NCBI RefSeq assembly: GCF_002741075.1
Contig: NZ_CP016634.1
Coordinates: 1,690,501 to 1,754,500, forward strand
Source of the DNA: Pseudomonas putida
Lineage (GTDB): Bacteria > Pseudomonadota > Gammaproteobacteria > Pseudomonadales > Pseudomonadaceae
Direction: 5' to 3'
Length of the DNA stretch: 64,000 nt
Shown: positions 1 through 64,000 of the stretch, piece by piece
How the letters are laid out: the number at the start of each line of letters is the position of its first letter
Position numbering within the stretch: position 1 is the stretch's first letter
The notes under the pieces: model-generated
The model's input: the letters and a program-made list of their open reading frames with translations, nothing else
Told to the model about the DNA's origin: nothing
The model's database searches: none
Position numbers and translations under genes: made by a program

Positions 1-1595
1 TCGACGGAGGGGAGTGGGATTTCAATCTCCTCCCGCTGCTTCATCGCTTCTTCAACGATCTGCTGGGCCGGTACCGATCCGTAATCCTCACGCAGCCATT
101 TGAGTAGGCCCCAGATTTTTACGAGCAGGATCAGGATAAAGGGAATAGCCGAGAGGATGACCGCTGTTTTTAGCGTGTGGAGCGAAGCGTTGATGTAAAG
201 CATCGCTAAAGGAAGAGCAGCAAGCATGATGCACCAGAAGAGACGCAAGCCTGGAGTAGGATCATCACCTTCACGCAGGTTGCGAGTGCTGGTTGCTGCC
301 ACCGTATAAGCAACAGCGTCCAGGTGAGAGGCAAGGAACACCAGCATCAAGAGGAAATACAGCACTGAGAACAGCTTGCCCATGGGGAGGCTGTTCAGAA
401 GCATCGAAACCGCTGCTTCTCCGCCGGCACCGCTAAGCATGGCCGGGGCATTGATAGCTCCTGTGATGAACTCGTGGATCGCGTAGCTCTGCAGGCTGCC
501 GAAGAAGAACCAGCAACCTCCGCAACCGCCGAGCACCATCGCCATGATGACCTCGCGAATGGTCCGACCGCGCGATACTCGAGTTACGAAGATCGCAACA
601 CCTGGGGTATAGGTAATCCAGTAAAGCCAATAGAAAACAGTCCAGCCGCGAGAAAATTCGCCCGAGCCATTAGGGTCGGTGGACAGGCTCATTTGCACAA
701 AGTTTTGCACGCTGAGGCCGATGGCATTGGTGAGGTTATTCAAGATGAATAGCGTTGGCCCCAGCAACAAAACCACCAGCCCGAATGCGAGAGTCATCCC
801 GCACGCCATATGAGCCAGACGCTGCATACCAGAACCGATGCCGATCCAGGAACTCGCGGAAAACACTACGGTCACGGCCAAAACGAGAGCGGCTTTCGTC
901 ACAAAACCATCAGAGATGCCGGTCAGGTCGGATAGGCCCTTGGCGACTGTGGAGGTCGTGAGGGTCATGGTCAAAACGAGACCGCCGAACGTTGCGAACA
1001 GGAAGATCACGTCAATGATTCGCCCCACCGGCCCATGTGCTCTGAGGCCTGTAATTGCCTCAACAACTGCTGCCAGGCTCAAGCCCTTATTGCGCCGGAC
1101 GTGAAAGTGGTAAGCCAGAGCTAGTGAGGCAATGCCGTAGATGGCCCACGGCGTGATGCCCCAGTGGAAGAAGGAATAGGCGATGCTGTAGTCGAGCGCC
1201 TGCGGAGTAGAGCCCGCGATGCCCAGCCCTGGCGTCAGGTAGTAATAAGCCCATTCCATGAAGGCCCAATACATGGTTGCCGATCCAAGGCCTGCACAGA
1301 TGAACATGAAGACCCAGCTGGTATTGCCATACTCAGGCTTGCCGGAGCCCAACCGAATATTTCCATATTTGCTGAACGCTAATCCGACGATGAGTAATAC
1401 GCAAAAAAAGCCAAGCAGTTGTACGAGGGAGCCGAAGGTCATCGTAGCCTGAGTGAACAGCTGATCAGCCAAGGTTTTGGCTTCATCTGGGAACACTGTT
1501 AGGGCCGCTACGATCGTGCCCACGACAACGATGCTGGTGGCGATGAGGGGGACGTCCTTGCGGGGGGCAAGGGTAGAGTCGTGAAGATTACTCAT
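1..1595 (-). CDS. BCCT-family transporter, C-terminus beyond window
   Basis: A long open minus-strand frame reads from an ATG at 1595 off the left edge (531 codons, no stop). The start has a strong ribosome site (GGAGG, 5 nt before ATG). The protein is very hydrophobic with many membrane helices and carries the segment MYWAFMEWAYYYLTPG, which matches the conserved aromatic signature of betaine/choline/carnitine transporters; the EWAYYY form is closer to CaiT-like exchangers than to BetT/OpuD. It is predicted to move a quaternary ammonium compound across the inner membrane. Substrate is not determined by the sequence. It is divergent from a LysR gene that probably controls it. Family call is firm; substrate is inference. 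Confidence 0.88.
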   Translation of the reverse strand, partial: MSNLHDSTLAPRKDVPLIATSIVVVGTIVAALTVFPDEAKTLADQLFTQATMTFGSLVQLLGFFCVLLIVGLAFSKYGNIRLGSGKPEYGNTSWVFMFICAGLGSATMYWAFMEWAYYYLTPGLGIAGSTPQALDYSIAYSFFHWGITPWAIYGIASLALAYHFHVRRNKGLSLAAVVEAITGLRAHGPVGRIIDVIFLFATFGGLVLTMTLTTSTVAKGLSDLTGISDGFVTKAALVLAVTVVFSASSWIGIGSGMQRLAHMACGMTLAFGLVVLLLGPTLFILNNLTNAIGLSVQNFVQMSLSTDPNGSGEFSRGWTVFYWLYWITYTPGVAIFVTRVSRGRTIREVIMAMVLGGCGGCWFFFGSLQSYAIHEFITGAINAPAMLSGAGGEAAVSMLLNSLPMGKLFSVLYFLLMLVFLASHLDAVAYTVAATSTRNLREGDDPTPGLRLFWCIMLAALPLAMLYINASLHTLKTAVILSAIPFILILLVKIWGLLKWLREDYGSVPAQQIVEEAMKQREEIEIPLPSV

Positions 1596-1771
1596 GACGA
1601 CCTCCAAAGGTGGAGGCGAGAGCAGGCGCAGCTGTAATTTGAGCTTGCATATTGAGTTCCTGATGTTGTCATTATTAGGTAGGCCCGACCCACGAGGGAC
1701 TAGGTGCAATCTATGCCAGGGCCGTACGCGAAGAAAAACGCCGTTTCCTAATAAATATATTACGGTTGCTT

Positions 1772-2683
1772 ATGAATGATTTTGGCCCTTCGCCTGCCTC
1801 TACACGCCTGCCACACCTTGGTCTGCTGCTGGCCTTTCGCACAGTTGCAGAGCTGGGAAGCTTTACGCGCGCTGCAAATGCGCTTCATCTCTCCCAGTCC
1901 GCGATCAGCCAGCAAGTCGTTAAACTTGAAGAGGTTCTACAATCTCAGTTGTTCGAACGATCCACACGTTCAGTGGTGCTGACGGCTGCCGGCAAACAGC
2001 TACTGGATGATCTCAAAGTGCCGCTAGAGCAACTGATCGGTGCGCTTAATCGATGCTCACGTAGAAACCAGCCCCCGGTTCTGCATATTGAAACCGAGCC
2101 AGTGATTAGCGCTTTTTGGTTGACGCCACGCCTCAGGCATTTCACAAAGAAATTTCCAGAAGTACAGATTCAGCAGATTCTAAGTACACAGCGAGTGGAG
2201 TTTCCTAAGCAGGTCGAGGTGGCAATAAAATGGGGAGGGGAGCAATGGCCGGGTTTCGATGCGGAGTATTTCTTGAGTTTGAACTACGTGCCGGTTTGCT
2301 CTCCCGCCTTACTTGAGGGATCGCCTCCACTGCGCAGCCCCTCTGATTTGGCTAAGCACAGCTTACTTCATGATCGAAACTACCAAGACTGGAAGCGATG
2401 GCATGCTGTTTATCCTGACGAACATCTGAACGTAGAGAACGGTCACGTTGTCACCGACTCCAACGTATTAGCTCAGATGGCGATTGAAGGGTATGGCGTT
2501 GCGCTCTGTGCGATGGAACTAATCGAGCGACAGCTGCGAAGCGGTGAGTTGGTCATCCCTTTTCCAGAGATGACCATGCGACACCCACTTGCGTATTACA
2601 TCCTTACTCGACCGCAGCACACGTTAAGTCCAACAGCCAGAAGCTTTATCGAATGGCTGCGGAGTATGGTGGTTGAGCCGTAG
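1772..2683 (+). CDS. LysR-family transcriptional regulator
   Basis: A 303-residue LysR-type regulator. The N-terminal winged helix-turn-helix is clear (about residues 12-72: FRTVAELGSFTRAANALHLS, then QSAISQQVVKLE), followed by a substrate-binding domain of usual length. Its overall look (aromatic-rich effector domain, ending in SFIEWL) is that of the GcvA-like subgroup. An upstream in-frame TTG at 1766 exists, but the ATG at 1772 is the more natural start; no strong Shine-Dalgarno is seen for either. It is divergent from the BCCT transporter across 176 bp, the classic arrangement for a LysR regulator acting on its neighbour. Ligand unknown. Confidence 0.9.
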   Translation: MNDFGPSPASTRLPHLGLLLAFRTVAELGSFTRAANALHLSQSAISQQVVKLEEVLQSQLFERSTRSVVLTAAGKQLLDDLKVPLEQLIGALNRCSRRNQPPVLHIETEPVISAFWLTPRLRHFTKKFPEVQIQQILSTQRVEFPKQVEVAIKWGGEQWPGFDAEYFLSLNYVPVCSPALLEGSPPLRSPSDLAKHSLLHDRNYQDWKRWHAVYPDEHLNVENGHVVTDSNVLAQMAIEGYGVALCAMELIERQLRSGELVIPFPEMTMRHPLAYYILTRPQHTLSPTARSFIEWLRSMVVEP

Positions 2684-2699
2684 CAAGGCTGACTCAGCT

Positions 2700-2905
2700 T
2701 ATTCCAGGGGATATTCTTGACCGATCACGGCACGATCGAAGGCCTTGCGACCCAAGATTCTGCGCACCATCGGAGCGAAGTGTTCCAGCCCAGGTGTCGG
2801 ACAGTCGGGATCAAACGATGCTTGATCCCATGGCTCCAGGAGCAAATGTCCTAGCAGTGACTCCGAAGCTAGACGTAAGCTCCGGAAGTAGGGGGTGCAG
2901 CTAGA
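2700..2905 (-). pseudogene. 3' remnant of an unrecognised gene at the island's left edge
   Basis: On the minus strand an open frame ends at TAA (2702-2700) and reads, upstream of that stop, through a protein-like stretch including YFRSLRLASESLLGHLLLEP, FDPDCPTPGLEHFAPMVRR and AFDRAVIGQEYPLE. Going upstream the frame meets a stop near 2926, just where IS-like repeats begin, so only the last 65-70 residues of a gene survive. I do not recognise the family. It is best explained as a core gene cut by the insertion of mobile DNA; its 5' part is not seen elsewhere in the window. Confidence 0.5.
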
Positions 2906-2935
2906 GCGGGTGAGCTTGCTGAATGCTGTAGCTCA

Positions 2936-2973
2936 GGTGGGTCAGTTTTACTTCGCTGGGGTGGGTCAGTTTT
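2936..2973. repeat. Two 14-bp direct repeats, IS21-like terminal remnant
   Basis: GGTGGGTCAGTTTT occurs at 2936-2949 and again at 2960-2973, 24 bp apart. Multiple short terminal repeats of this spacing and base pattern are a known trait of IS21-family ends. No istA or istB frame is present beside it, so this is most likely a solo end left after deletion. It lies at the junction between core DNA and the accessory region. Confidence 0.45.
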
Positions 2974-3027
2974 GCATCGGCACTAACAAGGAGGACGGGG
3001 AGCCATGAATAAGCGCTTGATTTTGAT

Positions 3028-3069
3028 GCAACGGGTTTTGTGAAAATCTCAACGGGGGTTAGTGGAAAC
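3028..3069 (+). repeat. 42-bp direct repeat, left copy
   Basis: The 42 bases from 3028 to 3069 (starting GCAACGGGTTTTGTG, ending TTAGTGGAAAC) are identical to those at 37390-37431, in the same orientation. Flanking sequence differs on both sides of both copies. It may be the end of a Pseudomonas IS or a small non-autonomous element. Confidence 0.8.
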
Positions 3070-3137
3070 TGTCACGGTTCACCTATCGCCACCTCACCCG
3101 CAACACCCTGAAAGCTAAAGAATCTCGCCACCACAAT

Positions 3138-3183
3138 TCATCTATCACCGAGGTTTTGTGAATAAAACCTCGGTGATAGATGA
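3138..3183. repeat. Perfect 20-bp inverted repeat with 6-nt loop
   Basis: TCATCTATCACCGAGGTTTT (3138-3157), loop GTGAAT, then its exact reverse complement at 3164-3183. There is no T-tract after it on either strand, so a classic terminator is unlikely. A partly similar half-site (ATCTATCGCCGAGG) occurs at 3197-3210. It could be an operator, an element end or a folded transcript. Confidence 0.75.
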
Positions 3184-3445
3184 CCAAATCACGACCATCT
3201 ATCGCCGAGGTCAAGTCGTTCTTCCCAACCGCTGCTATACCCAAGAGGTTCATGACTCACCGGAGAGATGGGGCATGCTTTGCACAGGCGCGCTAGCCAA
3301 CCACAAGGCCGATCAGGATCTCTACCTAGTAAGAGGCGGGATGGGCACGCAAGGGCGAATCAAATTGATGCGGTGGAGCGATGGGAGTACCCGAACCGCT
3401 TTCTGTTCAGATGCGTCGGCTCTCTCAGTAGAGGCCTCATATTAA
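3158..3445 (+). CDS. Doubtful small ORF overlapping the palindrome
   Basis: A 95-codon frame opens with GTG in the loop of the palindrome and ends at TAA before 3446. Its product has no motif I know, and no ribosome site precedes it. The composition is protein-like in the middle (VVLPNRCYTQEV) but the support is only an open frame. It precedes two better-supported small genes, so it may be a fragment of the same cluster or not translated at all. Confidence 0.22.
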   Translation: MNKTSVIDDQITTIYRRGQVVLPNRCYTQEVHDSPERWGMLCTGALANHKADQDLYLVRGGMGTQGRIKLMRWSDGSTRTAFCSDASALSVEASY

Positions 3446-3457
3446 GCCTTATACGAG

Positions 3458-3817
3458 GTGGCCAAGAAATGGACACGGAGAATGGGAGCCCTGAACAACC
3501 GCCCTTATTTACCGCACTTAGACATTTTGCATGAGCTACAGCGATGTATCCTCCGGAGTGCCACCTATGAACGAAGATACACCCATGATGAGCCTGGAGG
3601 TAGCCACCTTTATCGACATGATTTCATCCGAGAGTATTACACCAAATACTCTTGGTTTGAAGTCTATGAAGAACCATTCATCACGAATGAGCATATCCTC
3701 AGGCGTGCCAAAGCCTACTGCACTCATATTGGCATTGCACCACCTCTTGATTCACTGATCCGGCGTCGCCTCGCGACCTACTGGAAGTCAGTAGAAACGT
3801 CCGGCATGGAGCCTTGA
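3458..3817 (+). CDS. Hypothetical protein, 119 aa
   Basis: A GTG-started frame of 119 residues, rich in aromatic and basic residues (for example RHDFIREYYTKYSWFEVYEE). I recognise no family. Codon use is compatible with a real gene but less GC-biased than the core genes, as expected for acquired DNA. Its stop overlaps the start region of the next frame (TTGAGCATG), suggesting translational coupling. No clear Shine-Dalgarno; the start could lie slightly elsewhere. Confidence 0.45.
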   Translation: MAKKWTRRMGALNNRPYLPHLDILHELQRCILRSATYERRYTHDEPGGSHLYRHDFIREYYTKYSWFEVYEEPFITNEHILRRAKAYCTHIGIAPPLDSLIRRRLATYWKSVETSGMEP

Positions 3818-3819
3818 GC

Positions 3820-4059
3820 ATGCAGAGCAAACCCTTCTCGGAGCTCAAGTATGGCGATATTGTCATGCTGGCGGATAAGCCAGGCTGCACATTCGCCTAT
3901 GTCGGTTACGATTCATCGACCGATGAAGCCATTATCAGATCAGGCACGGATGAAATTACGCGAGTAGGCCGCAACATGATGCTGAGGCCGTCTGAGAAAG
4001 ACCTTGAGGAACTCCTAAATTTGTTACTTAAGAGTGCGAAGGAAGAGGAAAAAAATTAA
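3820..4059 (+). CDS. Small acidic/charged hypothetical protein, 79 aa
   Basis: Start chosen at ATG 3820; a TTG at 3814 overlapping the previous stop is the alternative. The N-terminal part (FSELKYGDIVMLADKPG, FAYVGYDSSTDEAII) looks like a small beta-barrel fold, and the C-terminus is helical and charged (SEKDLEELLNLLLKSAKEEE). Family not recognised. It is probably co-transcribed with the gene before it. Confidence 0.5.
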   Translation: MQSKPFSELKYGDIVMLADKPGCTFAYVGYDSSTDEAIIRSGTDEITRVGRNMMLRPSEKDLEELLNLLLKSAKEEEKN

Positions 4060-4310
4060 CTTTTGAAAGCTATGTTTCTGCCGAAACTTTCACGGAGGAG
4101 CAGAAGGAGATTGGGAGTTTTCGTACAGGTCTTATCCAAAAATATGAAAAGGGAGAAATAGACAGCCTCAGAAAATTGCAGGAGGCGATGGGCCTTAAAG
4201 ACACCGCTTTTGAAGAGGTGATGAGGCGTTGGCGCGCGGATCCCCGTTGGCAATCCGTAACTCCCAAGCGCCCGGGCCGCACTACCGGCCAGTCAGATCA
4301 GGATCCTGAG
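4032..4310 (+). pseudogene. Gene fragment cut by IS3-family element
   Basis: A third frame opens after a stop at 4029-4031, overlapping the end of the previous gene, and reads through ETFTEEQKEIGSFRTGLI, KYEKGEIDSLRKLQEAMG and EEVMRRWRADPRWQ up to the IS boundary at 4310. No standard start codon lies in the early part; the first usable ones are TTG 4176 and ATG 4188. The residue pattern is that of a real helical protein, truncated at its 3' end by the insertion. Function unknown. Confidence 0.4.
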
Positions 4311-4374
4311 TGTAGTGGTCTACTAACCCCGGACACCCATTTAGGCGAGAATGTTCGCCACAGAGAGGTGTCCG

Positions 4375-5537
<1,163 letters not shown>

Positions 5538-5545
5538 CCACTACA

Positions 5546-5835
5546 GTCATGTGCGGAATAACGAGTCTATAAGCTCAATGATTGAGGCGCTGGGGAATGA
5601 GCAAAACAACCGTCCTCTGACCCGGGCTGCCACGGTGCTACGTATGGCCAAGTACGTGGGCGTCGAAAATCGGTCTGATTCGAGCCTGGGAAGGAGGGTT
5701 CAGCAGGGCATTCTCGCCACAGCTGCTATGCCGGCGCATCCGGATTTCGAGCAGGGCATCTACACGCATCTTTTACCTCTGTGCATTGTGATGGGTGCAC
5801 GGATCATTGACCGGGGAGTAACCCATGAATCTTGA
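5546..5835 (+). pseudogene. 5'-truncated hypothetical gene between two IS elements
   Basis: An open frame (first GTG at 5551) encodes about 94 residues ending at TGA 5833-5835. The product has protein-like stretches (SMIEALGNEQNNRPLTRAA, HPDFEQGIYTHLLPLC) but no family I know. Its 5' end abuts the IS end at 5545, so it is likely the C-terminal part of a longer protein. It overlaps the ATG of the next frame, as in an operon. Confidence 0.4.
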
Positions 5836-5869
5836 TGAAATCCTATCGACCTCCAGCATCGAGGCGATT
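5825..5869 (+). pseudogene. 5' fragment of a gene cut by the second IS
   Basis: ATG at 5825 follows a good ribosome site (GGGAG, 5-6 nt upstream) and encodes only MNLDEILSTSSIEAI before the IS boundary at 5870. The start context suggests a real gene whose remainder was lost when the IS inserted and the adjacent DNA was deleted. It does not visibly match the YaaW-like fragment on the other side of the IS. Confidence 0.4.
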
Positions 5870-5932
5870 TGAATCGCCCCTGGTTTCGTAGACACCTCCA
5901 AGCCTCATAATGAGGCCCAAATAGGAGGTGCC

Positions 5933-6211
5933 ATGAGTCGTCAGCGTTACCCCGAAGAATTCAAGATCGAAGCGGTCAAGCAAGTGACCGAGAAAGGCAA
6001 ACCTGTCGCCGATGTCGCCCAGCGCCTGGGCATGTCCGTGCACAGTCTTTACGCCTGGATCAAGGTCTACAGCAAGCCCCAAGAGCAGCGTCAGCAAGAC
6101 GACGATCAGCAGGCCGAACTGCGCAAGCTACGCGCTGAACTCAAGCGCGTGACGGAAGAGCGAGACATCTTAAAAAAGGCCGCCGCGTACTTTGCCAAGG
6201 AGTGCGGCTGA
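5933..6211 (+). CDS. IS3-family transposase OrfA
   Basis: A 92-residue HTH_Tnp_1 protein (RYPEEFKIEAVKQVTEKGKP, then VADVAQRLGMSVHSLYAWIK) with a C-terminal coiled coil (LRKLRAELKRVTEERDILKK). ATG at 5933 is preceded by AGGAGGTGCC. The A6G run at 6172-6178 is the -1 frameshift site into OrfB. Confidence 0.92.
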   Translation: MSRQRYPEEFKIEAVKQVTEKGKPVADVAQRLGMSVHSLYAWIKVYSKPQEQRQQDDDQQAELRKLRAELKRVTEERDILKKAAAYFAKECG

Positions 6212-7083
6212 AGTACGCCTTCATCAAGAAGCACTCGACTGATTACCCGGTGCGGCGCCTTTGCCAAACCCTCAAGGTGCACCCCAGCGGCTATTACGCC
6301 TGGCTGGCCGAGCCTCAATCTGCCCGAGCAAAAGAAGATCAACGTCTGCTTGGCTTGATCAAACACGCTTGGCTGGAAAGCGGAGGTGTATACGGCTACC
6401 GCAAAATTCACGATGACCTGCGTGAGCTGGGAGAGGAATGCGGCCGAAATCGAGTCAGGCGCTTGATGCAGGCGGAGGGGCTGCGTTCTCAAACGGGCTA
6501 TCGGCGGCGTCCAGGGTTCTATGGTGGAAAACCAACAGTGGCCTCGCCCAACCACCTCGCGCGGCAGTTCAAGGTAAGTGAGCCGAACAAGGTCTGGGTG
6601 ACAGATATCACTTACATCCGCACCTATGAAGGGTGGCTCTACCTCGCGGTAGTGCTGGATCTGTTCTCACGCCAAGTAATTGGTTGGTCAATGAAGCCAA
6701 GGATGTGCAGCGACCTGGCTATCGACGCGATGTTGATGGCTGTTTGGCGACGCAAGCCTCAGCAGCAAGTTATGATTCACTCAGATCAAGGCAGTCAGTT
6801 CAGTAGCTCGGATTGGAAAAGCTTTTTGAAGGCCAACAATGTAATCAGCAGCATGAGCCGGCGGGGAAACTGCCACGACAATGCTGTAGCCGAGAGCTTT
6901 TTCCAGCTTTTGAAGCGAGAGCGAATCCGACGAAAGATCTACACAACCCGTGAAGAAGCCCGAAGTGATATTTTCGATTACATCGAGATGTTCTATAACC
7001 CTAAACGCCGACACAGCAGTGCTATGCAGCTGTCTCCAGTAGAGTATGAGAAACGCTATTTCCTGAGCTTGGAGAGTGTCTAG
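6202..7083 (+). CDS. IS3-family transposase OrfB (DDE integrase)
   Basis: A 293-residue integrase-type transposase, normally produced as a fusion by frameshifting. DDE residues lie in VTDITYIRTYEGWLYLAVVL, IHSDQGSQFSS and AVAESFFQLLKRE; the segment [15 protein letters not shown] is characteristic. It is intact. GTG 6202 is the nominal start of the separate frame and overlaps the OrfA stop. Confidence 0.92.
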   Translation: MRLKYAFIKKHSTDYPVRRLCQTLKVHPSGYYAWLAEPQSARAKEDQRLLGLIKHAWLESGGVYGYRKIHDDLRELGEECGRNRVRRLMQAEGLRSQTGYRRRPGFYGGKPTVASPNHLARQFKVSEPNKVWVTDITYIRTYEGWLYLAVVLDLFSRQVIGWSMKPRMCSDLAIDAMLMAVWRRKPQQQVMIHSDQGSQFSSSDWKSFLKANNVISSMSRRGNCHDNAVAESFFQLLKRERIRRKIYTTREEARSDIFDYIEMFYNPKRRHSSAMQLSPVEYEKRYFLSLESV

Positions 7084-7101
7084 AAAACCAGGGGCGATTC
7101 A

Positions 7102-7690
7102 GCTCAACCTGTTCCGCAAAGATGGGGTTGCGTATGACGAGATCGTCAGAGATGTGGCCAAGCATCTCAAGGTCAATTTCGCAGATGACCCAGTCAGCGT
7201 CATTGAGCAGGAGATTCTCGGAAAAATCCTGTCCCGTGCATTCGAACAAATGACTGATGCTGAACGCAAAGCGATCTTGGATGAACTGGGGGTCGCAAGC
7301 TACTCGACTGCTGGCCCAGCAGCAGCGATCGCCACCATTTGCGCCGCGAAAGCTGGAGGCTTCGCGACCTATAAGGTCGCAGCAATTGTGGCGAATGCCA
7401 TTGCGAAGGCCATTCTCGGCAAAGGTCTTTCGTTTGTAGCAACGGGCCAGCTTATGAGGAGCATAAGTGTTGTGATTGGGCCAGTCGGGTGGGCGATTAC
7501 TGCACTGTGGACAGCCGCTGACCTTGCCAGTCCTGCCTACAGGGTTACGGTTCCATGCGTTGTCCAGCTGGCCTACATGCGCCAGAAAGCGATCATGGCA
7601 CGTACCGTCAAAAGCTGCAGCCAGTGCCAGCATCCAATCGCGAACACGGCTCGTTTCTGCTCAGAATGCGGAAACTCTGCAGCTGCTTGA
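7102..7690 (+). pseudogene. YaaW/UPF0174-like protein with C-terminal zinc ribbon, N-terminus lost
   Basis: The frame after the IS matches the C-terminal two thirds of the E. coli YaaW family (DUF3944-associated): FRKDGVAYDEIVRDVAKHLK resembles the family's pre-hydrophobic helix, then an Ala/Gly-rich hydrophobic region, then GPVGWAITALWTAADLASPA running into YRVTVPCVVQLAYMRQ. Unlike E. coli YaaW it ends in a double-CxxC zinc ribbon (CSQCQHPI..FCSECG). Roughly 80 N-terminal residues are missing, removed by the IS. A GTG inside the IS end (7076) is in frame and could in principle restart translation. The family's role is not well defined. Confidence 0.7.
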
Positions 7691-7743
7691 TTAATAGCAC
7701 GATAGGGGAGATACGTCTCCCTCAGATTAAGAGGAAACACATA

Positions 7744-8004
7744 TTGGGGATAATCAAGTTAACGACCTACTGGCGTAGAGTCGACTCATTCGAAATGACA
7801 CGAGACGACCTTGAGCGTTTTAGGGCTCATATCGTCTCAGAATCGGATGAGCCCATCCGTATTGGAGCAACGGTATTTAGGTGCTTGAGGGGCTTCATGT
7901 ACTTTGCAGATAGCGGTGTACCTGAGGATTTTCACTTCGATGAGTCTCCCGAGCAAATTATCGACTTGATCGACACTGCGCTGAGCAGCTTGCCGTCGCG
8001 TTAA
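7744..8004 (+). CDS. Small hypothetical protein, 86 aa
   Basis: TTG at 7744 with an upstream GAGGA about 9 nt away is the likeliest start; ATG 7795 is the alternative. The product includes EMTRDDLERFRAHIVSESDE and a C-terminal helix EQIIDLIDTALSSL. I do not recognise the family. It follows the YaaW-like gene by about 50 bp and may share its transcript. Confidence 0.45.
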   Translation: MGIIKLTTYWRRVDSFEMTRDDLERFRAHIVSESDEPIRIGATVFRCLRGFMYFADSGVPEDFHFDESPEQIIDLIDTALSSLPSR

Positions 8005-8176
8005 TCTGTCCGAGCTACGCCCCGTCGAGCAGCATGTAGCGTGGAGGTCTATACAACCTAATGGTGGTCTCTCGCGGTAGAATTAGCGACTTCCACCGTG
8101 GTGAATCCACGCTGCATATGCCGACATCAAGGCCGGGGGAAGGTGAGAGAGCTCCCGCGTCAATTCTGCCTTTACG

Positions 8177-8317
8177 TCAGGGCCTGGTGCCCACTCCGTT
8201 AACCACGCGATCAACATTGGCCGAGTAAGTACAGATAGCTACCTGACGTTCCTGTTCGTCGGCGATCCAACCCAGCCACTCCAACTCCGCGTCTAGCTGC
8301 ATGATCGGATCAATCAT
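8177..8317 (-). CDS. Very small hypothetical protein, 46 aa
   Basis: On the minus strand an ATG at 8317 is preceded by GGAGG with 7 nt spacing, one of the best ribosome sites in this stretch. The product begins MIDPIMQLDAELEWLGWIAD and ends GVGTRP. No family recognised. The strong start signal is the main support; a longer frame opens upstream to 8404 but lacks such a site. Confidence 0.45.
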   Translation of the reverse strand: MIDPIMQLDAELEWLGWIADEQERQVAICTYSANVDRVVNGVGTRP

Positions 8318-8404
8318 GAGATTTCCTCCGTGCTCCGTCAGGTAACGATTTTTGGTGCGAATTGTGTTGCAAGGAAGGGTCTGCCCAAGCCCCAAATGCT
8401 GCAT

Positions 8405-9181
8405 CCTCGCCCCTAGTCACATCTCCATGCGGAAAGCCTAGCTCGTCCAATCTGCACTGCAGCTCTCAAATGTATCGACAAAATCCAAAGGAGGTAGGGT
8501 TTCGCCCCCATAATGCTGGTTGCTGACGTCAGTGGGTCGAATGCAATGTGGATATGGATAACCCCCTGGCCGATCTCTTCGACTGGCCATGCCCGGCCGC
8601 GCTGACGAAACTTGAATGCGCTAAGGTCAATGACCGAAGCAGTGCGAAAAGGGCAGCACTTGGTGCCTCATTCGATGGGAACTCTGAGTTGAAAGCGCAG
8701 CCGCTGATGAGGTGGTCGTACTTAAGTATTTCTAGGTGCGTCTCAACCCAGACATGACAGTAACCGTCTGGCCAACTCACCCCTCAGCACACAGACCAGC
8801 TCGGACAAGAACGGGTGGAAAACAAAGCCTTGCCCGCAGGTATACCCATTGAATAAGCCTGTATCTGACGTAGGTCATGCAGAGCCTGCCAGCGGGTCGC
8901 AATCGACGATGGCTTCATTGTATACTTCGGCTCCGCATACCCCTTGAGCTACAGGAACATCAGCATGACTGTACTCCAAACGATCTACTGGCAGCCTACG
9001 CCGCCTTAGCGCTACGCCCCCTCGCAACAACCTGCTTCCGCTAGCCTCGCTCGCGGGTGCTCACTGCTGTACGCCTGGTTTTACACCTTAAGCACACAGC
9101 AAAAAATCCTCAAAATTTGAATTTGTATCGATTCGCTCGCCACTCCCTTGGCGTGCGCGATGCTTTGCCTTGGATATTTAT
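8405..9181. other. 777-bp stretch without a supported gene
   Basis: Open frames here (plus 8548-8757; minus 8529-8780) overlap each other and lack motifs. A 14-codon reading frame at 8964-9008 (ATG after CAGGAAC; MTVLQTIYWQPTPP) looks like a gene start or leader peptide that stops at once. A 22-bp motif near 8760-8781 (minus strand) recurs at 14535-14556. Otherwise I see remnant-type DNA, probably including the SulP promoter near its right end. Confidence 0.4.
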
Positions 9182-10669
9182 ATGCTGCAAAAACTTAGAC
9201 AAACGTGGTTTTCCAACGTCCGTGCCGACGTGCTCGCGGGGCTGGTGGTCGCACTCGCGCTGATCCCGGAAGCCATCGCCTTTTCCATCATCGCCGGGGT
9301 AGATCCCAAAGTCGGTCTCTACGCCTCCTTCTGTATCTGTGCTGTCATCGCCTTTGTCGGCGGGCGCCCCGGAATGATCTCGGCGGCGACAGGCGCCATG
9401 GCACTGCTGATGGTTACGCTGGTAAAAGAGCATGGACTCCAGTACCTGCTGGCCGCGACGCTACTATGTGGCGTACTTCAAATCCTTGCCGGCTACCTGA
9501 AGCTCGGCTCGTTGATGCGCTTTGTTTCACGCTCGGTAGTCACCGGCTTCGTAAACGCATTAGCGATTCTGATTTTTATGGCGCAATTGCCTGAGCTGAC
9601 CAATGTCACCTGGCATGTCTATGCCATGACCGCTGCGGGCCTGGGAATCATCTACCTGTTCCCGTATGTACCGAAAATCGGCAAGGTGATTCCCTCTCCA
9701 TTGGTGTGCATTCTGACGCTGACTGCCATCGCCATTTACCTCGGTTTGGATATCCGCACCGTCGGTGACATGGGCCAACTGCCTGATACGCTCCCGATCT
9801 TCCTCTGGCCTGAAGTTCCGCTGAATTTTGAAACCCTGCGCATCATTTTCCCGTACTCGGCTGCGTTGGCAGTAGTGGGTCTACTCGAATCAATGATGAC
9901 CGCGACCATCGTCGACGACCTTACCGACACCACCAGCAACAAAAACCGCGAGTGCAAAGGCCAGGGTGTGGCCAACATCGCTGCCGGCATGCTTGGCGGC
10001 ATGGCAGGTTGCGCCATGATCGGCCAGTCGATCATCAACGTGAAATCTGGTGGCCGCACCCGTCTCTCGACATTGTGTGCCGGCGTTTTCCTGCTGCTGA
10101 TGGTGGTATTTCTTGGCGAGTGGCTCTCCAAAATCCCTATGGCGGCACTCGTGGCTGTGATGATCATGGTGTCCATCGGCACCTTTAGCTGGGATTCCTT
10201 GCGTAATCTGAAAGAGCATCCGCTGTCGACCAACCTCGTCATGGTGGCGACCGTCGTGGTCGTCGTGGCCACTCACAATCTGGCTTACGGCGTACTGGTA
10301 GGTGTGCTGCTGGCCTCCCTGTTCTTCGCAAACAAGGTCGGGCACTACCTGGATATCAAGAGCACTCTTGAAGAGACGAAATCGCATCGGACTTACCGCG
10401 TCGTGGGCCAGGTGTTCTTTAGCTCTGCGGACAAGTTCACTGAGGTTTTTGACTTCAAGGAGGCGCTCAACAAGGTCACCATCGATCTCACACAGGCGCA
10501 TTTCTGGGATATCACCGCCGTCGCAGCGCTGGATAAGGTCGTGATCAAGTTCCGACGCGAAGGCGCTGAGGTTGAAGTGCTCGGTCTCAATGAAGCCAGC
10601 GCGACAATCGTTGACCGCTTCGGCGTGCATGACAAACCCGGTGCCATCGACAAGCTCATGAGCCACTAA
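9182..10669 (+). CDS. SulP-family inorganic anion transporter with STAS domain
   Basis: A 495-residue membrane protein. Residues 1 to about 380 form the SulP transmembrane domain (early signature [20 protein letters not shown]; later [20 protein letters not shown]); the last ~90 residues form a cytoplasmic STAS domain ([20 protein letters not shown]). The family moves sulfate, bicarbonate or related anions; which one is not shown. ATG 9182 was chosen over an in-frame TTG 9170. The universal stress gene starts 11 bp after its stop, so they form an operon. Not an obvious defence gene; likely island cargo. Confidence 0.93.
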
Positions 10670-10680
10670 GGAGAACGACA

Positions 10681-11532
10681 ATGACCCGCGTAATGGCATG
10701 CATTGATAACTCACAATCCTCATTGGCGGTCTGCGATTACGCAGCATGGGCCTCGCAACGACTCAGCGCTCCCCTGACCTTGCTTCATGTGCTGGATAAG
10801 GAGAAATATCCTGCATCCGCTGACCTCAGCGGCAATATCGGTCTCGGTAGCAGAGAACATCTGCTGGAAGAGTTGGCCATGCTGGATGCGCAGCGGGCAA
10901 AACTGGCGTTGGAGCATGGGCAGCACATGCTTGAAAAAGCTCGCGAGCGAACAGTTCACTCTGGCGCCATGTCACCTGATATGAAGCAGCGCCATGGCCA
11001 TCTCGTCGAGAGCCTGAGCGATCTCCAAGACGATATTCGGTTACTGGTGATTGGAAGAGTCGGTGAGGACAGCACGCGCAGTGCCCAAAGTCTTGGCAGC
11101 CAGATTGAAGCGATAGTCCGAACTATCCACCGCCCCACCCTGATTACAACCAGCCATTTCAGGAAACCTGAAACGGTCATGGTGGCATTTGACGGCAGCG
11201 CAACAGGCCACAAGACCTTACAGATGCTTGCTTCAAGCCCGCTGTGCGAAGGCCTGCCAATTCATATCGTCATGGTTGGAACGGATTCTGAAGACAACCA
11301 GAACGCGCTGGAGAAGGCACGAACCACGCTTGCGTCTTCCGGCTCGCTGGTGCATTCCGAGATCCGCCCAGGCGAAGTAGAGTCCACACTGCATGCGTAT
11401 CAGGCAGAGCACGGCATTGACCTCTTGGTCATGGGGGCGTACGGGCACTCACGCATCAGGCAGTTTCTGATAGGCAGCACGACCACGACGATGCTGCGTA
11501 CATCCACTGTACCCTTATTGCTGCTTCGCTGA
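10681..11532 (+). CDS. Tandem universal stress protein (UspA family)
   Basis: A 283-residue protein with two UspA domains (about residues 1-145 and 158-283). The second keeps the nucleotide-binding pattern MGAYGHSRIRQFLIGSTT (G-x2-G-x9-G-S/T), so it probably binds ATP; the first has a weaker loop (IGRVGEDS). ATG is preceded by AAGGAG at 8-9 nt. Pairing with SulP transporters is a recurrent arrangement, suggesting regulation of transport or stress signalling, which is inference. Confidence 0.92.
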   Translation: MTRVMACIDNSQSSLAVCDYAAWASQRLSAPLTLLHVLDKEKYPASADLSGNIGLGSREHLLEELAMLDAQRAKLALEHGQHMLEKARERTVHSGAMSPDMKQRHGHLVESLSDLQDDIRLLVIGRVGEDSTRSAQSLGSQIEAIVRTIHRPTLITTSHFRKPETVMVAFDGSATGHKTLQMLASSPLCEGLPIHIVMVGTDSEDNQNALEKARTTLASSGSLVHSEIRPGEVESTLHAYQAEHGIDLLVMGAYGHSRIRQFLIGSTTTTMLRTSTVPLLLLR

Positions 11533-11543
11533 GCCAGTTCCAC

Positions 11544-11583
11544 TGGCCACAGTATTTCCAGAACTGAGGAAATACCGTGGCCA
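11544..11583. terminator. Stem-loop after the sulP-usp operon
   Basis: TGGCCAC plus GTATTTCC (11544-11559) pair with GGAAATAC plus GTGGCCA (11568-11583), about 15 bp with one mismatch and an 8-nt loop. There is no clear T-tract, so this is a probable but not classical terminator or an mRNA-stabilising hairpin. Confidence 0.5.
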
Positions 11584-11624
11584 CCCTGGACGATGACTAA
11601 CTGATCTTGCCGCTACGAGACCAC

Positions 11625-12158
11625 ATGCAACTCATAACTGAAATTGTTCACCCCGAGCTGAAATCCAAGCAGGGCAGAGTATTCCGTCGACATGCAGCTC
11701 GCGGCATCGTGATGCGGGGTGAACAGATCCTGTTGCTGTTCACCGAGCGCTATAACGATTTCAGCTTTCCTGGAGGCGGCCTTGATGGTGACGAGGACAT
11801 TGTCGCAGGCCTGAAGCGTGAGCTTGAGGAAGAGACTGGTGCTCGTGAAATACAGGTGCTCCAGCACTACGGTTACATCGAGGAGTACCGGCCCTACCAA
11901 AAGCCACAGTACGATCTGATGCACATGACCTCGCATTTTTATCAATGCGAAGTAGCGCCCCAGCTAGAGCCGGTGAGAATGGAAAGCCACGAAATCGCTA
12001 ATGGTATGCGGCCTGTCTGGATCAACCTGCATGAAGCCATCGCACACAATGAAGCCGTCATGCAGCGTCACGAGTCTTCGATGGGGCAGTCAATTCTGCG
12101 CGAAACCTACATGCTGAGAAAAGTCGCTTCCGAATTGTTGATGCCAATCAGCCTTTGA
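11625..12158 (+). CDS. Nudix hydrolase
   Basis: A 177-residue protein with a complete Nudix box, beginning GGGLDGDEDIVAGLKRELEE and running into ETGA, matching G-x5-E-x7-REUxEExGU. It should hydrolyse a nucleoside diphosphate linked to another group, or a related phosphoanhydride, in the cytoplasm. ATG 11625 (MQLITEIVHPE) is preferred over TTG 11607. It stands alone after the SulP-Usp operon and just before IS66. Substrate cannot be told. Confidence 0.9.
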   Translation: MQLITEIVHPELKSKQGRVFRRHAARGIVMRGEQILLLFTERYNDFSFPGGGLDGDEDIVAGLKRELEEETGAREIQVLQHYGYIEEYRPYQKPQYDLMHMTSHFYQCEVAPQLEPVRMESHEIANGMRPVWINLHEAIAHNEAVMQRHESSMGQSILRETYMLRKVASELLMPISL

Positions 12159-12191
12159 GCTGACTATTTGGCGAAGTCCACTTAGCCTGCC

Positions 12192-13727
12192 TCAGGCAAG
12201 CATCCAATGCTGCGGGAGTAATTGCGTGATTTCGCTCGCCCGCTGTGTCGGAAGCCGCATCAGTACATCCTTGAGATAGGCATACGGATCGTGCCCATTC
12301 ATACGCGCCGACTGGATCAGGCTCATGATTGCCGCCGCCCTTTTTCCACTGCGCAGCGACCCGGCAAATAACCAGTTCGAGCGCCCAAGCGCCCACGGCC
12401 GGATCAAATTCTCGATCTGGTTATTGTCGATGGGCACAGCACCATCTTCCAGGTAGCGCGTCAGCGCTACCCAGCGTTTAAGGCTGTAATCCAGGGCCTT
12501 GGCCGTGGCCGAACCCTCGGGCACAAGTTCGCGTTGGGCCAACATCCACTCATGCAGTTTTTCAGCGATGGGCACCGCTGTTTCCTGACGTAATCGCCAG
12601 CGGGCTTCGTCGCTCATTTCCTTGGCGTGTCGCTCGACTTCATACAACCCGCCAATCGAGTGAAGCGCCTGCTCCGCCAACTGGCTTTTATTGGCTGCAT
12701 GCAGGTCGAAGAATTTGCGGCGTGCATGGGCCATGCAGCCGATTTCGGTGATGCCCAGCTCGAAGCTGGCCTTGTAGCCGGCGAAGTCATCGCAGACCAG
12801 CTTACCGTTCCACGTGCCCAGGAAGTTACGCGCATGTTCGCCGGCACGGCTGGGGCTGAAGTCGTAGACCACGGCCTTTAGGGCCGAGAAAGGCGTGGTG
12901 CTATAGGCCCACACGTAAGCGCGGTGGGTTTTCTTTTCGCCTGGTGCGAGCATCTGAACCGGGGTCTCATCGGCGTGGATCACGCCCTGGGCCAACACAT
13001 GCTCACGCAGCGCATCGACCAGAGGTTGGAGCTGCACACCGTTCTGTCCGATCCATTGCGCCAGTGTCGAACGGGCGATGGGCAGTCCGGCCCGACCAAA
13101 AATCTTCTCCTGCCGGTACAGCGGTAAATGGTCGGCGAACTTCGCCACCATCACGTGGGCCAAAAGGCCTGCGGTCGGGATGCCCTTGTCGATCACTTGG
13201 GCCGGTACAGGCGCCTGGATCAGTGTTTCACACTGACGGCACGTCCATTTTCCACGCACATGCCGCTCAACTGTGAACACGCCCGGAGTGTAATCGAGCT
13301 TCTCGCTGACGTCTTCGCCGATTCGCTGAAGCTGGCAGCCGCACACGCACTGAGTATTCTCTGGTTCGTGACGGATCACGGTTCGCGGAAACTGCGGCGG
13401 CAGTGGTGCACGCTTGGGCTTATGACGTGGCTCGGCCGGTGCGGCCGGCGGATTGGCTGCCTTCAGCTCGGCTTCGATAGCTGCGATATCGGTATCGAGC
13501 AGATCATCAAGCAGACTGCCTTGGTCGGGGCTCAGTTGCTCGCTGCGCTTGGCGAACTTGTGTCGCTTGAGGATGGCGATTTCATGAGCCAGTTGCTCGT
13601 TGACCGTTTCGAGGCGTTGGATTTTCTGGCTCATGGAGTCGACCTGGGACAGCAACTGCATAGCCTGTTCGGCCAAGCCGCGCAGCTGTTCCGGTGTCAT
13701 CTGGTCGAGATTGGGCGAGGAAGTCAT
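12192..13727 (-). CDS. tnpC: IS66 TnpC transposase
   Basis: 511 residues from ATG 13727 (an in-frame TTG at 13757 would add ten). It has a coiled-coil/HTH N-terminus (SQKIQRLETVNEQLAHEIAI), a zinc-finger segment (CVCGCQLQRIG, CRQCETLI), the DDE catalytic core (VIHADETPVQML, VCDDFAGYK, IDNNQIENLIRPWALGRSNW) and the IS66 C-terminal part (IMSLIQSARMNGHDPYAYL). Full length for the family. Confidence 0.95.
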   Translation of the reverse strand: MTSSPNLDQMTPEQLRGLAEQAMQLLSQVDSMSQKIQRLETVNEQLAHEIAILKRHKFAKRSEQLSPDQGSLLDDLLDTDIAAIEAELKAANPPAAPAEPRHKPKRAPLPPQFPRTVIRHEPENTQCVCGCQLQRIGEDVSEKLDYTPGVFTVERHVRGKWTCRQCETLIQAPVPAQVIDKGIPTAGLLAHVMVAKFADHLPLYRQEKIFGRAGLPIARSTLAQWIGQNGVQLQPLVDALREHVLAQGVIHADETPVQMLAPGEKKTHRAYVWAYSTTPFSALKAVVYDFSPSRAGEHARNFLGTWNGKLVCDDFAGYKASFELGITEIGCMAHARRKFFDLHAANKSQLAEQALHSIGGLYEVERHAKEMSDEARWRLRQETAVPIAEKLHEWMLAQRELVPEGSATAKALDYSLKRWVALTRYLEDGAVPIDNNQIENLIRPWALGRSNWLFAGSLRSGKRAAAIMSLIQSARMNGHDPYAYLKDVLMRLPTQRASEITQLLPQHWMLA

Positions 13728-13788
13728 GCCGCTGATTGTGTCAGAGCAGGTCGTCAACAGCGATAAACCGATGGGCTAATGGCAGGGG

Positions 13789-14124
13789 CTAAAGCACTGT
13801 GATCGCGCTGCCTGCGCCGACCCGCTGCCACGGCAAACCCAGTACCAAGGCTTGAAGTTGCTCGTTATCGAGTTCGACTTCCGATCCGTGACGGATGCCG
13901 GGCCAATGAAACTTGCCTTGGTTCAATCGTCGCGCTGCCAGCCAAATGCCCACACCGTCATGCACCAAGACTTTCATTCGGTTGGCACGGCGATTAGCGA
14001 AGAGGTATGCGCAGTGCGGCTTCGCCACACCGAACACCGCGATCACCCTGGCCAGCGCGGTCTCGGTACCGGCGCGCATGTCCATAGGCTCGGTGGCAAG
14101 CCAGATGGCATCGATCCGAATCAT
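13789..14124 (-). CDS. tnpB: IS66 accessory protein TnpB (Orf2)
   Basis: A 111-residue protein with the IS66 Orf2 signature (WLATEPMDMRAGTETALARV, RRANRMKVLVHDGVGIWLAA, RLNQGKFHW). It is needed together with TnpA for transposition in characterised IS66 members, role unknown. Its ATG overlaps the TnpA stop by 4 bp. Confidence 0.95.
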   Translation of the reverse strand: MIRIDAIWLATEPMDMRAGTETALARVIAVFGVAKPHCAYLFANRRANRMKVLVHDGVGIWLAARRLNQGKFHWPGIRHGSEVELDNEQLQALVLGLPWQRVGAGSAITVL

Positions 14125-14453
14125 TCCAACAGGTCTCGCAGAAAGGTGGCACAGGCGACAGCGCTTTCGGTCGGCCAGTTCACTTTGACGGTGCCACGCG
14201 GGTGCTGGATTTCAATGCAGATACTTGATGAAGCTGCCTGCGAATGTCCTCCGGCTAGCGGCAAGGGCACTGGAATGAAAGCAGGTTGCAGCGCCATAGT
14301 TTTGTTCGTGAGTACCCTAATCCATTTATGTACGAGGTTCGCGTTAAGGCTGTGCTTCTGCGCGACGCTGGCAATCGATGCGCCGGGCTGGGCGCACTCT
14401 TGGACAACTTGGGCCTTGAAGGATTTTGAATAGGAACGGCGTTGTGACTGCAT
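14121..14453 (-). CDS. tnpA: IS66 accessory protein TnpA (Orf1)
   Basis: A 110-residue protein with an HTH_Tnp_1-like N-terminus (RRSYSKSFKAQVVQECAQPG, then ASIASVAQKHSLNANLVHKW) and the variable proline-rich C-terminal part usual for IS66 Orf1. First gene of the IS66 operon. Confidence 0.93.
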   Translation of the reverse strand: MQSQRRSYSKSFKAQVVQECAQPGASIASVAQKHSLNANLVHKWIRVLTNKTMALQPAFIPVPLPLAGGHSQAASSSICIEIQHPRGTVKVNWPTESAVACATFLRDLLE

Positions 14454-14508
14454 GGAAAGACCCGCTTAAAAGGCTAGAAATGGTGTCCACTTAAATTAGG
14501 TGGACACC

Positions 14509-14809
14509 ATCGCCTTTGGCGTCGGGGTCAGGAAGGTGAGTTGGCCGGACGGTTACACATGACAGGCAGATCTAGGCCTATCAGCTTTTCCTGCGGCAAA
14601 GCCTTTCCTGTCCCGCGAACAATTTTGTAAACCCTGACGAGCTCCGGTTCAGTAAAGCTCTAGGGGGAGGCACGCTTTCCCGCGAGCTGCTTCTGGTAAC
14701 ATCCAGGATCTGAAACGGCGGGCGGCCTAGGCTCAAGGTGCGTCTCACGGCGCCCAGACGGCCTCAACTGCCGACTGGGCGTTCGGTGGTCGACTACACC
14801 AGCGAAGAT
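14509..14809. other. 300-bp intergenic stretch
   Basis: No coding frame can be supported. It holds the 22-bp motif GGTGAGTTGGCCGGACGGTT(AC) at 14535-14556, found in near-identical inverted form at 8760-8781. A shared AGGTGCGTCTCA also occurs at about 14736 and 8734. Both copies lie in gene-poor DNA beside mobile elements. Confidence 0.4.
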
Positions 14810-15436
14810 TCAGGGGGAGATCTCGGCATTCGGTTGACATTTAGATAGCTGGGCAATTGCATCTAATTCAGCGCGAACCACCCGTTCGTATGGGAATTCG
14901 AACCGGATTGCATTTTCTCTGCCTTGCCTGAGGAGCGTCGCCATTAACTCAAGCTTAGGGAAAAATTCTTTAATTAATTCATCCGCCTGACCAAAAGCCT
15001 CGCTGAAAATTTTTTGCGATCGGCTGTCATTCGCGTCCGTATCAGAAGACGCTTCATGGTCAATGCTGACCAGGATGAACATCAATTCTTCCACCTTTCC
15101 ACGGTCATTCAATCCTGTTTCATCCATCACACCTTCGTTGAAGACGTTGTCTATGACCGCTTGGCTGACTCTTGGGCCGCGCGACTGGATGTCTGCCACT
15201 ACCCCGGCACACAGCACCACCATTCGGTTGAAAATGTGGCTGCGCACCTGCTTTGTGTCTGCCAGCGGAACTGGAGAGTAGGGTTCGATAAGGGATGTCC
15301 CCAAAACCTGCTGATCCTCAAGCCGGACGCTGACCTCACCAGCCTTGAAACCGAAATGGCGGGCTACCAGCCAATGCCCAAGCTCATGGTGCAGCGTCGT
15401 TCTGAGCTGATTCCGGATACTCGATGAAACTGCCAT
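14810..15436 (-). CDS. Standalone M41 (FtsH-like) metallopeptidase domain protein
   Basis: A 208-residue protein whose N-terminus carries the zinc-binding HExxH motif (TLHHELGHWLVARHFG, residues 17-21), followed by MVVLCAGVVADI, a pattern like the AGxxAE segment of FtsH-type M41 peptidases. It lacks the AAA ATPase and membrane part of FtsH, so it is only the peptidase-like domain. ATG 15436 follows AAGGG. It lies 23 bp after the HEPN gene on the same strand and is almost certainly co-transcribed with it. It may act as a protease effector or switch in an abortive-infection pair; that role is inference. Confidence 0.7.
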   Translation of the reverse strand: MAVSSSIRNQLRTTLHHELGHWLVARHFGFKAGEVSVRLEDQQVLGTSLIEPYSPVPLADTKQVRSHIFNRMVVLCAGVVADIQSRGPRVSQAVIDNVFNEGVMDETGLNDRGKVEELMFILVSIDHEASSDTDANDSRSQKIFSEAFGQADELIKEFFPKLELMATLLRQGRENAIRFEFPYERVVRAELDAIAQLSKCQPNAEISP

Positions 15437-15459
15437 GTGTCGCCCTTGAGTCCGTTTAC

Positions 15460-16299
15460 CTAGAAAATTGATTCCGAATCTTCACCTTGCGGTGCGCTCA
15501 GTGTTTTCTTAATGAGATAGTTGCTGAGGGACGCACATAAGCCAACGATCAGCTCAGCTTCCGTGTAGGAAGGCTCACGTCCCTCTCTAAGGTGACGACC
15601 ATTCTCAGAGGCGTACCCCCAAGCCCGAGCGACTGCTTGATCGAGCGGCGGAGGGATAAGTGTGTTGTGCCGTTTTAGGATATCGCCTAGGTTGGCCTTC
15701 ACGTCACCAGTCACCTGACGGGCTACGCACTCAAGTGAGGCCATTGCATGCTGGATGGCGCCAGTAGGATCTGGCTGAGGCCGGCGGGACAAATCAGCTA
15801 TAGCCTGATGCAGCTCTTTGCTGGCCGTAGAGTGACCGGCATTGTGCTCAGCATCCTTTGCATTCCTGACGATCACCTCGAAGGATTCAGGGCCCCGTGT
15901 CTCGAGCCGCCCTGCGACCAGCTTCCATCCGATGCCAAACTCGACGAAGTAGTCGTTCAACTCGGTAACGAAGTGGTTGTACACATCCCGGTCGTAACGA
16001 GTCTCTGCAAGGTAGTCATGCAGACGTTCGATGATGTCGTACACCTTGAACCACTTGCACCCCTGAAGGAGGTCTTCAACCTCGTTGTCTACGTTGGGAA
16101 AGTCGCTCCAGTTGTTGCGATCGGGTTGCCGTTTTAGCGCCTGGCACACTATGCCTCGGAGAGTAGAGGGTGTCAGTCCGCAGTCATAGCACAGCTGGAC
16201 GAAGAAGCTGCGCAACTCTACGGGAGCGTCCTCTCTGACTGTGATTTCTGCCTCTTCAGTATTCGAGAAGCCGTGCCGCCTTGAGAATGTCTCCCTCAC
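15460..16299 (-). CDS. AbiJ-like abortive infection protein (HEPN family)
   Basis: A 279-residue protein matching the AbiJ N-terminal-domain-4 family: FSRRHGFSNTEEAEITVRED at the start, NWSDFPNVDNEVEDLLQGCK in the middle, then the highly typical SRRPQPDPTGAIQHAMASLE followed by GYASENGRHLREGREPS of the HEPN-like C-terminal half. HEPN proteins of this group are thought to be RNases in toxin or abortive-infection systems; a canonical Rx4-6H motif is not obvious here. GTG 16299 is preceded by AAGGAG. Divergent from the Septu-like operon by 60 bp, so both may share a control region. Confidence 0.75.
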   Translation of the reverse strand: MRETFSRRHGFSNTEEAEITVREDAPVELRSFFVQLCYDCGLTPSTLRGIVCQALKRQPDRNNWSDFPNVDNEVEDLLQGCKWFKVYDIIERLHDYLAETRYDRDVYNHFVTELNDYFVEFGIGWKLVAGRLETRGPESFEVIVRNAKDAEHNAGHSTASKELHQAIADLSRRPQPDPTGAIQHAMASLECVARQVTGDVKANLGDILKRHNTLIPPPLDQAVARAWGYASENGRHLREGREPSYTEAELIVGLCASLSNYLIKKTLSAPQGEDSESIF

Positions 16300-16359
16300 A
16301 ACGCATCTCCTTGAGTAGAGGCCCGAGGCCTCGATTTCTGAGCTAACGCTGGCTGCCAG

Positions 16360-18207
16360 ATGTTCAGGCTAGGTCAAGCGTTGATATCCAAAAGCCACTA
16401 CCTTAAGGTACCGCGCGAGCGGATGCCAAGGCCTATAGCAGGGCATCAGGACAAAAAATTACCAACACTAGGGAGAGTAGCTTTGAAGGTCATTTACAAT
16501 GGGCGACCTAGCCGGCGCACAAATGCCTTACCTGCAGGCACAGAGGATATCCTAGAGCTACTTTCCAACGACTGGAACGACTTCGGATATGAAACCACAT
16601 TTATCGTTTCCTGTAGGATCGGGGGAGAGCGCATTGAACTAGCACCTGTGCGCATTCTCGTAGATGGGATCAAAAATACCAGGCGCTATTTTGATAATCT
16701 GTTGAGCGAAAACTGGGATGGGCACTTTCCGATACCTCATGTCAATTATATATCAATTCCTGGTGAGATTGCATTTTATGAACAGCTGCAAGGGGCGCTC
16801 TCTAAAGGCGGAGCACTTGAGGTTGCCGATTTGCTTCGCGATGCGAGCTATCTTGTACATATCAAAGACTCCACTGAAGTACAAAAACTAATAAGATCTG
16901 CAGGTTTCAAAGATTCACTGCAGCGTGAGCGAGGTAGCATCGAATCTTTCAGCGATGGTTGGAAGGTGCTAGACCAGTCATCCATCACTGCAATCGACAT
17001 CCCTTTTGAATTTAAGGATGTTTTCAACAATCAGTCATCGCTGAGCTTGAAATTTAGCAAAGATACAACAGGTCTGCCTCGCGAAATTAATGTGCTTATT
17101 GGAGCGAACGGCACAGGTAAATCTCAGTTTTTGCATCAAATGGTTGATGCTTGGCTTGCAGATGGCAGAAAGGAGCGGCGGCGTCACAACGACATGCCAG
17201 AGAGTATCAGCCGCCTAATTGTCGCTTCATATAGCCCATTCGAACTTTTCCCCGTGGATATGGAGGAGTCGAAGGTCAGAGATCGAGATGCTTATAAGTA
17301 TTTCGGTCTGAGGGGTAGGTTTGCATCGCGACCTGCCAATGAGTCAAAACAAGTCTCGAACTCATCAGTTTCTCTTTCCAGAGAAATCCCCAAAAAAGAC
17401 ACCGTTAGATCGATGCTTGATTGCGTGGCAGATGATCAACGATATCGCCATATTAAGCACTGGGGCCAGAAGGTCAGAACTGCGACTCGCGTCCTTCAGG
17501 CTGCAATCGATTTCGATGAAATAGCTCTCAAGGTCAAGCCTCGGGTCAACTCTGATGATCTCGTCAGCGATGGCGATGTTGAAGAGCCATTCAAGGTCAT
17601 CACAACAAGAGCTAGAGAGACAAAGTTTGCAGTCATATCGCCTAGCACCATCCAAATGTGGGACTCAGATGTTCTAGCTAAAAGCATCGATAAAGATTTT
17701 GGGCTGGCATTCGTCAAAGGGGAAAAAGTTTTGGCGCTGAGCTCAGGGCAGCGTCTCTTTGCGTATTTGGTTATTAATTTACTAGGCGCTATCAAACGGA
17801 ACAGCTTGATTCTAATTGATGAGCCCGAGCTGTTCTTGCATCCTTCCCTTGAAGTGCAGCTTGTTGATATGCTGAAGCAAATCTTGGATAAATTTAACTC
17901 TAGGGCCGTTCTCGCAACACATTCGGTATCGATTGTACGAGAAATGCCCTCCGACTGCGTTCATGTCCTGGAACGCACTGAAGATAAGCTTGTGGTTAAG
18001 AATCCACCATTCCAAACCTTTGGTGGCGACGTGCAACGAATTGCGTCGTATGTCTTCGGGGATAAATCAGTTTCCAAGCCATTTGAACAATGGATCAGCA
18101 AGCGATTGGAGAGCATGACTGCTGATGAGCTAATAAAGTCGTTGAAGGGTCACATTAATGAAGAGCTAATCATTCAGATCCATTCAATGGAGGCTGAACA
18201 ATGGTAA
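16360..18207 (+). CDS. PtuA-like AAA/ABC ATPase (Septu-type defence)
   Basis: A 615-residue protein with an ATP-binding cassette of the SMC/overcoming-lysogenisation type: Walker A IGANGTGKS (about 247-255), signature ALSSGQRLFAYLV, Walker B LILIDEPELFLHPS and the switch histidine in LATHSVSIVREM. About 240 residues precede the Walker A strand. The next gene is an HNH nuclease translationally coupled to it (TAATG), the hallmark PtuA-PtuB layout of Septu and of the retron-Eco7 effector. No reverse transcriptase is nearby, so this is a Septu-like pair. ATG 16360 has no strong ribosome site; ATG 16423 is an alternative. Confidence 0.82.
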   Translation: MFRLGQALISKSHYLKVPRERMPRPIAGHQDKKLPTLGRVALKVIYNGRPSRRTNALPAGTEDILELLSNDWNDFGYETTFIVSCRIGGERIELAPVRILVDGIKNTRRYFDNLLSENWDGHFPIPHVNYISIPGEIAFYEQLQGALSKGGALEVADLLRDASYLVHIKDSTEVQKLIRSAGFKDSLQRERGSIESFSDGWKVLDQSSITAIDIPFEFKDVFNNQSSLSLKFSKDTTGLPREINVLIGANGTGKSQFLHQMVDAWLADGRKERRRHNDMPESISRLIVASYSPFELFPVDMEESKVRDRDAYKYFGLRGRFASRPANESKQVSNSSVSLSREIPKKDTVRSMLDCVADDQRYRHIKHWGQKVRTATRVLQAAIDFDEIALKVKPRVNSDDLVSDGDVEEPFKVITTRARETKFAVISPSTIQMWDSDVLAKSIDKDFGLAFVKGEKVLALSSGQRLFAYLVINLLGAIKRNSLILIDEPELFLHPSLEVQLVDMLKQILDKFNSRAVLATHSVSIVREMPSDCVHVLERTEDKLVVKNPPFQTFGGDVQRIASYVFGDKSVSKPFEQWISKRLESMTADELIKSLKGHINEELIIQIHSMEAEQW

Positions 18208-19043
18208 TGCGCTTGCCAACGCCGCAGCATTGTAGCGTCACGCTTGTCGATGATGTGGTCAGAGAAAGGCAGGGCGGATCAAATGCCCTGTACTTCACGG
18301 GCATTAAAGCGGAGTGGAAGGCGCGAACCCAGGTATACCTTGATAATAATGGCTCTCCGGCACACGTCCCAACGTGGGCGGCTATCCCTGTTGCAAAGAA
18401 GAAGAGCTTTAAGAATCTTTATACTCACCCAGCACCTGGAAGCGCCCAAGGCATTGTGCTAGACGACCTAAATGACCATGAACTGAACCTCTGCCCTGCA
18501 TGTGGGGAATTTGGCAAGCCCAACACACTCGACCACTACCTGCCAAAGGGGAAATACCCCCATTTCAGCATCACGCCAGTCAACCTCTTCCCAATGTGTG
18601 ACAGCTGTCAAAAAGAGAAGCTTGAGAAAACTCACACTGCCAGGGAGTCGAGGCTGTTTTTGCACCCGTATTTTGACGATTTTGTAGAAAGACAAATCTT
18701 ACGTATCGTCATCCACCCGCCTTATGATACACCGACGTTCTCAATCGAATTAATGGATTGGCTCTCGGACGAACAGCGAGCAGTAGTGCGAGCCCACATT
18801 CGAGAGCTGGCCATTGAACGTAGGTTTGCGGGCTTCTTTAAGGGAGAGAGTATGCGAATACTCAAGCATGCGGCCAAGATTAGAAAGGGTAACCAGACCA
18901 TTGAGGAATCGGTAGAGCTATTCCGATCACTGCACGAGGATCCCACCTTAAATAGCTGGCAACATCTGTATTACAGAGCTGTGTTGGACAATCCTGACAT
19001 GCTTGAATATCTAGCCACTGGGGTTCTTCCCGCCAAAATATAA
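18207..19043 (+). CDS. PtuB-like HNH endonuclease (Septu-type defence)
   Basis: A 278-residue HNH nuclease. Zinc-binding and catalytic residues are visible: LCPACGEFGKPNTLDHYLPK, then SITPVNLFPMCDSCQKEK (two CxxC pairs with DH and N in the HNH order). ATG 18207 overlaps the PtuA stop as TAATG; ATG 18201 is also possible. In Septu the ATPase and HNH protein assemble into one complex that cleaves nucleic acid upon phage infection (established for the family). Length and layout fit; target is unknown. Confidence 0.85.
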   Translation: MRLPTPQHCSVTLVDDVVRERQGGSNALYFTGIKAEWKARTQVYLDNNGSPAHVPTWAAIPVAKKKSFKNLYTHPAPGSAQGIVLDDLNDHELNLCPACGEFGKPNTLDHYLPKGKYPHFSITPVNLFPMCDSCQKEKLEKTHTARESRLFLHPYFDDFVERQILRIVIHPPYDTPTFSIELMDWLSDEQRAVVRAHIRELAIERRFAGFFKGESMRILKHAAKIRKGNQTIEESVELFRSLHEDPTLNSWQHLYYRAVLDNPDMLEYLATGVLPAKI

Positions 19044-19097
19044 TAGTGACCTCAGGTTGCAGGCGCTGATTCAAATGCGTCTGCAACTGTAGGTTTA

Positions 19098-19451
19098 ATG
19101 CAGCAGGATCTGACCGTCCTTCAGCAGACGCTTATGGTCAAGCATGAGGAGATCTCCCGATTGATTCGGGATAACGAGCGGTTCATTGCCGAGAATCGCC
19201 AACATGCCAGGGAAGCCTCACAGCGTCGTGAGGACGTGGAAGCCCTGCGTGGCGACCTCGGTATTGCCAATGCTGCGACTGCTCGAGCAGAAGGTGCTAG
19301 GGAACTACTCTCTCAGCAATTGGAAGCCAAGGCTAAAGAGGCTAGTGATGCCCTGTCCGAGGCCGCCGCAGCGAAGTTGAGAGAAGCTGAGTTGATGCTA
19401 AAGCTTGCCAATGTAGAAGCCGACCTCGACAAAATGGGCGACGGATCGTAG
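19098..19451 (+). CDS. Coiled-coil protein, KfrA-like fragment
   Basis: A 117-residue, almost entirely helical protein (heptads such as LTVLQQTLMVKHEEISRLIR, AKEASDALSEAAAAKLREAE). It resembles the coiled-coil part of KfrA-type plasmid DNA-binding proteins but lacks their N-terminal DNA-binding domain, so it is either a shortened derivative or a remnant. It follows PtuB by 54 bp on the same strand. A functional link to the Septu-like pair is possible but unproven. Confidence 0.5.
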   Translation: MQQDLTVLQQTLMVKHEEISRLIRDNERFIAENRQHAREASQRREDVEALRGDLGIANAATARAEGARELLSQQLEAKAKEASDALSEAAAAKLREAELMLKLANVEADLDKMGDGS

Positions 19452-19477
19452 GAGAGTAGTGCTGTGGGCATTCCTCT

Positions 19478-21718
19478 CTACGCCTCCAGAGCAAGAAGTC
19501 GAGCTGTGGTAACCGCGGCTTGGAGATCAAGATGGCTTGAGGCAAATGACTTCATCAGGAGTGAGCGGGGAAGGGCCCAATCCCATTTTTCTCGGATCAT
19601 ATTTTCGACGTTATCCAAGATGGGCTCCTCGTCCGAAACGTCCATTTCACCCACCACGCGCAACGCTCGCAACGTGTCTTCCTCACCGAAGGCAACCTCC
19701 AGGAAGAGTCCGTTGTTCTCGCACTGAATGCCCACATGCCTGAGCAACAAGACCAGCGCATCATTGGTGTAATCCCCCCGCCAGGTCGCCACGTGGCTTA
19801 CGGTAGCAGAGCCAACAATCGCCGCAGCACTCAAGCCGAGGGCACGGAAGTTACTCCGAGCTTCCTCCAGTAGGGCTTGAGCGTGTTTGTCCAGGAAGGG
19901 ACAAGGGGTGGTTTCCATCAGTACGTTTCGCATTTCAAGCCTGACGCGATCATCCACCTGCGCACCGAGACCATCAAACTGAGGAGGCTCGCCGCCCCGC
20001 GCCGGTGTGACCACGATCACCTTCGCTTCAAGGTCGACATCTTGAACTTGCCAACGTCTTCCGCCGAAGATGATGCGCTGCCCCTTGGTCAGGGGTTTGC
20101 TCACGGGCAGCGAGCCAAGTGGCTTGCCATCACGGAGCAAACGAAACTCTTCATCGCTCGTGAAAGCGGTATAGAACTCATAGTGGTTGATCAACCGCTC
20201 CCCGAGTTCGCCTGGCAGTAGAAGTCCTGAGCTGTCCTGGACGATCAACTCCTTCTCACCCATCCCTTTGAGCAAAGACAGGAAATCAGGTTTGGTAACG
20301 CTCGCAAAGCTGCCGCTTGCTATGAGATTTCCCCATAATTGGGCGGCCGAGGCACCGCCGAGCTGAGCAATCGAAGACAGGCACTGCTGTACAAGCGTCG
20401 AGGCGTGCAGGCCTCCCGACCGTGGTGGTTCAAACCATCCACTGATCAGTAAGCGGATCATGGCAACCGTTTGGACAAGGCCCTCACGTAACTGATCGGA
20501 GAGATCAGACTGATCCGTTAAGGGGCGCTCTCGGCAGTACACCCTGAGCATGGCAGGCTCGCCGGGTCGACGACCTGAGCGGCCAAGCCGTTGCCTGAGG
20601 CTCGCCACAGAGGGTGGGGAGCCGATCTGTGCGACCGTCCTGATGTTACCGATGTCGATACCCAGCTCAAGGGTGGTAGTACATACGGCAGAAGCTGGAG
20701 GATCTCCCGCTTTCAACGCCCGTTCGGCATCTTGGCGCAGTTCCTTGGACAAGCTACCGTGGTGCGGCCAGAACTCGTTTGGCACTCCATCGTTCTCGCA
20801 CAGTGAGCGCAGACGGTCGGCAAACCATTCAACCTCTTGGCGCCTGTTGGGGAAGATCAGGTTGTTGTGCCCCCGCAAAACCTTGTACAGGTGGCCTGCG
20901 ATAGCCACTTTGGTACCTGAGGTGTCGGCCTTATCGGCGCCTTCATCTGTTAACGCATTTGTGAGGTGTTCCGCCACCAGTTGCTGCATGGGCTGTTCAA
21001 GGTAGCCGCGCACCTGCACTTGGAGTTCCTGGCCAGAGGATTTCGACTCGATGATGGTGATGTCATCAGGGCGAGCCGGCCTCAGAAATTTTTGGGCCAG
21101 CGACATCTCCCCAAGCGTCGCGGAAAGTCCTACGCGAGGCAGAGCCCTGCCTACGACGATCTCAACCCGCTGCATGAGCGATTGCAGTTGCTTACCGCGC
21201 TCACTGCCAATGAAGGCATGAAGCTCATCGATGACGATGTAGCGCAGGTTCTGAAAAGCCCCAGGTAAACTCGAGCCTCTGTTTACGAAGAGGCCTTCGA
21301 GGGACTCCGGCGTGATCAGCAGGATGCCCTCAGGCGATTTCAGGAACCGTTGTTTCTTGCTTGCTGCCACATCACCATGCCAGGCAACGACGGGCAGCTC
21401 TAGCCGCTCGCACAGCCGGCTGAGCCTGTCCCATTGGTCATTGATCAGTGCCTTGAGTGGGCTGATATACAGCACTGCGCCAGCGGGCTCGCGGTCATTG
21501 AGGAGGTTGGTCAGGATGGGGAGGAATGCAGCCTCTGTTTTACCTGCCGCGGTAGACGCTGCAATGATCACGTCGCGATCAGCACCCACCAAGGCCGGTA
21601 CCGCCCACTCTTGGGCATCACGTAACGACGTCCACCCCTGTGACCAGATCCATTGCTGAACCTCGGGGTGTAGACGCTCAAACGAAGAAGAGTCAGAGCT
21701 TGAAGCTGGCGAGCTCAT
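19478..21718 (-). CDS. DEAD/DEAH-box helicase, BrxHI/Lhr-like
   Basis: A 746-residue superfamily 2 helicase. Motif I is ASTAAGKTEAA, II is IVIDELHAF, III is GLSATLGEM, and VI is RQRLGRSGRRPGEPAM; the two RecA folds are followed by a long C-terminal region as in Lhr-like helicases. ATG 21718 (with GAGG 6 nt upstream) is preferred; the frame opens to 21757. Either start overlaps the end of the BrxD-like gene, so they are coupled. Pairing with BrxD recalls BrxHI of BREX type 2, but no BREX methylase or phosphatase is present. Last gene of the trio. Confidence 0.85.
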   Translation of the reverse strand: MSSPASSSDSSSFERLHPEVQQWIWSQGWTSLRDAQEWAVPALVGADRDVIIAASTAAGKTEAAFLPILTNLLNDREPAGAVLYISPLKALINDQWDRLSRLCERLELPVVAWHGDVAASKKQRFLKSPEGILLITPESLEGLFVNRGSSLPGAFQNLRYIVIDELHAFIGSERGKQLQSLMQRVEIVVGRALPRVGLSATLGEMSLAQKFLRPARPDDITIIESKSSGQELQVQVRGYLEQPMQQLVAEHLTNALTDEGADKADTSGTKVAIAGHLYKVLRGHNNLIFPNRRQEVEWFADRLRSLCENDGVPNEFWPHHGSLSKELRQDAERALKAGDPPASAVCTTTLELGIDIGNIRTVAQIGSPPSVASLRQRLGRSGRRPGEPAMLRVYCRERPLTDQSDLSDQLREGLVQTVAMIRLLISGWFEPPRSGGLHASTLVQQCLSSIAQLGGASAAQLWGNLIASGSFASVTKPDFLSLLKGMGEKELIVQDSSGLLLPGELGERLINHYEFYTAFTSDEEFRLLRDGKPLGSLPVSKPLTKGQRIIFGGRRWQVQDVDLEAKVIVVTPARGGEPPQFDGLGAQVDDRVRLEMRNVLMETTPCPFLDKHAQALLEEARSNFRALGLSAAAIVGSATVSHVATWRGDYTNDALVLLLRHVGIQCENNGLFLEVAFGEEDTLRALRVVGEMDVSDEEPILDNVENMIREKWDWALPRSLLMKSFASSHLDLQAAVTTARLLALEA

Positions 21719-22988
21719 CGTCGGCCTCGACTTCAAGATCTTGTTGCCCACCCTCATCTCTAGACAGCTCCACGGCGCCGAGCAATGTTCGCCAATCCGC
21801 TGTAGGGTTCTGCTCGATCACCGCGAGCAGGTTGATGAATGCGGTAATGGTCGTGCGTGGTGTCCGGAAATAGGCCTCGCCCAAGCGCTGGTTGCAGTGC
21901 GCCATGAACGCGGGGATGGCTTCGTCTGGCAGCAAAAACTTCTCAGGCTCACCGAAGGCATAGACATTGCGCAGTTTCTGCAGCAGCACGTAGAAATCTT
22001 CAGGGGTCAGACTGCTGAGCCGAATGACCGGCCCAGAAAGGTCGACCAGGCCAGACTTAGCGAAGCTGTTTTCTGCAAGACGCGATTGCAGGGCAGGGTA
22101 GCTGTACAGCCCCCGACGCGTGTCCATCAGAAACTCTGGTGTGCCGCCCAAGACAAAGCCCAGACCTTCAGCGGAGCCCTGCAACGAGTCGTTGAGGATG
22201 CGCAGGATCTGTTCATAGTTGGCGTTCCGCGCCTGGGTGTTTGCCAGTTTGTACAGGTTGACCAATTCATCCAGGCAAACCATCAAGCCGCCAAAGCCGG
22301 CCAGACGCACAAACCGAGACAGCAATTTCAACTGGTCGTAGACGGAGGCATCGTCGACGATCGTACGCACACCCAGGGCAGCCCGGGCATCGGTCTTGGT
22401 GGAAAATTCGCCGCGCAGCCAACGGATAGCGTCAGCCTTGAGCTGCTCATTGCCTTCCTCGAAGCCGCGGCAGTAGGCGGCAATGACGTCGGCAAAGTCA
22501 TAGCCATTGACCATCTCGGTGAGCTCCGCCAAGTACTCACGAATGACCACCTCGCTGTCGACACCCTTGGCCTTGGCTTCCGTTTTAGCGTGGGAAATGA
22601 ATTTCTCGACAATACCCTGAAGCGCACCGCCATCGGGCTTGGTACGCGTGGCCATGTTCTTGGCCAGCTCGGAGTAAAGGGAGCGTGCCTGGCCACCCGA
22701 AGCATGAAGACGACGGTCAGGATTCAAGTCGGCGTGCATGGTGACGAGCTTGCGCTCCATGGCGATGCCGCGAACCAGGTTGAGGAAGAAGGTTTTACCC
22801 GCGCCATACTCGCCAACGACGACGCGGAATGCGGAGCCGCCATCTGCGAGACGATCCACATCCTTGAGCAGCGAGTCTAGTTCACCCGCTCGACCTACCT
22901 GGATCAGGTGCTGCCCTACACGGGGCACAACACCTGCGCGCAGCGATTGAATGACCGCGTCGCGATCCTTGGCTCTTATCTTACTCAT
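21693..22988 (-). CDS. BrxD-like P-loop ATPase (DUF2791)
   Basis: A 431-residue ATPase. Walker A is GEYGAGKTFFLNLV (residues 59-72); Walker B is GLMVCLDELVNLYKL; a later segment LSSLTPEDFYVLLQKLRNVY is typical of the BREX BrxD/DUF2791 family. Its ATG overlaps the TerB-gene stop (ATGA) and its end overlaps the helicase start, so the three are one operon. The family acts as an ATP-driven switch partnered with helicases in defence loci; the exact job is not known. Confidence 0.85.
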   Translation of the reverse strand: MSKIRAKDRDAVIQSLRAGVVPRVGQHLIQVGRAGELDSLLKDVDRLADGGSAFRVVVGEYGAGKTFFLNLVRGIAMERKLVTMHADLNPDRRLHASGGQARSLYSELAKNMATRTKPDGGALQGIVEKFISHAKTEAKAKGVDSEVVIREYLAELTEMVNGYDFADVIAAYCRGFEEGNEQLKADAIRWLRGEFSTKTDARAALGVRTIVDDASVYDQLKLLSRFVRLAGFGGLMVCLDELVNLYKLANTQARNANYEQILRILNDSLQGSAEGLGFVLGGTPEFLMDTRRGLYSYPALQSRLAENSFAKSGLVDLSGPVIRLSSLTPEDFYVLLQKLRNVYAFGEPEKFLLPDEAIPAFMAHCNQRLGEAYFRTPRTTITAFINLLAVIEQNPTADWRTLLGAVELSRDEGGQQDLEVEADDELASFKL

Positions 22989-25393
22989 AGGGCTAATTCA
23001 TCCAGAATGTCGGGGTTGATTTCGATGGGGTCGTCGCCTTCAGTCACGGGCATGTCGAACAGCTCAAACGCTGTGTCATTGATCCGTTCCAGGGCGCCAT
23101 CCAACATCAGTTCCATATCACTGGCGGCGTCTTCCAGCTCAGCGCGGCTCCATTCAGTCCGAGAAACCAACAAACGGAGGAACGCGGAATGCTCGACGTC
23201 CAAGCCATGTACGGTAGCAAGCTGTTCGGCGGTACTGCCTTCCTGTTCTTGGAGCGCTCCGGGTTCCGAGGCGCTAGGTGTTTCAACGACTGCTTCCTCA
23301 CCGAAGACGCTGGCCAGTAGCGCCGACACTTCTGCCGTTTCTTGCTGTAGACGAGCAACTTTTGTCATGTCCAGGGCAAAGCCAACACTTTCCGGCGCCT
23401 GAGTCACCGTGCTCGAAGCGGTAGTTTCCACTGCATGAGAGGGGCGAACAGCTGCACTATGGAGGTCGCTGTAGACAAATTGCGGATCGAGGGCGAGCGA
23501 TTTATAAACGCGCTCGAGCAGCTTCACCTCCTGTGGCGTGACCTCGCCATCCGCTTGCGCAAGATGGGCCAGGAAGCTGGCAATTTTTCGCTTGGCCTCG
23601 ATCGTCAGAGGCTCAAGCTTCTTCTTGAGGCTGGCTAACGTGGGTGGTTGCTTCAGTTGAATCTGGAGGTGTGCCTTCAAGCGTTTACGATGCGCAACGC
23701 AGAGGTGATCCCACGAGTCAATGTGGCCCGACAGCAGATTCACCTCCTCAAGCGAGGTGTCACCGTCTGCCGCAGCGACTGCACTGGCAAGATCTAAAGT
23801 CACTGCTGCAGCGCTGTAAGCATCGGTAGAGCGAAGGGTGCCTTCGTCAGAGTCGGCAGCGAACAGCGCGATGGTGTCTTCTGCCTTGGGCGTGCGACTG
23901 CCAGACAGCACGTCGGGTTCCAATCCGATCCGCTTGCCCTCCAACGCCCGAGCGAGGGCGATCACTTTGTCGCGTGAAAGCGCGCCGGCAGATTTGAAGC
24001 GGCCTGCCAGCTCACCGAAACTCATGCAGATGGTTTCGCCCCCGACGCGTTGCTCCAACTGTTCGAGTTCTGCTTTTGCTTCAGCAGGCCAAAGTTCTGT
24101 TGGCAACTGTAGGATGGCTTCCAAGCTATCCCCGGCGTCTGGATTGCGCCCCAAGTACCGACTGTAAGCGTCAAGTACGTTGGTGCAGTCCTCGACAATG
24201 ACCTGCAGCTTGTTACGCGTTCCCGAGGTTGCCGCAACATCGGGAAGGTCACCTACGGCCACTGCCGGAATGCTCAATCCGGCAGAAGCAGGGCGATAGG
24301 CAATTTTCAGCTTGGTCTTGTTCTGAGGAAGCACAATGCCGTTGGGGTAGCGCTTCGCGAATTCGTTTTTGAAGAGCGCTGCGAATTGCTCAGGACACCT
24401 GGTCACGGGTGTACGCCTGGAAATGTTCGGTTCTGCAAGCGCCCAGGCCAATGCCCAGCCCGGATTGAGCGGATACTTGTCCACGGCCATCTGTCCCAGC
24501 GCAACGCGCAGTGACATCGGCAACTCATAACCATCTGCGGAAATGGCGCCGGGCTCACTCATGTAGCTTTGAGGTTGAACAGAACCCGTGTCGATATGGG
24601 CGAGGAAGCGAGTAGCGTAGCTGCGGAAAGAATTGTTGTCGCCGTAGAGACCAAGCAAGCGCTCGACCTCGGCCTTGATAGCTGGGATCTCTGCCTTAGC
24701 CTGAGGATCAGTCGGTGCATCGACCAGCGCGCGGCGCTCAAGCCCATAGAAAAACAGGAACACGTAACCCGCATCAGCAGGCTGGCGACGACCTCCTGCC
24801 AACCATTGCAGATACGCTCGCCGCGCCTCGGGTGTGATGCTCCGGTAGCTTGGCCAGTAGGGCATCTGTCGCTCGGTGAGGTTCATCGGTGAGCGGGCGA
24901 CACGAAGCGTGGCATCGATCAAGGACGGTTCAGATTGGCCGAATTGTGTCGCGCGCTCGGTGATGTAGAGCAGTCCACCGGGGATGGCCAATCCAGCCAC
25001 GTTGATGGATTCACCTTCAATAAGCCAACGAACCCCCGTGGGTTTAGCACTGGGTTTTGGGATGGCATAGTTCTGACTATCGCTGGACGATCCGATCTGG
25101 ACGGTATGAAAGTCCCGCTCGCGGGTACTGGTACTGGTACTGAACTGGACAGTTACAGTGGGAGAGGTCGCTTGTCGAGAGGCCGCAGCGATCTCGGCAA
25201 CAATGTCATCTTCAGGAACGTAGGGCTTCGCCCGGGTGGCGCGTCTGACGGCCCATACCAGCACGCCAATGCCAAGGATAACCCCAATGGCGATCCACAC
25301 CTGTTTTGGAATCTGTGCCAATAAGGCAACGACGAACAACAAGGCGTACAGAGCGATCGGCCCTCCGCCGCTCCCTTTGCGCTTCCGTGGCAT
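22985..25393 (-). CDS. TerB-N/TerB/TerB-C domain membrane protein
   Basis: An 802-residue protein. The N-terminus has two membrane segments (IALYALLFVVALLAQIP and VWIAIGVILGIGVLVWAV). A TerB-N domain follows (DAGYVFLFFYGLERRALVD), then a TerB-like helical domain (LDLASAVAAADGDTSLEEVN; a second copy-like FLAHLAQADGEVTPQEVKLL), and a TerB-C end (EWSRAELEDAASDMELMLDG, then ALERINDTAFELFD). Such proteins were described among tellurite/phage-stress (Ter-related) membrane complexes. Here it is the first gene of the trio with a BrxD-like ATPase and helicase, suggesting a membrane-tethered sensor for a nucleic-acid motor (inference). Confidence 0.85.
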   Translation of the reverse strand: MPRKRKGSGGGPIALYALLFVVALLAQIPKQVWIAIGVILGIGVLVWAVRRATRAKPYVPEDDIVAEIAAASRQATSPTVTVQFSTSTSTRERDFHTVQIGSSSDSQNYAIPKPSAKPTGVRWLIEGESINVAGLAIPGGLLYITERATQFGQSEPSLIDATLRVARSPMNLTERQMPYWPSYRSITPEARRAYLQWLAGGRRQPADAGYVFLFFYGLERRALVDAPTDPQAKAEIPAIKAEVERLLGLYGDNNSFRSYATRFLAHIDTGSVQPQSYMSEPGAISADGYELPMSLRVALGQMAVDKYPLNPGWALAWALAEPNISRRTPVTRCPEQFAALFKNEFAKRYPNGIVLPQNKTKLKIAYRPASAGLSIPAVAVGDLPDVAATSGTRNKLQVIVEDCTNVLDAYSRYLGRNPDAGDSLEAILQLPTELWPAEAKAELEQLEQRVGGETICMSFGELAGRFKSAGALSRDKVIALARALEGKRIGLEPDVLSGSRTPKAEDTIALFAADSDEGTLRSTDAYSAAAVTLDLASAVAAADGDTSLEEVNLLSGHIDSWDHLCVAHRKRLKAHLQIQLKQPPTLASLKKKLEPLTIEAKRKIASFLAHLAQADGEVTPQEVKLLERVYKSLALDPQFVYSDLHSAAVRPSHAVETTASSTVTQAPESVGFALDMTKVARLQQETAEVSALLASVFGEEAVVETPSASEPGALQEQEGSTAEQLATVHGLDVEHSAFLRLLVSRTEWSRAELEDAASDMELMLDGALERINDTAFELFDMPVTEGDDPIEINPDILDELAL

Positions 25394-25534
25394 ATGAGTG
25401 TTCCGTACAGTAAGTAATGGCCAAATGACATTCTTACGGATTTTTCGAGGCCGGCCAAGCTGAATAGACGAAGGGATTACTCAAAACAATGCTGAACTGG
25501 ATGGCCAGTAGCATTGGTCTGTCAGGCTAAGCTG

Positions 25535-25559
25535 GGCTTCAGCTGTCGCGGCTGAAGCC
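25535..25559. terminator. Stem-loop between pPIWI-RE cassette and TerB trio
   Basis: GGCTTCAGC (25535-25543) pairs with GCTGAAGCC (25551-25559) around a 7-nt loop, in the 209-bp gap after the pPIWI-RE stop. No long T-tract. It suggests that the two minus-strand cassettes are separate transcripts or attenuated. Confidence 0.45.
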
Positions 25560-25602
25560 ACTAGGACGCAGGTCTTCTCACGACACCAACGCCACGGCCA
25601 CA

Positions 25603-27945
25603 TTACGCAAATGAGCTTCTATGTGCTTCAACATAGGGATGATCAGCTGCGATCTTCTTCCCGAGATGCATCGGGCCCGGCAATCGTATGTACCAGTCCC
25701 AGAGGGGAGCATGGCGACATAGAAGACCAATGCCTTCTGCCACAACGGCTTCATTCAGAAAATCGCCAGGTTGGAGGACAACTAGTTCAGTCACGCCAAG
25801 TTGGTGCCACGGCTTATCTAGCCCCTCATCTGCACTGTATCGGTTGGCATTACGATGGGAGGACTCTTTGTTGTAATGTCGGGATGGGGAGACGACGTAG
25901 TGAACGCGACTGTCGTCCTCAGCGCTGTATAGAGCTATATGATTGCCAATATGCGCCGGAGTAGCTGGCGATTTCGAATGGTTGCCCGTCACCAGCGCGC
26001 TGTTCTCATCGCAACGTACCCTGACGACGGCCGCATTATTCGGTACCGGAGGAAGATCCCCGGCTGGAGCGTCCTGCAACATTTTGTAGATTCGAGCCAG
26101 GCCCTTGTCGAGGCACACAATCAACGGCTGTTCCAGGGTACGTCTTGGTGCAAGGAAGGCTTGATTGACCAAGCGTTTGACCTCCTGCTCGCTGAGAAGC
26201 TTTTTGGTGCTATGGATGAGGGCAACAGCCTCGCCATACGGATACCACCGACCCACCGCGCCATCCTCATGGCTCCCCCAAAAAACTTCCGCTCTCTGGC
26301 TGCCGGTTTCAATGCGCGTGATGACCGGAAGGTGATCATACCCGCCGCCATCTGAAATACGCTCAAGGTACACGGATAGAATCATGGTATTTGAGGCCAA
26401 TCGCGGTGCTTCCGGCAGTGGCATCGGAATCAGTCCATGCAACCGAATGCACTCGATCAATGCGTTCAGCGACTGATGATCTGCATCCGGCTTCCCTCGC
26501 TGAGCTCGCCTGGGCTTGATGGGGGGATGGAAGATGAACTGGGTACGCACACCATGGCGAGCGAACAGATCACGCAGCTTGTGTTTGGGATCACCCACCT
26601 TTTTCCTTGCCAACTCTGGCGTGGTTTCGACGATGACCACTTGCGCCGAAGTACGCTGGATTTCAGGAAGCACCTCTGATTTGAACCACGCTTCCATATT
26701 GGCATCGTGCTCACAGGGCTGGAGTAGATGCGTTGCCGTGTCGGATACCGAAAGGCGCTTGAGCTCAAACTTTGGCGCCTCAAGGCGTTTGAACAGCTTG
26801 GCCTGAGTTGCAAGGGCATTGGTGGCCTCATGAAGACGCATGACAAGGTCAGCAGAAGAGGCAAGCACCATGACCGGTAAACCTGGCAAGGTCGATTCAC
26901 CGACCAACCGTTTCCGACGGAAAGCCGAAATCACCCGTTGCGCCAACATCGGCTTGGTACCAGGTACGCATTCGGTGAGATGAAAGCTGGCTTCATCAAA
27001 AAAAAGTGGGCCGGCGCCAGCCCCAATCGCGGATTTGGAGGGAGTAGTCCCAAAAATGGGGCGGATACAGCTATCTATCGGAATGCTTCCCTCAACGATG
27101 GCGGGCAGGGGATCAAACCCAAGGTAGCCCAGGATGCGGCTGGTGGGGTGAACGTAGTGGGTCACCCACTTCCCATCAACCGCTGGGGGCGTTTTGACTC
27201 TGCAGCAGACGATCCCGTTATTCGAATTCACCCATGCGTGAAGCTTCTTCCCCACCCAGTTAGGCATCACTCTGTTGATATGTACCCTCAAATCTAGGTA
27301 AGGCTTCTGATGACCCGGAAGCATGGATAGCTTCAAGTCGAGCGCATGGTGGGCGATCTCTCCGTCTTCGGCCGCCAAAATGGGAGTGTCCCATGTCAGA
27401 AGCGTCATGCCGTCTCTGTTGTGCCGATAATCGGCTGTCTCGAATAACTTCACTGGCGCGCCTGGCTCGGTCTTCATGAGCTTGGCAGCCATACGCTGTC
27501 CGACAAGCCATGGCACGACAGCGTAGGCACTGCCATTGGTGGCAGTGGGCGTGAAGAGTGCGCTGGCTTGCAGCGGAATCAACTCTTTGATGACAAGCTG
27601 TTTGGCAACACCCGGGAGGCTGTGGCGGTAGGATTTCAGCACTTCTTCCCCCCACATCTCCAGTGCGTCGTTGAGTATGGAGAGGGGGATCTCATTGAGC
27701 ATAAGCAACGCTGGAGCATCCGACCGAGTTGACGGTCTGGAGTTGGCCTTCACTGGCCCTCTGGAAATCACGGCTAGCACTTCTTGCAAGCCTCGAGTAG
27801 GGAGATTCCTGTCCTTGAATGGGGCGACCGCTTCGATCGCACGCCAGGCGTCGTAGAATTCCGGATCAACCACGGTTTGGTAGACATGCCCTAGCTCAGC
27901 AGGATCGAATCGGAACAGATTAGTGCGAAGGTGCTCTGTGGTCAT
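25603..27945 (-). CDS. pPIWI-RE family protein
   Basis: A 780-residue protein I assign to the prokaryotic PIWI-RE family. The C-terminal RNase H-like PIWI region shows GYDHLPVITRIETGSQRAEV, NNAAVVRVRCDENSALVTGN, HYVVSPSRHYNKESSHRNAN and the ending LWDWYIRLPGPMHLGKKIAA. The N-terminal half corresponds to the MID and flanking modules. The family is defined by conserved Arg and Glu near the guide-binding pocket and by the two partners found upstream here: a DinG-like helicase and an REase. It is proposed to target RNA:DNA hybrids or invading DNA. ATG 27945 follows GGGGAG; 15 bp after the helicase stop. Confidence 0.85.
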   Translation of the reverse strand: MTTEHLRTNLFRFDPAELGHVYQTVVDPEFYDAWRAIEAVAPFKDRNLPTRGLQEVLAVISRGPVKANSRPSTRSDAPALLMLNEIPLSILNDALEMWGEEVLKSYRHSLPGVAKQLVIKELIPLQASALFTPTATNGSAYAVVPWLVGQRMAAKLMKTEPGAPVKLFETADYRHNRDGMTLLTWDTPILAAEDGEIAHHALDLKLSMLPGHQKPYLDLRVHINRVMPNWVGKKLHAWVNSNNGIVCCRVKTPPAVDGKWVTHYVHPTSRILGYLGFDPLPAIVEGSIPIDSCIRPIFGTTPSKSAIGAGAGPLFFDEASFHLTECVPGTKPMLAQRVISAFRRKRLVGESTLPGLPVMVLASSADLVMRLHEATNALATQAKLFKRLEAPKFELKRLSVSDTATHLLQPCEHDANMEAWFKSEVLPEIQRTSAQVVIVETTPELARKKVGDPKHKLRDLFARHGVRTQFIFHPPIKPRRAQRGKPDADHQSLNALIECIRLHGLIPMPLPEAPRLASNTMILSVYLERISDGGGYDHLPVITRIETGSQRAEVFWGSHEDGAVGRWYPYGEAVALIHSTKKLLSEQEVKRLVNQAFLAPRRTLEQPLIVCLDKGLARIYKMLQDAPAGDLPPVPNNAAVVRVRCDENSALVTGNHSKSPATPAHIGNHIALYSAEDDSRVHYVVSPSRHYNKESSHRNANRYSADEGLDKPWHQLGVTELVVLQPGDFLNEAVVAEGIGLLCRHAPLWDWYIRLPGPMHLGKKIAADHPYVEAHRSSFA

Positions 27946-27960
27946 TGACGCATGCTCCCC

Positions 27961-30900
27961 TTATCGAATGTATTGCTGCATTGCCCCCGCCATGCCTGCG
28001 TGCTCCTGACAGAAGTCATCCCATTCCCCATTTTTCTTCATATGCTGGATGCTAGCCCTTAGCAAATCAGCCCAGGATGTCTTGCCATCGACAAACGCCG
28101 CATCACCAAAATAGCAAGTGATTGGCGTTTCACCACGGCGCCCCCTACCGGCCAGCTGCGCCAGGTCGACTAGAATGTTCATGATCGTGAAATGGCGGAT
28201 GTTCTCCGGCTGGCTGGAGAAATTGGGCAAGGCGAATCGAATGGCATTGAGATTACGGTAAGCCAGTGACCTGGACGCAACCATGGCCTCACCAGGCGTC
28301 CTGTAGAAACCCAAGCTTTTACTGTTGTCATACGTCACATGCCCCAAGGTGTCAGCAGAATTGTCAGAGGGCGGAAGCGGCCGAACGCACACGATGATGG
28401 CGCCGATGGCGGAACGACCGTTGGGATGAACAATGTTATGGCCACGTGCAATCGGAGACAGCGAGCTCACCAGAAAGCGCTTGTCCTTATGCTCTCCGGT
28501 CAGTAAATCAGGTAGTTCATGATGAAACATGGCGCAATCTGCCGGCATTTCCGTTGCTCGGGCAGCAGCACTCTTGCCCCGAATCCATAGCACCTGCTCA
28601 CCTAGGCGCCCCAAGTCCTCTGATGGCTCTTGCTTGCTGAATGCATGGCGCAGCGCTATCGCAAGTACCTCGGCATCTGAGTCGCTGTTTGTTATCAGGA
28701 CAAAACGGCCCCGGGTTGGGTCTTCCTTCATTTGAGCCTGCATCATTGGCGGCAAACACAAGGCAAGCTCTTCGGCCAGATCCCTCACCTTGCGTTTTCG
28801 CATCCTGGGTCGACTACCGGATATCTGAGCTGTCGTTGGCAGGTTGCAGAAAGAAATCTGTCCCGCGGCATCAGGAACATCGATGAGGTCGGTCGCAGGC
28901 AGGTCATAACGGCTCGCACCCGGAAAGTGCGCGGTGGCTGAAAGCCCGATGAAAACGCGCTGTGCGTTTGAAAAAGCCAGGGAAGTGAGGTTGGGTAGAA
29001 ACTGCAGAGTGGCGTGTGGGTCACCCTTGAGCGTTTCCACATGCAGGGTTGCTGGGCCATGATCCCCAGCCTGGTATTTGAAACCGCAGATAGGGTGCTG
29101 GAGCGGCCCGTTACGAACAAGCGTTATTGGGGGAGTTCCCTCCAAGGCATTCTCCACCTCGCGCGCATTTGGCACGTCAGCCCAAAGCAAATCTCGCATG
29201 TGGCGGTGGAGTATCGCTATCTGCTCCTGGACAAGGCCCAATGCCCCGCGCAGGATCAGCGCAGCCTTCATATCTCCCGATTTGGTTCCCGCTTTGCGAA
29301 TGTGCCCCGCGTCAGAAAGTCGTTTGAGGATATTGGTCAGTTGACGGATTACGTCTGCCGGAGCTCGGGCTTCCTTGATGCCCCAGTAGGTCAGATTGTC
29401 ATGCAAGTCATGCAACTCTTTCGGTACTGACCGATCGTTCAGGCGGTATAGGGCTTCAAGCATGTCAGGGTCGACTTGGAGCGTATGCTGCAACATCTTG
29501 TCCTCGGACTGAGGCCATCGCATGCCATGGCTAGGCCACCGAAAATGCTTTTCGTCACATAGGTCGAGGATTTCATCCGGGGTTTGCGCAGTGAACGTCA
29601 GCGCCCACTTCAAGACGTTGAACTTGCTCTGTTTCATGCCTTGGATACCGGGACGACTATCAATCTCCGTCCGCAGGCGAGCAAGTGCCGTGTCGTGACG
29701 TTTTCCTCCCAGTTCCAGGGACGTGGTGCAGTTCTTGATCGTACGGCTAAGCAGCCCATCGATCTCATCCACCAGGAAAATTGATTTCGTCCGAAGCAAA
29801 AGCTCCAGGTAGCTGCGTCTTGTGCCTAGACGGTCACTGTCCTCGAGCGGAATGCTGGTCGAGGCCGCAAGGAGTGCATCGTGATTCACGACCACGATGT
29901 CAGCTTTCAGTGCGCCGGCAAGCATCGACGTCTTCCCACACTTGAAGAGGAACGGGCAGTGGGCAATTTTCGAGATGCGCTCTTTGTCCTGACCTGTCGA
30001 CTCCACTAAGCGAAGTCCAAAGCAAGGCTCCCGGGAGGAGGGGATCGGTACGCTATCGGTGGCGTACCCCTGTAGTAGACAAATATGCTCATAGGGTGGT
30101 GATTGGCCACCTGTATCGAACTGCCGTGCAGCAATCTCAGCCAGGCGACGCTCGCCGTGCAGAGGCGCCACGGTCAGGTGTGGAGCGACAGCACTGAGCG
30201 AGTTTTTCAACTCGGCGGTCAATCCCTCGACCTCTAGCAGACCAGGCACCACCAGCACTACGGACTCCCCTCGGCGAGCAGCATCAATGGCCATCATGAC
30301 CATCAATACGGTTTTGCCAGAGCCAGTAGGCGCATTAACCCGATAAAAGATGCCCGCGGCAGCCTCCATGCTGCGCTCGCGTCGTAAGAGGTTCTGTAAG
30401 CTCTTCAGATGACTGCCGTGTAAGCGAGGCGAAGCATCCAGTTGCTCAGCGATTTCTTTGAGCGCCGAGTAACTCCAGTGAGCCGAGTGAGCTTCCGGTC
30501 GGACAGGGATCGGCAGTGTTTGATCAGGTGCCGGTAAGGCTGAAAGGTCAGCTTGATCAAACGAATAGTACTGATAGCGCTCGCCAAACTTGGCCCGCAG
30601 GTCAAAGCCTCTATCGATAGGTATTTTCTTGCGAACAGGAGGTTGGTACCGGCGAACAATGTGCAGGTAATCTTGAATCAGATCGCTGGCGTCCAAGACT
30701 TCAGCCAGCTGGTAGCGGTGATCAAAAGTGAGGCTGACCAAGTCAGGCTCATCGACGAGCAAGAAGTAACAGTGAGGCTGCAGCATCAGGCTCTGGGCGG
30801 TGTACAGAAAGATCCACGGCTCTGTAATTTCGGGATGCACGAAGCGCAGCGCAACAGCCAAGGACTGCCGCTCCTCCCTCGTGAGACCATGAAGCCCTCC

Positions 30901-31035
30901 CCAGTGAGCCAATTGGCCTGAAGCCAGCGCCGCCGCATCTGCAATGGTCGGTGTTTTACTCACATCGCGGCATGCGATGGCCAAAAAGAGGATGCAGCCG
31001 GCCTCGACACGATCACGCTCGGCGCTTGAGTTCAT
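27961..31035 (-). CDS. DinG-like helicase of the pPIWI-RE cassette (pPIWI_RE_Z type)
   Basis: A 1,024-residue helicase. Walker A is VNAPTGSGKTVLM (residues 233-245), the DExD motif is IFLVDEIDGLL, and later motifs are IGLSATAHFPG, VSSLSPIARGHNIV and LAQLAGRGRRGETP. A cysteine group between motifs I and II (AHCPFLFKCGK with earlier Cys) resembles the iron-sulfur region of DinG/XPD-type enzymes but I could not prove a cluster site. It overlaps the REase gene end by 23 bp and is followed at once by the pPIWI-RE gene, the known order of the three-gene island. Confidence 0.85.
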   Translation of the reverse strand: MNSSAERDRVEAGCILFLAIACRDVSKTPTIADAAALASGQLAHWGGLHGLTREERQSLAVALRFVHPEITEPWIFLYTAQSLMLQPHCYFLLVDEPDLVSLTFDHRYQLAEVLDASDLIQDYLHIVRRYQPPVRKKIPIDRGFDLRAKFGERYQYYSFDQADLSALPAPDQTLPIPVRPEAHSAHWSYSALKEIAEQLDASPRLHGSHLKSLQNLLRRERSMEAAAGIFYRVNAPTGSGKTVLMVMMAIDAARRGESVVLVVPGLLEVEGLTAELKNSLSAVAPHLTVAPLHGERRLAEIAARQFDTGGQSPPYEHICLLQGYATDSVPIPSSREPCFGLRLVESTGQDKERISKIAHCPFLFKCGKTSMLAGALKADIVVVNHDALLAASTSIPLEDSDRLGTRRSYLELLLRTKSIFLVDEIDGLLSRTIKNCTTSLELGGKRHDTALARLRTEIDSRPGIQGMKQSKFNVLKWALTFTAQTPDEILDLCDEKHFRWPSHGMRWPQSEDKMLQHTLQVDPDMLEALYRLNDRSVPKELHDLHDNLTYWGIKEARAPADVIRQLTNILKRLSDAGHIRKAGTKSGDMKAALILRGALGLVQEQIAILHRHMRDLLWADVPNAREVENALEGTPPITLVRNGPLQHPICGFKYQAGDHGPATLHVETLKGDPHATLQFLPNLTSLAFSNAQRVFIGLSATAHFPGASRYDLPATDLIDVPDAAGQISFCNLPTTAQISGSRPRMRKRKVRDLAEELALCLPPMMQAQMKEDPTRGRFVLITNSDSDAEVLAIALRHAFSKQEPSEDLGRLGEQVLWIRGKSAAARATEMPADCAMFHHELPDLLTGEHKDKRFLVSSLSPIARGHNIVHPNGRSAIGAIIVCVRPLPPSDNSADTLGHVTYDNSKSLGFYRTPGEAMVASRSLAYRNLNAIRFALPNFSSQPENIRHFTIMNILVDLAQLAGRGRRGETPITCYFGDAAFVDGKTSWADLLRASIQHMKKNGEWDDFCQEHAGMAGAMQQYIR

Positions 31036-32044
31036 TGAGGCAACTGCTGTAGGTGTGGATGTATGGCCCCAAACGCTCTCTCAGTGCTGACAGAGATCGA
31101 GTCTGGTAGTCGGGAATGACAATCCAACGATTTGGCCCACGACTGGCAGGCTGCAGGTGTGCTTCAAGGGCTTCGGGGTAGCGCCACACCTTGGCGTCCA
31201 GATCCAGGGGCAAGCCACCGACCTCGATGCGCACGTCCGCCTCATCGACATCCGGCCACAGTATGGGAAGAAAGCCCATCGCGCGCAGGCCCCTGGCGAG
31301 CTGAATTTCCAGCAATCCCGGTAGCAAGGTGAACTTCCAGTAAGCATCTTGCAGCACCAAGGTTTCATCGCTGACCACCTGCCCCTTCAGAGTATTGCCA
31401 TCCAACCGATTGATGACCTGGCGGCGGTGCAGGTCGAAGATGCTTCCGGCGTGCTCGCACCACTGCGAGGGGCAGGCTATGTGGGACTGCGTGATCGTCA
31501 TTGGCCAGTGGCAGGAAGGGCACAGGTACATTTTGCCGGCGAGCACTTCATGGCGTTCCGGTTGCCGGTACAGGTCTTCCACGGAAAGGTCGAGAGGCTG
31601 AAACAACACGCGAAGTGGGTGGCGGGTTGTCTTGCCGTTCAGTACCAAGAACTCCCGGAAGCTTCGGTACAGCTCATCACCCGCAGGGATGGCCTTACAA
31701 ATGTCCCTCACACGCCGAATCAGTTGCTGGGTCTGCTCGTACTGCTCCCGGGCATTAAACTCCAGCAACAGCTCTGTGCACGTGCGGGTAGGGACATTGG
31801 AGGGAGCGAGGAGAACACCGGTGAGCTCCCCACGAATTTCATCCGGCAACCATGTTTCAAGAGGGTGGCGAAAATTGGCTTCCAGCTCTTGTGCCGTCAT
31901 CACGACATGGTCTGGGTGCAGGCGGTGTAAGTGGGCGCTGGCCTGCCTGAGCAGCTCGAATCCCTCAACACGGTTGCGCGCGCACTTGGACGCCGCGTCG
32001 GCAAGCCGCCACAGGAGATTTCTCCGGTACGCTTCTCTATCCAA
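31013..32044 (-). CDS. REase-fold nuclease of the pPIWI-RE cassette (pPIWI_RE_Y type)
   Basis: A 343-residue protein. A zinc ribbon is visible (C175, C178, C191, C196: CPSCHWPM..ACPSQWC), followed by a C-terminal restriction-endonuclease fold with E246 in LLEIQLARGLRAMGF and the D-x-D-x-K pattern in LDLDAKVW (D281, D283, K285). The start is TTG 32044 with AGGAG 8 nt upstream. It is the first gene of the cassette. It is expected to cut DNA; guidance by the PIWI partner is the published hypothesis. Confidence 0.85.
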   Translation of the reverse strand: MDREAYRRNLLWRLADAASKCARNRVEGFELLRQASAHLHRLHPDHVVMTAQELEANFRHPLETWLPDEIRGELTGVLLAPSNVPTRTCTELLLEFNAREQYEQTQQLIRRVRDICKAIPAGDELYRSFREFLVLNGKTTRHPLRVLFQPLDLSVEDLYRQPERHEVLAGKMYLCPSCHWPMTITQSHIACPSQWCEHAGSIFDLHRRQVINRLDGNTLKGQVVSDETLVLQDAYWKFTLLPGLLEIQLARGLRAMGFLPILWPDVDEADVRIEVGGLPLDLDAKVWRYPEALEAHLQPASRGPNRWIVIPDYQTRSLSALRERLGPYIHTYSSCLNELKRRA

Positions 32045-32249
32045 GTGGTGATGCTCCTGTAATCCCAGGAGTCGCTAGCGCCCCGCTAATCGCTTGGGCG
32101 AAGACATTTGTACCCGCGACGATTGGGGCCTGTCGTTCAATACTGGCTCATTCATTCGTTTTTGCCAGATATTGAGGCCTTGGGGCGCAATGACGGCAGG
32201 CACACGGTAGCCCACCTTATCGCCCTTGCGGAGTCAGCGTTCCAGGACG

Positions 32250-32423
32250 TCACTCATGCTTCATGAGCAGGGCTTGCTCCAGCGCAACGGCTAGCGCTTC
32301 CAAGGCATCGGCCAGACGGGAATCTTCGCGGGCGTCTCCGCTCGAAGGAACAAACTCCTGGCAGTGGCGCAGCAGCGCGTCGCGATCGTTGTGGTTCAGA
32401 TCCAATTGAATGTGCATGTTCAT
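32250..32423 (-). CDS. Small helical protein, 57 aa
   Basis: ATG 32423 (with CGGAA 5 nt upstream) opens a 57-residue frame, MNMHIQLDLNHNDRDALLRH, ending in a helix EALAVALEQALLMKHE. No known family. It lies 206 bp before the pPIWI-RE cassette on the same strand and could be a small accessory or regulatory gene. A longer frame extends upstream to 32807, but that part overlaps a better plus-strand gene. Confidence 0.45.
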   Translation of the reverse strand: MNMHIQLDLNHNDRDALLRHCQEFVPSSGDAREDSRLADALEALAVALEQALLMKHE

Positions 32424-32543
32424 GGTTTCCGATAGGGTTGAGGTGCAACTGGCGTCCTGGCGCTCAAGCGCGCTTTCGCAGAATATTGCGGGCCGAATGA
32501 ATGCCATGAGGGCAGGGGATTGAAGGTTGAACAGGAGACGCAG

Positions 32544-32861
32544 GTGTGGGTTTGCGCCGCTGCGTTTTATCGCGAGGCTCTCACGTCGATAGTGACTGAT
32601 GCAGTGACCAACTACCGCCGGAAACCCGGCCTGGACAGCTTGACTCGCATCTACGAGCAAGACGTGGGAGCCATCGCCTTCGCAGTACTTGAGCGAGCCC
32701 TGCCTCATGCGAATGTGCCACGCACGGATAGCAGTTACATACCCGTCCGGCAGCAATTGCGGCTTCACGTGAGTTACCACGTGCTCAAACGCCTTGTCGA
32801 TGACCAAGCCGTGCCCCCTGAACTCAGGGACATCCTGTTCTCAATTGAGCTTGGGCTTTAA
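32544..32861 (+). CDS. Hypothetical protein, 105 aa
   Basis: GTG 32544 is preceded by AGGAG with 7 nt spacing. The product has alternating hydrophobic helices (YREALTSIVTDAVTNYRRKP, YEQDVGAIAFAVLERALPHA, LHVSYHVLKRLVDDQ) and Pseudomonas-like codon use, which favours it over the overlapping minus frame. Family not recognised. It points away from the pPIWI-RE cassette and toward the XRE gene. Confidence 0.5.
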   Translation: MWVCAAAFYREALTSIVTDAVTNYRRKPGLDSLTRIYEQDVGAIAFAVLERALPHANVPRTDSSYIPVRQQLRLHVSYHVLKRLVDDQAVPPELRDILFSIELGL

Positions 32862-32881
32862 CTCCAAAGCGGTGGTTCCTA

Positions 32882-33283
32882 CTACTCAGCGAAGCACAGT
32901 TCGGCTTGAGAGGCGCTGCTGGCAACTTTGTGCCGGCGGGAAAGAGCAGGACTTGTCACGCGTATATCTGGAAGCGACGAGACGCCAAGGCTCTTGAGCA
33001 CGCCCTTGGTTTCGAGGTCTGCAACGTCAGCTTTGAGCCGCTGCACGAGGGCATCAACAGGTTGGTCGCTATCCAGGCTCAACGTCAATGTGAACAGAGT
33101 CAGAGGACTCACCCCCATCGATTCACTGATGGCTATCATCTTGTCGACCGTTGGGCTTGAAAGCCCATGCTCCAGCTTCAGCATGTAGCCACGGCTGCTA
33201 GCACCCGCCATGTTCTTATGCGTGAGCCCGCGGCTGAGGCGAATGGCTTTCAGTACAGTGGCGAATCCTGTTTTGAGCGACAT
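32882..33283 (-). CDS. XRE-family helix-turn-helix regulator
   Basis: 133 residues from ATG 33283, which has AGGAG 5 nt upstream. An HTH_3 domain fills the N-terminus (FATVLKAIRLSRGLTHKNMA, YMLKLEHGLSSPTVDKMIAI); the C-terminal part (VDALVQRLKADVADLETKGV) is helical. The frame opens further upstream but without a start signal. It is the likely local repressor for the defence block, acting in the long AT-rich gap beside it; this is inference from position. Confidence 0.82.
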   Translation of the reverse strand: MSLKTGFATVLKAIRLSRGLTHKNMAGASSRGYMLKLEHGLSSPTVDKMIAISESMGVSPLTLFTLTLSLDSDQPVDALVQRLKADVADLETKGVLKSLGVSSLPDIRVTSPALSRRHKVASSASQAELCFAE

Positions 33284-33894
33284 TAATGCTCCTGGCCAAG
33301 GAGAGGTGGAAGGGCCCACGCACATCAGTTGCGGCAGAAAGACCCGACGTAGAGCATCAGAGCGTACCACAGCCACTCTTGCCTCCGACCAAGCAGAGGG
33401 ATCACAGGTGTTCAACGCTGAGACCCGGCTCCCCCCTGAGCAGGCGACACGCCCGTGCCTGGCAGATGGCAATTGCAGAGCTTTCCACTGGTTTAATCTA
33501 GGATTTCAGTGCTTTTTTCTGTATTTAAACTATTTTCCTGCATACACCCTTGAAAAATTTTTCGCGAGACGGAGTTCTATATTTGACAAGAAAAAAGCGA
33601 GTGATGTGCAAGCGCAAGTGATCTGCCAGGATCACAGACGGTTTTGCCGGTTCGTTTTTTGCTTTTGACGGTTTCCAGATTTGTCCTCTGTTGTCTGGCT
33701 TGCACTTGCATAGCCCCGTAGGGGCTGAGGGGGATCGCCTTCTTCGCAGCCTTTGGCTGCGCTTACGCTTTGAATACAAACAAAAACGCCAAAATTTCAA
33801 AAAAACACCTGCAGTGATTTTCCAGCTGATCATCGGTGAACAATCACCAAATGATGTGCCTTGCCTCCCCGTCGCAATGCATTCAGCATCTTTG
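33284..33894. promoter_or_regulatory. 611-bp non-coding, hairpin-rich regulatory gap
   Basis: No supported gene. The stretch 33500-33660 is AT-rich relative to its surroundings. Two small perfect hairpins follow each other: AGCCCC-GTA-GGGGCT at 33712-33726 and CGCAGCC-TTT-GGCTGCG at 33745-33761. Tracts of A (33790-33805) lie near the end of the GIY-YIG gene. It should hold the XRE promoter and perhaps operators or termination signals; I cannot place -35/-10 boxes reliably. Confidence 0.45.
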
Positions 33895-34788
33895 TCACGG
33901 AATCAAGTCAATCGCTCGCACATAATCGAACTCCACGATGGTATGGTTGACCAGCTCGGCAAGCAGGCAAATACCACCCTGAGTCGATATCGTCGAGAAG
34001 CCAAACGCCTCGACCTCTGGAGAGGTGGCTGCCCAAAGAAGGGTGAGCTTCTCCACTGCTATCTGATTCGATAAATCCCCTGGCGGTACTCGATTCAGGT
34101 AGGCCCGAAGCCCGCATTTCAAGGATGCTCTCGAGGAATAATGGTAGGAGCCTAGGAAAAAGGGGCCATCGCCTATGGTGGTATCCAACCGTACCACCGG
34201 CTTTAGGTACAACTCCTGGATTTCCCGATGCTCCAAAGTTCGATTACAGAGTGCAAGCCCCCGCTGGACGTACTGTTTGACAAGCCTGCTCTTGCCCGCT
34301 AGGGCGTCCTCTTTTGTGTCGTAGCGCTCGACAGCCTGAAATACTGGTCTGATCCCCTGAGCCAGAAGCGCTGCGATTCTGGCAGAGATGCCATTGCGTT
34401 TGCGGCCTGCAGCTCCCAGATGACGATGTACGCTGCGCTCAAGGTTTTTTGTTTCGCCAACGTAGAGGGGCTCGTTGGTTTCAGGATTGCAGATGGTAAA
34501 AACTACATGCGTCCCAGAGGCCATGCCGTCCAATGATGCTTGGGAAGCCTCTCCGGTCGGGGCTGGCCCAACATCATTCGTGTCAAAATGGTAAACGGGT
34601 GAGGGGTATCGACAGTCCTGGGGGACGTTTCGGCGATACCACTCAACGGCCAGTTCCAAGGTCGCATACGATTTGTATTTTGAGTTGCTGACACCCTGGG
34701 TTGCTGGCGCCGCTCCACCTTCCCACGTATTGAAAATGCCGTCGGGATTTCCGGACACTACTGCGTAATAGCGGACTCTCTTAGCCAT
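33895..34788 (-). CDS. GIY-YIG nuclease with RNase H1 N-terminal-like domain
   Basis: A 297-residue protein with three parts. Residues 1-55 (RVRYYAVVSGNPDGIFNTWE, then SKYKSYATLELAVEWYRR) match the RNase H1 N-terminal/Cauli_VI fold, which binds RNA:DNA hybrids or dsRNA. Residues about 92-185 form a GIY-YIG-type nuclease (VVFTICNPETNEPLYVGETK, with R and H in NLERSVHRHLGAAGRKR). The C-terminal 90 residues (HYSSRASLKCGLRAYLNRVP, GICLLAELVNHTIVEFDY) look like a DUF3223/DCL-type domain. ATG 34788. Neighbours are a truncated HNH gene upstream and the XRE gene downstream. Domain calls are by eye; the nuclease role is likely, biological target unknown. Confidence 0.65.
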   Translation of the reverse strand: MAKRVRYYAVVSGNPDGIFNTWEGGAAPATQGVSNSKYKSYATLELAVEWYRRNVPQDCRYPSPVYHFDTNDVGPAPTGEASQASLDGMASGTHVVFTICNPETNEPLYVGETKNLERSVHRHLGAAGRKRNGISARIAALLAQGIRPVFQAVERYDTKEDALAGKSRLVKQYVQRGLALCNRTLEHREIQELYLKPVVRLDTTIGDGPFFLGSYHYSSRASLKCGLRAYLNRVPPGDLSNQIAVEKLTLLWAATSPEVEAFGFSTISTQGGICLLAELVNHTIVEFDYVRAIDLIP

Positions 34789-34898
34789 CCATGCGTGCCT
34801 TGTGCTGACGAATAGCGCAGTCTATCTCAACCTTGCCGACGTCGATCTGCGGAGCTGCGCTACGGCACGCCAAGCTCTGCCAGATCGTGGCTGAAAAT

Positions 34899-35420
34899 CT
34901 ATTCAGCAGGACTCTCCTGCACACGCGCGTCGGAATATCGGCTGGTGTATTGGAGCAGAATGCTGAGCTTTTCCCCACGCACACGGTCTGGGGAGTTGAA
35001 GTGCTTCTCCTGGTAGTCGGACGTGCCAAATACTCGAAAATGCTCATCAGGTAGCAGTAAGGGCGCGTAGACGAAATCCTTACGTTGACCACACTCTTCA
35101 GGCAGCGGGATCACAAGCTGGTACTGGAAATTCCCGTACTGGCATATGAATTGGTACCGGTATGCCGAGTCTTTGAACGCCTCCTTCACCTTGGCAACGA
35201 TGCACATGATCTTGTTCGGATTGACGCCTCCGCTAATCCCCCACTCGATGATCGGCACCGACCCACTCAAGCCAGGCTTGTGATCCTTGCTCAGAAGCCA
35301 GGGCTTCAGGTAATTGAATTGGCGATGGTCATCATCTGGCATCATGGCCAATGCCATTTTGATGAGCATCTTGTGAATGGCGGTCGGGTAGTAGGGTTGA
35401 CGCATCAAGGGGACCCCCGG
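34899..35420 (-). pseudogene. C-terminal remnant of an HNH-type endonuclease gene, cut by IS
   Basis: Frame from the IS boundary at 35420 to TGA at 34899, about 173 residues. The beginning RQPYYPTAIHKMLIKMALAM, then MPDDDHRQFNYLKPWLLSKD, resembles the helical part that follows the HNH motif in a family of HNH proteins of defence islands. The HNH core itself is absent, lost with the IS insertion; the sequence beyond the IS does not contain it. An ATG at 35405 could still allow a headless product. Family call is tentative. Confidence 0.5.
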
Positions 35421-35488
35421 TGTCAGGATAGTTGTCGCCTCACCAGACTTACCTGAAACCATACCCCGGGGGCGGCAAGAGAGCCGTT

Positions 35489-35992
35489 GTGCCGTACTAT
35501 TCCTCTGAGCGCAAAACCGAACTGCTCAAGATGCTGGGCCCTCCACTCAACCTGACGATGGCCGAAGTCGCCAGGCGCGAGGGCGTTACTGAAATGTCGC
35601 TGTATACCTGGCGCAAACGAGCCAGTGCCGAAGGATGTGTGGTGGTGACCGATCCCAAACACCCGACCGAGAGTTGGTCGGCAGAAATGAAATTCGCGGC
35701 TGTCGCCGAATGTGCCAGCTTGTCCGAGATTGAACTGGGTGAATACTGCCGCCGCAAAGGCTTATATCCCGAGCAGATTGCTGCCTGGCGGCAAGCCTTC
35801 CTGAGTGGGATGGCCTCTCAAAAAGCGCAGCCCAAGGTCGATCGGGAGCAGGCCCGCCAAGATCAGAAACGCATCAAGCAGCTTGAGCGCGAACTGCGCC
35901 GCAAGGATAAGGCGCTGGCTGAAACAGCCGCGTTACTGGTGCTGCGAAAAAAGCTCAACGACTACTGGGGAGTAGACGACGAGGACAATTGA
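35489..35992 (+). CDS. Transposase OrfA (helix-turn-helix)
   Basis: Start GTG 35489 (AAGAGAG upstream), 167 residues. It has two HTH-like regions (LTMAEVARREGVTEMSLYTW; LSEIELGEYCRRKGLYPEQI) and a C-terminal coiled coil (IKQLERELRRKDKALAETAA). Its stop overlaps the OrfB start (TTGA). DNA-binding partner of the downstream integrase. Confidence 0.88.
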   Translation: MPYYSSERKTELLKMLGPPLNLTMAEVARREGVTEMSLYTWRKRASAEGCVVVTDPKHPTESWSAEMKFAAVAECASLSEIELGEYCRRKGLYPEQIAAWRQAFLSGMASQKAQPKVDREQARQDQKRIKQLERELRRKDKALAETAALLVLRKKLNDYWGVDDEDN

Positions 35993-37044
35993 CCGCTCTG
36001 CCGGAACGGCAACTGCTAGTGGCGTGGCTGACAGAAGCGATCAATGCCGGCGCTCGAAAATCGGTGGCGTGCCAAGAAGTTGGATTGACGCTCAGAACGT
36101 TGCAGCGCTGGACTGAAACCCAGGAAATACTGGCGGATGCTCGCACTACCACCGCTCGTGCAGCCCCGGCCAATGCGCTGGACGAGCATGAACGGAAAGT
36201 AATTCTCAACCTGTGCAACAGCGCCGAATATGCTCACTTGCCACCCAGCCAGATCGTGCCGAGGCTGGCCGATAGGCAGATCTACGTAGGCTCGGAGTCA
36301 ACGTTCTATCGTGTGCTTCGAGCTGCCGGGCAGAGGCAGCACCGAGGACGCGCTCAGCGCCCTGGACGTAATGCCGAGCCAACAACGCATGCGGCTCATG
36401 CGCCGAATCGTGTGTGGTCGTGGGATATCACGTACCTGCCGTCTTCGGTGCGTGGAAAGTACTACTACCTGTACCTGATCGAGGATATTTACAGCCGCAA
36501 GAGCGTCGGCTGGGAGGTGCATGAGGATGAGGACGGCGCCAAGGCCGCAGTGTTGCTGCAAAGGAGCGTGATCAGCGAACAATGCCTGAGAGAGCCCTTG
36601 GTACTGCACTCGGACAACGGCGCGCCAATGAAGTCGACCACTTTGCTGAGCAAGATGTATGAGTTAGGCATTACGCCATCGAGGGGCAGGCCGCGTGTCA
36701 GCAATGACAATCCGTATTCGGAGGCTCTTTTTAGAACGCTGAAGTACTGTCCGCAATGGCCGGCCAAGGGTTTCGAGACCCTGGATGCTGCAAGATGTTG
36801 GGTGCGTGATTTTATCCGTTGGTACAACCACGAACACCGGCACAGCCGGATCCGCTTCGTCACACCGGCAGAGCGTCATCGTGGTCAGGATAGGCAAATC
36901 CTTGCCCTGCGCCATGAGCTGTATGAGCAGGCTCGATGCAGGAATCCAGAGCGATGGTCAGGACGCACCCGTAACTGGGAGCCAATTGGGACGGTGCTGT
37001 TGAACCCTGATCGGGATCAACAGCACGAGAAGCAAGCTGCATAG
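35989..37044 (+). CDS. Transposase OrfB (DDE integrase core)
   Basis: A 351-residue rve-type transposase. N-terminal HTH (NAGARKSVACQEVGLTLRTL), then the catalytic core with D in WSWDITYLPSSVRGKYYYLY, D in LHSDNGAPMKS and E in NPYSEALFRTLKYCPQWP; ends with the NHEHRHSRI motif. TTG 35989 overlaps OrfA. Intact. Confidence 0.9.
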   Translation: MTALPERQLLVAWLTEAINAGARKSVACQEVGLTLRTLQRWTETQEILADARTTTARAAPANALDEHERKVILNLCNSAEYAHLPPSQIVPRLADRQIYVGSESTFYRVLRAAGQRQHRGRAQRPGRNAEPTTHAAHAPNRVWSWDITYLPSSVRGKYYYLYLIEDIYSRKSVGWEVHEDEDGAKAAVLLQRSVISEQCLREPLVLHSDNGAPMKSTTLLSKMYELGITPSRGRPRVSNDNPYSEALFRTLKYCPQWPAKGFETLDAARCWVRDFIRWYNHEHRHSRIRFVTPAERHRGQDRQILALRHELYEQARCRNPERWSGRTRNWEPIGTVLLNPDRDQQHEKQAA

Positions 37045-37148
37045 CTGGATGGTTGACGCGACAACTACCTTGAAAAACGCCGCTATATGAGCATTTAGGT
37101 AAATATTGGCTGCTTTACGGTTTGGGCCGACGGTTCAGGCCTGGCGAG

Positions 37149-37190
37149 GGCTCTAGCACCGCCGGGCTTTCAGGGCGGAGCCTTTTGCTT
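37149..37190 (+). terminator. Rho-independent terminator
   Basis: GGCTC...CCGCC pairs with GGCGG-GAGCC around a loop (37149-37182) and is followed by TTTTGCTTTTTG. It is a good intrinsic terminator on the plus strand, downstream of the transposase genes. Confidence 0.65.
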
Positions 37191-37389
37191 TTTGCTGGTT
37201 GAATGATTTTGGAGTGCGTTGAAGGCACTGATGGCGCCGATTCGAGGCAGCCGCTGAGCGTCAGAATTTTTCCACTCATTTCGTTGAATGATCAGGCCGA
37301 ATCAGGGCGTTCGGTGTTCTGAGGCGCCCGGAATACAGGGGCTTGAGGGTGTTGGAGGGGGACTTTCCACTCAAAACGCGATTGGCGCA

Positions 37390-37431
37390 GCAACGGGTTT
37401 TGTGAAAATCTCAACGGGGGTTAGTGGAAAC
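37390..37431 (+). repeat. 42-bp direct repeat, right copy
   Basis: Identical in sequence and orientation to 3028-3069. To its right begins an unrelated gene remnant in frame with nothing on the left, as if this 42-mer were an element's outer edge. Confidence 0.8.
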
Positions 37432-37433
37432 GG

Positions 37434-37544
37434 ACAACAGCAGAAGCACAAGCGGTAGAAACATTATTTAACAAGTGGGCGATGTCAGATGTTCATAAGC
37501 AGTTCCCGAGTCTGAGATTACAGGCTAAATACTCTACAGATTAA
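37434..37544 (+). pseudogene. C-terminal remnant of an unknown gene
   Basis: From the edge of the 42-bp repeat an open frame gives TTAEAQAVETLFNKWAMSDV followed by HKQFPSLRLQAKYSTD and a TAA stop. It reads like the natural end of a soluble protein whose 5' part was replaced by mobile DNA. No family recognised. Confidence 0.35.
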
Positions 37545-37682
37545 GGCAACTGTTCATAGATTGGTGTTCATAGATTCAGTTTCCCCGCGGTCCTCAGTTG
37601 TCTCACCCCCGACCTCTAACCGTCCCAGTCCAAAATGTAATGGATAATTGTTTTCAAAAAAAACTGAATCGCCCCTGGTTTT

Positions 37683-38564
37683 CTAGACACTCTCCAAGCT
37701 CAGGAAATAGCGTTTCTCATACTCTACTGGAGACAGCTGCATAGCACTGCTGTGTCGGCGTTTAGGGTTATAGAACATCTCGATGTAATCGAAAATATCA
37801 CTTCGGGCTTCTTCACGGGTTGTGTAGATCTTTCGTCGGATTCGCTCTCGCTTCAAAAGCTGGAAAAAGCTCTCGGCTACAGCATTGTCGTGGCAGTTTC
37901 CCCGCCGGCTCATGCTGCTGATTACATTGTTGGCCTTCAAAAAGCTTTTCCAATCCGAGCTACTGAACTGACTGCCTTGATCTGAGTGAATCATAACTTG
38001 CTGCTGAGGCTTGCGTCGCCAAACAGCCATCAACATCGCGTCGATAGCCAGGTCGCTGCACATCCTTGGCTTCATTGACCAACCAATTACTTGGCGTGAG
38101 AACAGATCCAGCACTACCGCGAGGTAGAGCCACCCTTCATAGGTGCGGATGTAAGTGATATCTGTCACCCAGACCTTGTTCGGCTCACTTACCTTGAACT
38201 GCCGCGCGAGGTGGTTGGGCGAGGCCACTGTTGGTTTTCCACCATAGAACCCTGGACGCCGCCGATAGCCCGTTTGAGAACGCAGCCCCTCCGCCTGCAT
38301 CAAGCGCCTGACTCGATTTCGGCCGCATTCCTCTCCCAGCTCACGCAGGTCATCGTGAATTTTGCGGTAGCCGTATACACCTCCGCTTTCCAGCCAAGCG
38401 TGTTTGATCAAGCCAAGCAGACGTTGATCTTCTTTTGCTCGGGCAGATTGAGGCTCGGCCAGCCAGGCGTAATAGCCGCTGGGGTGCACCTTGAGGGTTT
38501 GGCAAAGGCGCCGCACCGGGTAATCAGTCGAGTGCTTCTTGATGAAGGCGTACTTCAGCCGCAC
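37683..38564 (-). CDS. IS3-family transposase OrfB (copy 2)
   Basis: Residue-for-residue identical to the 293-residue OrfB at 6202-7083, with DDE residues in VTDITYIRTYEG, IHSDQGSQFSS and NAVAESFFQLLKRE. Made by frameshift from OrfA. Identity of the copies implies recent transposition or gene conversion. Confidence 0.93.
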   Translation of the reverse strand: MRLKYAFIKKHSTDYPVRRLCQTLKVHPSGYYAWLAEPQSARAKEDQRLLGLIKHAWLESGGVYGYRKIHDDLRELGEECGRNRVRRLMQAEGLRSQTGYRRRPGFYGGKPTVASPNHLARQFKVSEPNKVWVTDITYIRTYEGWLYLAVVLDLFSRQVIGWSMKPRMCSDLAIDAMLMAVWRRKPQQQVMIHSDQGSQFSSSDWKSFLKANNVISSMSRRGNCHDNAVAESFFQLLKRERIRRKIYTTREEARSDIFDYIEMFYNPKRRHSSAMQLSPVEYEKRYFLSLESV

Positions 38565-38833
38565 TCCTTGGCAAAGTACGCGGCGGCCTTTTTTAAGATG
38601 TCTCGCTCTTCCGTCACGCGCTTGAGTTCAGCGCGTAGCTTGCGCAGTTCGGCCTGCTGATCGTCGTCTTGCTGACGCTGCTCTTGGGGCTTGCTGTAGA
38701 CCTTGATCCAGGCGTAAAGACTGTGCACGGACATGCCCAGGCGCTGGGCGACATCGGCGACAGGTTTGCCTTTCTCGGTCACTTGCTTGACCGCTTCGAT
38801 CTTGAATTCTTCGGGGTAACGCTGACGACTCAT
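38555..38833 (-). CDS. IS3-family transposase OrfA (copy 2)
   Basis: Identical to the 92-residue OrfA at 5933-6211, with the same HTH, coiled coil and A6G slippery site near the end. Confidence 0.93.
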   Translation of the reverse strand: MSRQRYPEEFKIEAVKQVTEKGKPVADVAQRLGMSVHSLYAWIKVYSKPQEQRQQDDDQQAELRKLRAELKRVTEERDILKKAAAYFAKECG

Positions 38834-38896
38834 GGCACCTCCTATTTGGGCCTCATTATGAGGCTTGGAGGTGTCTACGAAACCAGGGGCGATTCA

Positions 38897-39553
38897 AACA
38901 TGCTTTGGGATCTGGTTGGAAATCGGGTAGAACCTGACAGGCTCAGAATTGAACAGTGTGGTTTGTCCCGGAGGTCATTGCTCATGCAACCTTCTAATAG
39001 CCTCAGTTGTAATGCTCGGAGGTCTCTAGGGACGCGGGAGTCGGTTCACAGCCCTTGAAGCCAGTAGGGGTTTACATCTGTAGTGGTCAACCATTCCCGG
39101 ACACGGAATTGAGTTTTTCCTCAGCAACCGTCGGCGGCACAGAACCGTTGTACTGATGTGGCCGTGTCCAGTTATATCGCTGCATGAGTGCCTGATCCTT
39201 GAGCTTTATGATCTGCGCATGCCAGATCACCGCAGCAGCGATTTCCGGACGTATAACCTTGGAGGGACGGGCGGGAATCTTGTGTGCGGCAAGCCAGTAG
39301 AGGCAATGTCGCCTTGCAGGTCATCCAGGCTTGCTGAGGTGTTTGATCATGCTCTGCAACATACCAATAACACCGTGCCTGTGAGGTTCCCGAGAGTCAA
39401 TTCGAGCGAAATCAAGGTTGGACACAGTAGGACCAGCGCTGACGCCTGATCGCACCATTCAGCGGGAGAGGAGAAGCACAGGCGAAAAAGGCTGGCGCAA
39501 TGCCATCCCCAGGCTATAGGCTTATGCCCGCACTACACTCTCGGAAGAAAGGC
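38897..39553. other. 657-bp stretch of remnants
   Basis: Apart from the IS3 remnant described separately, no gene is supported. A 52-codon frame opens at 38899 right at the IS edge (MLWDLVGNRVEPDRLRIEQC) and ends at 39058; it may be a gene fragment. A plus frame at 39156-39449 mostly reads antisense to the IS3 remnant and then continues without motifs. Confidence 0.35.
39079..39222 (-). pseudogene. 3' remnant of an IS3-family element
   Basis: TGTAGTGGTCAAC at 39079 is the inverted-repeat end also seen at 5545. Reading inward on the minus strand, the frame gives LMQRYNWTRPHQYNG, then TVAEEKLNSVSGNG and a stop, clearly homologous to the C-terminus [21 protein letters not shown] of the element at 4311-5545 but diverged. 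Only the last ~45 codons remain. Confidence 0.75.
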
Positions 39554-39838
39554 ATGACTCAGACCTGCACTGAGATTCGTCGACAGCTCTGGTACTTGGG
39601 GAACCTTGCAGTGGGGCAGGGTTATGAGAATCATCCACGCGATGGAGCACCTTTACGCCGCCTAGCGGAGAAAGTCGGTATTCTGAGTGAAAGCTTCGTC
39701 AGGTCCACGGGCACCAAGCACATCACTGCCCAGCAGTACCTGATGCCGTTCCCAGTCATATTTGACGTTATTCTGACCAAGGCATCGCAGAGCGCGCCCG
39801 ATAGAAGCTGGAGTTTAATATTCCCAGGAATGCACTGA
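39554..39838 (+). CDS. Hypothetical protein, 94 aa, upstream of Druantia
   Basis: ATG 39554 follows GGAAGAAAGG. The product begins MTQTCTEIRRQLWYLGNLAV and includes APLRRLAEKVGILSESFVRS. No family recognised. It is 96 bp before druA on the same strand and could be a small regulator or a remnant. Confidence 0.35.
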   Translation: MTQTCTEIRRQLWYLGNLAVGQGYENHPRDGAPLRRLAEKVGILSESFVRSTGTKHITAQQYLMPFPVIFDVILTKASQSAPDRSWSLIFPGMH

Positions 39839-39933
39839 CATCCCTTTTCAGGTGCACAGTGTATGAACCATCGCATGCGTCATGAATAAATTTCGATATT
39901 CAATGCAGCATGACAGTGAGCAGGAAGCCGTAG

Positions 39934-41163
39934 ATGTCACAGGGCAACATCATTATCGCGGGCGTTAATCCGAGGGAGGCGAACCTCAAGCGAAAACTCC
40001 GTGAACACTTGCATACTCTGGGCTTCACCAGAACTGATGAGGGTGCCTTGCGAGCGCCCGGCAATGACAAGGATGCGATCCGGGTGTTGCATGGAGCTCA
40101 ACGGGAGGAGCGCCTCATCGCCAGCAGCAACTTTGTAGCTCGAGCGGGTGCGAAACTGATGCAATATTTCGCCTCAGGTACCGAGGTGATTCCCAAGAAA
40201 ATTTCCCCTGCCCTGGAGCGGGTTTCGTCGGGCACCTGGCAGAGCGACTTATTCCGTCTGGCATCGCTTTCGTGGTCCGTCCCGGTGTCCAGCGGCTTCG
40301 GCAGGCGGTTGCGCTATCTGGTGTGGGATCAATCCAATGGCAAGCTAATGGGCATCATTGCCGTGGGTGATCCAGTGTTTAACCTAGGTGTGCGGGACAA
40401 ATTCATCGGCTGGAACTCGCATGATCGAGGCGCGCGCTTAGTCAACATCATGGATGCCTACGTCCTCGGAGCGCTCCCTCCTTACAACTCCTTGCTCTGC
40501 GGCAAACTGATCGCTTGCCTGCTTCGAAGTCGTGATCTTTACAACGACTTCGCCCATGCCTACGGAGCCACCACGGGCATAATCTCTCAGGAGGAGAAGC
40601 GGGCGCGCCTGATGGCCGTCATCACCACGTCTTCGATGGGCCGTTCCTCGGTATACAACCGTCTAAAAATCAATGGCACAGAGTACCTTAAATCAATCGG
40701 CTACACCGGCGGCTGGGGACACTTCCATATTCCTGATTGGTTGTTCCTGGAACTGCGTGACTATCTGCGCCACATTGATCACACCTATGCTGATCATCAC
40801 GCGTACGGCCAAGGGCCGAATTGGCGATTGCGCACCACCCGCGCAGCCCTGAAGGCGCTGGGTTTCAAGGATGACCTGATGCGTCACGGCATCCAACGCG
40901 AAGTCTTTATCTGCCAACTGGCAACCAATGCGACGAAGATCCTACAAACAGGCAAGGGTAAGCCGGATATCCGGTCTCTTCAGACAGTGAAGCAAATCGC
41001 AGATCAGGCGCTGGATCGCTGGGTGATCCAACGGGCCGCTAACGTCCCCGATTACCGGCGGTGGCGGTCATCGGACCTAATTTCTTTGTTTGGTAGCCAA
41101 GCACAATTGCTGCGCCCCGAGTTCCAGTTGAATAACGAGAAGGCGAAAGCTTTCGGACACTAA
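39934..41163 (+). CDS. druA: Druantia protein DruA (DUF4338)
   Basis: A 409-residue DUF4338 protein, the marker of Druantia anti-phage systems. Family-typical segments are RYLVWDQSNGKLMGIIAVGD, VFNLGVRDKFIGWN and IMDAYVLGALPPYNSLLCGK, then DLYNDFAHAYG. ATG 39934 has AGGAAG 7 nt upstream. It opens a five-gene operon that ends with a very large DUF1998 helicase, the type I arrangement. Molecular activity of DruA is not established to my knowledge. Confidence 0.88.
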   Translation: MSQGNIIIAGVNPREANLKRKLREHLHTLGFTRTDEGALRAPGNDKDAIRVLHGAQREERLIASSNFVARAGAKLMQYFASGTEVIPKKISPALERVSSGTWQSDLFRLASLSWSVPVSSGFGRRLRYLVWDQSNGKLMGIIAVGDPVFNLGVRDKFIGWNSHDRGARLVNIMDAYVLGALPPYNSLLCGKLIACLLRSRDLYNDFAHAYGATTGIISQEEKRARLMAVITTSSMGRSSVYNRLKINGTEYLKSIGYTGGWGHFHIPDWLFLELRDYLRHIDHTYADHHAYGQGPNWRLRTTRAALKALGFKDDLMRHGIQREVFICQLATNATKILQTGKGKPDIRSLQTVKQIADQALDRWVIQRAANVPDYRRWRSSDLISLFGSQAQLLRPEFQLNNEKAKAFGH

Positions 41164-41183
41164 GGGATGCAAGGAGGCAGGCC

Positions 41184-42851
41184 TTGGATTACGCCGTCAA
41201 TACGTTAACAAACCAGGTTGAGTCAGCAGAGCAGGCCACACGCAAGGGACGTTATGTGTGCCCGATCTGTCGCGCAAAGGTATTACATCGGGCTGGGATC
41301 AAGCAGAAAAAGTGCTTTGCTCATTGGCCAGGTTTCGGCTCGGCACAGTGCGATAATTTTGTGCCAGGCCTGCACGGTCAGCATGGAGCCGGGCTCGCAT
41401 TGTCGGCGCGGCCCATGCGTAGTATGGAACTACGGCTGAAAATTGAGAGAGGGAGAAACCGCGCTGCCTGGTATCTGGAACTAACACTACCGTCTTGTCG
41501 GCCCTGCGACGCGAGTTTCACCCTGGACGTAGGCAATGGGATTCTTCAAGAGATTGACATGCGCGGAATGCCGAACGGCCGCCGCGTGACTGCGGAACTT
41601 TCGCAAGAGAGTTTTCGCATCGTGTCGTTCCAAGGCACCCCCGATCGGCATTTTACCGATGGTGTAGAGCGCACCTGTCACGGATTGCCCACCTTCGGGG
41701 CCGCAGTATTTACGGCCTTGGCAGGGGACAGAACGCCGGGCTTTCCCAGAGCCCAGGAGCTCAGAACGGACGGTAGCTACGCTCTGTTGTGGAAGGCACC
41801 GGAGAACCTGAATTTTCCAGAGGAACTGGTTCCTGATAAATTTCACAGTCGTGAGGGTTGGAACCTAGCTCTTATTACGGTGCCCACGTCACCTTCCGAT
41901 GCCTGTGCAGAATGGCTGGAGTCCTTGACCGGCTTGACCATCAATGGGGCCGTGCCAAGTATTTCAATCGCTTGGCCGTTCTTGACCCAGAGTTCCAGTT
42001 TAAATTCCGCCGAATGCGTTGCCTCGACCGCAATCATCCTCACAGCCCGAGGAATGCCGGTAGGGCAGACCGCTAACGGGCCAACCATGTTACTGCTGAG
42101 CGGGCAGAATCGGCTTTCGGCAACAGGAGTGGATCGAGATCCGGCACTATTTGCCTTGATACCTGACAGCCGTCAGCAGTTCCACGTGGCCAACGCTGGT
42201 ACGTCGGAGATTGAAAAATACGTATCGACGACCTTCAACGTCGACGCTGCGATCGATTTGCCTGGGGTGGAGGTGGCTTTCACTAACACCGCCGGCGTGC
42301 GCTTGGTCGTGCCCTTCGAAGGAGCCCGATGCAAGGAATGTATCGCCTTGGCCAGGCTCAATCAGATGAGACTGGAATACCTGTCAATACCTCCTGGTGC
42401 GTCGGGCTCTGTTTACCTCGAACGCGCTGCCACTGGCCTCAAGTACGAGCTGGCAGCAAGTGATCTGAGCGCGCCTCACAACCAGCATCAGCGCTTGTTT
42501 ACGCCAGAACTACAAGCGATCGTTATTGACGGTTTGATTGATGCTGCATGCCACGTCGACCTCGACCTAGGCGGCTTCGGCAGGCTGCGTTTACGTGGTA
42601 GCGCACAGTGCCCGTCGGACATCGCTGTGCCATGTCTCGGGCCATCTATACGCTTGCGGCTGCGCAGCTTTATGACGCAATTGCAGTGCTCTGCGCCGGC
42701 CCACATTGACGCCGACGATGTCCAGTTGGTTTACGCGTTCGGCGCCCTCCAACCACAACCTCCGCTAATTCCGCATTACCGTGCCTTGATCAAGGACGTT
42801 ATCGCCTGCGGTTTTGAGGTCAAATCTTCAGGAAAAAGTGTCTCGCCATGA
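41184..42851 (+). CDS. druB: Druantia protein DruB
   Basis: A 555-residue protein starting with TTG 41184 after AGGAGG (9 nt). An N-terminal zinc-ribbon-like group is visible (VCPICRAKV, then KKCFAHWPGFGSAQC). The rest is beta-rich with no motif I know. It is assigned DruB from its place between druA and druC and from its size. It ends 4 bp inside druC (ATGA), so translation is coupled. Confidence 0.75.
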   Translation: MDYAVNTLTNQVESAEQATRKGRYVCPICRAKVLHRAGIKQKKCFAHWPGFGSAQCDNFVPGLHGQHGAGLALSARPMRSMELRLKIERGRNRAAWYLELTLPSCRPCDASFTLDVGNGILQEIDMRGMPNGRRVTAELSQESFRIVSFQGTPDRHFTDGVERTCHGLPTFGAAVFTALAGDRTPGFPRAQELRTDGSYALLWKAPENLNFPEELVPDKFHSREGWNLALITVPTSPSDACAEWLESLTGLTINGAVPSISIAWPFLTQSSSLNSAECVASTAIILTARGMPVGQTANGPTMLLLSGQNRLSATGVDRDPALFALIPDSRQQFHVANAGTSEIEKYVSTTFNVDAAIDLPGVEVAFTNTAGVRLVVPFEGARCKECIALARLNQMRLEYLSIPPGASGSVYLERAATGLKYELAASDLSAPHNQHQRLFTPELQAIVIDGLIDAACHVDLDLGGFGRLRLRGSAQCPSDIAVPCLGPSIRLRLRSFMTQLQCSAPAHIDADDVQLVYAFGALQPQPPLIPHYRALIKDVIACGFEVKSSGKSVSP

Positions 42852-44737
42852 GTTACTACTACAGCCAGGAGGCCAGAGTTCGGATCTCGGCGTTCGACCA
42901 GCAGTCCCTTACCGAGTTTATTGAGGAAGTACCGCATAGCTATCGAAAATCCTGCTATGACCGGATGACCGCCATTGACGGTTTTCGCAGCGGGACACCC
43001 ACTGACTTCAAAGCCAAGCAAAAGCGACTCATCAGTCATCTATTGCATCCACTGGGTGGCCAGAAGAGTGAAGCCGATTGGAAGGCCTTCGCCAACTTCT
43101 GGGTAGAGTGGGCGAGAAATCATCTGCACAAAGATTTCCCCGCAGGTGACAAATTGCCGCCCGCTAATGATGCGGGCCCGCTTTTTCTGGCGAAGCTCGT
43201 TGAACGTTTCCCGGATGCCCCACGCGAGACGGTAGAGCGCTTGATCGCGTTTAGTGGGTTCGCTGACCACGCCGACACTCAGACAGAACTGAGCAAATTC
43301 CGCACTGCGGCCATAGTGGCGCGTGATCGACTGTTTGAAGCCTTGCCGGATCGCGTCGGCACTCTAGAGGACAGCGTTGAGAGCCTTGAAGCGACAGATG
43401 ATGCTTTTGTCGAACAGCTCAATGCACTGCGCTTGAAGGATGACAACCTAGCTGGAGAACTGCGTGACATCAGGGAGCGCGCCACTGAGTCGACGCGCGA
43501 CCTCGCCGAACTTCGCGCACTGACAGAACGCCTCCTTGCCGCGGATGAGCAGTTGGTATCGACCGTCCGCGCATTGGAAGAGAACGCCATGCGCGCCGGT
43601 GCTTCCGACGAAGCAGCCCAAGACGACATCCGTTCCTTGAGCGAAGCAGTGAAGGTGCTGTCTGAGCGGTCAGGTGCTTGGGATGAGATGACGGCACACC
43701 TCAGTGCGATCGAAAACCGGCTAAAGCCTATCACTGCACGCGAAACGGCTTGGGTAGAGACCACAGAAGCTGTAGCGCGGCTGTCAGAACGCCTGGAAAC
43801 TTTGCAAAGTAGCGTTGGTACAGTAAGGAGCGAGTCACCCCCTACGTCGCAGGTTCGTCTGTTTGAAGCAGAGCCTCAGGGGCCACTTGTCGAGATCCTA
43901 AGCGTGGAGACTGCGTGCGATTTGATCTCCACCAACCTACAAGCATGCGGTTTCGTCAAAGGGACAGCACTGACCGTTGCACGTCAAATCATAGCCGCGC
44001 TTGCCGCCGGTCAGTTGATCCAATTTACCGGGTCGTTGGCGGACGTGGTCGCTGACGCACTGGCTGCGGCCGTGGGTGGATCAAGCTACCACGAGTGGCG
44101 CATCCCTGTCGGCCTTGTCTCGGATGAGGCAGCGGCGGAATGCCTGGAAATAGTGGGAGAGACCTCAGGCTGCCTAGCCCTGAAAGGCGCAAATCGCTCC
44201 GCCTTTGAAGTCTATGGCTCAGCCATTCGCGAGGTGATTACCCGCCGTCAACTAGCGATGTCCGTCTACCCCCGACTTGCGCTGGTCGCCTCGTGGGCCC
44301 AGGGACCCGCAGCATTTCCAGGCGGTGGCACACTTGCCGAACTCGGCCCGGTTTTTGATACCGATGTGCTTCCCATGCGTGGCGTAACTTCCCGATTGAT
44401 CAATGTGAAGTATGGTCATCTCGCGCAAGAGTCATGGGACCAACTTGAGGGCTTCGACAGCGGCATGTCCGGTGCTCTCGTGGCGGAGTTGGAGGAACTG
44501 CTGAAAGAGGCGGGCTTTCAGCCGGGCAACCTTTGGAGAAGATGCGCCGAACGAGCCTATCTGCGCTTACGGACTGCTGCAGGAAGCAGCGAGGAAGGGG
44601 ACCTGTATGCTCTTTTAACGGCATGGGCACTGCCTTGGGCAAAGAGTACAGGCGGTCCGGTCGACGATTTAGCCCGCCTGGCAGAGCAGGTCATGGCTCA
44701 ACACCAGGCTGAAACTTCGCATCTCGAGGGGGCCTAG
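42848..44737 (+). CDS. druC: Druantia protein DruC
   Basis: A 629-residue protein. Residues about 130-330 form a long coiled coil (LFEALPDRVGTLEDSVESLE, DIRERATESTRDLAELRALT, LTERLLAADEQLVSTVRALE); the C-terminal 290 residues look globular, and no Walker A motif is seen there. ATGA overlap with druB and direct abutment with druD show an operon. Assigned by synteny; a structural or scaffold role is inference. Confidence 0.75.
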   Translation: MSYYYSQEARVRISAFDQQSLTEFIEEVPHSYRKSCYDRMTAIDGFRSGTPTDFKAKQKRLISHLLHPLGGQKSEADWKAFANFWVEWARNHLHKDFPAGDKLPPANDAGPLFLAKLVERFPDAPRETVERLIAFSGFADHADTQTELSKFRTAAIVARDRLFEALPDRVGTLEDSVESLEATDDAFVEQLNALRLKDDNLAGELRDIRERATESTRDLAELRALTERLLAADEQLVSTVRALEENAMRAGASDEAAQDDIRSLSEAVKVLSERSGAWDEMTAHLSAIENRLKPITARETAWVETTEAVARLSERLETLQSSVGTVRSESPPTSQVRLFEAEPQGPLVEILSVETACDLISTNLQACGFVKGTALTVARQIIAALAAGQLIQFTGSLADVVADALAAAVGGSSYHEWRIPVGLVSDEAAAECLEIVGETSGCLALKGANRSAFEVYGSAIREVITRRQLAMSVYPRLALVASWAQGPAAFPGGGTLAELGPVFDTDVLPMRGVTSRLINVKYGHLAQESWDQLEGFDSGMSGALVAELEELLKEAGFQPGNLWRRCAERAYLRLRTAAGSSEEGDLYALLTAWALPWAKSTGGPVDDLARLAEQVMAQHQAETSHLEGA

Positions 44738-45772
44738 ATGAGATGGCAAGCACTGTCCCGGCACGAGGCACAAAGCATCTTGGCCAATGGCCTAAGTTGC
44801 ACCACCCAAGGCGAAGGTCTGCGGATCGCCGCTATCGCGGAATGTCTCCGTGCTGCCTGCTTCCTACGCGCGATGCCTACCGAAAATCGGGGCGCGTGGA
44901 CACCTGTGGCTTCACTCAGCCTGACCAGCCTGACCCGAAAACATCTTGGGCCAATTTGGCCAGGGATGCTGGATGACACGGAGGCCAAACCTGGCGTACT
45001 GAGCATTCTCGACAGCCTAGAGCAGATCGGCGATTTGGTTCGGGTTGAAAAAGGATGGTTGCCTCCTCCTCCACGAGCGATCAGGTCTCAGGACGGCTAC
45101 GCGGTCGTACTGGGTGGCGGACCCTCACCGCGTTTCCCGCGAAGCGTTAAGGCTAGGGCACTCGGGCGAGTGCGGGTGATACCGACGTCACTCTGTGCGG
45201 GATGGCTGGATATGGGCGACCCGAGTGACTGGATCGGTGCGCCTCTTGAGGGATTGGCAACCTGGTCTTCTAACTTTCTCATGCAAGCGTCCAGACGTTT
45301 TACCTCTTGTCCAACGGATGTCGCGCCTGTATCCGCGTATGTGCAGGGACGTTGGTCTGAGCTGGTAAGTCAGCCCAGTAACTCCGGACACTTCCTGGCC
45401 AAGTGTCGAACCGAGAACATAGTGAGTTATTTCATAGGCAAGTTTCACTGCGGTCGGCTTGAACAGTTGACATCCATCGAGGCATCTGACGCACGTCGCC
45501 TGCGCTTCTATCTGGATCTCGAAGCGGGCCGGCCTTGTAAGATGCAAATAGAAAGCTCCCCACGGTTTGTGACCTTGCGATCGTATCGCCGGCTTCCGCC
45601 TGAGCAGGAGAAGGCACTGCTGCTCGGCTGGGAATTACCTAGAACCGAGAGTGATCATGCCGGGTTGAAAATCCATGTAATACCAGTCGAAACATTCCCC
45701 ATTGTGCGCTGTGCGCTTGAGGGATTAGGCATTGTTTTGGTCGAGCGCGGCGGCGCACAAGGAAGGATCTAA
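44738..45772 (+). CDS. druD: Druantia protein DruD
   Basis: A 344-residue protein starting directly after the druC stop (TAGATG) and ending in overlap with druE (TAATG). N-terminal part looks like a winged-helix region (LSLTSLTRKHLGPIWPGMLD, then ILDSLEQIGDLVRVEKGWLP); the remainder is unrecognised. Assigned by position and size within the type I operon. Confidence 0.75.
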   Translation: MRWQALSRHEAQSILANGLSCTTQGEGLRIAAIAECLRAACFLRAMPTENRGAWTPVASLSLTSLTRKHLGPIWPGMLDDTEAKPGVLSILDSLEQIGDLVRVEKGWLPPPPRAIRSQDGYAVVLGGGPSPRFPRSVKARALGRVRVIPTSLCAGWLDMGDPSDWIGAPLEGLATWSSNFLMQASRRFTSCPTDVAPVSAYVQGRWSELVSQPSNSGHFLAKCRTENIVSYFIGKFHCGRLEQLTSIEASDARRLRFYLDLEAGRPCKMQIESSPRFVTLRSYRRLPPEQEKALLLGWELPRTESDHAGLKIHVIPVETFPIVRCALEGLGIVLVERGGAQGRI

Positions 45773-48700
45773 TGAACAACACGTCCATGGCAGAGGCTGT
45801 CGGGGTGCACGAGACCGCGAAAAGTCTCACCGAAAGCTTGCGGCAGTATATCGAGGCGCAATATCACATCCGGGATGAAGGACTGGTCAGGGAGCGCCAC
45901 GCGCTTTTGCAAGCCAATGCTACCATCGCCCAGACCCCCTACGTGGAGGCCACGCAAGTCTATAAAACAGGTGAAGCTTATCAGCACTTGGCCATCCCGC
46001 CGGCGGCTGCTTCAGTGTTGAACGACTTGTCCGGGATGGGCTTGGGACTCTATCCCCGCCCCTATGAACATCAGGCGCAGGCCTTGAGCGCATTCTTGGG
46101 TGATGAGTCGGCGGACTTAGTCATCGCGACTGGTACGGGCTCAGGAAAAACCGAAAGTTTTCTCATGCCAGTGATTGGCTCCCTGGCAATCGAGGGAGCA
46201 GAGCGGCCAAAGTCCGCATCAATGCCCGGGTGCAGGGCCATGCTCTTGTATCCCATGAACGCACTAGTCAATGACCAATTGGCGCGAATTCGTCGCATTT
46301 TTGGCAACGCCGACGCAGCGGGTATCTTGCAGCAGGGCCGGACATTGCCAATTCGCTTTGGCAGTTATACCGGGCGCACGCCTTACCCGGGCAAGCGGGA
46401 AAGTAGCCGCGATGAACGCTTCATCAAGCCGCTGTTCGAGCAATTCTACAAAAGGGTCGCCAACGTCCCGGCAGTCCAGGGCGAGTTGGCTAGGATCGGC
46501 CGCTGGCCGAGCAAAGATCTCGTGGGCTTTTATGCCGATGACTCGGTGCAGACCAAGACCTATTCGTCGGGTAAGCGGCAAGGCAAACAGTTCATTTCCA
46601 AAAACTGGAAAGGGCGACTCCTCACGCAGCCTGGTGACCGTGAGTTGATGACGCGTGACGAAATGCAGGTGCGCTGCCCCGAACTGCTAATCACCAACTA
46701 TTCAATGCTCGAATATATGCTAATGCGTCCCATCGAGCGGGACATCTTCGAACAGACCAAGGACTGGTTGAAAAGTGATGTTCGCAACGAGTTCATTCTG
46801 GTACTCGATGAAGCACACATGTACCGCGGAGCGGGTGGGGCAGAGGTCGCGCTGCTGATTCGTCGACTCTGCGCCCGCTTGGACATCCCACGCGAGCGTA
46901 TGCGCTGCATTCTGACCAGTGCGAGTCTGGGCAGCGAGGAGGCTGCAGCGTACAACGGTGAGCGGTTTGCCCGCGACTTGACCGGTTTACAAGAAAGCTC
47001 GCCGCGTCGACTTCGCGTCATTCAAGGTACCCATGAACTCCGGCCCGGTGACCGCAGCATCACCGATGCGCAAATGCAAGCGCTGGCCTCTTTGGATCTG
47101 CCTGCGTTTCAGCGCGCGGCAAACGACTTGTCATCAGCGATGCGTGCGCTGAATGACCTGGCTCGAGCACTCGGCTGGGACTCGTTCCAAGGCTCGGATC
47201 ACGCCGGGCTGCGGAACTGGCTGTTCGAGAACCTCACTGAGTTTGGCCCCTTGGAGAGGCTGATCGAGCTGGTCTCAGGCAAAGCCGAAAAGCTTGATGA
47301 CCTCGGCGAAAAACTCTTCGGTAGGACGCAGGACAACAGCCCAGAAAAGGCCACCGATGCGTTGCTGGCGCTGGGAAGCTACGCCCAACGACGTGCGGAT
47401 GGCCGGGTTTTATTACCGACGCGGCTCCACCTGTTTCACCGCGGCTTGCCGGGACTCTATGCATGCATTGATCCTGATTGCTCCAGTCGTCACGGTAAAC
47501 ACGAGGGCTCAACTGTCCTGGGAAGCCTGCGCACCAAGCCCTCGACGCAATGCAACTGCGAGTCCAAAGGTCGAGTGTTTGAATTTCTGACCCATCGTGA
47601 TTGCGGTGCTGCCTTCGTGCGCGGCTACGTGAACGCAGCCATGGATTTCGTCTGGCACCAACCCAATGGCCCGTTCTCCGAAGCGGGTACGGCGGCGTTG
47701 ATGCCAGTGGATATTTTTGTTGAGGAAACGACGCACCCGCGAAGCCGTCACCGCGACAAATGGCTGCATATTTCGACGGGCATCATGAGCTCGACCAGCC
47801 AGGAAGGGGTCGAGGGGTTTCGCAGGGTGCGAGTGCCGGACAAAACGCCAATAGGGGAACCAATTACCTTCGATAATTGCCCCGTCTGCACGCGAAGGAT
47901 CCGCAATGGTAAAGATGAACCCTCAAAGATCATGGACCACGTGACCAAGGGGGAGGCACCGTTTACTACTCTGGTTCGAACCCAGATGGCCAGGCAGCCA
48001 GAGAGCAGGGTCGTGGATGCCCGCCACCCGAACGGTGGGCGCAAGGTCCTTATCTTTTCGGACGGCCGGCAGAAAGCGGCTCGTCTGGCACGAGACATTC
48101 CTCGCGACATCGAATTGGACGTCTTCCGGCAAGCGATTGCCTTGGCCTGCCAAAAACTGCGAGATATTTCGCGGGAACCGCGGCCTACGCAAGTGCTTTA
48201 CACAGGTTTTCTAGCAGTTCTCAGCGAGTTTGACCTGCCGCTGTTTGATGGCGTTGACGCGCGCAAGGTCGCCGACGCGATTGCACTGTACAAACGCGAT
48301 TGCGACTCTGATTTGGAAGAGGCACTACAACAAAACGGTCTGCCTCCAGAGTTGCCAGCACGCTATCGCATCGCTTTGCTCAAGCTGCTGTGCAGTAGCT
48401 ACTACTCATTGACTGGGACCACCATTGGCTACGTCGAGCCAGTCACCACCAAGCTGAGGAAAATCAAACAAGATCTCGTTGCGGCGGGTGTAACAATCGC
48501 GGACCAGGACCTGCGAGCACTGGCCATCGGCTGGATAGAAATGCTGCTGCAGGACTTTGCGTTTGACAAATCGATTGATCGTATCCTGCGTATCAAAGCG
48601 GCGGGATATGGAAAACCATCGTGGAGCAGCAACGGTAAGTTTGACAAAGCGCTGAGAGAGGCACTCGCCACCCATCTGCCCGGTCACTTGGCAACACTAG

Positions 48701-51309
48701 AGGTCATCGAAGCGACGCTGCGTAATCACTTGGCCGACGAGGAAAACGGCGGCTGGTTCCTGTCGCCTAACTCACTTAACTTAGTGGTGAACCTCGATCA
48801 CGTCTGGGCGCAATGCGGCCAGTGCACGGCCGTCACACCGCTCGCATTATCAGGCAAAATTTGCCTGGCGTGCGGGAGTGATCGTGCCACGCTTGTGGAT
48901 CCTGCCATGAGTGAATATCTAACCGCCCGCAAGGGACTCTGGCGCGAACCGGTATGGGAGGCATTGCAGCCAGGTGCGAGGCTCTCCAATCTCAACGTGG
49001 AAGAGCACACGGCACAGTTGTCGAATCGTGATCGAAACAAAGTGCATGCGACCACGGAGCTTTATGAACTGCGTTTCCAGGATGTGCTGATCGATGCTAG
49101 CGACCGCCCGATCGATGTGCTCAGTTGCACGACGACCATGGAAGTAGGCGTCGACATCGGTTCATTGGTAGCGGTTGCTCTGCGCAACGTGCCTCCTCAA
49201 CGAGAAAACTATCAGCAACGCGCTGGGCGGGCGGGGCGCCGAGGTGCATCCGTTTCCACGGTAGTGACCTATTCACAAAACGGCCCGCACGACAGTCACT
49301 ATTTCCTGAACCCCCGGTACATAGTGGCCGGACCACCTCGCACGCCCGAGATCAAGGTGGATAACGCCAAGATTGCTCGTCGTCACGTCCACGCCTATTT
49401 GTTCCAGACGTTCTTCCATGAAGTCATGGCCAAGAATCCGGTACTGCCATCATCCAAGACGGCATTGCTGCAAAAGGCACTGGGTGCGACCCATGATTTC
49501 TTTTTTGGCGGTAACGATTCCGGGCTTAATCTCGAGCAGTTCAAGGCATGGATCACGAGTAACGTGCTTCAGGACAATGGCCCTTTAAAAAGGTCCGTGC
49601 TGGCATGGCTCCCGCCGAGTCTCGATACGCAAGGGGTCACCTTGATGGAGTGGCTCGAAGAGACCGTTCATGGTTTGATGCAGAGGTTGCATGAGCTAGC
49701 GGCGCAGCTACCGCAACAGGCGTTAAGTCAAGCCGACGAGAGCGAAGTGCAAGAGGTAGATGAGGTCAATGACGATGACAGCAATGCATCCGACGCTGAA
49801 ATTGAGCAAAAGGAATTGCTGGAGTTTCTTTTCCACCACGGCTTACTGCCTACCTATGCGTTTCCAACGAATTTGTGCAGCTTCTTGGTGGAGAGCATGG
49901 CCAAGGTAAATGGCAGGTTGGAAATTCAGACTGTCCAACGTCCGCAGCAGTCGATCAGCAAAGCCTTGAGTGAATATGCCCCAGGACGGCTCATCGTGAT
50001 CGATCGACATACTTATCGATCCGGTGGGGTCTTCGCCGACCTGCCAGGGAATGTGGTCAATCGCGCGGCACCTCTGTTCAAAAATGCCAAGCGCCATGTT
50101 CATTGCAAAACCTGCACTTTCGTCCGCAACCCCAATATGCCATCCGACCCCAAAGATCCATGTCCGGTATGCGGCGGCGTGCTTGCCACAGAGATGATGA
50201 TCTTGCCGGAGGTGTTCGGCCCGGAAAAAGCTGAAGACTTGCCTGAAAACGATCGAGAGCAGGAAATTACCTTCGCAACGATGGCGCAATTTCCGCAGCC
50301 TGTTAATCCTGATGAGTTATTCTTTCACCCCTGTGGGCCGAAGGCGAGTTTCACCCATGCAGTTGACCAGACGCTGGTGACAGTCAACCGGGGCATAGAG
50401 GGGGCCGAATCTAGTGGCTTCCTAGTATGCGTTGAATGCGGCCACGCTTCTGTGTCTGACCGCAACGCTCATCTCGGCGCACATGACCGGCCTTACAAGT
50501 TGCTAGCTCCCAAAGGCACACCTGCACAGTGCTCCGGACGCTTTGAGCAAGTCCTCCTAGGTCATGATTTCAAGACTGACTTGCTACTGCTCAGATTGAA
50601 AATTGAAGCGCCGCTGGTTACGAATACGGCCGAGGTTGTGGTCCTGCAAATCCTTGAGGATGCTCTTCACTCTATAGCTGAGGCGCTAAGGCTAGCGGCA
50701 AGCCGGCATCAACAATTGGATCTCGACCCCTCAGAGTTCGGGTCGGGCTTCAGGATCGATCCCGGAGTGCAGGGGGAGGCGCGTGTACTGGAAGTCTTCC
50801 TGTATGACACTCTTTCAGGAGGAGCTGGCTACGCAGAGATCGCAGCCCGCCACATCGTAGAGATCCTAGAGGCAACCCGCCAATTGTTAGAGAACTGCGA
50901 CTGTGAAACGTCCTGCACCGAGTGCTTGAATCACTTCCATAATCAACACCTGCAGAGCCGTCTCAACAGGCATCTCGGAGCCACGCTATTGAAGTACGCC
51001 GTGGATGGCGTAGAGCCTGGCTGTGCGTCCTTAGAGGAGCAGTGGCAGACACTGTCGCAATTGCGCGCCAGCCTCGTACTCGACGGTTACCAGTGTAGGT
51101 TCGATGCGGTGGGATCAGTACCGATGATGGTGCAGCGCAATGGTCGAAGCCTTGCAGTCGGCTGCTTCCCTGGGCTTATTCACACGCCAGATTTCGTGCA
51201 TGGTGTGGCGTCAGCGAAAGGCGTGGATGGCCATCTGGCCCTGAATGAGTATTTGCTCCGGTCAGATATGTCCGGTGCCCACCAAAGGATCAAGGAGTTG
51301 TTCGAGTAG
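45772..51309 (+). CDS. druE: Druantia giant helicase DruE (DUF1998)
   Basis: An 1,845-residue superfamily 2 helicase. Motif I is IATGTGSGKTES (about 118-129), Ib-like LLYPMNALVNDQLARI, II is LVLDEAHMYRG (about 344), later TTTMEVGVDIGSL and VI is YQQRAGRAGRRG (about 1145). The C-terminus is DUF1998 with a cysteine cluster (FLYDTLSGGAGYAEIAARHI, then CDCETSCTECL), as in the MrfA-type helicases. An internal acidic stretch (EVDEVNDDDSNASDAEIEQK) is a likely linker. Last gene of the operon; expected motor of the system. Confidence 0.9.
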   Translation: MNNTSMAEAVGVHETAKSLTESLRQYIEAQYHIRDEGLVRERHALLQANATIAQTPYVEATQVYKTGEAYQHLAIPPAAASVLNDLSGMGLGLYPRPYEHQAQALSAFLGDESADLVIATGTGSGKTESFLMPVIGSLAIEGAERPKSASMPGCRAMLLYPMNALVNDQLARIRRIFGNADAAGILQQGRTLPIRFGSYTGRTPYPGKRESSRDERFIKPLFEQFYKRVANVPAVQGELARIGRWPSKDLVGFYADDSVQTKTYSSGKRQGKQFISKNWKGRLLTQPGDRELMTRDEMQVRCPELLITNYSMLEYMLMRPIERDIFEQTKDWLKSDVRNEFILVLDEAHMYRGAGGAEVALLIRRLCARLDIPRERMRCILTSASLGSEEAAAYNGERFARDLTGLQESSPRRLRVIQGTHELRPGDRSITDAQMQALASLDLPAFQRAANDLSSAMRALNDLARALGWDSFQGSDHAGLRNWLFENLTEFGPLERLIELVSGKAEKLDDLGEKLFGRTQDNSPEKATDALLALGSYAQRRADGRVLLPTRLHLFHRGLPGLYACIDPDCSSRHGKHEGSTVLGSLRTKPSTQCNCESKGRVFEFLTHRDCGAAFVRGYVNAAMDFVWHQPNGPFSEAGTAALMPVDIFVEETTHPRSRHRDKWLHISTGIMSSTSQEGVEGFRRVRVPDKTPIGEPITFDNCPVCTRRIRNGKDEPSKIMDHVTKGEAPFTTLVRTQMARQPESRVVDARHPNGGRKVLIFSDGRQKAARLARDIPRDIELDVFRQAIALACQKLRDISREPRPTQVLYTGFLAVLSEFDLPLFDGVDARKVADAIALYKRDCDSDLEEALQQNGLPPELPARYRIALLKLLCSSYYSLTGTTIGYVEPVTTKLRKIKQDLVAAGVTIADQDLRALAIGWIEMLLQDFAFDKSIDRILRIKAAGYGKPSWSSNGKFDKALREALATHLPGHLATLEVIEATLRNHLADEENGGWFLSPNSLNLVVNLDHVWAQCGQCTAVTPLALSGKICLACGSDRATLVDPAMSEYLTARKGLWREPVWEALQPGARLSNLNVEEHTAQLSNRDRNKVHATTELYELRFQDVLIDASDRPIDVLSCTTTMEVGVDIGSLVAVALRNVPPQRENYQQRAGRAGRRGASVSTVVTYSQNGPHDSHYFLNPRYIVAGPPRTPEIKVDNAKIARRHVHAYLFQTFFHEVMAKNPVLPSSKTALLQKALGATHDFFFGGNDSGLNLEQFKAWITSNVLQDNGPLKRSVLAWLPPSLDTQGVTLMEWLEETVHGLMQRLHELAAQLPQQALSQADESEVQEVDEVNDDDSNASDAEIEQKELLEFLFHHGLLPTYAFPTNLCSFLVESMAKVNGRLEIQTVQRPQQSISKALSEYAPGRLIVIDRHTYRSGGVFADLPGNVVNRAAPLFKNAKRHVHCKTCTFVRNPNMPSDPKDPCPVCGGVLATEMMILPEVFGPEKAEDLPENDREQEITFATMAQFPQPVNPDELFFHPCGPKASFTHAVDQTLVTVNRGIEGAESSGFLVCVECGHASVSDRNAHLGAHDRPYKLLAPKGTPAQCSGRFEQVLLGHDFKTDLLLLRLKIEAPLVTNTAEVVVLQILEDALHSIAEALRLAASRHQQLDLDPSEFGSGFRIDPGVQGEARVLEVFLYDTLSGGAGYAEIAARHIVEILEATRQLLENCDCETSCTECLNHFHNQHLQSRLNRHLGATLLKYAVDGVEPGCASLEEQWQTLSQLRASLVLDGYQCRFDAVGSVPMMVQRNGRSLAVGCFPGLIHTPDFVHGVASAKGVDGHLALNEYLLRSDMSGAHQRIKELFE

Positions 51310-51350
51310 CCAAACAGGGACTAAACCGCGCGTATAAAGCAAGGGCGAAG

Positions 51351-51383
51351 GCCCGTTGGCCGCACTAAGAGCGGCCAACGGGC
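51351..51383. terminator. Strong stem-loop after druE
   Basis: GCCCGTTGGCCGC (51351-51363) pairs perfectly with GCGGCCAACGGGC (51371-51383) around ACTAAGA. No T-tract on the plus strand. Its place 41 bp after the druE stop suggests it ends the druABCDE transcript. Confidence 0.6.
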
Positions 51384-51829
51384 TCGCAATTACCGAATAT
51401 GCTGGCCTGGAAAAGTAATCAAGGCCAACCTCATTTGCGAGCAGACACGTGCGGTAGGTGGAAGGCTAGGGTGGGGCTGTCAAGCATTGAAAACAGACGG
51501 CAAGAAGACTCAGTTCATCAGCGCGAGATCAATCAGATTGGGCAGTACTGTCTCCGCGTGGCCTATCAGCATGATCTCGTTCGGGTTGTTCATTGATACA
51601 TCTTTGCGTTGACGTATATGACCACTGCACCAGACGCCAACACGATATCTGGTAAGTCAGCAGCAGGCCTGTGGATCGCGCTGGATTTCGTAGATAGCTT
51701 GTTGCATTAAACCGAGGCCGAGTACGATCGCCCTGAGCAATCTGCGTCTGGCTTAAAACACAACAGCGATAAAAGGGTGATTACGAGGGAACGTCTTATG
51801 AGAGTTCAGAGCAACACATCAGTAAGGCA

Positions 51830-51853
51830 AAAGCCCGGTCGTTACCGGGCTTT
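51830..51853. terminator. Bidirectional-type terminator hairpin
   Basis: AAAGCCCGGT, loop CGTT, ACCGGGCTTT: a perfect 10-bp stem with A and T runs built into its base, usable on both strands. On the minus strand it lies about 220 bp beyond the end of the recombinase operon. Confidence 0.65.
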
Positions 51854-52073
51854 GCAGATCCCTCTAGGGGAGATAAAGCTAAAGTGCCTCAAGGGCTACC
51901 AGCCAAACTCTACGAGCGGTTGGCGCACATGTCAACGCTTTGCGCGTGGGACGAAGTAGCCAGGATACGTGTACCGCAATGTGTAGTCGTCAGAGCTGAG
52001 GCAGTCCCGTCTAGTACTGCTGGCAGGTGACCATGCCGTAATCTGTAGTCGATATGAAGACCTCTAAGCTGAC

Positions 52074-52472
52074 CTATCGGCTGTTTCTCAACGGTGCCAT
52101 AACTGACTCAACGTCCAAACCGTTCATAAGGCAGTTGTGTGCTATGACTGACAGAGCCTCGAAAAGCTTGTCTCGCTGTCTTTCCAACGCAGCATTCTCC
52201 GCTTGAAGACTTGCAATACGCTCTTCGAGACTTCGGCGCCGGCGGGCACCATCCGGATCCCTCCCGCTTTCTCTCATTTGAACAATACGGGCGGCCTCAA
52301 TTCTGTCTCCACGCTCACCTCCTAGCGTAGCTCGGCTTGTCAGGCCCAGTCGGCGCTGCACCTCCGGTCGGGAAATGGGAGCGAGCTCCACTCCTGAGCT
52401 AATCATCTGGGCGAGGAGAGCGTCTATTGCTTCGTCAAGAGTGCTGCCCCTCAATGTCTGTCGTCGCGCCAT
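52074..52472 (-). CDS. Small coiled-coil protein of the recombinase operon (TnpC-like)
   Basis: 132 residues from ATG 52472 (AGGGA upstream). The N-terminal half looks like a DNA-binding domain (LAPISRPEVQRRLGLTSRAT); the C-terminal half is a coiled coil (SLEERIASLQAENAALERQR, then DKLFEALSVIA). It starts 8 bp after the 700-residue recombinase. Small proteins of this build accompany the recombinases of Tn554-type and similar multi-recombinase elements; family identity is inferred from context. Confidence 0.65.
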   Translation of the reverse strand: MARRQTLRGSTLDEAIDALLAQMISSGVELAPISRPEVQRRLGLTSRATLGGERGDRIEAARIVQMRESGRDPDGARRRRSLEERIASLQAENAALERQRDKLFEALSVIAHNCLMNGLDVESVMAPLRNSR

Positions 52473-52480
52473 AGTTGTCC

Positions 52481-54583
52481 CTAGTCATCTGATACCGAAC
52501 TGTGTCGTTTGTCCGAGTCCGCAACCGTGATTGGACGCCCATTTGGAAACACGCGTTGCACACCTCCACTGGTATCGCGTGCAAGGACAGATTTTAAATT
52601 GTTGAGCTTGTCTTCCTGGTCTGCTAGCCATACATCGCTGCCTGCCTCTCCGTTCCCTGCGTCTCGCATGATGGATATTACCTTCGTCAGATTCTTAGCT
52701 TGTTCTTCAAGGTTGACCCGCTCCGATGGAGTGCCCATCAGATGTAGATGCGAGCAGCCATTCCAGCACTGAAGATGCTTAGGGCAGGGTGACTGGGAGA
52801 AATCGTGGATACAACCTCCGAAAGGGGTCACATGCAGCGCCGTGGCGTGTACGGTGAGGAATGCTTCTGCAGTTATTGTCCCTTTATCTGATAGCAAAGC
52901 ATGGTAACTGTCGGTCAAAGCGCCATGAATGCGCTTATCTCTTATGCCCGCATGTAGAAAGTCGATACGCTCGCGATGGCTATTGAACGCCAAGAACTCT
53001 TGATGGGTAGCGGTGTTTTCTTCAATGCTTGTGTGTTGGTAATAGACATTCTGGTCGAGGCGTTTTCGCCCCAGAGCCAGCGCCTGCTGAACATTGCTCA
53101 TCCCAGTAAGATGGTAAATAGTATTTCGCCAATGGCGCGGTTGATGGCTAGTCAGCTTGATCGGTGTCCCATCAGCTTCAAATAATGAACGGCGCGAGAA
53201 TATGGACGAGAATCGCGGATCCGCGCCGAGCGCTCGGTTAATGTCAACCAACATCACTCGTCGTGGGATGGCACGGAACACATTGGCCTCACGCCCCCCC
53301 AATCGAAATTGTCCTTCAAATGCGATGGCAAGTGTTTCACTCGTTTTTAGGACTATACGAAGCTTACCGCTGACATTTTCGGTAAGCGCGGCATGATCAT
53401 GAAGTTTAGGGACCAGAAAACTCTCAATATCGCCGGCTAAGTAATGTCGCCTCCGCGCCTTGCTAGGATGGATTCCATTTCTTGAAAAGTACGCACTTAG
53501 GTTCCGAGACGCATCGCGATTCTGACTGAATCCAAGCCAGCTAAAAACTTCAGCTTCTGACATTTCCTTCTTGGGCGAGTAGTCCCAGAGCCGCCCTGGA
53601 TGATCTTCTTGCCATTTAGCTATTTCGCGTTGTTCCTGGGTCAGTAACTTAAGTCGCTTGACTGCACGCCTAGCTAGAGGGACATCGCTTTCCGCAAACC
53701 AATGAATTCGGGATTGAAATTGCTTTTCCGCAAAGTACCTAATCCCGCATTCGACCAGAGGCTTGCCATGGGCGTCGACAACTACTTCTCCTGTCGTCCC
53801 TTTGATCGGCCTTTCGACCCAACAATCATAGGGTATTACTGCTACTTCATTACCTCGTTGTCCAGTCGCGATCAATAAATCGATCACGCGCAGCAGAATT
53901 TCTTCGCCGTCACTGAGTGGATTGTTCGAACATACGGCATATGCCTCCATCGCCTCACGAGAAGGTAATTTATCATCAGATTTACGCTGTTTTACCACTC
54001 GATCAGGATCGTACAATGAAATGTAATCGTGTCGGCGTTTTTCTGGCTTTATATCATGCTCAAAGTGGATGGCGATCTCGGTTAATTGCATATTATCAAT
54101 CGTATCCGCTATTACTTGGAGGTGAGAGATCGCATCATAGAGATTCTTGTAGCTGCTCTCACGGAGAAATCCTACGACGCGATCAAAGTCTCCTCGCGTC
54201 AATTGTGTGGGGTCGGATACACCGCGCTCAAACAAGGGATTGTAGAGCCGGCGGACGGCAATATTGTATGCAGCCACCATCGAAAACTTCAGGCTCCGGG
54301 TGCGTTGTAAATACACAATCAGGGCCTTGTTAAAATCTTGGAAAACGAGAGGGAGTGGGCCCTTCGCCGGAGTTGGATAGCCCGTTTTTTCGAGTGCTTG
54401 CCGGTGCGTCTCGAAGGTGAGCGTATTTTGCTTTCCCCGTTGTGGTAACCAGCCTCCAACGCCCCATAACGATGACGCCCACGGTGTTGAAATCGGTAGC
54501 GAATGGAAAATCGCTTGTTCCTGTGTAACAAAACCTTCGAGGCGTTGACTTGCTCTAGACAGCGTCATCTGCAGCATCCTCAT
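52481..54583 (-). CDS. Large tyrosine recombinase, 700 aa
   Basis: A phage-integrase-type recombinase. The first catalytic Arg lies in LLIATGQRGNEVAVIPYD, the H-x-x-R box in LTSHQPRHWRNTIYHLTG and the tyrosine in RLDQNVYYQHTSIEE. A Cys/His-rich C-terminal segment (CIHDFSQSPCPKHLQCWNGC) may bind zinc. Its start overlaps the previous recombinase by 29 bp. It resembles Tn554 TnpB and the GmtZ type of integrase in size. Third recombinase of the operon. Confidence 0.82.
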   Translation of the reverse strand: MRMLQMTLSRASQRLEGFVTQEQAIFHSLPISTPWASSLWGVGGWLPQRGKQNTLTFETHRQALEKTGYPTPAKGPLPLVFQDFNKALIVYLQRTRSLKFSMVAAYNIAVRRLYNPLFERGVSDPTQLTRGDFDRVVGFLRESSYKNLYDAISHLQVIADTIDNMQLTEIAIHFEHDIKPEKRRHDYISLYDPDRVVKQRKSDDKLPSREAMEAYAVCSNNPLSDGEEILLRVIDLLIATGQRGNEVAVIPYDCWVERPIKGTTGEVVVDAHGKPLVECGIRYFAEKQFQSRIHWFAESDVPLARRAVKRLKLLTQEQREIAKWQEDHPGRLWDYSPKKEMSEAEVFSWLGFSQNRDASRNLSAYFSRNGIHPSKARRRHYLAGDIESFLVPKLHDHAALTENVSGKLRIVLKTSETLAIAFEGQFRLGGREANVFRAIPRRVMLVDINRALGADPRFSSIFSRRSLFEADGTPIKLTSHQPRHWRNTIYHLTGMSNVQQALALGRKRLDQNVYYQHTSIEENTATHQEFLAFNSHRERIDFLHAGIRDKRIHGALTDSYHALLSDKGTITAEAFLTVHATALHVTPFGGCIHDFSQSPCPKHLQCWNGCSHLHLMGTPSERVNLEEQAKNLTKVISIMRDAGNGEAGSDVWLADQEDKLNNLKSVLARDTSGGVQRVFPNGRPITVADSDKRHSSVSDD

Positions 54584-56075
54584 TTTGTCGCCGGCAGCGC
54601 TCGATCGTAGCGCTTACCGCTAGGATGGTTGTCTGATGCTGGGCGAGGGGCCGGTTGTGAATGAGGTCACCGGCCAGTTCTGCCATATCAATGAACCGTT
54701 GGGCCTCCCTCTGGAGCGCATCCTTTACCTGCTCATGGCGCCCGTCAGCAAAGGGGTGGAACTTCTTGCAGGTGTAGCACGCGTATATCGGGTTGTAGGG
54801 ACAGTGGGTATGAACGGGCAGGGCGCAGGCACCAATATCGCCTATGTATTGCGTATCAATGACGCCGCGGACGGCTCTTTCAGGAGCTGTGTCGCGGCGT
54901 TGGACGATTTCCCCAGTTAATAAGCTGCGCATGATGCGTTGATAGACCGGGCTTTTACCTAGTGCTTTCTCTTTGACCCGGGCAATGTTGGGGGTGGCCG
55001 TTACGTAAGCACGCGCTGCAACCGTGCTGTTGTGTCCGAGCAGTTCGGCAATCATGTCCGCCGGAGTTCCCTGATCCGCCAAGCCTTGCCCGAGGTGATG
55101 ACGCAACAACATGGTTACTTGACTCGGCCTATCTATCCCAGCTTCACGCAACTCGTGTTTGAGGCCTGAACCGATTTCAAGAACCGAGAGACGCCGTCCA
55201 CAAGGATTGACGAATAATGGTTCACAGTCGCTACCAAAACGGCGTTGAATTTCTGAAACGTGCCGTGAGATTTTCTCGCCCAGGCGGGTGGTTATTTTGC
55301 GGGGGCGCCGCTCAGGCCTGCGCTGGCCGATCTTTTTGGCCATGGGGAGCCATAGAGTATAGTATGTCTCATGATCAGCACTTTCAATTAATTCAAAATC
55401 GGCAATGTCTAGCGAACGGAACTGGATGGATCTTGGTGCGAGTTCGAAACCCAAGTGAAGCGCCATATTAAGCTGGATTTCCTCCCAAGTGCAAAATGAT
55501 AAATCTCGTCCGATGCGCTTTAGCAACCGAATTTCTTCATCGAGCTCTAAGCTAGACTGCGAGAGAAAAATCCTCGCATACGGATCAACCCGATCCGATC
55601 TTGCATCCTTGACTTTTAAGTAAGATCTTGTGTCGAACCCATTAATTCCTCTATCGTTTGCCCAACGATAAAACCCCCGAAATCCTACCAAAGCTCTTCT
55701 AGATTTTTTTAACTTTTCAAGAGCTGAGCTTAGCTCAGCGGATTCCCAAGGGAGCCCAGTCGCTAGGTTCGTATTAGATAAAGAGCGAAGGGAGTCTGCG
55801 AACATTGCCGCTGTTCGAGGCGCGTATTTCTCAAGTGCGTAGGCCATGAAGCCCTTCCCAATTTCGATGAGCTCTGAGTTCAATTGAAGCGCAGCCCAAT
55901 CGATTGTCATTGCGAGCCCGCCGTCGTACCACGTCCACACCGGCAAACGGGTATCGACGTACTTTGGCTGATCATTGGTGCGAGTTCGAATCGCAACCAG
56001 AGCCGGGCCCTCGAATACGTAGGCCGAAAGAGAGGAGGAGGGTGATGCCTGTTTGGGATCGGCTGATTTAGGCAC
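54555..56075 (-). CDS. Tyrosine recombinase, 506 aa
   Basis: GTG 56075 is preceded by a perfect AAGGAGG (6 nt). A C-terminal integrase fold shows the box MLLRHHLGQGLADQGTPADM, then ELLGHNSTVAARAYV with the likely catalytic tyrosine; the first catalytic Arg appears to be in FELAPRSIQFRSLDIAD. A Cys/His group near the end (HTHCPYNPIYACYTCKKFH) may bind zinc. It starts 11 bp after the first recombinase. Some catalytic residues look non-canonical, so it might be an accessory subunit. Confidence 0.78.
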   Translation of the reverse strand: MPKSADPKQASPSSSLSAYVFEGPALVAIRTRTNDQPKYVDTRLPVWTWYDGGLAMTIDWAALQLNSELIEIGKGFMAYALEKYAPRTAAMFADSLRSLSNTNLATGLPWESAELSSALEKLKKSRRALVGFRGFYRWANDRGINGFDTRSYLKVKDARSDRVDPYARIFLSQSSLELDEEIRLLKRIGRDLSFCTWEEIQLNMALHLGFELAPRSIQFRSLDIADFELIESADHETYYTLWLPMAKKIGQRRPERRPRKITTRLGEKISRHVSEIQRRFGSDCEPLFVNPCGRRLSVLEIGSGLKHELREAGIDRPSQVTMLLRHHLGQGLADQGTPADMIAELLGHNSTVAARAYVTATPNIARVKEKALGKSPVYQRIMRSLLTGEIVQRRDTAPERAVRGVIDTQYIGDIGACALPVHTHCPYNPIYACYTCKKFHPFADGRHEQVKDALQREAQRFIDMAELAGDLIHNRPLAQHQTTILAVSATIERCRRQNEDAADDAV

Positions 56076-56086
56076 GACGAACCTCC

Positions 56087-57340
56087 TTAACTGTCAAGTC
56101 GGCCCCAAGCTGCCGAGGCACGCTGCGCGTTATGGCGGTTGGCCGACTCGGCTAGATAACGACTTGCATAACGACGTGGCATCGCCGAAGTCTCAGCCCA
56201 ACCGCAGACTCGCCGCAGTTCGTCCGTGGCGCGCTCCAGGTCGTGCCCACGCTGCTCGACCAGGTAAGCCAAGAAACGGTCGGCGAAGGTGTGGCGAAAG
56301 TCATGCGCAGAAAGAGTAGGCAACAACCCCGGATGCGCCAGTTCAATGGTCAGAAACAGCCGATCGAGGACGTTAGACAATGCGCGAATCGACAGCGGGC
56401 GGCCTCTGTCAGAGATGAACAGATAGCGGTGCAGCAATTTCATTGGTTTGCCGTCACGTAGAGGACGCCGTTCGCTCTGGATGTAGTGCTCGTAGACCTC
56501 ATACAACTGTGCAGAAATACCTACGGTTCGTCCGTGGGTTTTCAGCGCAGGCTCTTCAGCACGTGGGTCGGCGGGGTCATGTTCGCGGTCATTGATGGTG
56601 ACATAGGCGTGCTGAGAACCCTTATTAATATCCGTGGTGTAGAGCTTCAAAAGCTCTCCACGACGCATGCCGGTTTCCAGCAACAATTCAATCATTAGCC
56701 AATTGCGCAACTGCAATCGCTTGGGAAACGGATTTCCCACAGCACCCGGACGAATCAGTGTGCGAACGATCTGGAGTTGGGGATCGGTCAGGCTGCGATA
56801 ACGGGCATGGTCGGGACGAACATTGGTGATATGGCTGTCAAAGCGTCGCTCAATGACGTCGGCAACATCTGCAAATGCCACCTCGAGGTTAGCTTGAGTG
56901 GCTGAATTCTGACGAGCGCGCGGGATGTATCGTGTAACAGACCATGACAGATACTGCTTCAACTGCCGCAGGTACTGGTCACGGGTGTGCGGATCTATCG
57001 GTGGCAGAGATGCCGTTGCAGTTGTGCCGATTCGGGCGACCAGATTATCCGCCTGGCGACCGCTTTGGAGCCAGAGGGTGTAACCGTCCAGCAGTGCCAA
57101 AATCGTCTCGAAGTGACAGGCCATGATGGCCTCATCGATATCAAGCCCCCGGCTTTCGGCATAGGTGTAGAAAGCCTGGATCGCACGCAGGTGCGCTGCG
57201 ACGGTGTTGTAGGCACGATGCTTGAATCTGAGCTGGACGTAGATAAATGGGACCAGCTTGGGCAAGGGCGCCGCTGAACCATCCTGCACAAGCACTGGCA
57301 CGCGCTGGCCTGACGAGAAATGAGACTGAACCAGCTTCAT
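56087..57340 (-). CDS. Tyrosine recombinase, 417 aa, first gene of mobility operon
   Basis: ATG 57340 (GAGG 8 nt upstream) is preferred to ATG 57355. SAM-like N-terminal domain, then the catalytic domain with R in LLETGMRRGELLKLYTTDI, H-x-x-R in LSAHDFRHTFADRFLAYL and the tyrosine in TSAMPRRYASRYLAESAN. All core residues are present, so this is the recombinase most likely to be catalytically active. It leads a four-gene operon and sits nearest to the right core junction. Confidence 0.88.
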   Translation of the reverse strand: MKLVQSHFSSGQRVPVLVQDGSAAPLPKLVPFIYVQLRFKHRAYNTVAAHLRAIQAFYTYAESRGLDIDEAIMACHFETILALLDGYTLWLQSGRQADNLVARIGTTATASLPPIDPHTRDQYLRQLKQYLSWSVTRYIPRARQNSATQANLEVAFADVADVIERRFDSHITNVRPDHARYRSLTDPQLQIVRTLIRPGAVGNPFPKRLQLRNWLMIELLLETGMRRGELLKLYTTDINKGSQHAYVTINDREHDPADPRAEEPALKTHGRTVGISAQLYEVYEHYIQSERRPLRDGKPMKLLHRYLFISDRGRPLSIRALSNVLDRLFLTIELAHPGLLPTLSAHDFRHTFADRFLAYLVEQRGHDLERATDELRRVCGWAETSAMPRRYASRYLAESANRHNAQRASAAWGRLDS

Positions 57341-58221
57341 TGGCAGACACCTCATTCAAGGTCTCGCCATGAACAAGAAATACATGGCCCGTTGCAAGAC
57401 TAGTCATCCAAACCGGATTCGTCGAATCAGCACCTTACAAGGCTCATGAACATTTATCACATAGCCTGTCGTTTAACATAATACGCATTATGCGCATTTT
57501 TGTATGGGCAACCGGGGCCGTGGGTGAGCAGATTTGAAGCCGGACCTTGGCTCAATCAGTGAGCTGCAGCCCCGGCCTGGACCTCAGCGATGTAACGCAG
57601 CACAAATGGATCCTGCGAACCTCGCTCCTTGTAATAGATAACCACGTTGCCCAGCGTTCACCGCAGCAGCCTCATCAGCGCCGGATCGGAAAATTTCCTT
57701 CCCGGTACCGCTTAAACGAATCTGGCCAGGGCCTGAGTCTGACGAATGACTGCAGGTGCTGGTGAGCCGCTTTGAGTGCGTCGGCGTCAAGCGTGCAGGT
57801 TTCACCAGATGTACCTTGATGCTGATCCGGCAGGAAATGAAGCTTTTGTGCAAGATTTCCATGCCGATCGCCGCATTGACCATAGCGAACAGCTTCGGAA
57901 TGCTCATTTACAACCCGTAAAGTCGAGCGCGACTCCGACCTTTCCTCGGCTGTTTTCGCCTTGCCTGACCTTCGTCTCAAGACTTTTCATTGGGCACTTT
58001 CAAGTACCTATCCTGGAAAGTGGCTCATTAAACAGGCTGCGTGGGTTCCCTATGCAACCGGCGATAGCTCACCCGTGAACGCTAGTCGGCGACACTGAGC
58101 GTTAGCGATCACGAGAGAGATACCCTACTCTGACTTATATGAATTTAAGGAATAACTACGCTAAATAGTCATTTTGTTGAGTTATATAAACTACTCCTTC
58201 TATCTTTCCCTTTAGCAACTA
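57341..58221. other. 881-bp junction region between mobility operon and right core
   Basis: Contains an AT-rich segment at 57460-57500 with the palindrome CGCATTATGCG (57484-57494), within overlapping copies of GCAT/ATGC; it could be the recombinase promoter/operator or an element end. A minus frame at 57675-57980 (101 codons, FKRYREGNFPIRR end) has no motif and no good start, so I do not call it. The AT-rich stretch 58130-58205 precedes the HAD gene stop. Confidence 0.4.
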
Positions 58222-58875
58222 TCATTGCCACTGCAAAACCGGCCATCCCGTCGCATCAGCATGCGCCTGCAACACAGGATCAGGATTGACCGTATGCGGC
58301 TTGGCAACCAGCGATAGCAACGGCAGGTCATTGCGCGAATCCGAGTAGAAGTAAGCGCCTTCCAACCCTTCACCCTGCTCCTGCAGCCAGGTCTGAAGTC
58401 GCGCCACTTTGCCTTCCCGGTAGGTCAATATCCCGCGGGTATTGCCGGTATAAGCGCCCTGGTGGTGTTCAAGGTCAATCGCCAGTACTTCTTCTACACC
58501 CAACTGCTTGGCGATACGGCTCACCAAAAAGTGCGCCGACGCTGAAATGATCAGCAGACGGTCGCCCTCTTCGCGATGTCGCGCGAGGCAGGCAATGGCG
58601 TCCTCATGTATGCGCGGGGTGATGACGTCTTCCACGAAGGGATCAACTGCCTGGGCCACCTCCTCTATCGTGCGGCCCACCAGGGGCGAGAGACTGAAGG
58701 TCATATAGGCCTCCATGGCCAACTTGCCTTGCGCATAGAGCGCCATGAGTTCACGGTCGCGCTCGATGAAGCTCGGCCCGTCGACCCAACCGAGCGCGGC
58801 CATATGGCCGCTCCACAAGCTGGCACAGTCGCCATCGATAAGAGTGTCGTCCAGGTCAAACAGTGCGAGGGCCAT
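58222..58875 (-). CDS. HAD-IB family phosphatase
   Basis: 217 residues from ATG 58875, which has GGAGG 8 nt upstream; a longer frame to 58920 lacks such a site. HAD motif I ALFDLDDTLIDGD is at the very N-terminus, motif II is LLIISASAHFLVSRI, motif III lysine precedes GKVARLQTWL, and motif IV is FYSDSRNDLPLLSLV. SerB-like small-molecule phosphatase acting in the cytoplasm; substrate unknown. It lies 72 bp downstream of the OPA-type transporter gene on the same strand, which may import its phosphorylated substrate (inference). Confidence 0.9.
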   Translation of the reverse strand: MALALFDLDDTLIDGDCASLWSGHMAALGWVDGPSFIERDRELMALYAQGKLAMEAYMTFSLSPLVGRTIEEVAQAVDPFVEDVITPRIHEDAIACLARHREEGDRLLIISASAHFLVSRIAKQLGVEEVLAIDLEHHQGAYTGNTRGILTYREGKVARLQTWLQEQGEGLEGAYFYSDSRNDLPLLSLVAKPHTVNPDPVLQAHADATGWPVLQWQ

Positions 58876-58947
58876 CGGCCACCTCCAGGGTGCAGTGTCG
58901 AGTGGCGAAGGCCTTTTCAACCTTCGCCCGGTGAAATGACAGTGGGA

Positions 58948-60294
58948 TCATCGAGTGCTTTGCGTGGATGTGGCGACAGCGCCAGGCGTCGTCTCGAACT
59001 CGCTGATAGTCGCTTGACTTGCTGGGCGGCTGTTCCAGAACGGCACCAACAGCAAACTGGCGAGCAAGGCTGCGCCGGTGAAGACGAAGAACACGGTGAT
59101 GGTGTCGAAATAGCCCGGCAGCAGCCCGCCGAGGATCGCACCCACTGAGCCGCACCCGTTGACGAAGCCTGTGGCTGTGCCCGCGGACTCGCTGGTGCCG
59201 AAGTCGATGGCGGCGGCACCGCTGATCATCGAGTCAGGGCCATACAGCGTGATGCCCATCATGAACAGCAAGCCGACGACCAGGTAGATGTTGCCGCTTT
59301 GCATTGTCGGTACGAACAAAATCAACCACAGGGTCAGCGCCATCAGGCTGATCACGCAGGCCGGCATGCGTCGAGCACCGAACAGCTTGTCGGAGACGAT
59401 ACCGATCAGAATCGGGCCGACCAGCCCTGCGACTTCGAACGCGGACGGCACAATGGCCGAGGCCACTTTGCCGATACTCGGCATCCGCTCATAGACGATC
59501 ACCGGCCCCCACATCAGGATTGCATAGCGGGCTGGCTTGAGCAGGAAGTACGCAACCCCCAGCACCAGGACCGTACGGTTGGCCAGCACCTTGCGCAGCG
59601 CCGCCCAGTAGTTTTCCCGAGGGGCGTCGGCTCGCCCGGCCGATTGGCCCTCATCTTCGACGGCAGGCAAACCTACATCCTGCGGGCGATTGCGTTGCAA
59701 CAGGAAGAACAGCACGGCAACCACGAGCACGACGCCCGCCGAGGAAATGAACGCCATGCGCCAATCATGGGAAATCTGGTACGCCCACCAGCCGGCAAAC
59801 GGCGTCGCGACCAGGCCGCCGAACGCGTAGCAGGTGCTCCAGTAGCCCAGCACGCGCCCGCGCTCGCGGGTGGCGAAGAAGCATCCAATGTTCTTGCACA
59901 GCCCTGACCAGCCCGTGGATTGCGCCAACCCCTGAATCACCATGCAACTGGCGAAGATCGGCAAGGTCGCGAAGGTGCCCATGGCCAGTGCGGCCAGTGC
60001 CGACACCACGAGCCCACCGAGCACGACAACGCGGGTACCGTAACGATCAGCGAAGACGCCCCACGCAAACTGGCCCACGGCGTAGGCAGCCAGATACAAC
60101 GCGTCGAGGTTGGCCATGGCCGCTTTGTCGAGCGTAAAGCTGGGGTCTTCGGCAATGCCCAGCTTGGCAACCGAAAATGCCTTGCGGGTGAAATAGAACG
60201 CGGCATAGGCCAGCCACGTGATGATGAATATCTGAACGCGCCAGCGTTGAAGGGATTTCCAGTAATGGCGGGCGTTCTCAGGACTCTTGTACAT
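58948..60294 (-). CDS. MFS transporter, organophosphate:phosphate antiporter type
   Basis: A 448-residue MFS permease with about 12 membrane helices. Features of the OPA (GlpT/UhpT/PgtP) group are AAFYFTRKAFSVAKLGIAED near the first helix, GVFADRYGTRVVVLGGLVVS in loop 2-3 and GLCKNIGCFFATRERGRVLG in the middle. Expected to exchange an organic phosphate or related acid for Pi. ATG 60294 has GAGG upstream. In an apparent operon with the HAD phosphatase and next to an AraC regulator. Confidence 0.88.
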   Translation of the reverse strand: MYKSPENARHYWKSLQRWRVQIFIITWLAYAAFYFTRKAFSVAKLGIAEDPSFTLDKAAMANLDALYLAAYAVGQFAWGVFADRYGTRVVVLGGLVVSALAALAMGTFATLPIFASCMVIQGLAQSTGWSGLCKNIGCFFATRERGRVLGYWSTCYAFGGLVATPFAGWWAYQISHDWRMAFISSAGVVLVVAVLFFLLQRNRPQDVGLPAVEDEGQSAGRADAPRENYWAALRKVLANRTVLVLGVAYFLLKPARYAILMWGPVIVYERMPSIGKVASAIVPSAFEVAGLVGPILIGIVSDKLFGARRMPACVISLMALTLWLILFVPTMQSGNIYLVVGLLFMMGITLYGPDSMISGAAAIDFGTSESAGTATGFVNGCGSVGAILGGLLPGYFDTITVFFVFTGAALLASLLLVPFWNSRPASQATISEFETTPGAVATSTQSTR

Positions 60295-60463
60295 GTTGTT
60301 GTCCTCTGTTGATTACCGCGACGTAGGCCTGGCACCCCTGCTCTGCTCGATCAAGGCGCCTGCCGGGAGGTATCCGGGGCTTGCGAACTTGATCTTAGCG
60401 ATTGGTCTAGACCAAGACTTGACCCTGCAAGGGTGTGTTCAACATGCAAAGTCAATTTTCGGT

Positions 60464-61510
60464 TCAATGGTCTTCGCTACGCCATTGCCGGGGGCTTACG
60501 CCAAACCAACGGCGAAAAGCACGAGAGAACGCACTCGCCTCGGAATACCCGAGCAGCCCTGCCAGATCAGACACCGGCCTTTTGGGCTGTCGCAGGTAGT
60601 GCACCGCCAGTTCCCGGCGGACCCTTTCGACCAACTGACTGAAGCTCAAGCCTGCCTCGCGCAGGTGGCGCTGCAACCCGGCCGAACTGAGCTCCAACGC
60701 CTGCGCGATCCTCTCCAGGCACGGCTCTCCGCCGCTCAGGGCAAGGCGCACCTGGGCGTCCGCCTCATCCAACAGATTGCGTCGCTGATCGTGCGCCCCC
60801 AGACGTTGGAGTACGTCCTGAACCAGAAACAGCAAATTGGCATCGCGCTCCGGCATCCGCTGATCTTTGAGGTCGGCCTTGGGGACGAGCATCGAGTTGC
60901 ACCCACGATCAAAATAGACAGGCGCGCCGAACGCCTGCTGATGCACCCGCCAATCCTGTGGCCGAGCGTGCTCGAAGCTGACCGCGACCGGCGCCCAGTC
61001 TTTGCCCAGCACGTGACGTATCAGATTAAGCGCCATGCCCATGGTCAGTTCGGCGTCCTGTCGGCGCTCCAGAATGGCGCTGTGCCGTACTTGATAATCG
61101 AAGCGATAGCTCTCGCCGCAGTCGACCAGCCGTATCAAAGTGTCGTGCTGATGGTAAGGAAACGCCGCCGCGAAATTGCGCAGGGCCTCCTCCAACGTGT
61201 TGGAAAACAACCCGACATAACCGAGCAATCCCAAGGCTTGGGGCTGAAACTGGAGGCCGTAGTGCAAACCGAAGTTATCGCAGTGGGCCTGGCGTGCGGC
61301 CTCCTCCAGCACCTGGCAGTAATTGGTGAGCGGCAGGCTCAGCGTTGGTTGGCGCAGGCTTTCGGGGTTGACGCCGGCGCGTCCCAGTATGAGGTCGATG
61401 TCACCTCCAACACCTGTGACGAATCCCTCCAGCCCACTGGCAGCAGCCGACAGGACGCCGAGGTTGCCCGCGACTGGCGAGACGGTGCAGCAGTGCAGTG
61501 GAGAACTCAT
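60464..61510 (-). CDS. AraC-family regulator
   Basis: 348 residues. N-terminal arabinose-binding-like domain of the PF12625 type (RYDFDYQVRHS-like region at FDYQVRHSAILERRQDAELT), and a C-terminal AraC DNA-binding domain (LELSSAGLQRHLREAGLSFS; LAGLLGYSEASAFSRAFRRW; FGVSPRQWR). The build resembles OruR/QhpR-type regulators of pseudomonads. It is transcribed toward the MFS-HAD pair from 170 bp upstream and is their probable regulator. Confidence 0.88.
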   Translation of the reverse strand: MSSPLHCCTVSPVAGNLGVLSAAASGLEGFVTGVGGDIDLILGRAGVNPESLRQPTLSLPLTNYCQVLEEAARQAHCDNFGLHYGLQFQPQALGLLGYVGLFSNTLEEALRNFAAAFPYHQHDTLIRLVDCGESYRFDYQVRHSAILERRQDAELTMGMALNLIRHVLGKDWAPVAVSFEHARPQDWRVHQQAFGAPVYFDRGCNSMLVPKADLKDQRMPERDANLLFLVQDVLQRLGAHDQRRNLLDEADAQVRLALSGGEPCLERIAQALELSSAGLQRHLREAGLSFSQLVERVRRELAVHYLRQPKRPVSDLAGLLGYSEASAFSRAFRRWFGVSPRQWRSEDH

Positions 61511-61713
61511 GGTCTATTCCAGTTGAGGTCGTCGTCTGAGTAATGCAAACACCATGCCCTGCCTTCTTCCTTCGAAAGACCCTTTGCAGCCAGAAGGCGG
61601 CAGCCGAACTGGGGTAATGGGTAACATCGCGTAACAATCAGCCGCGCGATCGCAAAGGCCCGCCCCGTTCGGTTGACTGACCCGCCCATTAATGCTCAGA
61701 TGCGCCCCAGTTT

Positions 61714-61895
61714 CAGGTGTCCCCTGCCGCCGCGCCGGGGATTAAACGGGAAGCCGGTGCGTCGCCTTGGGCGATCAGTCCGGTGCTGCCCCCGCAACGG
61801 TAAGCGAGCGATGCATTCGACACGCCACTGTGCCACCGGCATGGGAAGGTGAATGCTTCAAGCCCCTCGCAAGCCCGGAGACCGGCCTGTCACCT
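61714..61895 (+). ncRNA. Cobalamin (adenosylcobalamin) riboswitch
   Basis: All hallmark parts are in order: AGGTG near 61715 (P1/P2 side) pairing with CACCT at 61891-61895, GGGAAGCCGGTG at about 61750, CAGTCCGGTGCTGCCCCCGC then AACGGTAAGCGA, GGGAAGGTG at about 61844, and the B12 box AGCCCGGAGACCGGCCT at 61872-61888. It precedes a three-gene ABC transporter operon. Binding of cobalamin is expected to lower expression. Confidence 0.93.
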
Positions 61896-62013
61896 CCTTT
61901 GGCAACACCCGCGGTGGGCGGGCGCGGGCCGGTCTTGGGGCAGCAGCCTGCCCGCGATGCCCTTGCGCGCCTTCACCTGTCGGGCTTCATTCACCCCGGT
62001 ACGGTTGGTCTGC

Positions 62014-62790
62014 ATGTCATCCCCTACCTTACGTCTGGAAAGCTTGCACTGGGCCCCCTCGCCCGGCGGTCAGCGGCTGCTCGACGGTATCGACCTGCAC
62101 GTCCACGCGGGTGAGTTCGTCGGCCTGATCGGCCCCAACGGCAGCGGCAAGACCAGCCTGTTGCGCTGCGCCTATCGCTTTACCCGGCCCGATGGGGGGC
62201 GCGTTCTGCTGGAGAACGAAGACATCTGGCAGCGCTCCCCTCGCTGGGTTGCCCAGCGCGTGGCAGTGATGCTGCAGGAGTTCCCCGAGGATTTCGGCTT
62301 GAGTGTGCGCGATGTGGTCGCGATGGGTCGAACCCCGCACCAGGGTTGGTTCGACAGCCATGACGACCAGGCGTTGATCGACGCCTGTCTGCAGCGACTG
62401 GGCCTGCACGCTCGAGCCGACCAAGGCTTCGCACCGCTTTCGGGAGGCGAGAAACAGCGGGTGTTGCTGGCCCGGGCGTTGGTACAGCAACCGCGCTTGT
62501 TGATCCTCGATGAGCCGACCAATCACCTCGACCCGCGTTACCAACTGGCCTTGCTCGAACACTTGCGTGCCACTGGTCTAGGCCTGTTGGCGAGTTTTCA
62601 TGATCTGAACCTGGCCGCGGCCTTCTGTGACCGCCTCTATGTCATCGATGCCGGGCGCATCGTCGCCCAAGGCACGCCGGAGCAAGTGCTGACCGAGCAA
62701 CGCCTGGCGCAGGTCTTTGGTGTTCGCGCCCTGGTCGATCGCCACCCATTGGCGCCCCACCCACGTATTACCTGGATCAGCCCCGCATGA
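62014..62790 (+). CDS. ABC transporter ATP-binding protein, BtuD/FecE type
   Basis: 258 residues from ATG 62014 (frame opens earlier, at 61849, inside the leader). Walker A is GLIGPNGSGKTSLL, the signature is PLSGGEKQRVLLARALV, Walker B is LLILDEPTNHLDPRYQ and the switch His is in ASFHDLNLAAAF. Energises import across the inner membrane. Under the cobalamin riboswitch and ATGA-coupled to the binding protein, so uptake of cobalamin or a precursor is the likely job; the protein family alone would also fit siderophores. Confidence 0.92.
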   Translation: MSSPTLRLESLHWAPSPGGQRLLDGIDLHVHAGEFVGLIGPNGSGKTSLLRCAYRFTRPDGGRVLLENEDIWQRSPRWVAQRVAVMLQEFPEDFGLSVRDVVAMGRTPHQGWFDSHDDQALIDACLQRLGLHARADQGFAPLSGGEKQRVLLARALVQQPRLLILDEPTNHLDPRYQLALLEHLRATGLGLLASFHDLNLAAAFCDRLYVIDAGRIVAQGTPEQVLTEQRLAQVFGVRALVDRHPLAPHPRITWISPA

Positions 62791-63755
62791 AGCGACGCCT
62801 GACTTACCTTGCCCTGCTCGCCGCCCTGCCCTTTGCAGCCTGGGCCGACAGCTACCCCGTCACCGTGCGCAGTTGCGAGCGTGACGTCACCTTCAACCAG
62901 GCGCCGCAGCGGGCGGTGAGTCACGACATCAACCTCACCGGAATGCTGCTGGCCCTGGGGCTGCGCGATCGGATGATCGGCTACAGCGGTGTCAGTGGCT
63001 GGAAAACCCTCGACCCGTCCCTACGTGACGCCTTGGCAGGCCTTCCTGAACTTGCGCCACGCTACCCATCGCCGGAAAACCTTCTCGACGCCCAGGCCGA
63101 TTTCCTGTACGCCGGTTGGGGCTACGGCATGAACGTGGGCGGACCGCTCACACCGCAGACCATGGCACTGCTGGGTATCCCGGTGTATGAGCTGAGCGAA
63201 TCCTGCTCCTGGATCATGCCCCAGCGCCGCGCAAGCCTGGAGGACCTGTATCGGGACCTGAAAAATCTGGGACGGATCTTCGATGTTCAACCCCGCGCCG
63301 GCGAGCTCGTCGGGCAGCTTAGGCAGCGCATCGCGCGGGTACACGAGCAGTTGGCCCAGGTACAGCACAAACCCCGTGTCTTTCTCTACGACAGTGGCGA
63401 GGACCGTCCAACCACCTCCGGCCGGCTCGGCATGCCTCAGGCACTGCTCGAAGCAGCCGGTGCCGACAACGTGATGGCCGATGTGAACGCCAGTTGGACC
63501 GAAGTCAATTGGGAGAGCGTGGTGGAGCGCGACCCAGAGGTGATTGTCATCGTCGACTATGGCCCGACGAGCTGGGCGCAAAAACGCGACTTTCTGCTCA
63601 ATCACCCCGCCTTGAGCGAGGTAAAGGCCATTCGCGAGCGCCGCTTCGTGGTGCTGTCGTACCTGCAGGTCACCCCCTCGGTGGACAACGCAGGCGCCAT
63701 CGAGCAACTGGCCTCGGCCCTGCATCCGCAGCTGTTCGCCGAGGCAGCGCATTGA
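62787..63755 (+). CDS. Periplasmic substrate-binding protein, BtuF-like
   Basis: 322 residues with a signal peptide (MKRRLTYLALLAALPFAAWA, cleavage after AWA) and the class III binding-protein fold: VTFNQAPQRAVSHDINLTGM, SPENLLDAQADFLYAGWGYG, GRLGMPQALLEAAGADNVMA and DPEVIVIVDYG. Should deliver the ligand to the inner-membrane transporter from the periplasm. Overlaps the genes on both sides by 1-4 bp. Confidence 0.9.
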   Translation: MKRRLTYLALLAALPFAAWADSYPVTVRSCERDVTFNQAPQRAVSHDINLTGMLLALGLRDRMIGYSGVSGWKTLDPSLRDALAGLPELAPRYPSPENLLDAQADFLYAGWGYGMNVGGPLTPQTMALLGIPVYELSESCSWIMPQRRASLEDLYRDLKNLGRIFDVQPRAGELVGQLRQRIARVHEQLAQVQHKPRVFLYDSGEDRPTTSGRLGMPQALLEAAGADNVMADVNASWTEVNWESVVERDPEVIVIVDYGPTSWAQKRDFLLNHPALSEVKAIRERRFVVLSYLQVTPSVDNAGAIEQLASALHPQLFAEAAH

Positions 63756-64000
63756 TGCCGGTGCGCAGCCCCGGGGGGTATCGCCTGCTGATGTCGCTGC
63801 TGGTGGCCGGCGTATTGTTCTCTTGCCTGTTGTCCTTGGGTTTTGGTGCGGCCAACGTGCCGCTGGCCAAAGTGTGGGGCATCCTGATGCATCAATTGGG
63901 CGCTACTGAAATGGGCGACTGGAGCCGGGGACAGGCGCAGATCGTCTGGCAGATCCGCGCCCCACGGGTCCTGTTGGGAGGCTTGGTGGGGGCCGGCCTG
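63755..64000 (+). CDS. FecCD/BtuC-type permease, 3' end beyond window
   Basis: ATG 63755 overlaps the binding-protein stop (TGATG). The visible 82 residues show a first membrane helix (LLMSLLVAGVLFSCLLSLGF), then VPLAKVWGILMHQLG and the family-typical VWQIRAPRVLLGGLVGAGL. Runs off the right edge. Membrane partner of the two preceding genes. Confidence 0.9.
   Translation, partial: MPVRSPGGYRLLMSLLVAGVLFSCLLSLGFGAANVPLAKVWGILMHQLGATEMGDWSRGQAQIVWQIRAPRVLLGGLVGAGL

Follow-up and report, generated by a model that had tools for sequence, protein, structure and literature searches.

The window analysed here, a stretch of 64,000 nucleotides from a Pseudomonas putida genome (5.85 Mb assembly, 2 contigs), contains three overlapping genes on the minus strand, as had been described in the first-pass annotation.

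sngA, 22985..25393, minus strand, 802 aa: TerB-domain protein (Pfam; PADLOC SngA, 420 bits; transmembrane segments by hydropathy; AF2 model)
sngB, 21693..22988, minus strand, 431 aa: BrxD-type ATPase (PF10923, 516 bits; PADLOC SngB, 614 bits; alignments)
sngC, 19478..21757 as listed, minus strand, 759 aa: predicted helicase (DEAD and Helicase_C; PADLOC SngC, 992 bits)
Intergenic gap separating sngA from the pPIWI gene, 25394..25602, minus strand, 209 bases: likely holds the sngA leader (sequence)

All three frames are open and follow each other in the order A-B-C, with an overlap of 4 bases (ATGA) between sngA and sngB and, for the helicase frame as listed, of 65 bases with sngB. Since the PADLOC profile match of SngC starts at residue 23, the true start of sngC is probably the ATG at 21718, which would leave an overlap of 26 bases with sngB. 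A consensus scan of positions 18900-26000 revealed no sigma-70-like site in the 209 bases upstream of sngA.

For each of the three products the respective Sng model was the best PADLOC match. The runner-up models were BrxD for SngB (155 bits) and BrxHI for SngC (420 bits), and the Sng models were ahead of them by 459 and 572 bits, respectively. With E-values as small as 5e-299, obtained for the SngC model, this similarity does not arise by chance. Together with a gene order that is kept in distant relatives and with the restriction of phages by the Shango system of P. aeruginosa PA14, these best matches indicate that the trio is almost certainly a complete Shango anti-phage system, sngA-sngB-sngC, and the gene layout suggests a single operon. 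Shango is a known, named system with its own PADLOC models and published plaque data (PMC10250203), and the earlier view of the trio as a poorly described system is therefore abandoned. According to that report, Shango of PA14 reduced plating 10- to 100-fold for many, not all, phages, and Johnson et al. (PMC10250203) mention that another group detected Shango in E. coli as well. Some E. coli islands with ApsAB, an Argonaute-like anti-plasmid system, also hold Shango, as stated in a 2024 paper (PMC11096173). The locus studied here resembles PA14 Shango in gene content and domains as described, in its best PADLOC models and in its location within a defence island. In contrast, it belongs to another Pseudomonas and has other neighbours; the likeness is one of description and models, and the phage data are those of the PA14 copy.

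What this locus holds is one more copy of Shango, a system that already has a name. Among the matches listed in a literature search on its mechanism, no title beyond that of PMC10250203 was devoted to Shango. A search pairing Shango with pPIWI-RE found no paper, and one pairing it with BrxD or BrxHI found only both versions of the Hachiman paper and a review. We add here a candidate docking tail common to SngB and BrxD, varied membrane anchors of SngA and a TerB_C end that is modelled as a winged helix. The likeness of the tails, the apparently unrelated kinds of SngA anchor and the sharing of islands with Argonaute-like systems were not found in print.

Distribution of Shango and its relation to BREX type 2

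Of 199 Pseudomonas genomes, 20 matched the SngB model, 19 of them with more than 600 bits, and the remaining match (G161, 118 bits) corresponds to BrxD inside a BREX-2 locus. At all 19 loci around a full SngB in the 18 other Pseudomonas genomes, SngA and SngC were present. The SngC pieces of locus L031 lie 1.2 kb apart, and in L036 both SngA and SngB are partly duplicated. When 398 genomes of the phylum were searched, 24 matched the SngB model at E <= 0.001, and 11 of these (this genome included) scored at least 519 bits. Six genomes showed a place of 89-128 bits, two of them in addition to a full SngB; five of these places are BREX-2 loci and one (G522) belongs to another system. A single fragment reached 176 bits and the remaining matches stayed below 28 bits. 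At least parts of all three genes were detected at nine of the ten other phylum loci, three of which are truncated where the contig stops; SngC was missing from the tenth.

In the GTDB genome collection, at least 545 loci were found by a scan. The 80 best of them were retained; these lean to Pseudomonas and Burkholderiales and, combined with 6 plasmid loci, make up a set of 86 loci. Some of the 80 recur from the 199-genome set (L048 is G024 and L067 is G135), and the counts given above were made without the 80 loci. SngA lies ahead of SngB and SngC behind it in 85 of the 86 loci, the exception (L090) being a contig that begins 22 bases before sngB. The A-B-C order is common to Pseudomonadota, Actinomycetota, a fusobacterium and a haloarchaeon. 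Plasmids contained SngB-like matches, BrxD relatives included, in 695 of 72,556 records (521 of the 695 at 60-80% identity), and none occurred in 50,697 phage records.

Two altered copies were also encountered. Genome G214 (L164:7834-12873) has one long frame in which SngA-like, short SngB-like and short SngC-like stretches follow in a row, probably a decayed Shango remnant. In P. mandelii OWC5 (L067:7587-9332), the SngA frame is shortened to 582 aa, and this genome holds a second Shango copy.

The trio had been regarded as standing alone, outside BREX, and the wider comparison bears this out. Queries with BrxC, PglZ and PglX of BREX-2 matched at none of the 86 Shango loci (flanks of up to 10 kb, some shortened by contig ends), and the same queries matched 5, 5 and 4, respectively, of the five BREX-2 control loci L165-L169; the trio is not usually embedded in complete BREX loci. 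PglZ was present in 9 of the 199 Pseudomonas genomes and in none of the 19 with Shango, and since only 0.9 co-occurrences would be expected (p 0.40), these numbers give no evidence of avoidance. Among 29 SngB-bearing genomes checked for PglZ, three carried it above the cut-off, and in all three PglZ and Shango lay on different contigs. In this genome the PglZ match is sub-threshold only and lies about 3 Mb from the trio. Among 27 window ORFs scanned with PADLOC, no PglZ, no PglX methylase and no BrxC/PglY were detected, and for PglW, sought with the PADLOC models only, no match was listed.

Compared with BrxD and BrxHI from a BREX-2 locus of Pseudomonas, SngB shows about 25% and SngC about 32% identity. 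The ATPase and the helicase of the trio are homologous to BrxD and BrxHI but are not these proteins as such, the Sng models fitting far better; the earlier term "BrxHI-type" came close for the helicase, although SngC is the better designation. Both systems place an ORC/Cdc6-like ATPase before an Lhr/BrxHI-like helicase and share a comparable acidic-hydrophobic tail on the ATPase. In contrast to BREX-2, Shango lacks PglX, BrxC/PglY and PglZ and carries a TerB protein in front. Given the low identities and the better fit of its own models, Shango is a sister system and not a trimmed BREX, and a trimmed or decayed BREX locus was rejected in view of the missing matches to PglZ, BrxC and PglX at the 86 loci and of the PglZ counts. 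The idea in the first-pass annotation that TerB replaces PglX and PglZ is fair with regard to gene content, as the dyad is common to both. A 2026 BREX survey (PMC12839542) places BrxD among the ORC-Cdc6 AAA+ ATPases and proposes that it loads or activates BrxHI; the words Shango and TerB do not occur in the available text of this survey.

Domains and conserved features of SngA, SngB and SngC

The genes and domains seen in the first-pass annotation were confirmed. In SngA, the Pfam domains TerB_N (204 bits), TerB (37 bits) and TerB_C (132 bits) were all above the cut-off, which rules out a chance similarity to TerB. The protein is arranged as a hairpin of two predicted transmembrane segments, a disordered linker, TerB_N (residues 127-330), TerB (residues 535-638) and TerB_C (residues 661-800). 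Hydropathy analysis located hydrophobic segments at residues 10-28 and 31-49, in agreement with helices at residues 12-26 and 30-53 of the AF2 model (pLDDT 80.6) and with the two-helix membrane segment predicted before. Both segments recur in 114 of 121 sequences, that is, the query and the best 120 of 1991 matches. Using a hydropathy cut and the first ATG or GTG as start, and excluding 5 of the 80 loci as incomplete or shortened, 60 of 75 full-length SngA proteins have one or two hydrophobic segments ahead of TerB_N. The other 15 are without a membrane segment under this automatic choice of starts, which counts against universal tethering. At least L050 and L062 among them are shortened or partly duplicated copies, and a Paraburkholderia group seems truly to be without a membrane segment, so that tethering of SngA does not appear to be universal. 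SngA of Natrinema carries a different membrane domain, TM2, and the anchors seem to be of several unrelated kinds. A fold comparison of the SngA model, effectively covering residues 523-655 and 723-802, gave TerB as the only clear match and, mainly for these residues, no clear enzyme match. The TerB_C end models as a winged helix.

SngB is the single match in this genome to BrxC_BrxD (PF10923) and has the Walker A motif GEYGAGKT, the Walker B motif CLDE and the C-terminal tail DDELASFKL. In an alignment of 31 SngB sequences, Walker A varied only by an A/S exchange at a single position, and the L-D-E residues of Walker B did not vary. The identity of SngB to the copies of Azospirillum, Sulfitobacter and Arthrobacter amounts to 62-64%, compared with 33-37% for SngA and 45-46% for SngC of the same loci. 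SngB is the slowest-evolving part of the system, as would be expected for a core that touches both partners.

The last nine residues of SngB carry 2.7-4.1 bits of information per alignment column, and residues 415-422 carry 1.0-2.5 bits, except for D417 (3.5 bits). A strict nine-residue pattern is found at the very C-terminus of 72 of the 86 SngB proteins, and a looser pattern, written after the data had been seen, inside the last 14 residues of all 86; the archaeal and fusobacterial proteins also carry the tail. In Pseudomonas, the likely start codon of sngC and the codons for the tail overlap, which would be a possible other cause of conservation. However, sngC begins past the sngB stop in 13 of the 86 loci and the tail is kept there, and the overlapping reading frame therefore does not explain it. 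A comparable [DNE][DE][IV]xL tail is present at or near the C-terminus of BrxD in 14 of 14 BREX-2 loci, a sample in which two sequences are identical in the tail. Examples are DDELASFKL for SngB, VDDIELDL for BrxD and DDEDLF for the ATPase of a Deinococcus dyad. Judged from these sequences, the tails of SngB and of BREX-2 BrxD are perhaps docking peptides. What speaks against a docking tail is that in L170, L205 and L207 neither of the two BrxD-like ATPases, which lie in tandem, has an acidic-hydrophobic tail, the second ATPase of L205 ending in QFKLN with the acid pair missing; in L170 and L205 a BrxHI-like helicase comes after these tailless ATPases. Also, a Pseudanabaena BrxD that adjoins a BREX-6 PglZ fits the tail pattern poorly.

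SngC contains the Pfam domains DEAD (109 bits) and Helicase_C (56 bits) and is an SF2 helicase of the Lhr/BrxHI-like kind. In a published tree, SngC, BrxHI, DruE and DpdJ were placed in a potentially distinct clade (Hachiman paper, PMC12278908). DruE of Druantia and DpdJ of Dpd resemble SngC as SF2 helicases of that clade, but their systems differ from Shango in partner proteins and architecture. Pfam detected no nuclease domain in the trio.

Other arrangements of the ATPase-helicase dyad were observed. At L170:6509-12178, L205:6813-17697 and L207:4168-7391, a gene for a protein of 240-295 aa is followed by two tandem PF10923-type ATPases and then by a BrxHI-like helicase, which has 676 aa in L170 and lies within a 2070-aa two-helicase protein in L205; on the 8.6-kb contig of L207 no helicase was seen. 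The first gene of L170 is without detected similarity to those of L205 and L207, and neither SngA nor Pgl genes were detected at these three loci. A Deinococcus plasmid (L222:969-8383) encodes an LRV-repeat protein, a 451-aa protein, the BrxD-like ATPase ending in DDEDLF and an Lhr-like helicase, and may represent another front end on the dyad.

Possible mechanism of Shango

From the domains, the gene order, the conservation of the tail and the hydrophobic hairpin, we infer a possible mechanism. SngA would be a non-enzymatic scaffold that is mostly held at the inner membrane by its N-terminal hairpin and reaches with its disordered linker into the cytoplasm. Paired acidic D-G...E sites kept in its TerB domain might serve for sensing of a metal or ligand, and its TerB_C end might act as a winged-helix-like module. 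SngB, as an ORC/Cdc6-type AAA+ ATPase, would assemble on SngA and on DNA and would load or license the SF2 helicase SngC, perhaps via its conserved acidic-hydrophobic tail. SngC would then translocate on or unwind entering or replicating phage DNA, and the phage genome would either not be copied or be exposed to host nucleases. The slow evolution of SngB, the role proposed for BrxD in the BREX survey and the fold comparison of SngA speak for these roles. The structure model of SngB is of low confidence (pLDDT 48), which was counted against this mechanism. We consider the identification as Shango and the scaffold, loader and helicase roles, taken together, as a tentative reading that comes close to an even chance, and the mechanism by itself as slightly more tentative.

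Should the tail join the ATPase to the helicase in Shango as well as in BREX-2, Shango would offer a three-protein model for the dyad of the larger BREX-2. A broader proposal, which we regard as doubtful, is that Shango and BREX-2 are built around a common, exchangeable engine, in which an ORC/Cdc6-like loader uses an acidic-hydrophobic docking tail at its C-terminus to hold an Lhr/BrxHI-like helicase, and that front ends were swapped around it. The front end of Shango would be a TerB scaffold that repeatedly gained unrelated membrane anchors, so that the helicase would be loaded at the membrane, the site of phage DNA entry.

TerB domains have been linked with stress responses. This background, the hydrophobic N-terminal hairpin in most SngA examined and the failure of Pfam to find a nuclease domain in the trio would suit an abortive outcome, in which SngC or SngB acts as a sensor of phage DNA or replication stress and the SngA hairpin then damages the membrane, so that the cell dies. 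Such an outcome seems rather unlikely to us, as the 15 of 75 SngA without a hydrophobic segment, some of them artefacts of shortened copies, still keep SngB and SngC.

Shango within defence islands

As the first-pass annotation had recognized, the trio lies in a block of defence genes, with PDC-S32, PDC-M01A/B, pPIWI-RE and Druantia type I nearby.

4719-5537, 12192-13757, 35989-37044 and 37683-38564: rve integrases and an IS66 transposase, encoded around the block of defence genes (Pfam)
15460-16299, minus strand: PDC-S32/AbiJ_NTD4-like gene (Pfam, PADLOC)
16360-19043, plus strand: PDC-M01A/B pair, PtuA-like ATPase and partner (Pfam, PADLOC)
19098-19451, plus strand: 117-aa ORF convergent with sngC (no Pfam match)
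25603-27945, minus strand: PprPIWI (Pfam, PADLOC)
27961-31035, minus strand: PprDinG (Pfam, PADLOC)
31013-32044, minus strand: PprRE (Pfam, PADLOC)
39934-51309, plus strand: complete Druantia type I, DruA, DruB, DruC, DruD and DruE (PADLOC)
52481-57355, minus strand: three adjacent genes of 700, 506 and 422 aa, beside Druantia
61698-61904, plus strand: cobalamin riboswitch (102 bits)

At other Shango loci the neighbours were different. Directly after Shango, Sulfitobacter (L047:10494-15305) encodes a PD-(D/E)XK protein and a UvrD-type helicase, and Natrinema (L224:9739-13227) a metallophosphoesterase and an SMC ATPase; Zorya ZorC/ZorD occur near Shango in L063 and L064. By motifs and size, ApsAB-like pairs were recognized in Azonexus (L086:998-7401), in a betaproteobacterial MAG (L096:986-7389) and in Aeromonas (L112:14030-20429). 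Each pair is made up of a large helicase (about 1400 aa), the C-terminal end of which is PD-(D/E)XK-like, and a partner of 714-742 aa, and the smaller partner occurs by itself at L053:1275-3350. The larger protein, for which Pfam gave DEAD alone (28 bits), has the Walker A motif QALGRGERR or QTIGRVER and D...[VI]DLK near its end, similar to QAVGRVER and D...DVK as given for ApsA in PMC11096173.

Such neighbours would fit a division of labour in which the trio only marks and opens phage DNA, by means of SngC, and a nuclease of the host or of a neighbouring gene (RecBCD, AddAB-like, SbcCD-like or ApsA-like) degrades it. The PD-(D/E)XK protein with its UvrD-type helicase in L047 and the metallophosphoesterase with its SMC ATPase in L224, both directly downstream, as well as the PD-(D/E)XK-like C-terminal motif of the nearby helicases in L086, L096 and L112 speak for it. 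However, the neighbours are unrelated and each is found in few loci, the commonest recognised one in 3 of 86 (Pfam on 10 neighbour proteins), and we judge this reading, too, to be improbable.

The neighbours at 25603-32044 form a complete pPIWI-RE island, 209 bases upstream of sngA and on the same strand, in the order REase, DinG and pPIWI that was described for the three-gene island (PMC3702460). REase, DinG and pPIWI are encoded by these neighbours and not by the trio; pPIWI-RE thus adjoins Shango as a defence trio of its own but is a separate system with its own order. pPIWI was detected in 7 of the 199 Pseudomonas genomes. Shango is present in 4 of these 7 and in 19 of all 199; a one-sided Fisher test on the 7 pPIWI-RE genomes gave p 0.0018, and p 0.011 when this genome was left out. 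Druantia DruE1, taken as a control, was found in 4 of 199 genomes, one of which, this genome, has Shango, and PglZ, the other control, in 9 of 199 and never together with Shango. The distance between Shango and pPIWI-RE is 0.2 kb here, 13 kb in G135 and 26 kb in G194, the two are remote in G094, and in Stutzerimonas xanthomarina (L080) both trios lie tail to tail. In the absence of a fixed arrangement, we consider them two modules that share islands. That they form one six-gene system, pPIWI-RE providing guide and nuclease and Shango the motor, was rejected as very improbable since, despite the common strand, the close spacing and the four shared genomes, 15 of the 19 Shango genomes lack pPIWI-RE and the arrangement differs each time (tandem, tail to tail, 13 kb, 26 kb, remote). 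Together with the ApsAB-like pairs and the published E. coli islands, these co-occurrences, small in number and noticed post hoc, hint at an association of Shango with Argonaute-like systems directed against invaders (pPIWI-RE and ApsAB-like).

Only three of the 86 loci, L048, L050 and L053, have a relative of the 117-aa ORF in the vicinity of Shango. None of the three genes beside Druantia had a PADLOC match, and the 700-aa product was also without a Pfam match; they possibly form an undescribed cassette.
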